From NCBI RefSeq assembly GCF_004306155.1, contig NZ_BIMR01000239.1, positions 1 to 35,302 of the forward strand: 35,302 bases of DNA, in the 5' to 3' direction. This document shows, one piece after another, positions 1 to 35,302 of this stretch (position 1 is the first letter of the stretch; the number at the start of each line of letters is the position of its first letter). Origin of the DNA: Cellulomonas biazotea. Its GTDB lineage: Bacteria; Actinomycetota; Actinomycetes; Actinomycetales; Cellulomonadaceae. The notes beneath the pieces are model-generated. The model did no database searches. It worked only from the letters and a program-made list of their open reading frames with translations, and had not been told where the DNA came from. The translations under genes and the position numbers were made by a program.

Positions 1-119
1 GCCTTGTCGCCGGGTCGCCCCGCCCCCCCGCCGCGGCGTCGAGCACCGGCCGCGTGCACCAAGATGGTCCCCGTGCCCGTCGAGCCCGACGCGCGCACCC
101 GACGACGAACAGGAGCCCC
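1..119. other. Upstream flank, no supportable gene
   Basis: The first 119 bases are very C-rich and open in several frames, so they could hold the 3' end of a gene that starts outside the window. No stop codon or motif lets me assign one. Near the end, an AGGAG sits six bases or fewer before the ATG at 120 and decides the start of the first glycosyltransferase gene. Confidence 0.4.
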
Positions 120-1214
120 ATGTCGGACGGCCAGGCCCGCCTGCGCGTCGCGGTGTCGATGCCCACCCTCGTCCCGGGCGGCATGGGCGGCACCGAGACC
201 TACACCCGCGAGCTGGTCGCCGCGCTCGCGCGCCGCGACAACGTCGCCGTCCGTGCGTTCGTCCCCGAGGCCGCGCGCGGCACCCACGGTGACGTGCCCG
301 AGACGGTCCTGCCCGGCGTCGGCCGCCGTACCGGCACGATCGGGCGCGTCGACACCCTGCTCCAGGCGGGCGTGCTGCGCCGTGGGCAGATCCGGCGCCT
401 GCTGCAGGGCGCGGACGTCGTGCACCTGCCGTTCACCGTCAACGTGCCTGCCCCGCGTGGGCCGGGTGTCGCCGTGACGCTGCACGACGTCCAGCACCTC
501 GACCTGCCGCACCTGTTCAGCCGGGTGGACCACGCGTACCGGCGGGTCTTCTACGAGGACGTCTCGCGCAAGGCGGACGTCGTGATCACGATCAGCGAGT
601 TCTCCCGCGAGCGCATCGTCGAGCACCTGGGGCTGCCCGACGAGCGGGTCGTCGTCGCGCCGCTCGGCGTCGACACCGACGGCTTCTCGGTCGCCGGCCC
701 GGAGGACCGCGAGAACTTCGTGCTGTTCCCCGCGCGGAGCTGGGCGCACAAGAACCACCCGCGCCTCGTCGAAGCCGTAGCCCGGCTGCGGGAGGACGAC
801 CCGGACCTGCGGCTGGTCCTGACCGGTGGCGCACTCGACCGCCTCGGACCGCTGCCCGACTGGGTCGACGTGCGTGGTCTCGTCCCGCTCGCCGAGCTCC
901 GGGACCTCATGCGTCGTGCACGCGTGCTCGCGTTCCCCAGCCTGTACGAGGGCTTCGGCCTGCCCCCGCTCGAGGCGATGGCCTCCGGGCTGCCCGTCGC
1001 GTCGTCGAACGCGGGCGCGCTCCCTGAGGTGTGCGGCGACGCAGCGGTGCTGTTCGACCCGACCGACGTCGACGCGATCGCCGACGGCATCACGCGGGCG
1101 ATGGCCGACCACGAGCGCCTGCGCGCCGCCGGGGTCGCCCGCGTCCGGGAGTTCACGTGGGACCGCAGCGCCGCGCTGCACGAGGACGCGTACCTCGCCG
1201 CGGCCCGCTCGTGA
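120..1214 (+). CDS. GT4-family glycosyltransferase
   Basis: This predicted cytoplasmic glycosyltransferase of 364 residues has the GT-B, GT4 (RfaG/WbaZ-like) architecture. The N-terminal half has the glycine-rich PGGMGGTETYTREL loop and a VTLHDVQHL segment. The C-terminal half has the nucleotide-sugar-binding motifs ARSWAHKNHPRLVEA and LYEGFGLPPLEAMASG, whose acidic EGFGLPPLE is the usual donor-site EX7E region. An ATG at 120 preceded by AGGAG is preferred over the longer open frame upstream, whose extra N-terminus is arginine-rich and unlike the family. It overlaps the following flippase gene by GTGA, so the two are probably translated together. It resembles the GT4 proteins at 11248-12357 and 34034-35128, which suggests related rhamnosyl- or mannosyltransferases. 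Donor and acceptor cannot be read from sequence. Confidence 0.9.
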   Translation: MSDGQARLRVAVSMPTLVPGGMGGTETYTRELVAALARRDNVAVRAFVPEAARGTHGDVPETVLPGVGRRTGTIGRVDTLLQAGVLRRGQIRRLLQGADVVHLPFTVNVPAPRGPGVAVTLHDVQHLDLPHLFSRVDHAYRRVFYEDVSRKADVVITISEFSRERIVEHLGLPDERVVVAPLGVDTDGFSVAGPEDRENFVLFPARSWAHKNHPRLVEAVARLREDDPDLRLVLTGGALDRLGPLPDWVDVRGLVPLAELRDLMRRARVLAFPSLYEGFGLPPLEAMASGLPVASSNAGALPEVCGDAAVLFDPTDVDAIADGITRAMADHERLRAAGVARVREFTWDRSAALHEDAYLAAARS

Positions 1215-2488
1215 GCCCTGTCGCCGGTGACCCCGCCGGCGGCGACGCCGTGGCACACGGTGCGCCGCCCGCGGTCATCGGCCGCCGGGGCGCGACCCGG
1301 GTCGCCCTCGCCTCCGCCGTCGCCGCAGCCGCCGGCTACGTCGTCCTGGTCCTCGCCTCGCGCACCCTGACGCCGGCGCAGAACGCCGACTTCCTCGCCT
1401 TCTGGGCCCTGATGTTCGGGCTGTTCGGCGTTCTCGCCGGCGTGCAGACGGAGACGACCCGCGGCGTGCGACGCGCGGCGCAGCTCGGGACGACCGGTGC
1501 CCGAGCGCTCCCCGTCTCGCTCGCCGTCGGCGCCGTCCTGGCCGTCGCGGCAGCCGCGACGGCGCCGCTGTGGGGCACCGCCGTGCTCGGCGCGGGCAGC
1601 GCGGCGGACCTCGCCGTCGTGCTCGCCGCGGTCCTGCTGTTCGCCGGGCACAGCTCGCAGGCGGGCGCACTGTCGGGGGTCGGGGCGTGGGACCGGTTCG
1701 CGGACCTGGTCGGCCTGGAGGCGCTCGTCCGCGTCGCGGCAACCGCAGCCGCCGCAGCCGTCGGCGCCGCCGTCGCCGGGTTCGAGGCCGCCGCAGCCGC
1801 GGGGGCGTGCACGTGGCTGCTGCTGCTCGTCGCACCGCCCTACCGCCGCGCGCTGCACGCGCACGTCGACGTGCCCTGGCGCGGGTTCGTCCGCGGGCTG
1901 GCGCACGCGATGGCCGCCGCAGCTGCCAGCGCCGTCCTGGTGGTCGGGTTCCCCGTGCTGCTGCGCGTCACGTCGACGCCGGAGGAGTTCGCGACGGCCG
2001 CGCCGCTCATCCTCGCCGTCTCGCTCACCCGGGCGCCGCTGATGATCCCGCTCAGCGCGTTCCAGGGCGTCGTCATCACGCACGTCCTCGAGCACCGCGA
2101 CCGGGGGCTGCGCGCGCTCCGGCCCATCGTCCTCGCCCTCGCTGCCGCCGGTGTCGTCGGCGCCGGCCTCGCCTCGGTCGTCGGCCCGTGGCTCATGACG
2201 CTGCTGTTCGGTCCCGCGTACGAGGTCGACGGCGGCGTCCTGGCCGGGCTGACGCTCGCCGCGGTCGGCCTCGCGCTGCTCACGCTGACGGGTGCCGTCA
2301 CCATCGCGCTCGACCTGCACCGCGCCTTCTCGACCGGCTGGGTCGTGGCGACGCTCGTCACGGTCGTGCTGCTCCTCACCCCCTGGGCGACGGAGGCCCG
2401 GACTGTGACGTCGCTGCTGGTCGGCCCCCTCGTCGGTGTCGTCGTGCACCTGGTCGCTCTGCGTCGGCAGCGCGTGGCGCGCCGGTAG
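1211..2488 (+). CDS. Polytopic flippase-like membrane protein (MOP/Wzx type)
   Basis: This 425-residue integral membrane protein is made almost entirely of Ala/Leu/Val-rich hydrophobic segments, roughly 10 to 12 helices. It begins with a short arginine-bearing cytoplasmic N-terminus (GRRGATRVALAS). Length and layout fit the MOP exporter superfamily, which moves lipid-linked sugars across the membrane. The GTG at 1211 is chosen because it overlaps the upstream stop in a GTGA junction. The open frame extends further upstream, but only as arginine-rich shadow sequence. It is followed directly by a polyprenyl-phosphate-type GT2 and a DUF2304 gene, so a flippase for a polyprenyl-phosphate monosaccharide, like streptococcal GacK, is the favoured role. 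The sequence is divergent, and a different polysaccharide membrane protein cannot be excluded. Confidence 0.75.
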   Translation: MSPVAGDPAGGDAVAHGAPPAVIGRRGATRVALASAVAAAAGYVVLVLASRTLTPAQNADFLAFWALMFGLFGVLAGVQTETTRGVRRAAQLGTTGARALPVSLAVGAVLAVAAAATAPLWGTAVLGAGSAADLAVVLAAVLLFAGHSSQAGALSGVGAWDRFADLVGLEALVRVAATAAAAAVGAAVAGFEAAAAAGACTWLLLLVAPPYRRALHAHVDVPWRGFVRGLAHAMAAAAASAVLVVGFPVLLRVTSTPEEFATAAPLILAVSLTRAPLMIPLSAFQGVVITHVLEHRDRGLRALRPIVLALAAAGVVGAGLASVVGPWLMTLLFGPAYEVDGGVLAGLTLAAVGLALLTLTGAVTIALDLHRAFSTGWVVATLVTVVLLLTPWATEARTVTSLLVGPLVGVVVHLVALRRQRVARR

Positions 2489-2491
2489 AGT
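2486..2491 (+). promoter_or_regulatory. Candidate leaderless -10 box inside a stop codon
   Basis: TAGAGT matches the actinobacterial TANNNT -10 pattern and ends exactly seven bases before the ATG at 2499, so transcription could start at or next to the start codon. The first three bases are the TAG stop of the flippase gene. No Shine-Dalgarno sequence precedes the ATG, which fits leaderless translation. No clear -35 element is seen. Confidence 0.4.
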
Positions 2492-2498
2492 TCCGCGC

Positions 2499-3242
2499 AT
2501 GCAGCACCAGCCGCCGCGACGGTTGCTCGCCATCGTCCCGGCGTGGAACGAGCAGGCCACCATCGCCTCCGTCGTCGCGGAGGTCCGCCGGACCCTCCCC
2601 GACGCCGACGTCCTCGTCGTCAACGACGGCTCCACGGACGACACCAGCGCCATCGCCCGCGCGGCCGGTGCCACCGTCCTCGACCTGCCCGTCAACCTCG
2701 GGGTCGGCGGGGCGATGCGCGCCGGCTACACCTACGCCTACCGGGCGGACTACGACCGCACCGTGCAGCTCGACGCCGACGGCCAGCACGACCCCGGCGG
2801 CGTCGCCGAACTCGCCCGCGTGATGGACGCCGAGGCCGCCGACATCGTCATCGGTGCGCGCTTCGCGGGCGTCGGCGACTACACCGTCCGCGGTCCGCGG
2901 CGCTGGACCATGCGCCTGCTGTCGGCCGTCCTGTCCCGGGTGACCGGCACGCGGCTCACCGACACGACGTCGGGCCTCAAGCTCTGCGCCCGCCCCGCGA
3001 TCCGGCTGTTCACCTCGAACTACCCCGCCGAGTACCTCGGCGACACCATCGAGTCCATCGTCATCGCGTCCCGCGCCGGCCTGCGGATCCGGCAGGTCGG
3101 CGTCGCGATGCGTCCCCGCGCCGGGGGGCGCCCGTCGCACAGCCCGGTCAAGGCCGCCGTCTTCCTCGGCCGCGCGGTCCTGGCGCTCGTCGTCGCCCTC
3201 AGCCGCCCCCGCGAACCCGTCCCCGGAGGTCCTGACGCATGA
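2499..3242 (+). CDS. DPM1-like GT2 glycosyltransferase (polyprenyl-phosphate sugar synthase candidate)
   Basis: This 247-residue GT-A family 2 enzyme has a short IVPAWNEQATI start, the nucleotide-binding VVNDGSTDDT at about 41-49, and the metal-binding QLDADGQHD at about 90-98. A TDTTSGLKL segment follows that is typical of dolichyl/undecaprenyl-phosphate glycosyltransferases. Only one weakly hydrophobic stretch occurs near the C-terminus. The family moves a sugar from a nucleotide to polyprenyl phosphate on the inner membrane face. The ATG at 2499 removes a 21-residue upstream extension that overlaps the flippase gene. It overlaps the DUF2304 gene by ATGA. GT2 plus DUF2304 is the pairing seen in streptococcal GacI/GacJ, where the small protein stimulates the transferase. 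The sugar carried is unknown. Confidence 0.9.
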   Translation: MQHQPPRRLLAIVPAWNEQATIASVVAEVRRTLPDADVLVVNDGSTDDTSAIARAAGATVLDLPVNLGVGGAMRAGYTYAYRADYDRTVQLDADGQHDPGGVAELARVMDAEAADIVIGARFAGVGDYTVRGPRRWTMRLLSAVLSRVTGTRLTDTTSGLKLCARPAIRLFTSNYPAEYLGDTIESIVIASRAGLRIRQVGVAMRPRAGGRPSHSPVKAAVFLGRAVLALVVALSRPREPVPGGPDA

Positions 3243-3625
3243 CCGCGTACCCCTTCGCGCTCGCGATCAGCGCGGTCGTCGTCCTGCTGCTCCTGTGGCT
3301 GCTGCGCAGCCGTCGCCTCAAGGAGAAGTACGCCGGCATCTGGATCGTCCTCGCGCTCGCCGTGGTCGTCGTCGGCGTCTTCCCGGACCTGGCCGGCTGG
3401 CTCGCGCGTCTGGTCGGCGTCCAGACGCCGATCAACCTCGTCTTCCTGCTCGGCTTCGTCGTCGTGCTCGCGGTGTGCATCCAGCTGAGCGCGGAGCTGA
3501 GCCGGGCCGAGGAGACCTCCCGCACGCTCGCCGAGGAGATCGCCCTCCTCGCTCTGCGGGTCGAGCACGTCGAGCGGTCCGCCGTCTCGACGGGCGACGG
3601 TCAGGACGGCGGGACGACCTCGTAG
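3239..3625 (+). CDS. DUF2304 family small membrane protein
   Basis: This 128-residue protein has three predicted membrane helices at about 4-22, 33-50 and 63-82. A charged helical tail of about 83-113 could form a coiled coil. The RRLKEKYAGIW stretch after the first helix is the signature I associate with DUF2304. In streptococci the family member GacJ binds and stimulates the GT2 enzyme GacI, and the ATGA overlap with the GT2 gene upstream supports the same partnership here. The last 25 bases overlap the 3' end of the convergent gene 3601-5583, so the two coding regions run tail to tail through each other. Confidence 0.88.
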   Translation: MTAYPFALAISAVVVLLLLWLLRSRRLKEKYAGIWIVLALAVVVVGVFPDLAGWLARLVGVQTPINLVFLLGFVVVLAVCIQLSAELSRAEETSRTLAEEIALLALRVEHVERSAVSTGDGQDGGTTS

Positions 3626-5583
3626 ACACGGTAGGTCCCGTCGCCCTCCGTCGTGCTCCCGATCTCCCGCACGCACGCCTGGTCCACGGGCTCGTTCGTT
3701 GCGACGTAGTCGATGTTCTCCTGCTCGAACACGTCGCACGAGTCGAACCGCAGCGCTAGCGAGTCCGGCGCCAGGAGAGTGATCGGCGGAGCATCCGGGT
3801 GCGCGGTCCACGAGACGTGGGCGTACCGGTTCCAGGCGTTCTGGTGGATGCGGGTCGGGTCGATCGCGCCCCACACCTCGTCGGACGGCCACCCCTGGAC
3901 GCCGCTGAACGACGGCACCGCCGTCTCGCGCAGCGTCGCGACGACTGCGCCGTCCTCGAGGCCGACCCAGGTTCCAGGGCGTTCTGCCTGGACCTGCTCG
4001 ACGAGCCGCCCGAGCCCGGTGTCGCGCAGGTCGAGCACGCCCCGGTACAGCGGGACCACGCCCGCCACCATCACCAGGGCGACGGCGGCGACGGCGGCGA
4101 CGACGATCGACGGCACGGTCGCCCGGCCGCGGGCATACATCCAGATGGCACCGGCGAAGGCGACAACCAGCACCGGCCACCACCAGAACTGCGCGAGCAC
4201 CTGCGGTGCGTGCGCCCGCAGGAACAGCACGACGGCGGCGTGCGCGCCGAGCGTCAGTGCCACCGAGGCGACGGCCGTCCACCGGGCGGGCGGACCGTCG
4301 GCCCGGATGCGCGAGACGCTCACCAGGAGCAGGAGCAGCGCGACGAGCCCGAAGCCGACGACGAGCCGCGGCAGGCTCGTCCGGTCGAGCAGCAGCAGCG
4401 AGGCGACGGCGTCCCAGCCCGGGACGTAGACGAACGCCACGAGCACGGTCAGGACCGCCACGAGCGCGGCGAGGGTGGCGTCCACTCCCCGCGGACGACG
4501 CCGCAGCAGGACCAGGACGACCGGCAGGAGGTAGAGACCGGTGAGCAGGAAGCTCGACCCCTCGCTGGCGTTCACGACGAAGCCGTCCGGCGACGCGGCC
4601 CGGAGACCGACTCCGAGGACCCCGGCGAACATCGGCGCCCACGGGAACTGGGAGTGCTCGCCGGTCGGCCAGCGCCGGTCACCCGGGTAGCTCGTCGACG
4701 TGATGTCGTCCAGCGTCGCTGCGTGCGCCTTCAGGAACACGAGCAGCAGGGCACCGGCGACGACCGCGCTGACGGCCAGCGGCACCAGGCCACGCAGGCG
4801 CGCTCCCCACGGGACGTCACGCCCGTCGAGAAGCGTGCCGACGGCGAACGCCAGCGCGACCAGGGCGCACGGCACGAGGTACGGCGGGTACATCGTCATC
4901 GCGGCGACGACTGCGACGTACCCGGTGAGGACCGCGGTGACCCAGCGCACCCACGTCGGGAACGGACGGACTGCGACGACGACGGCGAGGCAGACCATGA
5001 CGGCGAACGCGAGCGGCCAGAAGGTCCCGGCACCGAACCACCACTGGGTGAACGGCGAGAACGCGAAGGTCACGGAGACGGCGAGCGCAGCGAGCGGCTT
5101 GCGCCAGAGCACCACGGCGAGCACGTGGACAGCGATGCCGAGCACCACGAGCGGCAGCCACCAACGGAACGCGAACGCGTTGTCGAGGGGCAGGACGCCG
5201 AACGCGAGGTTCTGCGGGCGGAACAGAGCCCAGACGTCACGGTAGGGGACGTCGAACAGCACGGAGACGTCGATCCCACCGGGCATCACGCCGCTCGAAC
5301 GGGGCAGTCCTTGCTCGACCTGGGCGACGACCAGCGGTGTCGTGACCATCCACTCGTCGCTGCGCAGCCCCCGAGGCCCACCGATCAGCAAGCGGGGGTC
5401 ACGTCCGGTGAAGAAGTCGGAGTAGAAGGCACCCGAGGACGATCCGTTGAGAGCGGTGGCGACGAGCACGAGCAGTGCTCCGAGGTACGCGCCGACACCG
5501 AGCAGGACCTGCCAGCGCAACCGCAGGGCGTCGAGCGCGAGCAGCGGTCGCAGCACCCGGTCGACGACGGTCCGGGCGCTCAC
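3601..5583 (-). CDS. Giant polytopic GT-C-like membrane protein (copy 1)
   Basis: This 660-residue protein has a first membrane helix at about 26-45 and an extracellular loop carrying SDEW at 75-78. Motifs VMPGGIDVS, VPYRDVW, FRPQNLAF and LPLDNAFAFRWWLPL follow, then many membrane helices and a soluble C-terminal domain of about 150 residues ending in YRVYEVVPP. An acidic motif in the first outer loop is typical of GT-C glycosyltransferases, which use polyprenyl-phosphate sugars outside the membrane. The assignment is inferred from this layout, not from a recognised family hit. It is a clear paralogue of 20303-22342, which shares SDEW, MPGG, VPY and LPLDNAFA in order. The GTG at 5583 overlaps the upstream reductase stop (GTGA). 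Beside the GT2/DUF2304 pair it is the natural GacL-like partner. Confidence 0.85.
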   Translation of the reverse strand: MSARTVVDRVLRPLLALDALRLRWQVLLGVGAYLGALLVLVATALNGSSSGAFYSDFFTGRDPRLLIGGPRGLRSDEWMVTTPLVVAQVEQGLPRSSGVMPGGIDVSVLFDVPYRDVWALFRPQNLAFGVLPLDNAFAFRWWLPLVVLGIAVHVLAVVLWRKPLAALAVSVTFAFSPFTQWWFGAGTFWPLAFAVMVCLAVVVAVRPFPTWVRWVTAVLTGYVAVVAAMTMYPPYLVPCALVALAFAVGTLLDGRDVPWGARLRGLVPLAVSAVVAGALLLVFLKAHAATLDDITSTSYPGDRRWPTGEHSQFPWAPMFAGVLGVGLRAASPDGFVVNASEGSSFLLTGLYLLPVVLVLLRRRPRGVDATLAALVAVLTVLVAFVYVPGWDAVASLLLLDRTSLPRLVVGFGLVALLLLLVSVSRIRADGPPARWTAVASVALTLGAHAAVVLFLRAHAPQVLAQFWWWPVLVVAFAGAIWMYARGRATVPSIVVAAVAAVALVMVAGVVPLYRGVLDLRDTGLGRLVEQVQAERPGTWVGLEDGAVVATLRETAVPSFSGVQGWPSDEVWGAIDPTRIHQNAWNRYAHVSWTAHPDAPPITLLAPDSLALRFDSCDVFEQENIDYVATNEPVDQACVREIGSTTEGDGTYRVYEVVPPS

Positions 5584-6452
5584 CAGCGTGCGGGCGAGTC
5601 GCCGCGGGCGGCGTCCCGCTCCATCACGCGGCGCACCTGCGTCGGGTCACCCCAGATGCCCGGGGAGTCGTACGGGCGGTCGGGGAAACGGCCGTAGTCG
5701 AGCGCGATGTCGAGACCGCGCTCGCGGATGAACTGCTCGACCCGCTCGCCGAGCGACAGCGGGACGCCGGAGCAGCAGTTGACCACACCGAGCACCTCGT
5801 CCTGGAGCGCCACGGCCGCGATCTGCTGCGCGAGCTCCGTGACGTCGAGGAAGTCGTACTTGTTGCGTCCGCTCGTGAACGGGAAGGTCCGCTCGCCCCG
5901 GGCGGCGGCGGCGGCGATCTTCGAGAAGACCGAGCTGTTCCCCTCGTCGTCGCCCGTGATGTAGAAGCAGCGCAGCCACTGCAGCAGGGTCTCGGTCGAC
6001 GCGAGCTCGATCTCGAGCGCCTGCCGGAGCGCGTTCTTCGCGACGCCGTACAGCGAGAGCGGCCTGGTGGGGGTCTCCGCCGTGACCACGCCCTCGTGAT
6101 AGCCGACCTCGTGCATCGTGCCCATGACGACGAGCCGGGCCGCACCGCTGCGCGCCATGTCGCGCAGGAAGTCCAGGTGCTCGGGCAGCCGCTGCATGTG
6201 GACGGGAGCGTTGTGGACGAAGCCTGCCTCCCACGCGAGGTGCAGGACGACATCGGGTGAGCCCAGCCGCTCGAAGCGGTCCTCGGTGTCGGCGAAGATG
6301 TCCGCCTCGATCCGACGCGCCGCCGAGGGAGACGGGGCAGCTTGCGGGTTGCGCTCGACGGTCACCACATCGGCACCGCGCGCGAGCAGGGCATCGACGA
6401 CGTGGCGCCCGATGTACCCCCCCGAACCTGTCACCAGCACCGTGCCGCTCAT
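5580..6452 (-). CDS. NAD(P)-dependent sugar epimerase/dehydratase (SDR)
   Basis: This 290-residue extended short-chain dehydrogenase starts with the Rossmann motif VTGSGGYIGRHVVDALL (TGSGGYIG at about 8-15). The catalytic pair is in LYGVAKN (Tyr135, Lys139), and GTMHEVGYHEG replaces the common serine-rich active-site strand. This fits nucleotide-sugar reductases or epimerases that set a 4-keto group, such as 6-deoxy-sugar enzymes. The substrate cannot be told from sequence. The ATG at 6452 is chosen because AGAGGT precedes it and the Rossmann fold starts at once; an upstream ATG would add 23 arginine-rich residues. It overlaps the GT-C-like gene by GTGA, so it may make the sugar that protein or its partner uses. 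Confidence 0.88.
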   Translation of the reverse strand: MSGTVLVTGSGGYIGRHVVDALLARGADVVTVERNPQAAPSPSAARRIEADIFADTEDRFERLGSPDVVLHLAWEAGFVHNAPVHMQRLPEHLDFLRDMARSGAARLVVMGTMHEVGYHEGVVTAETPTRPLSLYGVAKNALRQALEIELASTETLLQWLRCFYITGDDEGNSSVFSKIAAAAARGERTFPFTSGRNKYDFLDVTELAQQIAAVALQDEVLGVVNCCSGVPLSLGERVEQFIRERGLDIALDYGRFPDRPYDSPGIWGDPTQVRRVMERDAARGDSPARW

Positions 6453-6573
6453 CGCGCACCTCTGATCGACCGACCGCGGTCCACCCGCGGTCGCGCCTCG
6501 TCTCGCATTCCGACTCTCCACCTACCGTGTCCGGCGCAGCCGACGACTGCGGACGGCGCTCCACCTGCGGCGA

Positions 6574-6579
6574 AAGGTA
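6574..6579 (-). promoter_or_regulatory. Candidate -10 box for the 5580-6452 operon
   Basis: On the minus strand this reads TACCTT, matching TANNNT, about 120 bases upstream of the reductase start and inside the 145-base gap after rmlD. No convincing -35 hexamer is visible, so the call rests on one hexamer. Confidence 0.25.
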
Positions 6580-6597
6580 TCACCGCGCGACCTGCGC

Positions 6598-7452
6598 TCA
6601 GGGCGCGGCCGCCAGGACCTCCGCCGACGCGGCGGCCCACCGCTCGGCCCAGTCCGGGACGGGGGCGACGCCGACCGCGGCGAGCCTGCCGTGCCCGAGC
6701 ACCGAGTAGGCGGGGCGCGGCGCGGGGCGGACGAACTTCTCGCTCGTGACGGGGCTCACGAGGGCCGGGTCGAGCCCGGCGGAGGCGACCACGGCCTGCG
6801 CGAACTCGTGCCAGCTCGCGGTGCCGTCGGACGTCGCGTGGTACATGCCGCCCGGGGCCTGCGCGGCGACGAGGTCGACCACGACGCGGGCGACGTCGCG
6901 CGTCCAGGTGGGCTGACCGACCTGGTCGGCGACGACGTCGAGCGCGCCGCGCTCGGCGGCGAGGCGGGCGATCGTCCTCGGGAAGCAGCTGCCGTGCCGC
7001 CCGTACAGCCACGCCGTCCGGACCACGAGCGAGTCGGGGCTCGCGGCGAGCGCGGCCCACTCCCCCGCGGCCTTCGTCCGGCCGTAGGCCGAGCGGGGCG
7101 CGACCGGGCCGTCCTCGGCGTACGGCGACGTCGCGGAGCCGTCGAACACGTAGTCGGTCGAGAGCTGCACGAACCGGGCGCCGTTGCGCCGTGCGGCGTG
7201 CGCGAGCAGGGAGGGCGCGACGGCGTTGAGCTGGAACGCGGCGGCCTCGTGCGTCTCGGCGTCGTCGACGGCGGTCCACGCGGCGCAGTTGACGACGACG
7301 TCGTGGCCGGGCAGGAGCGCGTGCACCGCGTCGGCGTCGAGGACGTCGAGGTTGTGCCGGTCGCTCGCCGTCACGTCGGCGCCGCTCGCGACGAGCGTCT
7401 CCACCAGGTCCTGGCCGAGCATCCCAGACGCCCCTGTCACCAACCAGCGCAC
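6598..7452 (-). CDS. rmlD: dTDP-4-dehydrorhamnose reductase
   Basis: This 284-residue SDR enzyme reduces dTDP-4-keto-L-rhamnose to dTDP-L-rhamnose, the last step of the pathway. Family hallmarks in order are LVTGASGMLGQDL (NADPH loop), VVNCAAWTAVDDAE, STDYVFDG, the YGRTK catalytic Tyr/Lys, VADQVGQPTWTRDVA and RPAYSVL. The GTG at 7452 is chosen because a full AGGAGG lies six bases upstream (7459-7464) and the longer frame adds only non-conserved sequence. It seems to be a single-gene unit, with its own candidate promoter at 7512-7517. It lies 3.2 kb from rmlC and on the opposite strand, and rmlA and rmlB are absent from the window, so the pathway genes are scattered here. Confidence 0.95.
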   Translation of the reverse strand: MRWLVTGASGMLGQDLVETLVASGADVTASDRHNLDVLDADAVHALLPGHDVVVNCAAWTAVDDAETHEAAAFQLNAVAPSLLAHAARRNGARFVQLSTDYVFDGSATSPYAEDGPVAPRSAYGRTKAAGEWAALAASPDSLVVRTAWLYGRHGSCFPRTIARLAAERGALDVVADQVGQPTWTRDVARVVVDLVAAQAPGGMYHATSDGTASWHEFAQAVVASAGLDPALVSPVTSEKFVRPAPRPAYSVLGHGRLAAVGVAPVPDWAERWAAASAEVLAAAP

Positions 7453-7511
7453 CGCAGTCCTCCTGATCTCGCCCGTGTCGCGGGGCCCGCACGGGCCGGC
7501 CACGGCGGCCA

Positions 7512-7517
7512 AGGTTA
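7512..7517 (-). promoter_or_regulatory. Candidate -10 box for rmlD
   Basis: The minus strand reads TAACCT, a TANNNT match, about 60 bases upstream of the rmlD GTG. It lies in the 211-base divergent region between rmlD and the secreted amidase gene. No clear -35 element is seen. Confidence 0.3.
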
Positions 7518-7537
7518 GCCGTCCCCGCTGTGCCGAC

Positions 7538-7549
7538 GCACGTACGTGC
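7538..7549. promoter_or_regulatory. 12-bp perfect palindrome, possible operator
   Basis: GCACGTACGTGC reads the same on both strands and lies in the divergent region between rmlD and the amidase gene, just upstream of the rmlD -10 candidate. The position suits a shared operator, but no regulator gene is nearby and a palindrome of this size could occur by chance in GC-rich DNA. Confidence 0.3.
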
Positions 7550-7663
7550 ACGGCGGGGCCGCGCCCGTTGCTCGGGGCACCGGAGCCGGTCGGCGCGTCA
7601 GCCGCTCACGCGCCCGCGACCCTGGCAGCATGGGCCGGGTTCACCCGGAAGAAGGAGCCCGAG

Positions 7664-10513
7664 ATGCTCTCGTCGGTCGTCGCCGCCGCGACGTCAGCCG
7701 TCCTGCTCGCCGTGCCGGCCGTCGTGCCGACCGTCGCGGGCGCCCTGCCGCGCGCGGCCGGGGAGCCGTTGAGCGTGCAGGAGCTGGACCTGACCGCCGT
7801 CGACACGGCGGCGCTCGGGGACCTCCCCGCGGTGGCGCCCGAGCCGACCGAGGGCGCGGGCGACCTCGCGCCGCTGTCCGCGGCCGACGCGACGGCCGAG
7901 CGCCGCGTCGCGCCGGAGGCCGAGGGCGAGACCGCACCGGACGACGCACCCGTAGCCGAGCCCGCACCGGACGAGGCACCCGCCCCCGACGTCCTCACCG
8001 CCCCGCTCGACACGTCGCCGTTCTCGGTGCTCGGCGTCACCTGGGACGAGGGGCCCGACGACGTCGTCGTCCGCTATCGCGTCCGCACCGACGGCACCTG
8101 GAGCGACTGGGAGGCGGTCGCCGCGGCGGACGTGCAGCCCGACGCGTCGTCCCGCGAGGCGAGCGACGGTCGTGGCGCGACCGACCCGATCGTCGCGCTC
8201 GACGCCGACGGCGTGCAGCTGTGGGCGCAGTCCGACACGGGTGACGTGACAGGGCTCAAGGCCGTCCTCGTCGACCCCGGCACGCAGGCGGCCGACGCGA
8301 CGGTCAGCGCGATCCCGGTGCCCGGGCAGCCCGCGATCGTCAGCCGCGCCGGCTGGGGCGCCGACGAGTCGCTGCGGACGTGCGAGCCGGACTACTCGAG
8401 CCAGATGGTCGCGGCCGCGGTGCACCACACCGCGTCGACGAACTCCTACTCGGCGGCGGACGTCCCGGGCCTGATCCGCGGGTTCTACGCGTACCACACG
8501 CGCCCCGAGGCCGACGGCGGCCGCGGCTGGTGCGACATCGGCTACAACTTCCTCGTCGACAAGTTCGGCCGCGTGTTCGAGGGGCGCGCGGGCGGCATCA
8601 CGAGCACGGTCGTCGGGGTGCACACGGGCGGGTTCAACAGCCGCACGATCGGCATCTCCGCGATCGGCGACTACGGGACCGTGGCGGTGCCGGACGTCCT
8701 CACCGAGGCGATCGCGTCACTCATCGCCTGGAAGTTCTCGATCCACGGCATCTCCGCGGGCGTCGACGTCACGATGATCTCGGGCGGCGGCGCGTCGAAG
8801 TGGCCCGAGGGCACGGCCGTGACGTTCTCGACGATCTACGGGCACCGGGACGCGCAGCTCACGTCCTGCCCGGGCCAGAACCTGTACAACCTGCTGCCGT
8901 ACCTGCGCGCGCGGGTCGCGGAGCTGGCGAACCCGGCGGTCGGCGTCTCGCCGTACGGCGAGTGGGACTCGGTGACGACGACGGGGAGCTCGCTGACCGT
9001 CTCCGGCTGGGCGTTCGACCCGGAGACCGTCGTGCCGATCACCGTCGAGGTCCGCGTCGACGGCGCGCTGACCTCCGTGCTCGCGGACCGCCCCCGGCCG
9101 GACGTCGCGGCCGCCTATCCCGCGCTCGGCCCGAACCACGGGTTCACGGCGACCATCCCCCACGGCCCGGGCTCGCCGGTGGTCTGCCTGGCGGCGGTCA
9201 ACGTCGGGAACGGCACGACCGTCTCGCTCGGGTGCCGCCGCGTGACGATCCGCAACGCGGCGCCGATCGGTGCGGTCGACTCCGTCACGACGTCGGCGAC
9301 GGGCGTGACCGTCAGCGGCTGGACGCTCGACCCGGACACGTCGGCGTCGAACGAGGTGCACATCTACGTCGACGGCGTCGGCGTCTCCCTCGTCGCGTCG
9401 CTCAACCGGCCCGACGTGGCGGCGGTGTACGGCCGGGGGGCGGCGCACGGCTTCACTCACACGCGGACCCTCGCCGCCGGTGAGCACTCGGTGTGCGTCT
9501 ACAGCATCGACACCGCGGGCGGCTCCCCGACGCTGCTGACGTGCCAGTCGTTCACGGTCGGCACGCCGCCGCCCGTCGTCGCGCGGACCGCGCCGTACGG
9601 GGTGATCGACGCGGCGACCGCGACCAACACCGCGATCACCGTCACCGGGTGGGCGCTGGACCCGGACACGCACAACCCCATCGACGTCCACGTCTACGTC
9701 GACGGCCGCGGCGTCTCGCTGCGGGCCGACGGGAACCGGCCGGACGTCGACCAGGCGTTCCGCAAGGGCGCCGCGCACGGCTGGTCGTACGCGCTGGACG
9801 CCCGACCCGGGCCCCACGACGTCTGCGTCCACGCCATCAACGACGGCCCGGGCGACAACACGCTCATCGGCTGCCGCACGGTCGTCGTGCCGGACTCGGC
9901 GCCGATCGGCGTCGTCGACAGCATGTCCGCGTCGGGTGGCACGCTCACGGTGACCGGCTGGGCGCTCGACCCCGACACGTGGGCGTCGAACCAGGTCCAC
10001 GTCTACGTCGACGGCGTCGGCTACGGCCTGGTCGCCGACGGCGAGCGGCCCGACGTCGCGGCCGTGTACGGGCGCGGCTCGAAGCACGGGTACACGCTGC
10101 GCGCGCCGATCGGGCCGGGCGCCCACGGGGTGTGCGTCTTCAGCATCAACACCGCGGCAGGCGACAACACCCTCGTGGAGTGCCGGACCGTGGTGCTGAC
10201 CGACGCGCTGCCCATCGGCGTCGTCGACTCGGCGACGACCAGCCCGGGGACGCTGACGCTCACCGGCTGGGCGCTCGACCCCGACACGAGCTCGCCGGTC
10301 GACGTGCACGTCTACGTCGACGGCGTCGGCGTCGCCCTGACGGCGTCCACGAGCCGGCCGGACGTCGGCGCGGTGTACGGGCGCGGCGACCAGCACGGCT
10401 TCACGCACGCGCGCCGGCTCGGCGCCGGTCCGCACTCCTGGTGCATCCACGCGATCGGCGCCGCGGGCGGCGGCAACACCCTCGTCGGGTGCGGCTCCGT
10501 CGTCGTCCCGTAG
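7664..10513 (+). CDS. Secreted N-acetylmuramoyl-L-alanine amidase (PGRP type) with five C-terminal repeats
   Basis: This 949-residue exported protein has a weakly charged signal peptide (about 1-27) and an acidic Ala/Pro/Glu linker (about 50-115). A small LGVTW...WSDWEAV domain (122-205) follows, of the kind that precedes PGRP domains in actinobacteria. The Amidase_2/PGRP domain (about 226-425) has zinc-ligand candidates in VHHTAS (His254/255), YGHRDA (His394) and SCPGQ (Cys402), and Tyr294 in IGYNF. The family cuts the bond between muramic acid and the stem peptide. Five repeats of about 103 residues fill 430-949, and the same repeat occurs in 25817-28174. The ATG at 7664 has AAGGAG six bases upstream. 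A large hairpin follows the stop. The active-site residues look intact, so hydrolase activity is plausible, though such proteins may only bind the wall. Confidence 0.92.
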   Translation: MLSSVVAAATSAVLLAVPAVVPTVAGALPRAAGEPLSVQELDLTAVDTAALGDLPAVAPEPTEGAGDLAPLSAADATAERRVAPEAEGETAPDDAPVAEPAPDEAPAPDVLTAPLDTSPFSVLGVTWDEGPDDVVVRYRVRTDGTWSDWEAVAAADVQPDASSREASDGRGATDPIVALDADGVQLWAQSDTGDVTGLKAVLVDPGTQAADATVSAIPVPGQPAIVSRAGWGADESLRTCEPDYSSQMVAAAVHHTASTNSYSAADVPGLIRGFYAYHTRPEADGGRGWCDIGYNFLVDKFGRVFEGRAGGITSTVVGVHTGGFNSRTIGISAIGDYGTVAVPDVLTEAIASLIAWKFSIHGISAGVDVTMISGGGASKWPEGTAVTFSTIYGHRDAQLTSCPGQNLYNLLPYLRARVAELANPAVGVSPYGEWDSVTTTGSSLTVSGWAFDPETVVPITVEVRVDGALTSVLADRPRPDVAAAYPALGPNHGFTATIPHGPGSPVVCLAAVNVGNGTTVSLGCRRVTIRNAAPIGAVDSVTTSATGVTVSGWTLDPDTSASNEVHIYVDGVGVSLVASLNRPDVAAVYGRGAAHGFTHTRTLAAGEHSVCVYSIDTAGGSPTLLTCQSFTVGTPPPVVARTAPYGVIDAATATNTAITVTGWALDPDTHNPIDVHVYVDGRGVSLRADGNRPDVDQAFRKGAAHGWSYALDARPGPHDVCVHAINDGPGDNTLIGCRTVVVPDSAPIGVVDSMSASGGTLTVTGWALDPDTWASNQVHVYVDGVGYGLVADGERPDVAAVYGRGSKHGYTLRAPIGPGAHGVCVFSINTAAGDNTLVECRTVVLTDALPIGVVDSATTSPGTLTLTGWALDPDTSSPVDVHVYVDGVGVALTASTSRPDVGAVYGRGDQHGFTHARRLGAGPHSWCIHAIGAAGGGNTLVGCGSVVVP
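8951..10510 (+). repeat. Five tandem ~103-codon repeats in the amidase gene
   Basis: Repeat units start at 8951, 9263, 9593, 9902 and 10211 (residues 430, 534, 644, 747 and 850) and are 104, 110, 103, 103 and 100 codons long. Each has a P-[IY]-G start, a GW-x-x-D-P-[DE]-T core, a V-D-G strand, RPDV, HG[FWY] and two cysteines (CV and GCR), which could form a disulfide within the unit. The first unit is the most diverged, and the second has a proline-rich extension at its end. Confidence 0.92.
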
Positions 10514-10533
10514 CGCGCCCCGCGACCGCCACC

Positions 10534-10573
10534 GGCACCGCCGCCGTCCGCGCCCGTGGACGGCGGCGGTGCC
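10534..10573 (+). terminator. Strong hairpin terminator after the amidase gene
   Basis: A perfect 16-bp stem (10534-10549 with 10558-10573) closes an eight-base loop, 20 bases past the amidase stop. No U-run follows, as is common in high-GC actinobacteria. It separates the amidase gene from the rmlC promoter just downstream. Confidence 0.75.
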
Positions 10574-10582
10574 ATGTCCGCG

Positions 10583-10588
10583 TAGATT
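10583..10588 (+). promoter_or_regulatory. Candidate -10 box for rmlC
   Basis: TAGATT matches TANNNT and lies directly after the hairpin. It would give a leader of about 30 bases that carries AAGGAG before the GTG at 10626. No good -35 hexamer is seen, because that position falls inside the hairpin. Confidence 0.45.
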
Positions 10589-10625
10589 TGCCCTGCGACA
10601 GGCCACCTCACGAAGGAGACACCCG

Positions 10626-11243
10626 GTGCAGTTCCGCGAGCTCAAGGTCCCCGGCGCCTGGGAGATCACCCCGAAGCAGATGGGCGACCCGCGAGGCGTC
10701 TTCCTGGAGTGGTTCAAGGACGAGACCTTCCAGCAGGCCGTCGGGCACCGCCTCGACCTGCAGCAGGCGAACTGCTCGGTGTCGGCCGCGGGCGTCCTGC
10801 GAGGCATCCACTTCGCCGACGTGCCGCCCGGCCAGGCGAAGTACGTGACGTGCGCGAAGGGCGCCGTGCTCGACGTCGTCGTCGACCTGCGCGTGGGCTC
10901 GCCGACGTTCGGCACCTGGGACTCCGTGCTGCTCGACGACGTCGACCGGCGCGCGATCTACCTGTCCGAGGGCCTCGGGCACGCGTTCCTGTCCCTCGAG
11001 GACGACTCGACCGTCCTGTACCTGTGCTCGACCGGCTACTCCCCCGGGCGCGAGCACGGCATCCACCCGCTCGACCCCGAGGTCGGGATCGCGTGGCCGA
11101 CGACGGACCGCGCGGGCCGTCCGCTCGAGCCGCTCCTGTCCGACAAGGACCTCGCCGCACCGTCGCTCGCCGAGGCGCTCGCGTCCGGCCTGCTGCCCGA
11201 CGCGTCGACCGTGAGCGCGTACGTCGCGTCGCTGGCGCGCTGA
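10626..11243 (+). CDS. rmlC: dTDP-4-dehydrorhamnose 3,5-epimerase
   Basis: This 205-residue cupin enzyme epimerises dTDP-4-keto-6-deoxy-D-glucose at C3 and C5 to give dTDP-4-keto-L-rhamnose, the substrate of RmlD. The hallmarks are DPRGVFLEWF, QANCSVS, GVLRGIHF with the catalytic His62, the VVVDLR strand, EGLGHAF, and Tyr138 in STGYSPGREHGI. The length is close to the usual 180-200 residues. The GTG at 10626 is supported by GAAGGAG upstream; the longer frame adds 19 basic residues. The GT4 gene 11248-12357 follows after four bases, so they form an operon. A C3-only epimerase for another deoxysugar is possible but less likely with rmlD nearby. Confidence 0.93.
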   Translation: MQFRELKVPGAWEITPKQMGDPRGVFLEWFKDETFQQAVGHRLDLQQANCSVSAAGVLRGIHFADVPPGQAKYVTCAKGAVLDVVVDLRVGSPTFGTWDSVLLDDVDRRAIYLSEGLGHAFLSLEDDSTVLYLCSTGYSPGREHGIHPLDPEVGIAWPTTDRAGRPLEPLLSDKDLAAPSLAEALASGLLPDASTVSAYVASLAR

Positions 11244-11247
11244 GGCC

Positions 11248-12357
11248 GTGACCCCGGCTGCCATACCGCAGAGACCGCACGTCGCCCTGACGGTCGAGCA
11301 GCTCTGGCAGCGGACGCCGGGCGGCTCGGGGACGTACATCGTCGAGCTCGCCCGCGCGCTGCACGACGGCGGTCTCGCGTCCGTCACCGGTGTCGCCGCG
11401 CGGCACCCGGAGCCGCCGCCGCAGGACTGGACCGTCGGGGTCCCGGTGCGGCACGCGCGGCTGCCGCGGCGCGCGCTCTACGACGCGTGGCAGGTCCTGC
11501 GCCGGCCGCGGGCGGAGAGCCTCGTCCCGGACGTCGACGTCGTGCACGCGACGACGTGGGCCGTGCCGCCCACCCGTCGGCCGCTCGTCGTCACCGTGCA
11601 CGACCTGGCGTTCCTGCACGACGCCGCTCACTTCACGCCGCGCGGCAACGCGTTCTTCCGGCGGGCGCTCGACGTCGTGCGGGAACGCGCGGACGCCGTC
11701 GTCGTGCCGTCCCGCTCGACGGCCGACGACTGCGTGGCCGCCGGGCTCGACGCGAGCCGGGTCACCGTCGTCCCGCACGGGGCGCGAGGGGCACGGGTCG
11801 GCGACGACGCCGTCGAGCGGTTCCGCGCGACGACGGGAGTGCGGCGCGACTACGTGCTGTGGTGCGGCACCATCGAGCCGCGCAAGAACCTCGACCGGCT
11901 GCTGGGCGCCTTCGCCGCCGCCGGGACGGACGACCTGGACCTCGTCCTCGTCGGTCCGGCCGGGTGGGGTGCGCTGCCCCCGCTGCCTGCGGGCCTCGCG
12001 CCCGAGCGCGTGCACGTCCTCGGGCACCTCGACGTCGACCTGCTGGCGGCCGCGTACCGCGGTGCGCGCGCGTTCTGCTTCCCGTCGCTGCGCGAGGGCT
12101 TCGGGCTGCCCGTGCTGGAGGCGATGCACCAGGGCACGCCCGTGGTGACGTCCCAGGGCACCGCGTGCGCCGAGGTGGGCGGCGACGCCGCCGTGCTCGT
12201 CGACCCGCTCGACGTCGCGTCGATCGCCGACGGCCTGCGCACCGCGGTCGGCGACGCGCACGACGACCTCGCGGTCGCGTCAGGTCTGCGCGCGGCGGAG
12301 TTCTCCTGGGAGGCGGCGGCCCGCGCCACCGCGGAGGTCTACCGCTCGGTGCTCTGA
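11248..12357 (+). CDS. GT4-family glycosyltransferase
   Basis: This 369-residue GT-B enzyme of family GT4 has TPGGSGTYIVELARAL in the N-terminal domain and VVTVHDLAFLHD at the domain core. The C-terminal donor domain carries WCGTIEPRKNLDRLLGAF and SLREGFGLPVLEAM. The PRKN loop and EGFGLP motif place it with the mannosyl/rhamnosyltransferase-type GT4s also found at 34034-35128 and, more distantly, 120-1214. The GTG at 11248 lies four bases after the rmlC stop, so it is probably translated by coupling, and a role as rhamnosyltransferase using the RmlC/RmlD product is reasonable but unproven. Confidence 0.9.
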   Translation: MTPAAIPQRPHVALTVEQLWQRTPGGSGTYIVELARALHDGGLASVTGVAARHPEPPPQDWTVGVPVRHARLPRRALYDAWQVLRRPRAESLVPDVDVVHATTWAVPPTRRPLVVTVHDLAFLHDAAHFTPRGNAFFRRALDVVRERADAVVVPSRSTADDCVAAGLDASRVTVVPHGARGARVGDDAVERFRATTGVRRDYVLWCGTIEPRKNLDRLLGAFAAAGTDDLDLVLVGPAGWGALPPLPAGLAPERVHVLGHLDVDLLAAAYRGARAFCFPSLREGFGLPVLEAMHQGTPVVTSQGTACAEVGGDAAVLVDPLDVASIADGLRTAVGDAHDDLAVASGLRAAEFSWEAAARATAEVYRSVL

Positions 12358-12372
12358 CGCGGCCCTGCGCTC

Positions 12373-12411
12373 GACCACGGCCCGGCGCTCCGGCCGCGAC
12401 CGGCGGTGGTC
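12373..12411. terminator. Imperfect hairpin between convergent genes
   Basis: GACCAC at 12373-12378 pairs with GTGGTC at 12406-12411, and the inner GC-rich bases can extend the stem with mismatches. It fills the 52-base gap between convergent genes and overlaps the stop of 12410-13462. It could end transcription in both directions, but the stem is imperfect. Confidence 0.35.
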
Positions 12412-13462
12412 AGGAGGCGGGGCGCTGCGTGACGACGTCGGGCGCGACCGGCTCGTCCGCCGGGTCGTCCTGACCGGCCCGACGCCGCACGACCACGACC
12501 GCGACGAGCGCGGCGAGACCCGCGACCAGCAGGTCGCCGACCGTGAAGATCATGCGCGACGCGAGCGCCATGCCGGTCGCCTGGCCGGCGGCCATGGTCG
12601 TCGTGAGCGTGCCGACGATGACGGCCTCGCGGACGCCGACGCCCGACGGCAGGAACACCGCGAACAGGCCCGCGGTGAAGCCGATCGCCATGGTGCCCGC
12701 GCACAGCAGGATCGCGCCGAGGCCCGGGTCCACGAGGGAGTTCGCGAGCAGCCACAGGTGCACGCCGAACAGGCCGTAGGACAGCAGGGCCCAGCCGAAC
12801 GAGCGCGCCACGACGCTGACGCGCAGCGTGTGGTCGAGCGGCGGGCGCCGCAGCACGCGGAAGACGAGCGACGCGAGCCACGTCATGACCTTGGGGTGCA
12901 GGCACACGAGGCCGAGCGGCAGCAGCAGGAACAGCCACAGGAGCTCCTGGTGGCCGCCCTGGAGCATGACGGGGACGGCGGCGATGCCGAGCACCAGGGA
13001 CGCGACGACCCCGACGCCCGCGGCGAACAGGCTCGCGGCGAACACGCGGGCCCGCGCGACCCCGTACCGGCGGCCGAGCTCCATCTGCACGAGGTACGCC
13101 CAGACGGAGCCGGGGATGTACTTGCCGAGCTGGCCGACGAGGCAGATCTGCGAGCCGCGGGCGGCGCCGACCGGGGGGCCCATGTCGTCGAGCAGCGTCT
13201 GCCAGCTCTTCGCACCGGCGCCGAGGCCGAGCACGACGGCGAGGAACGAGAGGACCGCCGAGAGCACGTTCACCTGGGCGAGGACCTCGGAGACGTCGCC
13301 CCACTGCCGCACGACCTGCCACGACGCGGCGGCGACCACGAGGACGACGAGACCCCACCGCAGCACGACGAGCGCCCGCTGCCGGGTGGTGGGGGCGGTG
13401 CGCGCGGGCACGACGACGTCGGCCTCGGTGGCCGCACCCGACTGCACGGCCGCGGCGCTCAC
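12410..13462 (-). CDS. UPF0104/LPG synthase TM-type membrane protein
   Basis: This 350-residue integral membrane protein has about eight helices. It carries signatures of the lysylphosphatidylglycerol synthase transmembrane (UPF0104, AglD/MprF-like) family: VGQLGKYIPGSVWAYL, FLPSGVGVREAVIVG and a closing SRMIFTVGDLLVAGL. Relatives act as lipid flippases or occur in polysaccharide loci with unknown roles. The GTG at 13462 has AGGAGG seven bases upstream and overlaps the stop of the LpxA-like gene by GTGA, so the two are co-translated. This coupling hints at handling of a lipid or lipid-linked sugar made with the acyltransferase. The exact substrate is unknown. Confidence 0.85.
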   Translation of the reverse strand: MSAAAVQSGAATEADVVVPARTAPTTRQRALVVLRWGLVVLVVAAASWQVVRQWGDVSEVLAQVNVLSAVLSFLAVVLGLGAGAKSWQTLLDDMGPPVGAARGSQICLVGQLGKYIPGSVWAYLVQMELGRRYGVARARVFAASLFAAGVGVVASLVLGIAAVPVMLQGGHQELLWLFLLLPLGLVCLHPKVMTWLASLVFRVLRRPPLDHTLRVSVVARSFGWALLSYGLFGVHLWLLANSLVDPGLGAILLCAGTMAIGFTAGLFAVFLPSGVGVREAVIVGTLTTTMAAGQATGMALASRMIFTVGDLLVAGLAALVAVVVVRRRAGQDDPADEPVAPDVVTQRPAS

Positions 13463-14154
13463 GACGCCACCTCCTTGGCCCACCAGACGAAGTGCGGGGC
13501 GAGCACCTCCGGCACGTCGTCCTCGCCGGGGACGTCGCCCGCGGCGTAGGCCGCCTGGACGAGCGCGACCGCTGCCGCGTCGACACCGAGGCGCTCCATG
13601 CCGACGGCGTTCGCGCCGTGGATCCGGGCCGGGTTGCCGAACGCGCGGGCGAAGGGCGGGACGTCGCGGGTGACGACGGCGCCCATGCCGACCATGGCGC
13701 CGGGACCGACGAGGCGGCGCTGGTGCAGCACCGCGCCGAGGCCGACGTTGGCCCGGTCGCCGATGCGGACGTGCCCGCCCATCGCGACGGTCGACGCGAG
13801 CGTGACGCCGTCGCCGATGCGCGAGTCGTGCGCCACGTAGACCTTGTTCATGATGAAGCAGTCGTCGCCGACGACCGTCTGCTCGTGCCAGCCCTGGTGG
13901 ATCAGCGCGTGCTCGCGGATGACGTTGCGCGACCCGATCCGGACACCGGCGGCCTCCTCGGGCGCCTCGTCCCACGGCTCGCCGTGCTCGACGCCGCGGA
14001 CCTCGGGGGGCGTGCCGATGACGACGCCCGGGCCGATCCAGTTGTCGTCGCCGACGACGAGAGGCCCGCACAGCACGGCGTGCGGGCCGATGACGTTGCC
14101 GTCGCCGAGGACCACTCCGTCCCCGATGACGGCGGTGCTGTGGATCGAGTTCAT
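13459..14154 (-). CDS. LpxA-like hexapeptide-repeat acyltransferase
   Basis: This 231-residue left-handed beta-helix protein resembles UDP-GlcNAc O/N-acyltransferases of the LpxA family along its length. It has an N-terminal hexapeptide ladder, RIGSRNVIREHALIHQG (LpxA-type IRE...IHRG), IMNKVYVAHDS with His109 at the LpxA catalytic His125 position, GGHV (His128), LHQ (His144) and GNPAR, plus a short helical C-terminus. LpxA starts lipid A synthesis in Gram-negatives, which an actinobacterium should not make. By manual alignment Tyr107 replaces LpxA His122, and Met157 sits at the chain-length ruler position. The ATG at 14154 has GGAGGACC before it. It is divergent from DegT and Gfo/Idh genes resembling gnnB and gnnA. 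I infer N-acylation of an amino sugar nucleotide; a plain acetyltransferase is the alternative. Confidence 0.88.
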   Translation of the reverse strand: MNSIHSTAVIGDGVVLGDGNVIGPHAVLCGPLVVGDDNWIGPGVVIGTPPEVRGVEHGEPWDEAPEEAAGVRIGSRNVIREHALIHQGWHEQTVVGDDCFIMNKVYVAHDSRIGDGVTLASTVAMGGHVRIGDRANVGLGAVLHQRRLVGPGAMVGMGAVVTRDVPPFARAFGNPARIHGANAVGMERLGVDAAAVALVQAAYAAGDVPGEDDVPEVLAPHFVWWAKEVAS

Positions 14155-14183
14155 GGTCCTCCGAGCGCAAGTCAGGCCCTTCG

Positions 14184-14189
14184 ATGGTA
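14184..14189 (-). promoter_or_regulatory. Candidate -10 box for the LpxA-like operon
   Basis: The minus strand reads TACCAT, a TANNNT match, giving a leader of about 23 bases before the ATG at 14154. It lies in the 228-base divergent region shared with the DegT gene. No -35 consensus is seen. Confidence 0.4.
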
Positions 14190-14334
14190 GCCCACTCGGC
14201 GCAACGGGCCGTCTCTCGGCACGCCATCGGCACGCGGTCGGCGCGCCCGCCGCGGGCATCCGCGAGACCACCGAGAGGCCGTCAGCACGCGGCAGAAGGC
14301 CCGGAGGCCCCACGGGCGACGGTCGACTCGCTGG

Positions 14335-14340
14335 TAGCGT
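14335..14340 (+). promoter_or_regulatory. Candidate -10 box for the DegT/Gfo operon
   Basis: TAGCGT matches TANNNT and would give a leader of about 35 bases carrying ACGAGG before the GTG at 14383. No -35 consensus is seen. Confidence 0.4.
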
Positions 14341-14382
14341 CGGCGCCGCCAACTTCCTCCCGTGACAAGACGAGGTTCGTCC

Positions 14383-15483
14383 GTGATCCCCATCTCCACC
14401 GTCGAGCTCGGTCCCGATGTCGAGGCCGAGGTCCTGAAGGTCCTGCGCTCGGGCATGGTCGCCCAAGGACCGGTCGTCGCCGAGTTCGAGCGCCGCTTCG
14501 CCGCGCTCACCGGCGTGCAGCACGCCGTCGCCGTGAACAACGGCACCACGGCCCTCGTGGCCGCCCTGCAGGTGCTCGACCTGGAGCCCGGTGACGAGGT
14601 CGTCACCAGCCCGTTCACGTTCGTGGCGACGCTCAACGCGATCCTCGAGGCCGGCGCCACGGCGACGTTCGCCGACATCGACGACGTCGACTTCAACCTC
14701 GCGCCCGACGCCGCGGCTGCCGCGATCGGCGACCGCACGCGCGTGCTCATGCCCGTGCACCTGTACGGGCAGACGGCGCCGATGGGCGAGCTCGCGCCGC
14801 TCGCGGCCGACCGCGGGCTCGCGCTCGTCGAGGACTCCGCGCAGTCGCACGGCGCCACGCTCGACGGGCGTGCGGCGGGCAGCTTCGGCATCGGCTGCTT
14901 CTCGTTCTACGGGACGAAGAACATCACGACCGGTGAGGGCGGCATCATCACCACGGACGACGACGTCCTGGCCGACCGCCTGCGCGTGCTGCGCAACCAG
15001 GGCATGCGCGCCCGCTACCAGTACGAGGTCGCGGGCCACAACTACCGCCTCACGGACCTGCAGGCCGCGCTCGCGCTCCCCCAGCTCGACCGGTACGAGC
15101 AGACCGTCGCCCGCCGCAAGGCCAACGCCGCGACGCTCGTCGAGGGCCTCGCCGGCATCCCCGGCCTCGTGCTGCCGCAGGAGCTGCCCGGGCGCTCGCA
15201 CGTCTGGCACCAGTTCACCGTCCGCGTGACGCAGGACGCCGCCGTCTCGCGCGACGAGCTCGTGGCCCGCCTCACCGAGGCCGGCGTCGGCAGCGGCATC
15301 TACTACCCCAAGCTCGTGTTCGACTACGAGACCTACCTGACGCACCCGCGCGTCAAGGTCAGCGAGGTCCCGACCGCCGCACGCGTCGTGCAGGAGGTCG
15401 TCTCCCTGCCCGTGCACCCGCGGCTGTCGGACGACGACCTGCGCACGGTCGTCGACACCGTCCGCTCGATCCTGGGGGCCTGA
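14383..15483 (+). CDS. DegT/DnrJ/EryC1/StrS-family sugar aminotransferase (GnnB-like candidate)
   Basis: This PLP-dependent enzyme of 366 residues transfers an amino group to a keto-sugar nucleotide. Family marks are VNNGTTALVAALQ, SPFTFVATLNAILEAGA, the aspartate in LVEDSAQSHGA, and the PLP lysine in FYGTKNITTGEGG (Lys179 from this start). The GTG at 14383 is chosen because ACGAGG lies seven bases upstream; the GTG at 14362 would add seven residues and has no ribosome site. The Gfo/Idh dehydrogenase follows after three bases. Dehydrogenase plus DegT enzyme beside an LpxA homologue is the GnnA/GnnB arrangement known from Acidithiobacillus, where UDP-GlcNAc gains a 3-amino group. I infer the same reaction type; the sugar is not proven. 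Confidence 0.92.
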   Translation: MIPISTVELGPDVEAEVLKVLRSGMVAQGPVVAEFERRFAALTGVQHAVAVNNGTTALVAALQVLDLEPGDEVVTSPFTFVATLNAILEAGATATFADIDDVDFNLAPDAAAAAIGDRTRVLMPVHLYGQTAPMGELAPLAADRGLALVEDSAQSHGATLDGRAAGSFGIGCFSFYGTKNITTGEGGIITTDDDVLADRLRVLRNQGMRARYQYEVAGHNYRLTDLQAALALPQLDRYEQTVARRKANAATLVEGLAGIPGLVLPQELPGRSHVWHQFTVRVTQDAAVSRDELVARLTEAGVGSGIYYPKLVFDYETYLTHPRVKVSEVPTAARVVQEVVSLPVHPRLSDDDLRTVVDTVRSILGA

Positions 15484-15486
15484 GCC

Positions 15487-16452
15487 GTGGCCGCACCACG
15501 CATCCTGCTCGTCGGCGCCGGCTCGATGGGGTCGCTGCACGCGCGCGTCACCGCCGGGCACCCGCAGGCCGAGCTCGCGACCGTCGTCGACACGCGCGAG
15601 GACGCCGGACGGGCGCTCGCCGACCGGTTCGGCGCGCGGTGGCAGCCGGAGATCGGCTCGCTGTCGGGGGTCGACGCGGTCATCGTCGCCGCCGCGACCG
15701 AGGCACACTTCGAGCTCGCGAAGCAGGTCATCGAGGCCGGTGTGCCGCTGCTCGTCGAGAAGCCCGTCACGGACCGGCTCGAGCAGACGATCGAGGTCCT
15801 CGAGCTGTCGGAGCAGCGCGACGTGCCCGTCATGTGCGGCCTGCTCGAGCGCTACAACCCGGCCGTCCTGACCGCCCGGTCGATCCTCGAGGAGCCCATC
15901 CACGTCACGGGCGTGCGGCACTCCCCCTACGCGCCGCGGATCAAGACCGGCGTCGCGTGGGACCTGCTCGTGCACGACGTCGACCTCGCGTTCCAGGTCC
16001 TGCCCGGCGAGGTCGTCGGCGTGGAGGCCGTCGTGGGCCAGTTCCACCCGTCGTCGGTGCCCGGCGCCGAGGACGTCGTGGAGGCGCTCCTGCGCTTCGG
16101 GTCGGGCGCCGTCGCGAGCGTGTCGGCGAGCCGACTCGGCCAGCGCAAGGTCCGCACGCTGACGATCAACGAGGTCGACAAGCTCATCGAGGTCGACCTG
16201 CTGCGGCGCGACGTCACCGTGTACCGGCACGTCTCGGCCGAGGCCGCGACGTCGGACGGCCGCGGCTACCGCCAGCAGACCATCATCGAGATCCCCGAGC
16301 TCGTCACGTCGCAGGAGCCGCTCGCGGCCCAGCTCGACCGGTTCCTCGGCCTCGTGGCCGGCACGGTCGACGCCGCCGAGGAGCGCGCGGGCATCCTGCC
16401 CTCGCACCGGGTCGTCGCCCGGGCCAAGGAGGTCGCGGCCGCGTCCGTCTGA
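15487..16452 (+). CDS. Gfo/Idh/MocA-family sugar dehydrogenase (GnnA-like candidate)
   Basis: This 321-residue NAD-dependent oxidoreductase starts with the Rossmann loop ILLVGAGSMGSLHARV. It has the family EKP motif in LLVEKPVTD, then CGLLERYNPAVLTA and an active-site DLLVHDVDLAF histidine. The ERYNPAV segment resembles the ERFNPAV signature I associate with UDP-N-acetylglucosamine 3-dehydrogenases (GnnA type). Such an enzyme oxidises the sugar 3-OH to a ketone that the adjacent DegT aminotransferase would aminate. The GTG at 15487 lies three bases after that gene's stop. The 3' end faces the GT4 gene at 16487-17671. Other Gfo/Idh sugar oxidations, such as WlbA-type, remain possible. Confidence 0.9.
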   Translation: MAAPRILLVGAGSMGSLHARVTAGHPQAELATVVDTREDAGRALADRFGARWQPEIGSLSGVDAVIVAAATEAHFELAKQVIEAGVPLLVEKPVTDRLEQTIEVLELSEQRDVPVMCGLLERYNPAVLTARSILEEPIHVTGVRHSPYAPRIKTGVAWDLLVHDVDLAFQVLPGEVVGVEAVVGQFHPSSVPGAEDVVEALLRFGSGAVASVSASRLGQRKVRTLTINEVDKLIEVDLLRRDVTVYRHVSAEAATSDGRGYRQQTIIEIPELVTSQEPLAAQLDRFLGLVAGTVDAAEERAGILPSHRVVARAKEVAAASV

Positions 16453-16454
16453 CG

Positions 16455-16470
16455 CCGCCGACGACGGCGG
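16455..16470. terminator. Short hairpin between convergent genes
   Basis: CCGCCG and CGGCGG pair across a four-base loop in the 34-base gap between convergent genes. It is short and lacks a U-run, so it is a weak terminator candidate. Confidence 0.3.
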
Positions 16471-16486
16471 GGCGCCGACCCGAGGG

Positions 16487-17671
16487 TCAGCGTCCCGCCG
16501 TCATCTCCGCCAGCACGTCGAGGTGCTGGTCGAGCACGCGCTCGAGCGCGAACGACTCCTGCACCACACGGGCCGCGTTGGCGCCCACGCGGGCCGCGAG
16601 CTCGCGGTCCACGAGCGCCTCGACGAGCGCGTCGGACAGCGCCGCCGAGTCGCCCACGGGGACGAACCACAGGTGCTCGCGGTGGCCCAGCTCGATCGTC
16701 GGGAAGTTGTCCTTGCGGGCCGGTGCGACGACGGGCACACCCGCCGCCATGGCCTCGAGCGTCGCGGTGCCGAGACCGATGCCCTGCTCGTGGGACTCGA
16801 CCGACGCCGCGGCGAGGAAGTCCGGCACGGACGACTTGGGCACCGCGCCCGTGGCGACGACCGAACCCGCGACGCCGAGCTCCTCGGCGCGGCGCAGGAA
16901 CGGGTCGTAGTAGACGCGCCCGACGACGACGAGGCGCGCGTCCGGCACCGACTCGAGCACGCGCGGCATGGCCTCGACGAGGGCCACGCGGTCGCGCAGC
17001 GGGATGACGTGCCCGAGCGACAGGATGATCGGCACGTCGTCGGCGAGGCCGAGCGCGGCGCGCGCGACGGACCCGTCGCCGCCGGTGGTCCACGCCGGGT
17101 CGACGCCGACCGGGATGTACTCCAGGCCGCTGTACGCGCCGCGGTACCGGCTCTTGACGTACTCGTCCATGAGCACGTCCATGATCACGACCCGCGGCCG
17201 GTCGACCCGCAGGTTCGGCTTGACCATGAGGGCGTCGAGGAGCCGGAAGACGCCGTGGTAGTGCGCCTTCGGGTTCTCCAGCCGGGTGTGCACGCTCAGC
17301 AGCACCGGGATCCCGCGGCGGCGCGCGTACAGCCCGGTCGCCCAGGACAGGTCGAAGAACTGCCCGTGCTGGTGGATGACGTCGGGGCGGAACGCGTCGA
17401 GCTCGGCCGCGAGCCTGCGCCACAGCGACGGTCGCGTCGCGAACGAGATGTCGAACGACACCGCGAGACGCGTCTCGGGGAGCGCGAACGACGGCAGCCG
17501 GACGATGGTGATCCCGTCGCGCTGCTCCCGGGCGGGGGCGTCGGCGTAGGCCGCCGTGACGACGAGGACCTCGTGCCCGCGGGCCGCGTACCCCCGGGCG
17601 AGCGCGTCCGCGAGGTGCGAGCTGCCGCCGACCCGGGGCGGGTAGAAGTTGTTGACGACGACGATCCTCAT
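16487..17671 (-). CDS. GT4-family glycosyltransferase
   Basis: This 394-residue GT-B enzyme begins RIVVVNNFYPPRVGGSSHL, the classic GT4 N-terminal glycine loop. It has DVIHQHGQFFDLSWATGL and LLSVHTRLENP in the acceptor domain. In the donor domain, GHVIPLRDRVALVEAM and EQGIGLGTATLEAMAAGVPVV stand in for the EX7E region. It belongs to a different GT4 subgroup from the three PRKN/EGFGLP-type enzymes in the window. The ATG at 17671 overlaps the acetyltransferase stop by ATGA. It ends a tightly coupled run of acetyltransferase and epimerase genes, so it probably transfers the sugar they make. Confidence 0.92.
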   Translation of the reverse strand: MRIVVVNNFYPPRVGGSSHLADALARGYAARGHEVLVVTAAYADAPAREQRDGITIVRLPSFALPETRLAVSFDISFATRPSLWRRLAAELDAFRPDVIHQHGQFFDLSWATGLYARRRGIPVLLSVHTRLENPKAHYHGVFRLLDALMVKPNLRVDRPRVVIMDVLMDEYVKSRYRGAYSGLEYIPVGVDPAWTTGGDGSVARAALGLADDVPIILSLGHVIPLRDRVALVEAMPRVLESVPDARLVVVGRVYYDPFLRRAEELGVAGSVVATGAVPKSSVPDFLAAASVESHEQGIGLGTATLEAMAAGVPVVAPARKDNFPTIELGHREHLWFVPVGDSAALSDALVEALVDRELAARVGANAARVVQESFALERVLDQHLDVLAEMTAGR

Positions 17672-18120
17672 GCGCCGCCGTCACCTCCGACCGGCACGAA
17701 CTCGGGCCGGCTCCCGTCACCCGCGTCCTCGACCCGGGCGACGACGCGCGCCGGGACCCCGGCGACGACCGCGCCGGCGGGGACGTCGCGCGTGACGACG
17801 GCCCCCGCCCCGACGACCGCGCCGTCACCGATGGTCACGCCCATCTGCACGACGGCGTTGGCACCGATGAACACCCGGTCGCCGATGTGCACGGCGGCAC
17901 GCTCGACCGTCGGGTACGCCCGCCCGGACACGCAGCGGCGCGCGCTGGAGTGCGTGTAGATCTGCGCGCCCGCGCTGATGTCGCACCCGGCGCCGATGGT
18001 CAGCCCGCCCGACCCGTCGACGACGGTGAACGCGCCGATCCAGGTGCCGTCACCGATCTGCGGCTCCCCGACGATCCACGCGAGCTCGTGGTAGGGGTTC
18101 GGCGGGAGGGTCGCCGGCAT
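17668..18120 (-). CDS. Hexapeptide-repeat sugar acetyltransferase
   Basis: This 150-residue left-handed beta-helix protein has repeated [IV]G-x4 turns: QIGDGTWIGAFTVV, LTIGAGCDISAG, VHIGDRVFIGANAVV and VTIGDGAVVGAGAVVTRDV. It ends with AGVPARVV, the common acetyl-CoA-site tail. His in IYTHSS is a likely catalytic residue. The family acetylates amino or hydroxyl groups on sugars with acetyl-CoA. The ATG at 18120 overlaps the epimerase stop by ATGA, and the gene's own stop overlaps the GT4 start the same way. With an aminotransferase just upstream, N-acetylation of a newly made amino sugar is the leading idea. It is not the same type as the LpxA-like protein at 13459-14154. Confidence 0.88.
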   Translation of the reverse strand: MPATLPPNPYHELAWIVGEPQIGDGTWIGAFTVVDGSGGLTIGAGCDISAGAQIYTHSSARRCVSGRAYPTVERAAVHIGDRVFIGANAVVQMGVTIGDGAVVGAGAVVTRDVPAGAVVAGVPARVVARVEDAGDGSRPEFVPVGGDGGA

Positions 18121-19052
18121 CAGCCGCCGTTCCGGATGAGGTCGGTCATGCCGTCGCGCACGGCGATCGTCGACTCGAAGCCGAGGACGTCCTTCGCGCG
18201 CTGGATGTCCGCCGCCCGGCGCGAGACGAGGACGTCGCGCGGGTTGAAGATCGGCTCCACGTCGCTGCCGACGGCGTCGATGAGGATGCGCGCCAGGTCG
18301 GCGATCGACGTGTCGATGCCCGTGCCGACGTTGACGGGGACGTTCGCCTTCTCGGAGGTGAGCGCGAGCACGACGGAGCGCGCGATGTCGTGGACGTGGA
18401 TGAAGTCCATCGACTGCTCGCCCTTGCCGTCGATGACGGGCGCCTCGCCGTTGCGCAGCCGGTTGACGAAGTGGTTGATGACCGACGTGTAGTACGCGGT
18501 CGTCTTCTGGCCGGGGCCGTACACGTTGAAGAACCGCAGCGCGATCCACGAGAGGTTCGCGCGGCGCTGGTAGTAGCCGAGGAGGTCCTCGCCCGCGCGC
18601 TTCGAGATGCAGTACGGGGTGAGCGGCGACAGCGTGTCGTCCTCGTGCATCGGCAGCTTCTCGGGGTCGCCGTAGACCGACGCGCTGGACGCGAACACGA
18701 GCCGCTCCACGCCGTGGTCCGCGGCGGCCGCGAACACGTTGTGGTTGCCGATCATGTTGATGTCCATCGACTCGTACGGGTCGGACTGGCTCTTGTTGAT
18801 CGACACCGCGGCGAGGTGGATGACGTGGCTCGCACCCTTCATCGCCTGGTGGACGGCGCCGCCGTAGCGCACGTCCTGGTCGATGAGCTCGACGTCGCCC
18901 GTCGCGGCGAGCGCGGCGACCTTGTCGCGGTCACCCCGGAACATGTTGTCGAAGATGCGGACCTTGTAGTCCTGCTCGAGCAGCATCGGGACGACGTGGA
19001 GGCCGATGAAGCCGGCACCACCGGTAATGAAGACGGTCTTCTTGTCTGCCAT
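18120..19052 (-). CDS. NAD-dependent epimerase/dehydratase (GalE-like SDR)
   Basis: This 310-residue extended SDR has FITGGAGFIGLHVVPMLL at the N-terminus (TGGAGFIG at 10-17), HLAAVSINKS, SSASVYGDPEKLP, the catalytic pair in TPYCISKRAGE (Tyr147, Lys151), RFFNVYGPGQ and FIHVHDIARSV. These fit UDP-glucose 4-epimerase-like or 4,6-dehydratase-like enzymes acting on nucleotide sugars. No glycine-rich TGxxGxxG change is seen, so it should be active. The ATG at 19052 is preceded by AAGGAG at a rather long spacing of 12 bases; a longer frame upstream is arginine-rich. It sits 61 bases after the DegT aminotransferase gene and overlaps the acetyltransferase gene, making an amino-sugar module. Confidence 0.92.
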   Translation of the reverse strand: MADKKTVFITGGAGFIGLHVVPMLLEQDYKVRIFDNMFRGDRDKVAALAATGDVELIDQDVRYGGAVHQAMKGASHVIHLAAVSINKSQSDPYESMDINMIGNHNVFAAAADHGVERLVFASSASVYGDPEKLPMHEDDTLSPLTPYCISKRAGEDLLGYYQRRANLSWIALRFFNVYGPGQKTTAYYTSVINHFVNRLRNGEAPVIDGKGEQSMDFIHVHDIARSVVLALTSEKANVPVNVGTGIDTSIADLARILIDAVGSDVEPIFNPRDVLVSRRAADIQRAKDVLGFESTIAVRDGMTDLIRNGG

Positions 19053-19113
19053 GACGAACAGTTGCTCCTTGGTCCGTGCGGGGGTGGTTCGAAAACGGGG
19101 GGGTCGCCGGTGG

Positions 19114-20253
19114 TCAGCGGCGCGACGTCGGCGCGGTGACGACGTCCCGCACGACCTCGGCCACACGCTCGACCTGCGCGTCCGTCAGGTTGGCGTGCAT
19201 CGGCACCGCGAGGTGCCGGGCGAAGAGGTCGGCCGAGACCGGCAGGCTCTGCCGTCCACCATAGACGGGCTGCACGTGCGACGCGTACGTGCCGAAGTTG
19301 CACTGGACGCCCCGCGCGCGCAGCTCGAGAGCGACGACGCCGCGGTCCAGGCTCGGGTCGAGCGTGAGGACGTAGGACTGCCACGGGTGCTCGCGGTCGT
19401 CGAGCGCCGCGGGCAGCGTGACGAGGTCCAGGTCGCCCAGCAGCTCGGCGTAGCCGGCGGCCGCGCGGCGGCGGTTCGCGAGCAGCTCGGGCAGGCGACG
19501 GACCTGGACGCGCATGATCGCGGCGGCCACGTCGGAGAGCCGGTAGTTGTAGCCCGCCTCGTCGAACGACGGCACGGGCAGCTCGCGCGCACCCTCACGC
19601 GACAGCGCCGGCTCGATGCCGTAGGTGTGCAGCTTGCGCGCGTGCCGGGCCAGGTCCTCGCGGTCGGTCGTGAGCGCGCCGCCCTCGCCGGCGGTGATGC
19701 CCTTGCGGCCGTGGAAGCTGAACGTGGCGACGTCGGCGAGCGAGCCGGCGGGACGGCCCTTGTAGGTCGCGCCCGCGCTGCACGCCGCGTCCTCCATGAG
19801 CCACAGGCCGTGCTTGTCGGCGATGGCCCGCAGCTCGTCGTAGTCGGCGGGCTGGCCGAACACGTCGACGGCGACGATGCCGACGGTGCGCTCGGTGATC
19901 GAGGCCTCGACGGACGCCGGGTCGGCGCTCCAGATGTCGGGACGGACGTCGGCGAAGACGGGCGTCGCGCCGGTCCACATGACCGAGTGGCCGGTGGCCG
20001 GGAACGTGTAGTCGCCGACGATGACCTCGTCGCCGGGGCCGGCGCCGAGCACGTCGAGCCCGAGGTGCAGGGCCGAGCCGCAGTTCGACGTCGCGAGCAC
20101 GTGCTCGGTGCCGGACACGGCCGCGAACTCGGCCTCGAACGCCTGGCACGCGGGACCGGCGCCGGACAGCCAGCCGGAGGCGAACACCTCGGCGATCGCC
20201 TCGAGCTCCTCGGCGCCGACGGTGGGCTGTCCGAGCGGGACGACCTCGGTCAT
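19114..20253 (-). CDS. DegT/DnrJ/EryC1/StrS-family sugar aminotransferase (second copy)
   Basis: This 379-residue PLP enzyme has TSNCGSALHLGLDVLG, the aspartate in LMEDAACSAGATYKG, the PLP lysine in SFHGRKGITAGEGG (Lys184) and the closing GYNYRLSDVAAAI. It differs from the copy at 14383-15483 in the lysine region (HGRKGITAGEGG against YGTKNITTGEGG) and belongs to another subgroup, more like 4-keto-sugar aminotransferases such as PglE/RfbE (inference). The ATG at 20253 has AGGAG a few bases upstream. The epimerase, acetyltransferase and GT4 genes follow on the same strand. It probably aminates the keto sugar in that module. Confidence 0.92.
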   Translation of the reverse strand: MTEVVPLGQPTVGAEELEAIAEVFASGWLSGAGPACQAFEAEFAAVSGTEHVLATSNCGSALHLGLDVLGAGPGDEVIVGDYTFPATGHSVMWTGATPVFADVRPDIWSADPASVEASITERTVGIVAVDVFGQPADYDELRAIADKHGLWLMEDAACSAGATYKGRPAGSLADVATFSFHGRKGITAGEGGALTTDREDLARHARKLHTYGIEPALSREGARELPVPSFDEAGYNYRLSDVAAAIMRVQVRRLPELLANRRRAAAGYAELLGDLDLVTLPAALDDREHPWQSYVLTLDPSLDRGVVALELRARGVQCNFGTYASHVQPVYGGRQSLPVSADLFARHLAVPMHANLTDAQVERVAEVVRDVVTAPTSRR

Positions 20254-20302
20254 GGGGACTCCTCGTGGGTTGCGTGGCGGCCGTCGTGCGGCCCGGGGGC
20301 CG

Positions 20303-22342
20303 TCAGGCCGGCGGCGTGATCGTGTAGAGGTGGTAGGTGGCGAGAGGCGCCTGCACCGTGCTCTGCAGCTCGAGGCACGGCTGGTCGATCGGGCGGTCGG
20401 AGAGGACGTTCTCGGCGATCGACTGCTCGAACGGCGCGCACGAGTCGAAGCTCACCCGGATCTGGTCGCCCGCGGGGTTCCAGATGCGCGGCTGGTCGGG
20501 GTCGACGCTCCAGCCGACGTTCGCGAACCGGTTCCAGTTGAGCTCGTAGCGGCCGGACGGGTCGAGCTCCGACCACATCTCCGCGTTCGGGGCGCCCTGG
20601 AACGCGTTGAACCCGTCGACGCCGGTCTCGGTGAGGATCGGCCCGACCATCGCGTCGCCGACGCCGATCCAGCGGCCCGGGTTCTCCTCGTCCTGCGCCT
20701 CGACGGCCTGGGCGACGTCGGTCTCGCGCAGGTCGAACACCCCCCGGTACAGCGGGTTCACCCAGCCGCCGACGACGCCGCTGACGAGCAGGAACAGCCC
20801 GGCGGCGGCCGCCACCCGACGGCGCGCGAACAGCACCACCGACAGCGCGAAGGCCAGGACGATGACGATCCACGGGCCGGCGGCGGCGAGCACCGCGGGA
20901 CGGTCGGACAGGACGCGCCACAGCACGAGGTGCGCGACGACCACGACAGCCCCGAGCCCGCCCGCGAGCCACCAGGGGGCCCGCAGGTCCTCGGCGTCGA
21001 GCGCCCGGACGGTGACGCCGATGAGCACGATCGACAGCAGGCCGAGCCCGATGAGCATCCGGCCCGGGGTCACGCGGTCGAGGAGCAGCAGGTGCGCGAC
21101 GACGTCCCAGCCGGGCACGTAGAGGAACGCGACGAGGACGACGCCGCAGATCAGCGGGTACAGGATCGTCCGGTCGAGCGGCAGGCGACGACGCCGCTGA
21201 CGGACGAGCAGCCAGATGCCCACGGCGGCGAGGAACGCGCCGACGAACACGAAGGTCGACGCCTCGGAGGCGTTGGGCCGCAGCCCGTACGACGACCCGT
21301 CGCGCAGCGCGAGACCGAAGGCGCCCGCGAAGCTGGCCTCCTTGTCCGGGTCGTCGAGCCCGGCACCGGCCTCCGTCAGGCGCTGGCCGGGGTACACCGT
21401 CTCGAGGAACGCGGTGACCGTGTCCCACCGGGTGAGCAGGAAGACGACCATGACGGCCGCGGCCGCCGCCGCGGCGACCCCGAGCGGGAGCAGCCGCCGC
21501 AGGCGCGTCGTGACCGGGACGTCGGCGTCCCTGCGCAGCACCCACCCGAGGGCGAAGAAGGCCGCGACGTACGCGCTCGGCACGAGGAACGGCGCGTAGA
21601 TGCCCAGCGCGGCGGTCACCGAGACGTACCCCACGACGGCGGCCCAGGTCCACCGGTGCCCGCGGGACGCGCCACTGCTGACCCAGATCACCCCGGTCAT
21701 GAGCAGGAGCGCCCAGGCGGCCGGCCACAGCGTCTGCGGCAGGTACCACCACTGGAAGAAGGGGGCGACGAAGAACCCGACGGACACGAGCGCCGCCGAG
21801 CCGGGGCGCCGTGGCCACAGCGACGTGAGGAACATCGAGCACGCGACCGCGAGCGCCGCTCCCGGCAGCCACCACTTGAGCGCGAAGGCGTTGTCGAGCG
21901 GGAGGAAGAAGAACCCGAGGTTGTGCGGCCGGAAGGCGGCCGACCACTCGGCGTACGGCACCTCCCACAGCATCGACATGTCGACGCCGCCCGGCATCGC
22001 CTCGTTGCGCAGCGGCAGGCCCTCCTCGACCTGGGACACCGTCCACACGGTCTGGACGATCCACTCGTCGCTACGGATGGCCTGCGGCTTGAGCAGGAGC
22101 AGGTCGGGGTCGGCGCCCGTCTCGAACCAGTCGTGCACGACGCCTGACGAGGAGCCGCTGATCCCGAGCGAGACGAGGGTGACGAGCGCGAGCAGGACCG
22201 CGGCCGGGAACGCGAGCAGGACGCGGGCGCGGGGCAGGCCGTCGGGCCGCGGCTCGGTCCATCGCTGCCACCGGCCCGGGCGCGCCGTCGCGTCGTCCGC
22301 GCCGGTGGTCGGGACCGCCGTCGTCGCGGTCGGGTCGTTCAC
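20303..22342 (-). CDS. Giant polytopic GT-C-like membrane protein (copy 2)
   Basis: This 679-residue protein is a paralogue of 3601-5583. A cytoplasmic N-terminus of about 40 residues precedes the first helix (about 41-61). The outer loop then has AIRSDEWIVQT (SDEW at 91-94), AMPGGVDMSMLWEVPYAEW, FRPHNLGF and LPLDNAFALKWWLPG, followed by many helices. A soluble C-terminal domain contains ENPGRWIGVGDAMVG and ends YHLYTITPP. The same order of motifs in both proteins shows common ancestry. By analogy it would act outside the membrane on polyprenyl-linked sugar, but no biochemical role is known to me. The GTG at 22342 is the predicted start. A candidate promoter lies at 22379-22384, and the DegT gene follows after 49 bases. 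Confidence 0.85.
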   Translation of the reverse strand: MNDPTATTAVPTTGADDATARPGRWQRWTEPRPDGLPRARVLLAFPAAVLLALVTLVSLGISGSSSGVVHDWFETGADPDLLLLKPQAIRSDEWIVQTVWTVSQVEEGLPLRNEAMPGGVDMSMLWEVPYAEWSAAFRPHNLGFFFLPLDNAFALKWWLPGAALAVACSMFLTSLWPRRPGSAALVSVGFFVAPFFQWWYLPQTLWPAAWALLLMTGVIWVSSGASRGHRWTWAAVVGYVSVTAALGIYAPFLVPSAYVAAFFALGWVLRRDADVPVTTRLRRLLPLGVAAAAAAAVMVVFLLTRWDTVTAFLETVYPGQRLTEAGAGLDDPDKEASFAGAFGLALRDGSSYGLRPNASEASTFVFVGAFLAAVGIWLLVRQRRRRLPLDRTILYPLICGVVLVAFLYVPGWDVVAHLLLLDRVTPGRMLIGLGLLSIVLIGVTVRALDAEDLRAPWWLAGGLGAVVVVAHLVLWRVLSDRPAVLAAAGPWIVIVLAFALSVVLFARRRVAAAAGLFLLVSGVVGGWVNPLYRGVFDLRETDVAQAVEAQDEENPGRWIGVGDAMVGPILTETGVDGFNAFQGAPNAEMWSELDPSGRYELNWNRFANVGWSVDPDQPRIWNPAGDQIRVSFDSCAPFEQSIAENVLSDRPIDQPCLELQSTVQAPLATYHLYTITPPA

Positions 22343-22378
22343 TCGTGTCCTCAGCTCGGCAGGCGGCAGCAGCGGCTC

Positions 22379-22384
22379 ACCCTA
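22379..22384 (-). promoter_or_regulatory. Candidate -10 box before the second GT-C-like gene
   Basis: The minus strand reads TAGGGT, a TANNNT match, about 36 bases upstream of the GTG at 22342 in the 82-base gap after the DUF2142-like gene. It could drive the five-gene run down to 16487. No -35 hexamer is clear. Confidence 0.35.
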
Positions 22385-22424
22385 CCCGGTGCCCCGGGCT
22401 CGGTGGCGAGGCCGCAGGTGGGCG

Positions 22425-23840
22425 TCACAGGGCGCCCAGCGCGATCGCGCCGAGCACCACGGTCGACAGCCCGGCGAGGAGCCGTGCGAGGACCGGACCG
22501 CGCACGACCGCGAGCAGGCCGAGCACGAGGGCGGGCGCGAGCGAGAGCTCGTAGCGGCTCACGATGGGGCTGTCGATGTCGAAGACCGCCGCGTTCGAGA
22601 GCCGCAGCAGCGGGGGCATGAGCACGAACACGACGAGGTGCGCGGCGAGGACGACGACGAGGGGGTCCCGCCAGCGGGAGACCCCGGCGTCGTCGGCGGG
22701 CGGCTCCGGGGCGTCGGTCACGGGCGCGGGGCGGCGCAGGTGCACGACGCCGAGCACGGCGAGCAGCGTCGTGACGACGACCACGGGCCCGGTCCACCCG
22801 GTCAGGCCGGCGGCGAGCCCGGTCGTCGCGGACGTCCACCACGAGTCACCGACGAACCGGTCGGGCGGCGCGCCCTCCCAGAAGCTGTGCGGGGCGAGCT
22901 CGCTGAGGAAGGCGCCGACGAGCGTGTCGCCGCCGCGGATCTCGTACTCCGCGTAGAGGGCGGCGTTGTCGACGGTCGCCCGCGCGGCGTTGACGCGACC
23001 CCACACGAGGACGGGCGCCACCGTGATCGCCGCCAGCACCACCACCTGCCAGACGCGCGGCACCCACGGCCCCGGCAGCGTCCAGCCGCGGCTGCGCAGG
23101 ACCGCCACGACGAACGCGGCGAGCCCGAACCCGACGACCGGCAGCGTCGCTGTGGTGGTGAGCATCGCGCACACCACGGCCGCAGCGGCAAGCGCCCAGA
23201 ACCCCCGGCCGCGCGTCACCCACCAGTACCCCGCCACCGCGGCCAGGCCTCCGGCGGCGACGGCGAAGGCGCCGGGGTTGACCGTCACCCCGAGCAGGAC
23301 CGCGATCCCCGACGCGCTCGGCACGAGCGTGGCCGCGAGGAACGCCGCACCGCGCAGCCGCAGCACCCACGCCCCCCACGCGCACAGGCCCAGGCCCGCG
23401 ACCAGGCCCACGACGCTGAACAGGCGCAGCGCCGTCAGCGGGTCCCCGGTCAGACCCAGCGGTCCCGCCACGGCACGACGGAACAGGTCGGCCGCCACGA
23501 AGTAGCTCGGGTAGTGGATGTAGCCGCTCGTGTACCGGCCGGACGGCAGGGTGTCGAGCGAGACGTTCGGGTCGCCGCAGCTCCACGGCTGACCGCCGTC
23601 GTGGCCGACGCCGCACGCCCACTCCTGCAGCAGGTCCTCGCTGTACGTCATGCCGCGGTACGGGACCGTGCCCTCGTGCACCCGCAGCGCGTAGTCGTAG
23701 TGCACGTGCTCGTCGACGATCGACAGCGGCGCGCGCGCCAGGACGACGACGACGGCGGCCACGGTCAGCAGCAGCGCCACGACGAGCGCGGCGACCGGCC
23801 CGGCCGCAGCACGGGACCTGCGCAGGACGTCCTGGGGCAC
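22425..23840 (-). CDS. DUF2142-like polytopic membrane protein, GT-C candidate
   Basis: This 471-residue membrane protein has a first helix at about 15-35, then DEHVHYDYALRVHEG with the acidic pair Asp43-Glu44 in the first outer loop. GYIHYPSYFVAADLF, at least eight more hydrophobic helices and DSPIVSRYELSLAPAL follow near the end. A membrane protein with an acidic pair after helix 1 fits GT-C glycosyltransferases; DUF2142 is my best family guess. The GTG at 23840 follows GGGAGG closely; a longer frame to 23894 is not supported. The candidate promoter TATCAT at 23868-23873 lies just upstream, and the gene is divergent from the L-2-hydroxyglutarate oxidase-like gene. The function in the cluster is probably transfer of a lipid-linked sugar, unproven. 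Confidence 0.82.
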   Translation of the reverse strand: MPQDVLRRSRAAAGPVAALVVALLLTVAAVVVVLARAPLSIVDEHVHYDYALRVHEGTVPYRGMTYSEDLLQEWACGVGHDGGQPWSCGDPNVSLDTLPSGRYTSGYIHYPSYFVAADLFRRAVAGPLGLTGDPLTALRLFSVVGLVAGLGLCAWGAWVLRLRGAAFLAATLVPSASGIAVLLGVTVNPGAFAVAAGGLAAVAGYWWVTRGRGFWALAAAAVVCAMLTTTATLPVVGFGLAAFVVAVLRSRGWTLPGPWVPRVWQVVVLAAITVAPVLVWGRVNAARATVDNAALYAEYEIRGGDTLVGAFLSELAPHSFWEGAPPDRFVGDSWWTSATTGLAAGLTGWTGPVVVVTTLLAVLGVVHLRRPAPVTDAPEPPADDAGVSRWRDPLVVVLAAHLVVFVLMPPLLRLSNAAVFDIDSPIVSRYELSLAPALVLGLLAVVRGPVLARLLAGLSTVVLGAIALGAL

Positions 23841-23867
23841 GACCCTCCCTTTCGTCGAGGCGCCGCG

Positions 23868-23873
23868 ATGATA
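23868..23873 (-). promoter_or_regulatory. Candidate -10 box for the DUF2142-like gene
   Basis: The minus strand reads TATCAT, a close match to the TANNNT consensus, giving a leader of about 20 bases. It lies in the 136-base divergent region that also holds the opposite-facing TATGCT at 23932-23937. Confidence 0.45.
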
Positions 23874-23931
23874 GTCCGCCCGGGCGCGCACCACGGGACC
23901 ATCGGCGACATTCGGGACGCCTGCGGCTCCC

Positions 23932-23937
23932 TATGCT
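23932..23937 (+). promoter_or_regulatory. Candidate -10 box for the oxidase-like gene
   Basis: TATGCT matches TANNNT and would give a leader of about 32 bases, with AAGGAG at 23963-23968 eight bases before the GTG at 23977. The -35 region is not convincing. Confidence 0.5.
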
Positions 23938-23976
23938 GGGGGCTTTCGTGTGCCGGTCGAACAAGGAGTGCGTGAC

Positions 23977-25167
23977 GTGGCGCGGATCGCAGTGGTCGGG
24001 AGCGGCATCGTGGGGCTGGCGACGGCCGCACGGCTCGCCGAGCGGGGTGACGAGGTCGTCGTCCTCGACAAGGAGACGTCGCTCGCGAGCCACCAGACGG
24101 GCCGCAACTCGGGCGTCGTGCACTCCGGCATCTACTACGCGCCCGGCAGCCACAAGGCGCTCATGAGCCGCGCCGGAGCGGAGTCGATCCTGCGGTTCGC
24201 CGCGGACCACGGGATCCCCGCCGAGCGCACGGGCAAGCTCATCGTCGCGACCCGGCCCGACCAGACCCCCCAGCTGCAGAAGCTGGCCGCGCGCGCCGAG
24301 GCGAACGGCATCGACGCGCAGGTCCTGTCCCCCGAGCAGGCGCGCGAGCACGAGCCCCACGTGGCGGCGGTCGCCGCGCTGCACGTCGGCTCGACGGGGA
24401 TCATCGACTACCCGGCGGTGTGCCGCCGGCTCGCCGAGATCGTCAGGGAGCACGGCGGGGAGGTGCGGCTCGGCACACGCGTGCTGTCGTCGCGCACCGT
24501 GCAGGGCTCCGTGCACGTCGAGACCGACGCGGGCACGGTCGTCGTCGACGGGCTCGTCGCGTGCGCCGGCCTCTACTCCGACACGCTCGCGCGCGCGTCG
24601 GGCCTCGACGTGGACGTGCGCATCGTGCCGTTCCGCGGCGAGTACTTCGAGCTCGTGCCCGAGCGCGAGCACCTCGTGCAGGGGCTGATCTACCCCGTGC
24701 CCGACCCGCGCTTCCCGTTCCTCGGCGTGCACCTCACGCGGTCCGTCGGCGGCGGCGTGCACGCCGGCCCCAACGCGGTCCTGGCCCTCGCACGCGAGGG
24801 GTACACGCGCTCCGCCGTCGTGCCCGGCGAGCTCGCCGAGAGCCTGCGGTGGCCCGGGCTGTGGCGCCTGGGGGCCCGCAACCTCGTGCCCGGCGCCCGC
24901 GAGGTCGCGCGGTCGTTCTCCCGCCGCCTGTTCGCGGCGAGCCTCGCCGAGCTCGTCCCGGCCGTGCGCCGCCAGGACCTCGTGCCCGCGCCCGCCGGGG
25001 TCCGGGCGCAGGCGCTGCGCCGCGACGGCACGCTCGTCGACGACTTCCTCGTCGAGCGGACCGACCGGCAGGTGCACGTGCTCAACGCACCCTCGCCCGC
25101 GGCGACCGCGTCGCTGGAGATCGCGCGCTACGTGGTCGACGAGCTCGACGCCGTGATGGCCCGATAG
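23977..25167 (+). CDS. lhgO: L-2-hydroxyglutarate oxidase-like FAD enzyme
   Basis: This 396-residue flavoprotein of the DAO/LhgO family has the FAD-binding IAVVGSGIVGLATAARLAE at the N-terminus, then HQTGRNSGVVHSGIYYAPGS, VDGLVACAGLYSD, FRGEYFELVPE, YPVPDPRFPFLGVHLTR and PAPAGVRAQAL near the end. These are the conserved blocks of L-2-hydroxyglutarate oxidase/dehydrogenase, which oxidises L-2-hydroxyglutarate to 2-oxoglutarate. The GTG at 23977 is supported by AAGGAG eight bases upstream, in place of the GTG at 23950. It is the one apparent metabolic gene in a glycan locus and seems to be a single-gene unit. It may be unrelated to the glycan, or may act on a 2-hydroxy acid linked to it. Confidence 0.9.
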   Translation: MARIAVVGSGIVGLATAARLAERGDEVVVLDKETSLASHQTGRNSGVVHSGIYYAPGSHKALMSRAGAESILRFAADHGIPAERTGKLIVATRPDQTPQLQKLAARAEANGIDAQVLSPEQAREHEPHVAAVAALHVGSTGIIDYPAVCRRLAEIVREHGGEVRLGTRVLSSRTVQGSVHVETDAGTVVVDGLVACAGLYSDTLARASGLDVDVRIVPFRGEYFELVPEREHLVQGLIYPVPDPRFPFLGVHLTRSVGGGVHAGPNAVLALAREGYTRSAVVPGELAESLRWPGLWRLGARNLVPGAREVARSFSRRLFAASLAELVPAVRRQDLVPAPAGVRAQALRRDGTLVDDFLVERTDRQVHVLNAPSPAATASLEIARYVVDELDAVMAR

Positions 25168-25243
25168 CGGACAATCACGACGGCCGACGGGCGGTGACCA
25201 GGCGACACGCGTCGAGGTCGGCGACGAACCCGCGCCGCGCCGC

Positions 25244-25249
25244 TAGCGT
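25244..25249 (+). promoter_or_regulatory. Candidate leaderless -10 box for the lipoprotein gene
   Basis: TAGCGT matches TANNNT and ends seven bases before the GTG at 25257, which lacks a ribosome-binding site. The same spacing occurs before the ATG at 2499. The 89-base gap after the oxidase gene holds nothing else I recognise. Confidence 0.4.
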
Positions 25250-25256
25250 CACGTGC

Positions 25257-25817
25257 GTGCCCAGTCCTTCTGCTGCCCGCCCGCGCGCGCGGGCGACGGC
25301 GTCCCTCGTGCTCCTGCCCGCCCTGCTGCTGGCGGCGTGCACCGGACCGGGCACCCCGTCTGCCTCGCCCTCGTCGTCGACGGGGACCGCGACGGCGTCG
25401 CCGAGCGCCACCCCGAGCGCGACCACCGCGTCGCCGACGGTCGCGCCGCCGGCACCGACCGAGCCCGCGGCCACCGTCGCACCAGCGCCGGACGCGACGG
25501 CGCCCGCACCGGGTGCCACGACCGTCGACGTCGTCGTGACGTTCGCCGGGTGGAGCACCCTCACGTCCGCGATCGAGGTCGGCGGGTACGCCGCGACCGT
25601 CGAGACCGGCGGCACCTGCGAGCTCGCGCTGACCGGACCGTCGGGGGCGACCGCGACGGCGACCGCGGCGACCAACGCCGACGCGACCACGACCGCGTGC
25701 GAGCTCCTCTCCGTCCCCGCCTCCTCGCTGCGCGGCGGGACCTGGACCGGAACGCTCACCTACCGCTCCGCCCGGTCGATCGGAACGGCGACCGTCTCCC
25801 CCATCGAGGTGCCCTGA
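25257..25817 (+). CDS. Small lipoprotein with Ala/Pro/Thr-rich linker
   Basis: This 186-residue protein has an arginine-bearing N-terminus, a hydrophobic core and the lipobox LLLAAC (Cys28), so it should be exported and lipid-anchored. Residues about 30-85 form a Ser/Thr/Ala/Pro-rich linker. The remaining 100 residues (from VDVVVTFAGWS to the end) look like a small beta-rich domain with two cysteines (TCELALTG and TACELLSV). No known family is recognised. The GTG at 25257 is chosen because it puts the signal sequence at the N-terminus and because TAGCGT ends seven bases upstream. The stop shares a base with the ATG of the repeat protein (TGATG), so the two are translationally coupled and may work together at the surface. 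Confidence 0.78.
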   Translation: MPSPSAARPRARATASLVLLPALLLAACTGPGTPSASPSSSTGTATASPSATPSATTASPTVAPPAPTEPAATVAPAPDATAPAPGATTVDVVVTFAGWSTLTSAIEVGGYAATVETGGTCELALTGPSGATATATAATNADATTTACELLSVPASSLRGGTWTGTLTYRSARSIGTATVSPIEVP

Positions 25818-28174
25818 TGACCCAGCGCCGACGCCCTCGGCTCTCCTCCGTGCTCGGCCGCGCCACCGCGCTCCTGGTCCTGCTCGGCACCGTGCTCGCC
25901 GGCGGCGCGCTGCCCGCCCAGGCGGCCGACCTCTCCGGGTTCAACCCCGGCCTCATCATCAGCGACGCCAACTTCACCAACTCGTCCGCCATGTCCGCGG
26001 CCGACGTCCAGGCGTTCCTCGACGCGCGCGGCCAGGCCTGCCGACCGGGCGACGACGGCTCCCTGTGCCTCAAGGACGCCCGGTTCGACACCCCGTCGCG
26101 GGCCGCGGACGACCGCTGCACGCAGCCGTACAACGGCACGGGCAACGAGTCGGTCGCGCAGATCATCACGAAGGTCGCCGTGTCCTGCGGGATCAGCCCG
26201 CGCGTGCTGCTCGTCATGCTGCAGAAGGAGCAGGGGCTCGTCACGGCCACCCGCAACGGTCTGACGCAGGGCCGCTACCGCATCGCGATGGGCTTCGGCT
26301 GCCCCGACACCGCGGCGTGCGACACCCGCTACTACGGCTTCTTCAACCAGGTCTACCAGGCGTCGTGGCAGCTGAAGAACTACGCCCTCAACCCGACGCG
26401 GTACGCGCACCGGGCGGGCGTCGTCAACCAGGTGCGGTTCCACCCCAACGCGTCGTGCGGCTCCAGCCCGGTCCTCATCCAGAACCAGGCGACCGCGAGC
26501 CTCTACAACTACACGCCCTACCAGCCGAACGCCGCGGCCCTCGCCGCCGGCTACGGCACGGGTGACGCGTGCTCGTCGTACGGGAACCGCAACTTCTACT
26601 CGTACTACGCGGACTGGTTCGGCTTCCCCAACGGCCTGCCGCCCATCGGCGTCGTCGACGCGGCGACCGGCACCAACACGGGCTCCACGACGGGGATCCA
26701 GGTGTCCGGCTGGTCGCTCGACCCCGACACGTCCGAGTCGAACCAGGTGCACCTCTACCTCGACGGCGCGGGCACGGCGGTCGTGGCGAACCAGTCGCGG
26801 CCCGACGTCGCGGCCGCCTACGGCCGGGGCGACAAGCACGGCTTCTCGCAGTTCCTCGCGGCCACCCCCGGCGCGCACAGCCTGTGCACGTTCGGCATCA
26901 GCGTCGGACCGGGCGAGAACTCGCTGCTCGACTGCCGCACGGTCGTCGTGCCCGACAGCGCGCCGATCGGCGGGATCACGTCGGTCACGACGACGACCTC
27001 GGGCGTCACCATCACGGGCTGGACGCTCGACCCCGACACGTGGGAGTCCAACCAGGCGCACATCTACATCGACGGCGTCGGCGTCGCGGTGCAGGCCGAC
27101 CAGTCCCGGCCCGACATCGCGGCGGCCTACGGTCGCGGCGACCGGCACGGCTTCTCCCACACCCGGGCGCTGTCGCCCGGTGCGCACTCGGTGTGCGTGT
27201 TCGGGATCAACACCGCGGCCGGCGCCAACACGCTGATCGACTGCCGCACCGTCAACGTCGCGGACTCCGTCCCGATCGGCGTGATCGACGCGGTCACCGC
27301 GACGGCGACCGGCGTGACGATCTCCGGCTGGGCGCTCGACCCCGACACGACCGACCCGAACCAGGTGCACATCTACATCGACGGCGTCGGCGTCGCGCTC
27401 TGGGCGGACCAGTCCCGTCCCGACGTGAACGCGGCGTACGGGCGCGGCGACCGCCACGGCTACTCGCACACGCGGAACCTCGGCCCCGGCCCGCACTCGG
27501 TCTGCGTGTACAGCATCAACACGGGTCCGGGCGACAACGCGGTCCTCGGCTGCCGGTCGTTCACCGTCGCGGACGCACCGCCCGTCGGCGCGATCACTAA
27601 CGTCGCGGTGACCAGCAGCGGCGTGACCGTGTCCGGCTGGACGCTCGACCCCGACTCGGCCGACCGCATCCAGGCGCACGTCTACATCGACGGCGTCGGC
27701 GCGGCGATCTGGGCCGACCAGCCCTCGCCGGGTCGCACCGACAGCCACGGGTTCTCGCACGCGCGGAACCTCGGCCCGGGAGCGCACTCGGTCTGCGTCT
27801 ACGGCATCAGCGCGAACGGCGGCGACAACACGCTGCTCGGCTGCCGCAGCTTCACGGTCGCGGACCAGGCGCCGATCGGCGTGATCGACTCCGTCACCGT
27901 CGACGCCGGCCAGGTCACGGTCTCCGGCTGGACGATGGACCCCGACACGACCGAGCCCAACCAGGCGCACCTCTACATCGACGGGGTCGGCGCCGCGATC
28001 TGGGCCGACCTGTCCCGCCCCGACGTCGCCGCGGTCTACGGCAACGGCGACCGTCACGGGTACGCGCACACCCGCCCGATCACGTCGGGTGCGCACTCGG
28101 TGTGCGTCTACGGCATCACCTCCGGAGCGGGCGACAACACGCTCCTGGGGTGCCGCGCCTTCACGGCCCCCTGA
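25817..28174 (+). CDS. Secreted protein with a Cys-rich N-terminal domain and five C-terminal repeats
   Basis: This 785-residue exported protein has a signal peptide with RRR near the start and a likely AQA cleavage site at about 36. A domain of about 230 residues (43-272) has eight cysteines (75, 84, 101, 124, 162, 168, 214, 252). Its GISPRVLLVMLQKEQGLVT segment, with Glu138, looks like the catalytic-helix region of lysozyme-like transglycosylases. The rest is rich in Tyr, Asn and Trp (YYGFFNQVYQASWQLKNY). Five repeats follow (276-785), homologous to those in the amidase 7664-10513. I do not recognise the N-terminal family with certainty, so wall-glycan cleavage is an inference from one helix. 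It is coupled to the lipoprotein gene by TGATG, and a strong hairpin follows 27 bases after the stop. Confidence 0.9.
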   Translation: MTQRRRPRLSSVLGRATALLVLLGTVLAGGALPAQAADLSGFNPGLIISDANFTNSSAMSAADVQAFLDARGQACRPGDDGSLCLKDARFDTPSRAADDRCTQPYNGTGNESVAQIITKVAVSCGISPRVLLVMLQKEQGLVTATRNGLTQGRYRIAMGFGCPDTAACDTRYYGFFNQVYQASWQLKNYALNPTRYAHRAGVVNQVRFHPNASCGSSPVLIQNQATASLYNYTPYQPNAAALAAGYGTGDACSSYGNRNFYSYYADWFGFPNGLPPIGVVDAATGTNTGSTTGIQVSGWSLDPDTSESNQVHLYLDGAGTAVVANQSRPDVAAAYGRGDKHGFSQFLAATPGAHSLCTFGISVGPGENSLLDCRTVVVPDSAPIGGITSVTTTTSGVTITGWTLDPDTWESNQAHIYIDGVGVAVQADQSRPDIAAAYGRGDRHGFSHTRALSPGAHSVCVFGINTAAGANTLIDCRTVNVADSVPIGVIDAVTATATGVTISGWALDPDTTDPNQVHIYIDGVGVALWADQSRPDVNAAYGRGDRHGYSHTRNLGPGPHSVCVYSINTGPGDNAVLGCRSFTVADAPPVGAITNVAVTSSGVTVSGWTLDPDSADRIQAHVYIDGVGAAIWADQPSPGRTDSHGFSHARNLGPGAHSVCVYGISANGGDNTLLGCRSFTVADQAPIGVIDSVTVDAGQVTVSGWTMDPDTTEPNQAHLYIDGVGAAIWADLSRPDVAAVYGNGDRHGYAHTRPITSGAHSVCVYGITSGAGDNTLLGCRAFTAP
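26642..28171 (+). repeat. Five tandem ~103-codon repeats shared with the amidase
   Basis: Units start at 26642, 26963, 27272, 27581 and 27872 (residues 276, 383, 486, 589, 686), with lengths 107, 103, 103, 97 and 100 codons. The core is P-[IV]-G...GW-x-[LM]-DPD[ST]...[LV]Y[IL]DG...RPD[VI]...GRGD-x-HG[FY]...HS[VL]C...GCR. Unit 4 has lost the RPDVxAxYGRG segment (PSPGRTDSHGF instead). Last units in both proteins are exactly 100 codons. Confidence 0.92.
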
Positions 28175-28201
28175 CGTCGGGCGGCGTCGCCCGCCGCCAC
28201 G

Positions 28202-28257
28202 CAGCACGAAGGCCCCCGGCCGAGCGGATCGTCGCTCGGCCGGGGGCCTTCGTGCTG
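28202..28257. terminator. 25-bp perfect bidirectional hairpin terminator
   Basis: Bases 28202-28226 pair perfectly with 28233-28257 around a six-base loop (GATCGT). It lies between the convergent genes ending at 28174 (+) and 28282 (-), so it should stop transcription from both sides. The stem starts CAGCACGAAGG and is very GC-rich. Confidence 0.93.
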
Positions 28258-28281
28258 AGGTGCTGCCGGCGGGCGCGGGGC

Positions 28282-30786
28282 CTAGCCGCGGCGCGTGACC
28301 CGTCGGATGCGGCCCGACGCGCGGCGCGCGACCTCGCGGACGCCGCCGGCCTCCAGGTACTGCTTGAACAGCCGCAGGTCCCCGCCGATCGAGATCGGCG
28401 GGGGCGGGGGGAGCCGCAGCGCGTCGTGCGCGGGCGCACCGACGGTCGACAGCGCGAGGTCGGCGGCACGCCGCGGGGAGCGGCAGAACTCGACGAGCGG
28501 GCCGAGCACGCGCGACCAGCGGTACGCCTCCGAGAACTCCCGGACGCGCGAGCGCGCCTCGGCGATCGCCTCCTCGTCGTAGAGCATCTCCTCGAGGGCG
28601 TCGACGAGACCGTCGATGTCCTCGGGCTCGACGGCGCGGCCCAGGCCGCGGTCGCGGATGAGCTCGCCGAACGTGTCCCCGCCCGTCGCGACGATCGGCA
28701 GCGTGCACCACAGGTAGTCGAGGATCCGGGTCCGGAAGCTGAACGCCGTCTCGATGTGGTGGAAGTGCGTCGAGACGCCGACGTCGGCGTCGAGCAGGTA
28801 GTCGGCCCGCTCCTCGTACGGCACCCAGCTGTCGTTGAAGAAGACGTGCTTGCCCGTGAGGCCGAGCTCGTCCGCGAGCTGGCGCGAGTCCCACGCGATG
28901 CGCATGTCCGGCACCCCGGGGTTCGGGTGCTTGGTGCCGAGGAAGAACAGGCGGACCTCGGGGTGGGCGACACGCAGCCGGTCGACCGCACGGATCAGCG
29001 TCAGCGGGTCGAACCAGTTGTAGATCCCGCCGCCCCAGAGGATGACCTTGTCGTCCGGGCCGATGCCGTCGATCGTGCCCTTGATGCCGTGACGCTTCTG
29101 CACGGGCGGCTCGTCGGCGATGCCGAACGGGACGACGGTCAGCAGCGAGTCGAGCGTCTCGTCCTCGTCGTACACGGCCGGGTTGATGCGGCCCTGGCCG
29201 GCGAGCTGGCCGAGCCAGAAGTCGCGCTGCTTCTCGGACGCGCAGAGCATGAGGTCGGCGCGGGCGATCTGCTCGTTCAGCGCGCGCGTCGTCTCCCGGA
29301 CCGCCATGGCGCGGCCGCCGGGGCCGAGGTCACGGGCCTGCTCGAGCTGCTCGAGGTGCATCGGGTCGTAGATGTCGGCGACCACGATCTTCGTGCTGGT
29401 CTTCAGCCACGGCGCGGCCTCCAGCAGGAAGCCCTGGAAGATGATGACGTCGGCCCACTCGGTCGCGTCCACGAGCGACTTGCCGTGCACGTACTCGACG
29501 GCGAACGCGTCGTTCTCGACGGACGCGCCCGAGGTCGACGCGAGCCGGACCTCGTGGTCGGGCGCCAGCGCGCGCGCGATCTCCCACGCGCGGATCGCCG
29601 GACCGGCCATGCGGGCCTTGAGCGGCTCCCCCGTGACGACGAGGATCCGCTGCCGCGACCGGAAGTGGCTCGTGACGCCGAACGCCTCGACGAGCACGCG
29701 GTGCGCCTCGAGGTAGCTGTCGATCGCGTACGCGGGCTCCATGGCCTCGCGGAACAGCGGCAGCAGCTCCCGGTCGGTGCGGCGGCGGCGCGACTGCAGG
29801 GCGCGACGGCTCGCGGCGAGTGTCTCGAGCTGGTCGACGAAGTAGTCGATCGCGTACGGGCCGGTGAGGCTCATCTTCGGCAGCTCGAGCGTGCCGACGT
29901 CGTCGTTGCCGGGCGAGCGCTGCAGGTCGAGCGACGAGGTGTCGACGTCGGCGCGCGCGAACGACCGGCGCACCGCGAGCGCCATCGCGGCGGGCAGCGC
30001 CCGGGCCAGCGACTCGTCGTCGAGGTTCTTGTACATCGACATCAGCGCGTTGCGCTCGAGCAGGTAGCTCTCGCGGAAGTTGCCGAACTTCTTCATCGTC
30101 ACGTGGTGCTTGTGGTACGCGACCGACTCGGGCACGTACCGGAACCGGTAGCCGAGCAGGTTGAGCCGCCAGCCGAGGTCGACGTCCTCGTAGAACATGA
30201 AGAAGCGCTCGTCGAACCCGCCGACCTCGCGGTACAGCTCGGTCGGCATGAACATCGCGGCGCCCGTGCCGAACAGCACGTCCTTCGCGACGTCCCACTC
30301 CCCCGTGTCGGGGCGCTCGACCTCACGCTTGTAGCCCATGCCGTACCAGGTGAGCGAGCCGTCGACGTAGTCGATGTTCTCGCCCTCCCAGTCGAGGACC
30401 TTGCTGGCGACGGCGCCGATCGTCGGGTCGCCCGCGAGCGTCTCCACCGCGGCACGGATCCAGCCGGTGCCGGGCCGGGCGTCGTTGTTGAGGAAGCCCA
30501 CGTACTCGCCGGTCGCGGCCTTGACGCCCGCGTTGCAGCCGCCCGCGAAGCCCGTGTTGGAGCCCGCCTGGATGACGACCGCGTGCGGCACGGCCGCCCG
30601 GATCTTCTCGACGCTGCCGTCACCGGAGTCGTTGTCGACGACGACGAGCTCGAGCTGCTCGCGCGGCCAGTCGACGTCGTCGAACGAGCGGAGCGCGACG
30701 ATCGTGTCGTCCGCTCCCTTGTAGTTCACGAGGACGATCGACACGACCCCCGGACGGACGGTCGGCTGCGAACGGTCCTGCTTCAT
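28282..30786 (-). CDS. Bifunctional GT2-GT4 glycosyltransferase
   Basis: This 834-residue fusion has an N-terminal GT-A family 2 domain (about 12-260) with SIVLVNYKGADDT, VVVDNDSGDGS (51-58), GFLNNDARPGTGW and YEDVDLGWRLNLLGYRF. A helical linker of about 120 residues follows, then a GT-B, GT4-like domain (about 385-770) with ILVVTGEPLKARMAGPAIR, VADIYDPMHLEQL, DKVILWGGGIYNWFDPLTL, DVGVSTHFHHIETAFSFRT and ILDYLWCTLPIVATGGD. Such two-domain proteins often build repeating units or polymer backbones. The ATG at 30786 has AGGGAG upstream and overlaps the ABC ATPase stop by ATGA, so the fusion is coupled to the exporter. A polyrhamnose-type polymerase role, like streptococcal GacG, is inferred from context. 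Confidence 0.92.
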   Translation of the reverse strand: MKQDRSQPTVRPGVVSIVLVNYKGADDTIVALRSFDDVDWPREQLELVVVDNDSGDGSVEKIRAAVPHAVVIQAGSNTGFAGGCNAGVKAATGEYVGFLNNDARPGTGWIRAAVETLAGDPTIGAVASKVLDWEGENIDYVDGSLTWYGMGYKREVERPDTGEWDVAKDVLFGTGAAMFMPTELYREVGGFDERFFMFYEDVDLGWRLNLLGYRFRYVPESVAYHKHHVTMKKFGNFRESYLLERNALMSMYKNLDDESLARALPAAMALAVRRSFARADVDTSSLDLQRSPGNDDVGTLELPKMSLTGPYAIDYFVDQLETLAASRRALQSRRRRTDRELLPLFREAMEPAYAIDSYLEAHRVLVEAFGVTSHFRSRQRILVVTGEPLKARMAGPAIRAWEIARALAPDHEVRLASTSGASVENDAFAVEYVHGKSLVDATEWADVIIFQGFLLEAAPWLKTSTKIVVADIYDPMHLEQLEQARDLGPGGRAMAVRETTRALNEQIARADLMLCASEKQRDFWLGQLAGQGRINPAVYDEDETLDSLLTVVPFGIADEPPVQKRHGIKGTIDGIGPDDKVILWGGGIYNWFDPLTLIRAVDRLRVAHPEVRLFFLGTKHPNPGVPDMRIAWDSRQLADELGLTGKHVFFNDSWVPYEERADYLLDADVGVSTHFHHIETAFSFRTRILDYLWCTLPIVATGGDTFGELIRDRGLGRAVEPEDIDGLVDALEEMLYDEEAIAEARSRVREFSEAYRWSRVLGPLVEFCRSPRRAADLALSTVGAPAHDALRLPPPPPISIGGDLRLFKQYLEAGGVREVARRASGRIRRVTRRG

Positions 30787-31988
30787 GCGTCTCCCTTGAT
30801 CGGCGACCACGTCGCCCCCATCGCCACGATGCCGCCGGACTCCCGCGGCTCACCCGCCTCCACGTCGAACCGGCTGAGGTGCCGACGCAGGTCGTACGTG
30901 TGCTGGGTGGTCCAGTCGACGGCCGAGGCCGTCACGTCGAAGGTGCCCGGCTGCAGCGGGAGCCGGGGAACCGTGCAGTCGATGAAGCCGTCGCCGGCGA
31001 CGCTCGGGATGTCCATGCCGCCGTCACGGGTGTGGTACGCCCAGACGTAGGTGCCCTCGATGGTCTCGACGGCCAGGCCGAACACCGGTCGCTCGACGGT
31101 CTCGTGCGCACGGTAGTGGACGCGGATCGTCAGCGCCTCGCCGGTGCGGAACGACGAGACGGCCTCGTCGGTGCCGTCGAGCAGCTCGACGCGCTCGACG
31201 GTGATCTCGCCCGAGCCGTGCCGCCCCGACTCGTGGCCCGACTCCTCGACGGGCCGGTCGGCGTGCGTCTTGTCGATGTAGTCGTCGACGAGCTCGGTCG
31301 CGGGACCGGCGCCGACGAGCTTGCCGTGGTCGAGCCACGCGACGTGGTCGCACATCGTGCGCATCGTGCCCATGGCGTGGCTCACGAGGACGACCGTCTT
31401 GCCCGCGGCGCGGAAGTCCGCGAACTTCTCCATGCACTTCGCCTGGAAAGCCGCGTCGCCGACGGCGAGGACCTCGTCGACGAGCAGGATGTCGGGGTCG
31501 ACGTTGATCGCCACCGAGAACCCGAGTCGGACGTACATGCCCGACGAGTAGTTCTTGACGGGCTGGTCGATGAACTGCTCGATGCCGGCGAAGTCGACGA
31601 TCTCGTCGAACCGCGACTCGATCTCCTTCTTGCCGAGACCGAGGATCGACCCGTTGAGGTAGACGTTCTCGCGGCCGGTGAGCTCCGGGTGGAAGCCCGA
31701 CCCGAGCTCGAGCAGTGCGGCGATCGAGCCGTTCACGCGGACGCTGCCCGTGTCGGGCACGAGGATCCGGGCGAGGCACTTGAGCAGCGTCGACTTGCCG
31801 GAGCCGTTCTCGCCGATGAGGCCGTACGTGGACCCCTCGGGGATCTCGAAGCCGACGTCGCGCAGCGCCCAGAACTCGTCGTACTTGGCCCGCCGGCCGC
31901 GCATGAGCGACGCCTTGAGGGACTGGTTGCGCTCCTTGTACATCCGGAAGCGCTTGGAGACGTCGACGACCTCGATCGCGGTGCTCAC
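30783..31988 (-). CDS. wzt: Wzt-type polysaccharide ABC transporter ATPase with C-terminal carbohydrate-binding domain
   Basis: This 401-residue protein has a nucleotide-binding domain with Walker A GENGSGKS (59-66), the Wzt/TagH-type signature YSSGMYVRLGFSVA (147-160), Walker B ILLVDEVLAVGD (167-178) and the switch histidine in LVSHAMG (His204). After about residue 265 a beta-rich domain follows (VERVELLDGTDEAV, GEALTIRVHYRAHE, FGLAVETIEGTYVWAYHTRDGG). In O-antigen transporters such a Wzt C-terminal domain binds the finished end of the glycan. The GTG at 31988 overlaps the permease stop by GTGA. It powers export of the lipid-linked polymer with the permease 31985-32827. The C-terminal domain implies recognition of a chain-end modification. 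Confidence 0.93.
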   Translation of the reverse strand: MSTAIEVVDVSKRFRMYKERNQSLKASLMRGRRAKYDEFWALRDVGFEIPEGSTYGLIGENGSGKSTLLKCLARILVPDTGSVRVNGSIAALLELGSGFHPELTGRENVYLNGSILGLGKKEIESRFDEIVDFAGIEQFIDQPVKNYSSGMYVRLGFSVAINVDPDILLVDEVLAVGDAAFQAKCMEKFADFRAAGKTVVLVSHAMGTMRTMCDHVAWLDHGKLVGAGPATELVDDYIDKTHADRPVEESGHESGRHGSGEITVERVELLDGTDEAVSSFRTGEALTIRVHYRAHETVERPVFGLAVETIEGTYVWAYHTRDGGMDIPSVAGDGFIDCTVPRLPLQPGTFDVTASAVDWTTQHTYDLRRHLSRFDVEAGEPRESGGIVAMGATWSPIKGDA

Positions 31989-32827
31989 AGCTCCTCCGCC
32001 ATGCGGGGCTCGAACTTCTTGAACACGAACCACCCGACGACGAGCACGACGACCGCGGAGCCGCCGCACCAGAGCATGTCGACGGTCGACGGCATGGTCT
32101 CCTCGTAGAGCACGGAGCGGAACGCCTGCGTGAAGTGCAGCATCGGGTTGAGCTCCCACAGCGTCGTGAGGGGGAACGACAGGTCCCACTGCGCGAGCCA
32201 CGCGTTGAGCGACTCCTGCGCGCGGACCACGTACGAGAACGGGTAGATGATCGGCGTCGCGTACATCCAGATCTGCAGCAGGATCGCGACGAAGTGCTCG
32301 GTGTCGCGGAAGTACACGTTCGCGACCGCGAGCATGAGCGCGAAGCCGAGCGCCATGGCCGTGAGCAGCGCCAGCAGCACGAGCACCATCGGCAGCCACG
32401 GGAGCACCATCTGCCCGAACAGCATGAGCGCGACCATGAGGACGCCGAGCTCGATCGCGGTCGTGACGTCGAGCGCGAACACCGACGACGCGACCAGCAC
32501 CTCGCGGGGGAAGAACACCTTCTTCACGAGGTTCGAGTTCGCGACGATCGAGCCGAGACCCGTCTGCAGCGACGCCGCGAAGAAGCTCCACGGCACGAGC
32601 GCGCACATGAGCCACAGCGCGAAGACGTGCAGGCCGGTCCGCGACGGCTCGATCTCGACGCGCATGAAGTACCCGAAGACGACGGTGTAGATGAGCATCG
32701 TCGCGATGGGGTTGATGAGCGACCAGAGGTTGCCGAGCGCGGTGCGCTTGTACCGGCCCTTCACCTCGCGCAAGGTGAGGTTGGCGAGCAGCTCGCGCGT
32801 GCGGACGTTGGTGAGGTCGGCGATCAT
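31985..32827 (-). CDS. wzm: Wzm/TagG-type polysaccharide ABC transporter permease
   Basis: This 280-residue ABC-2 permease has an N-terminal cytoplasmic stretch LTLREVKGRYKRTALGNLWSLINPI, the signature of polysaccharide export permeases, and about six membrane helices. It also has ANVYFRDTEHFVAILLQIWMYATPIIYP and a closing NPMLHFTQAFRSVLYE segment. It forms the membrane channel with the ATPase 30783-31988 and exports a lipid-linked glycan. The ATG at 32827 lacks a close Shine-Dalgarno; GAGG is about 17 bases upstream. The candidate promoter at 32914-32919 would give a leader of about 80 bases, so the transporter and GT2-GT4 fusion may have their own promoter. Confidence 0.94.
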   Translation of the reverse strand: MIADLTNVRTRELLANLTLREVKGRYKRTALGNLWSLINPIATMLIYTVVFGYFMRVEIEPSRTGLHVFALWLMCALVPWSFFAASLQTGLGSIVANSNLVKKVFFPREVLVASSVFALDVTTAIELGVLMVALMLFGQMVLPWLPMVLVLLALLTAMALGFALMLAVANVYFRDTEHFVAILLQIWMYATPIIYPFSYVVRAQESLNAWLAQWDLSFPLTTLWELNPMLHFTQAFRSVLYEETMPSTVDMLWCGGSAVVVLVVGWFVFKKFEPRMAEEL

Positions 32828-32913
32828 GCGGTGGTCACGACCTCTTCCTGGCCTGCGTCACCACGCCGGGCGCACGCGCGCACGACGACGGTCGGAGGAT
32901 GGGGCATGGGTCG

Positions 32914-32919
32914 ATAGTA
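32914..32919 (-). promoter_or_regulatory. Candidate -10 box for the ABC transporter operon
   Basis: The minus strand reads TACTAT, a good TANNNT match. With a 17-base spacer the -35 position would fall at 32937-32942, inside the inverted repeat 32932-32958, so that repeat could act as an operator for this promoter. Confidence 0.5.
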
Positions 32920-32931
32920 GGTGACTCGCCC

Positions 32932-32958
32932 GGTCCCGATGACGGGACGATCGGGACC
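32932..32958 (-). terminator. Inverted repeat at the methyltransferase stop, terminator or operator
   Basis: GGTCCCGAT and ATCGGGACC form a nine-base perfect stem with a nine-base loop. It touches the TAG stop of the methyltransferase. An alternative inner hairpin, GTCCCG with CGGGAC (32933-32938 and 32943-32948), excludes the first. It may end methyltransferase transcription, regulate the transporter promoter, or both. Confidence 0.5.
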
Positions 32959-33878
32959 TATCGCCGCCGCCCACCCTTCATCAGCCCGTACACGCGGCGC
33001 GGCGCGGCGAGCGTGCGCCACGTCACCGTGGACTGCACGGCGTGCAGCTGCTGCTCGGCGTCGCCCGCCCGGTGCTGCGCGGCCTCGAGGTCCCGCGCGG
33101 CACGCTCCGCACGCGCCTGCGCCTGCGCGGACTGCTCCCGGGCCTCCCGGAGCTCGCCCTCGAGCTCCTCCAGCCGCGTGCGCATGGTCTGCAGGTCGCC
33201 GTCGGCGTCGGCACGCACCGCCCGCACGACGAACTGGTAGGTCTGCCCGTCCGGCTGCTCGCGCACCCAGTCGATCACGCCCGGCGGCAGGGCGGGCCAG
33301 TCGACGTCCACCTCGACGCCCAGCGGGTCCGCCGTCGTGGGACGCACGTCGGTCGCGACGAGGCCGGCGCCCTCGATGAGCGCGAGCAGCCCGCGCCTGT
33401 CGAAGAACCGCACGTGGGTCCGGTCGAGCAGGCCGAGGTCGGTGTAGCGCCAGCGGCCCTGCAGCAGCGCGAGGCGCAGGCTGCCGTGCGTGACGTTCGG
33501 CGTCGAGATGACCACTGAGCCGCCCGGCGCGAGCAGGCCCACCACGTGCCGCAGCAGCCGGTCGGGGTCGACCATGTGCTCGAGCACGTCACCGAGGACC
33601 ACGACGTCGAACGACCCGGCCCCGAAGTGGGCGACCAGGTCGACGTCGACCAGGTCCGCGACGAGCACCTCGTCGAACAGCTTCGCCGCGCGGCCCGCGG
33701 CCTCGGCGTCGATCTCGACCCCGCTGACCCGGCAGCCGCGCGCGATCAGCGCCTCGCCGAGGTAGCCGGTCGCGCAGCCCACGTCGAGCACCCGCTTGTC
33801 GGGTCCGACGAGACGCACCATCAGGCTGTGGGAGTTGTTGTCCGACTCGGCGTCGAAGTCGGCGTCGTACGTTGGCAT
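32958..33878 (-). CDS. SAM-dependent methyltransferase with C-terminal coiled coil
   Basis: This 306-residue class I methyltransferase has motif I VLDVGCATGYLGEAL (30-44), acidic Glu55 in GVEID, LGDVLEHMVDPD and LAPGGSVVISTPNV. After the catalytic domain (about 1-222) comes a charged helix of about 227-284 (LEELEGELREAREQ, AERAARDLEAAQHRA) predicted as a coiled coil. The tail ends VTWRTLAAPRRVYGLM with KGGRRR, a basic amphipathic end that could bind membrane. WbdD of E. coli O9a also combines methyltransferase, coiled-coil ruler and membrane tail to cap chains. No kinase domain is present here. The ATG at 33878 has GGAAGG upstream; the longer frame adds 34 unlike residues. It precedes the Wzm/Wzt genes, and Wzt has a glycan-end-binding domain. 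Confidence 0.9.
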   Translation of the reverse strand: MPTYDADFDAESDNNSHSLMVRLVGPDKRVLDVGCATGYLGEALIARGCRVSGVEIDAEAAGRAAKLFDEVLVADLVDVDLVAHFGAGSFDVVVLGDVLEHMVDPDRLLRHVVGLLAPGGSVVISTPNVTHGSLRLALLQGRWRYTDLGLLDRTHVRFFDRRGLLALIEGAGLVATDVRPTTADPLGVEVDVDWPALPPGVIDWVREQPDGQTYQFVVRAVRADADGDLQTMRTRLEELEGELREAREQSAQAQARAERAARDLEAAQHRAGDAEQQLHAVQSTVTWRTLAAPRRVYGLMKGGRRR

Positions 33879-33916
33879 GTCCGCCTTCCCAGGGTGGAGG
33901 TGGCCGCCCGATGGAC

Positions 33917-33948
33917 TCGCGCGGGGCGGGACCCCCAGACCCGCGCGA
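33917..33948. promoter_or_regulatory. Inverted repeat in the divergent promoter region
   Basis: TCGCGCGGG and CCCGCGCGA are a nine-base perfect inverted repeat with a 14-base spacer, between the methyltransferase gene (-) and the GT4 gene (+). The 155-base region has no clear TANNNT box, so a regulatory role is only a suggestion. Confidence 0.3.
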
Positions 33949-34033
33949 ACAGGATGAGGCGTGGGCGGCCGGGAGCACAAGCGGGCGCGGTCGCCACCGT
34001 CGTGCGCTGCGCCATCCGTGAGAGCATCGCGCG

Positions 34034-35128
34034 GTGCGCATCACGCTCGACGCTACGCCTCTTCTCGGCCGACGGACCGGCATCGGGCGGTACGTCGAGC
34101 AGCTGCTCGCGGCGCTGGCCCGGCGCAGCGGGCCCGACGGGCTCGACCTGCGGGCGTCCACGTGGACGTGGCGCGGCGCCGGGCTGAGCGACCTGCCCGC
34201 CGGGGTCCGCCCCGTGGGACGGCGCGTGCCCGCGCGGCTCGTGCGCGAGCTGTGGACGCGGGGCGACCTGCCCGTCGTCGAGACGCTGGTGGGCCCGACC
34301 GACGTCTTCCACGGCACGAACTTCGTCTCCCCGCCGACGCGGCGTGCCCGCGAGGTCGTGACGGTGCACGACCTCACGTACGTCGAGCACCCCGAGACCG
34401 TCGACGCGGCCACGCTCGCCTACGAGAGGCTCGTCGCCCGTGCGGTGGCCCGCGGGGCGACGGTCCTCACGCCGTCGCAGACCGTCGCGGAGGCCGTGCG
34501 CGCCCGCTACGACCTGCCCGCCGACGCCGTCGTGCCGACGCCGCTCGGGGTCGACGCCGCCTGGTTCGACGCGTCGCCCGCGACGCCGGCGTGGCTCCAG
34601 GAGCGGGACCTGCCCGCCGAGTACCTCGTCTTCGTCGGCTCGCTCGACCCGCGCAAGAACCTGGGCCGGCTCCTCGCGGCGCACCGGCAGGCGCGGCTCG
34701 CGGACCCGTCCGTGCCCGCTCTCGTGCTCGCCGGCCCGGCCGGACGCGCGACGCCGGAGGGGGTCGGGCCGGACGTCCACCTCACGGGCTGGCTCACGGA
34801 CGAGGACCTGCACCGGCTCGTCGGCGGCGCGCGCGGGCTCGTCCTGCCGTCCCTCGACGAGGGCTTCGGGCTGCCGGTCGTCGAGGCCGCGGCGACCGGC
34901 GTCCCCGTGCTCGCCTCCGACCTGCCCGTCCTGCACGAGGTGGCCGCGCCCGACTCGGTCTTCGCCGCCCCGGACGACGTCGACGCCCTCGCCGGCGGGC
35001 TCGTCCGCCTGGCCGGGCTCGACCGCACGACCGCGGCGGACGCCGCGCGGCGGACGTGGGCCGGACGGTTCACCTGGGACGCGTGCGCCGCGGCGACGCT
35101 GGCCGCGTACCGGACGGAGCGGTCGTGA
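34034..35128 (+). CDS. GT4-family glycosyltransferase
   Basis: This 364-residue GT-B enzyme begins RITLDATPLLGRRTGIGRYVE. It has TDVFHGTNFVSPP and VVTVHDLTYVEHPE at the acceptor side, and FVGSLDPRKNLGRLLAAH and LDEGFGLPVVEAAATGVPV in the donor domain. It shares the PRKN and EGFGLPV motifs with 11248-12357, so the two probably came from one duplication and may use the same donor sugar. The GTG at 34034 has only weak ribosome-site support (GAGAG about nine bases upstream). The stop overlaps the next GT2 start by GTGA, so they form an operon that runs out of the window. Confidence 0.9.
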   Translation: MRITLDATPLLGRRTGIGRYVEQLLAALARRSGPDGLDLRASTWTWRGAGLSDLPAGVRPVGRRVPARLVRELWTRGDLPVVETLVGPTDVFHGTNFVSPPTRRAREVVTVHDLTYVEHPETVDAATLAYERLVARAVARGATVLTPSQTVAEAVRARYDLPADAVVPTPLGVDAAWFDASPATPAWLQERDLPAEYLVFVGSLDPRKNLGRLLAAHRQARLADPSVPALVLAGPAGRATPEGVGPDVHLTGWLTDEDLHRLVGGARGLVLPSLDEGFGLPVVEAAATGVPVLASDLPVLHEVAAPDSVFAAPDDVDALAGGLVRLAGLDRTTAADAARRTWAGRFTWDACAAATLAAYRTERS

Positions 35129-35302
35129 GCGCAGGCACCGGTCCGGCCGCGCCGGACCCGGACGTCGACGGCCCGGACGTCACCGTCGTCACCGTGACCT
35201 ACGACGCCGCCCACCTGGTGCGCGCGTGCCTCGACGGGCTGCGGGCCCAGCGGCTCGACGACGTGACGATGTCCGTGGTCGTCGTCGACAACGGCTCGCG
35301 CG
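35125..35302 (+). CDS. GT2 glycosyltransferase, 5' part only
   Basis: Fifty-nine codons are visible before the window ends. After a short Pro/Asp-rich N-terminus the sequence reads VTVVTVTYDAAHLVRACLDGL and then SVVVVDNGSR, the classic first strand and nucleotide-binding DNGS motif of GT2 enzymes of the rhamnosyltransferase type. The GTG at 35125 overlaps the upstream GT4 stop by GTGA. The rest of the gene lies outside. Confidence 0.82.
   Translation, partial: MSAGTGPAAPDPDVDGPDVTVVTVTYDAAHLVRACLDGLRAQRLDDVTMSVVVVDNGSR

What the first reader, a model, noticed from the sequence alone, without database searches (positions are those of the whole stretch)
12410..16452. LpxA-like, DegT and Gfo/Idh genes form a gnnA-gnnB-lpxA-like set in a Gram-positive
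GnnA oxidises and GnnB aminates UDP-GlcNAc at C3, and LpxA then N-acylates it, in Gram-negatives such as Acidithiobacillus and Leptospira. Here the three families sit together around one 228-base divergent promoter, with a UPF0104 lipid-flippase-type protein coupled to the LpxA-like gene. An actinobacterium does not make lipid A, so this may build an acylated 2,3-diamino sugar for a wall glycan or an unknown glycolipid.
Basis: partly seen in the sequence, partly recalled or inferred. Interest (0 to 1): 0.82.

Follow-up and report, generated by a model that had tools for sequence, protein, structure and literature searches.

The report
Wall amino-sugar genes, not endotoxin
A Gram-positive bacterium carries a conserved set of three genes that probably makes an unusual amino sugar for its cell wall; one of the three enzymes is a distant cousin of the enzyme that starts endotoxin synthesis in Gram-negatives, and in a related branch of that cousin the gene often sits with its own acyl-supply genes.

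Summary
In detail: a UPF0104 protein, an LpxA-like acyltransferase, a DegT aminotransferase and a Gfo/Idh dehydrogenase lie at 12410-16452, and 50 of 60 related actinobacterial loci hold the last three together. The dehydrogenase is nearest to GnnA by sequence and fold. The LpxA-like protein is not a lipid A LpxA: it joins Pcryo_0615, a solved N-acetyltransferase of a diacetamido sugar, in a clade (99/99) apart from lipid A enzymes, and a bulky residue replaces Gly155 of the acyl site, so a short acyl group is expected. The aminotransferase lies outside the GnnB/WbpE/QdtB/DesV clade, so C3 amination is inferred. LpxC and LpxB are not found. Best reading: a UDP-GlcNAc-derived, N-acetylated amino sugar for a rhamnose-type wall polysaccharide. 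Unexpected: in a sister clade, mostly Pseudonocardiaceae, 29 of 37 loci carry an acyl-supply cassette (AMP ligase with LuxC or LuxE homologues; a carrier-protein ORF in 27), against 0 of 23 loci of the window's own grade; there the acyl group is probably special. A new variant of a known kind.

The parts
12410..13462 (-). UPF0104 / LPG_synthase_TM (PF03706) membrane protein, start overlaps the stop of the LpxA-like gene
   Evidence: Pfam 42.2 bits, cut-off 33.4; homologue in 44 of 60 related loci, directly downstream of the LpxA-like gene in 14 of 60
13459..14154 (-). LpxA-like left-handed beta-helix acyltransferase, 231 aa; probable N-acetyltransferase of a UDP-amino sugar
14155..14382 (.). 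228-base intergenic region between the two divergent gene pairs
   Evidence: sequence; no sigma-70-type promoter found
14383..15483 (+). DegT/DnrJ/EryC1 sugar aminotransferase (ORF open from 14362)
   Evidence: PF01041 393.5 bits; own subfamily, outside the C3-type clade; lysine followed by an EGG signature in 52 of 52 homologues over 300 bits
15487..16452 (+). Gfo/Idh dehydrogenase, GnnA-like
   Evidence: PF01408 74 bits; nearest GnnA 7bvj by sequence and fold; EKP motif in 55 of 55 and His-Asp motif in 52 of 55 non-reference rows
16487..17671 (-). GT4 glycosyltransferase, recurrent neighbour
   Evidence: PF00534/PF13439; homologue in 30 of 60 loci
17668..18126 (-). hexapeptide acetyltransferase, recurrent neighbour
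   Evidence: PF14602; 33 of 60 loci
18120..19079 (-). NAD-dependent epimerase/dehydratase, recurrent neighbour
   Evidence: PF01370 181 bits; 34 of 60 loci (includes distant homologues)
19114..20253 (-). second DegT aminotransferase
   Evidence: PF01041 340 bits; separate clade 100/100; 17 of 60 loci
23950..25167 (+). L-2-hydroxyglutarate oxidase family protein at the edge of the module
   Evidence: NCBIfam NF008726 519 bits, cut-off 299; 14 of 60 loci

Best explanation
The three genes make a nucleotide-linked amino sugar for a wall polysaccharide. Inferred steps: the Gfo/Idh enzyme oxidises UDP-GlcNAc, most likely at C3, with NAD; the DegT enzyme aminates the keto sugar; the LpxA-like trimer N-acylates the new amine with a short acyl group, most likely acetyl from acetyl-CoA, giving UDP-GlcNAc3NAc or a close relative. 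The product is used by glycosyltransferases of this rhamnose-type cluster; the UPF0104 protein may serve the membrane end of the same process. No lipid A and no fatty-acylated product is made. Shown here: gene identity, conserved association, phylogenetic position, kept catalytic residues, changed pocket residues. Not shown: any substrate, product or quaternary structure.
For: Conserved trio: 50 of 60 loci. Gfo/Idh: GnnA first by sequence (91 bits) and fold (Z 35.9, 295 aligned), NCBIfam best match UDP-GlcNAc 3-dehydrogenase (130 bits, under its cut-off 450), EKP in 55 of 55 rows. LpxA-like: best solved sequence match 8e62 at 129 bits (Burkholderia LpxA 111, P. aeruginosa LpxA 101, E. coli and Leptospira LpxA 85, WlbB 34); 8e62 is titled Pcryo_0615, an N-acetyltransferase required to produce a diacetamido-2,3-dideoxy sugar; one clade with it, 99/99, apart from lipid A LpxA. 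His125, His144 and His160 kept in the window protein; Gly155 replaced by Leu/Met/Ile in 61 of 61 actinobacterial rows but kept in 21 of 21 rows of the lipid A group, and Gly173 replaced by Met in 61 of 61. G173M shortens the acyl chain of E. coli LpxA from C14 to C10, and Gly155 and Gly173 contact a bound peptide inhibitor (PMC6408518, passages); Gly151 of the P. aeruginosa enzyme, which I take to be the equivalent of Gly155, lies in the acyl pocket (PMC6820557, passages). LuxE (weak control), LpxC and LpxB not found in the genome. Rhamnose genes and an ABC-2 exporter with Wzt_C lie in the window. A 6-dehydrogenase homologue lies in only 1 of 60 related loci.
Against: The DegT protein is not in the clade of the C3-type enzymes, so amination may be at another carbon. 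The Gfo/Idh clade is on a long branch from GnnA, WlbA was not in that tree, and GenD2 ties with GnnA by fold (Z 35.4). By fold alone the LpxA-like model is closer to LpxA (Z 29.5, 213-220 residues) than to Pcryo_0615 (Z 25.9, 181 of 183 residues), and Foldseek ranks several LpxA structures above it; in part this reflects the shorter chain. Met or another non-Gly residue at 173 is not special to this group: 9 of 21 lipid A group rows have no Gly there, 2 of them Met. The Tyr that replaces His122 is shared with Pcryo_0615 but found in only 15 of 24 rows of the window's grade. That Pcryo_0615 is an N-acetyltransferase comes from its entry title; its paper is not held. GlcNAc3NAc has not been shown in this organism.
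Confidence: 0.5

Rival explanations
1. One reading: a GnnA-GnnB-LpxA pathway that attaches a fatty acyl chain to UDP-GlcNAc3N, for an unknown glycolipid or acylated wall glycan.
For: GnnA-like dehydrogenase; LpxA fold over 213-220 residues including C-terminal helices; catalytic residues kept; coupled UPF0104 protein.
Against: LpxA-like protein outside lipid A LpxA, 99/99; Gly155 and Gly173 both bulky; about one N-terminal rung missing (model residue 1 aligns at E. coli residue 23); DegT outside the GnnB-type clade; LpxC and LpxB not found; no acyl cassette in the window and no LuxE in its genome.
Confidence: 0.1
2. The acyl group is a short hydroxyacyl (such as 3-hydroxybutyryl) carried by an acyl carrier protein: supplied by the dedicated cassette in the sister clade and, in the window's genome, by house-keeping fatty acid synthesis.
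For: 29 of 37 clade B loci have an AMP ligase with LuxC or LuxE homologues, 27 of 37 a carrier-protein ORF (one example matches PF00550); clade B keeps His122 (35 of 37) and mostly Arg205 (24 of 37) as the lipid A group does (21 and 14 of 21); the same gene types lie in flagellin glycosylation islands of Enterobacteriaceae (PMC4875605, passages), in Dickeya together with the sugar aminotransferase gene vioA (PMC7575072, passages).
Against: 0 of 23 other loci of the window's own grade have the cassette, nor has the window; the window's protein has Tyr in place of His122, as in Pcryo_0615.
Confidence: 0.2
3. Amination is at C4 (or another carbon), not C3: the DegT enzyme belongs with perosamine-synthetase-like C4 enzymes.
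For: DegT subfamily nearest to perosamine synthetase in the tree, weakly (80/61); EGG signature as in the two C4 references and not GDGG as in the five C3-type rows (read; counts). The use of this signature to tell C3 from C4 rests only on these seven sequences.
Against: Both partners point to C3: GnnA-like dehydrogenase and Pcryo_0615-like acyltransferase. Gfo/Idh plus DegT pairs that aminate C3 of other sugars (kanamycin, gentamicin) are recalled, not tested.
Confidence: 0.15
4. The sugar is further oxidised to a diacetamido-uronic acid (GlcNAc3NAcA or ManNAc3NAcA) of a teichuronic acid, by a 6-dehydrogenase coded elsewhere.
For: Two NDP-sugar 6-dehydrogenases over the cut-off elsewhere in the genome; Streptomyces teichuronic acids contain these sugars (PMC13274773, passages); one related locus, L043, has a 6-dehydrogenase homologue beside the LpxA-like gene.
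Against: No 6-dehydrogenase over the cut-off in the window and a homologue in only 1 of 60 related loci within the stretches fetched; the Gfo/Idh protein is GnnA-like, not WlbA-like.
Confidence: 0.12

Closest known systems
Pcryo_0615 of Psychrobacter cryohalolentis (PDB 8e62), N-acetyltransferase of a diacetamido-2,3-dideoxy sugar pathway
   Same: Best solved sequence match of the LpxA-like protein (129 bits); same clade 99/99; shares Tyr122, Met173, Arg162 and a bulky residue 155 (E. coli numbering)
   Different: Shorter (189 aa against 231; its alignment begins at model residue 19); long branch and unresolved place within the clade
LpxA of lipid A synthesis
   Same: Same fold along the whole chain; His125, His144, His160, Gln161, Asn198, Arg204 kept
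   Different: Separate from it in the tree; Gly155 and Phe162 changed, Gly173 to Met; LpxC and LpxB not found
GnnA of Acidithiobacillus ferrooxidans (PDB 7bvj), UDP-GlcNAc 3-dehydrogenase
   Same: Nearest solved relative of the Gfo/Idh protein by sequence and fold
   Different: 27% identity, long branch
gnnA-gnnB-lpxA-like set of a gammaproteobacterial symbiont (L083)
   Same: Same three protein families side by side
   Different: There the proteins match GnnA (239 bits), the C3-type aminotransferases (294-392 bits) and E. coli LpxA (312 bits) far better
Wbp / Utr pathway to UDP-GlcNAc3NAcA and UDP-ManNAc3NAcA (Pseudomonas; Streptomyces teichuronic acid)
   Same: Dehydrogenase, aminotransferase and N-acetyltransferase; product in an actinobacterial wall (PMC10622841, PMC13274773, passages)
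   Different: 6-dehydrogenase among its genes, WbpD/WlbB-type acetyltransferase (34 bits here), WbpE-type aminotransferase
Flagellin glycosylation islands with acp, fabG, fadD/caiC, luxE, luxC
   Same: Same acyl-supply gene types as in clade B
   Different: Not in the window; no LpxA-like acyltransferase is named in the passages seen

Membership tests
Lipid A LpxA | Left-handed beta-helix fold like LpxA | tested here: met
   model pLDDT 95; Z 29.5, 213-220 residues aligned, rmsd 1.9-2.1
Lipid A LpxA | Catalytic His125 with His144, His160, Arg204 | tested here: met
   all present in the window protein
Lipid A LpxA | Falls among lipid A LpxA in a tree | tested here: not met
   outside, 99/99; the lipid A group itself is not resolved as one clade (24% of bootstrap trees)
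Lipid A LpxA | Gly at position 155 of the acyl site | tested here: not met
   Leu in the window; 0 of 61 actinobacterial rows have Gly, 21 of 21 lipid A group rows do
Lipid A LpxA | Curated family score | tested here: not met
   170 bits against 226 (NF003657) and 152 against 231 (TIGR01852)
Lipid A LpxA | Partners LpxC and LpxB in the genome | tested here: not met
   none found at E <= 0.001; the same searches ring in E. coli
Lipid A LpxA | Uses 3-hydroxyacyl-ACP | not testable with these tools
   needs an assay
Pcryo_0615-type N-acetyltransferase | One clade with Pcryo_0615 | tested here: met
   99/99 for the clade of actinobacterial rows, 8e62, L082, L019 and L076; the exact sister of 8e62 is unresolved
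Pcryo_0615-type N-acetyltransferase | Acetylates the 3-amine of a UDP-GlcNAc3N sugar with acetyl-CoA | not testable with these tools
   needs an assay
GnnA | Closest solved enzyme is GnnA | tested here: met
   91 bits, Z 35.9 with GenD2 tied at 35.4
GnnA | One clade with GnnA in a tree that holds WlbA | tested here: inconclusive
   nearer to GnnA than to inositol dehydrogenases but on a long branch; WlbA sequence not at hand
GnnA | Curated UDP-GlcNAc 3-dehydrogenase score (archaeal model) | tested here: not met
   130 bits against 450
GnnB / C3 aminotransferase | Falls in the clade of C3-type aminotransferases | tested here: not met
   17 DEGT1 rows (of 52 at hand) form their own clade 100/99 outside the clade of L083, WbpE, QdtB, DesV and 7b0d, 100/100; the C3 labels of QdtB and DesV are recalled, that of WbpE from PMC10622841, 7b0d and L083 are placed by the tree
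GnnB / C3 aminotransferase | PLP lysine kept | tested here: met
   lysine in the SF...K...EGG stretch in 52 of 52 homologues; that it is the PLP lysine is recalled
Wbp/Utr diacetamido-uronic acid pathway | 6-dehydrogenase in the cluster | tested here: not met
   none over the cut-off in the window; two elsewhere in the genome; 1 of 60 related loci
Wbp/Utr diacetamido-uronic acid pathway | WbpD/WlbB-type acetyltransferase | tested here: not met
   WlbB 3mqg 33.8 bits against 129 for 8e62

The most novel reading that the evidence does not exclude
Actinobacteria without lipid A run their own branch of the LpxA family on wall sugars. In clade B the enzyme takes a special, non-acetyl acyl group from a dedicated carrier protein that is served by its own AMP ligase, LuxE and LuxC homologues and a FabG-like reductase, so that a Gram-positive wall glycan or glycolipid carries an N-acyl diamino sugar made in a way analogous to, but separate from, the first step of endotoxin synthesis; the window's type is the acetyl-using or short-acyl form of it.
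Probability: 0.3. Interest if true: 0.75.

Novelty: new variant of a known kind. Interest (0 to 1): 0.5.

Why it matters
If true, LpxA-type acyltransferases are not tied to lipid A: a separate, patchily spread branch N-acylates amino sugars of actinobacterial walls. It would give a gene handle for diamino sugars of cell-wall glycopolymers in Amycolatopsis, Rhodococcus and Actinotalea, and the clade B cassette makes a specific and easily tested prediction of a non-acetyl N-acyl group. It also warns annotators that proteins named LpxA in actinobacteria do not signal endotoxin.

Tried and rejected
Considered and dropped: the LpxA-like gene as a lipid A gene; the trio as a Wbp-type pathway. The Gfo/Idh protein as an inositol dehydrogenase: TIGR04380 94 bits and 4hkt 70 bits, behind the UDP-GlcNAc 3-dehydrogenase model and GnnA, and far off in the tree.

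Led nowhere: a search of 369 gammaproteobacterial genomes for Pcryo_0615-like proteins at E <= 1e-28 found none, with no positive control; a first script for a carrier protein with too strict a pattern gave 0 of 28 and was replaced after reading translations of five loci; a first motif pattern for DegT missed 34 of 52 rows and was replaced; a first script for 6-dehydrogenases took wrong reading frames as queries and was replaced. The MAFFT alignment around E. coli LpxA 72-81 is unreliable, so Asp74 and Lys76 are not discussed. Pro at 191 is shared with Pcryo_0615 but also found in 8 of 21 lipid A group rows, so it is not used.

The 60 count L060, the 60 count L018 in its place; L060 and L018 look like one contig (equal length), as do L020 and L080. 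L060 and L020 were left out of trees and residue counts. L021 was kept only in the first LpxA tree, L022 there and; second, LpxD-like hits were kept, and three of them as outgroup. They were called LpxD, and several rows of the lipid A group called LpxA, from operon position, ORF sizes (seven loci) and tree place, not from family scans. L059 was left out of the Gfo/Idh tree because its match is split. The careful LpxA tree uses 55 of 95 rows, the DegT tree 17 of 52 DEGT1 and 9 DEGT2 rows, chosen by hand for spread. 'Clade A' of the scripts is a grade, not a clade, in the careful tree (3 changes). The odds of the uronic acid rival were lowered from 0.2 to 0.12.

Papers: PMC13274773, PMC10622841, PMC8040287, PMC3342949, PMC4875605, PMC7575072, PMC3087551, PMC6408518, PMC6820557, PMC4322802: passages only. 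The Pcryo_0615 paper (Protein Sci. 2023, doi 10.1002/pro.4502) was seen only as a reference in PMC10622841. A search for a print account of LpxA-like enzymes in actinobacteria and one of LuxE/LuxC with O-antigen genes gave listings in which I saw none; this is not proof of absence.


Full report
WHAT IS THERE. The window is GC-rich and codes for a large surface-glycan cluster: RmlC (10569-11243), RmlD (6598-7551), several GT2 and GT4 glycosyltransferases, an ABC-2 exporter with a Wzt_C domain (30783-32827) and two DUF7657/DUF7654 membrane proteins. In its middle lie two divergent pairs. On the minus strand an LpxA-like gene (13459-14154, 231 aa) overlaps by GTGA the start of a UPF0104/LPG_synthase_TM gene (12410-13462). 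On the plus strand a DegT gene (14383-15483) is followed after three bases by a Gfo/Idh gene (15487-16452).

IS IT MORE THAN CHANCE. A scan of genomes with an alignment of four LpxA-like proteins gave 80 loci, the best of a longer, capped list. Of 60 actinobacterial loci, 50 also hold homologues of the DegT and Gfo/Idh proteins (in L024 the Gfo/Idh is distant). DegT and Gfo/Idh are adjacent on one strand in 48 of 60, LpxA-like and DegT are divergent with less than 600 bp between the matches in 40 of 60, and UPF0104 is directly downstream of the LpxA-like gene in 14 of 60 and somewhere in the locus in 44 of 60. Other genes of the window recur too: the GT4 at 16487 (30 of 60), the acetyltransferase at 17668 (33), the epimerase at 18120 (34, distant homologues included), the second DegT at 19114 (17) and the L-2-hydroxyglutarate oxidase family protein at 23950 (14). 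The nearest relative cluster is that of Actinotalea solisilvae (L023), with 74% identity for the LpxA-like, 80% for the DegT and 77% for the Gfo/Idh protein. The gene is patchy: at E <= 1e-15 it is found in 1 of 101 genomes of the window's family sample, its own, and in 6 of 396 of a phylum sample.

THE LPXA-LIKE PROTEIN. Its best solved relative by sequence is 8e62 (129 bits), then Burkholderia LpxA (111) and P. aeruginosa LpxA (101); E. coli and Leptospira LpxA score 85, and the 3-N-acetyltransferase WlbB 34. The fold search names 8e62 as Pcryo_0615 of Psychrobacter cryohalolentis, an N-acetyltransferase required to produce a diacetamido-2,3-dideoxy sugar; the paper itself is not held. The predicted model (mean pLDDT 95) aligns to LpxA over 213-220 residues at Z 29.5 and to Pcryo_0615 over 181 of its 183 residues at Z 25.9; Foldseek, too, ranks LpxA structures first and Pcryo_0615 nineteenth. 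Fold alone thus favours LpxA, sequence favours Pcryo_0615. Model residue 1 falls on E. coli residue 23, so about one rung is missing at the N-terminus. In a maximum-likelihood tree of 55 rows rooted on three LpxD-like rows, the actinobacterial proteins, Pcryo_0615 and three others form one clade with 99/99 support, apart from 14 rows that group with E. coli and solved LpxA; a 95-row quick tree agrees. The place of Pcryo_0615 inside that clade is not resolved.

Residues were counted in 24 rows of the window's grade, 37 of clade B and 21 of the lipid A group. His125, His160, Gln161 and Asn198 are kept in 82 of 82. Gly155 is Gly in 21 of 21 lipid A group rows and in 0 of 61 actinobacterial rows. 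Position 173 is Met in 61 of 61 actinobacterial rows; in the lipid A group it is Gly in 12, Met in 2 and another residue in 7 of 21, so 155 tells more than 173. G173M turns E. coli LpxA from a C14 into a C10 enzyme, and Gly155 and Gly173 contact a bound peptide inhibitor (PMC6408518, passages); Gly151 of the P. aeruginosa enzyme, which I take as the equivalent of Gly155, lies in the acyl pocket (PMC6820557, passages). Pcryo_0615 has Met at both places. A short acyl group is therefore the likelier substrate. This is inference from sequence, not a measured activity.

THE GFO/IDH PROTEIN. The best solved match is 7bvj (91 bits), before an inositol dehydrogenase (70) and WlbA (25). 7bvj is GnnA of Acidithiobacillus ferrooxidans, and it also leads by fold: Z 35.9, with GenD2 tied at 35.4, KanD2 34.2 and WlbA 32.6. 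The best NCBIfam model is the archaeal UDP-GlcNAc 3-dehydrogenase, below its cut-off (130 against 450 bits). The EKP motif is present in 55 of 55 non-reference rows and the His-Asp motif in 52 of 55. In the tree the actinobacterial clade is nearer to GnnA than to the inositol dehydrogenases but on a long branch, and WlbA was not available for it.

THE DEGT PROTEIN. This is the weakest link. A gnnB candidate (L083) scores 294-392 bits with 7b0d, QdtB, WbpE, DesV and 8e75 and 224 with perosamine synthetase. The window's protein scores the same with DesV (226) and perosamine synthetase (226) and less with ArnB (206) and WbpE (188). In a tree of 33 rows, 17 DEGT1 rows form their own clade (100/99), outside the clade of L083, WbpE, QdtB, DesV and 7b0d (100/100) and weakly next to perosamine synthetase (80/61). 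That QdtB and DesV act at C3 is recalled; for WbpE it is in PMC10622841 (passages). All 52 DEGT1 proteins over 300 bits carry an EGG signature after the lysine, as the two C4 references do, whereas the five C3-type rows carry GDGG (read). That nitrogen goes to C3 is therefore inferred from the two partner enzymes only.

A SET THAT DOES LOOK LIKE GNNA-GNNB-LPXA. A gammaproteobacterial symbiont (L083) has an LpxA with 312 bits to E. coli LpxA and 70 to Pcryo_0615, beside a Gfo/Idh protein with 239 bits to GnnA and a DegT protein of the C3-type clade. Its LpxA falls among lipid A enzymes. The window's trio is a different thing.

CONTEXT IN THE GENOME. LpxC and LpxB are not found, while the same searches ring in E. 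coli. Two NDP-sugar 6-dehydrogenases over the cut-off lie elsewhere in the genome, none in the window, and with these two as queries only 1 of 60 related loci, L043, has a homologue in the stretch fetched. So a uronic acid is possible but not coded in the cluster. 2,3-Diacetamido sugars are already known in actinobacterial walls: Streptomyces griseus and S. antibioticus teichuronic acids hold ManNAc3NAcA and GlcNAc3NAcA, predicted by the authors to be made by utr genes in a pathway like the Pseudomonas one (PMC13274773, passages).

AN UNEXPECTED FIND IN THE SISTER CLADE. Clade B has 37 rows in the quick tree (SH-aLRT 98) and 99/99 support for the 17 sampled in the careful tree; most are Pseudonocardiaceae. 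In its loci, 29 of 37 have an AMP-binding ligase with LuxC or LuxE homologues, and 27 of 37 have, somewhere in the locus, a small ORF with the pattern WDS[VLIMAT]GH[ML] of a carrier protein; one such ORF matches PF00550 just over its cut-off (21.7 against 20.8 bits). A FabG-like SDR lies downstream of the LpxA-like gene on the same strand in 27 loci (its 28 less the copy L020). One representative each of SDR, AMP ligase, LuxE and LuxC was checked with Pfam, all over the cut-offs; by NCBIfam the LuxE and LuxC matches are remote (61 against 550 and 42 against 750 bits). The order seen in Amycolatopsis loci is LpxA-like, carrier protein, SDR, AMP ligase, LuxE, LuxC. The 8 clade B loci without it are L034, L044, L045, L069, L072, L073, L074 and L081, one of them (L044) cut short by its contig end. 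In the window's own grade 0 of 23 other loci have it, nor has the window, and LuxE was not found in the window's genome, a search whose controls rang in only 1 of 14 genomes. Clade B also keeps His122 (35 of 37) and mostly Arg205 (24 of 37) like the lipid A group; the window has Tyr and Leu, Pcryo_0615 Tyr and Ser; in the window's grade the Tyr is found in 15 of 24 rows. The same gene types are found in flagellin glycosylation islands of Enterobacteriaceae (PMC4875605, passages), in Dickeya with the aminotransferase gene vioA (PMC7575072, passages). So in clade B a special acyl group is likely, and in the window's type acetyl is likelier. Cassette and clade go together at one place on the tree, so this is one event and not a statistical test.

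VERDICT. The best-supported mechanism is N-acetylation or short-chain N-acylation of a UDP-GlcNAc-derived amino sugar by a separate branch of the LpxA family.

Noticed in passing
L066:8740-8979 and clade B loci (for example L047, L051, L058, L059, L066): Acyl-supply cassette near the LpxA-like gene: carrier protein, FabG-like SDR, AMP ligase, LuxE and LuxC homologues; ligase with LuxC or LuxE in 29 of 37 clade B loci, 0 of 23 loci of the window's grade.
   Followed up: partly
window 17668-20253: A second amino-sugar set (acetyltransferase, epimerase/dehydratase, DegT) that recurs with the first in many actinobacterial loci; its sugar is unknown.
   Followed up: partly
window 23950-25167: An L-2-hydroxyglutarate oxidase family gene (519 bits, cut-off 299) lies in this glycan module in 14 of 60 loci; why is unclear.
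   Followed up: no
window 3601-5583 and 20303-22342: Two copies of a large membrane protein with DUF7657 and DUF7654, unknown function, in one glycan cluster.
   Followed up: no
window 7661-10513 and 25253-28174: A peptidoglycan amidase-like protein and another large protein share many copies of a repeat of the type SGWALDPDT...VHVYVDG; perhaps wall- or glycan-binding repeats.
   Followed up: no
L083:7977-10844: A set that looks like gnnA-gnnB-lpxA in a gammaproteobacterial symbiont; its genome has a second LpxA-like match.
   Followed up: partly
L086:9601-10560: A GnnA-like Gfo/Idh gene inside an apparent lpx operon (judged by LpxA match and ORF sizes) of a deltaproteobacterial MAG.
   Followed up: partly
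L043:6643-7914: The only one of 60 loci with an NDP-sugar 6-dehydrogenase homologue (42% identity, 313 bits), directly beside the LpxA-like gene.
   Followed up: no
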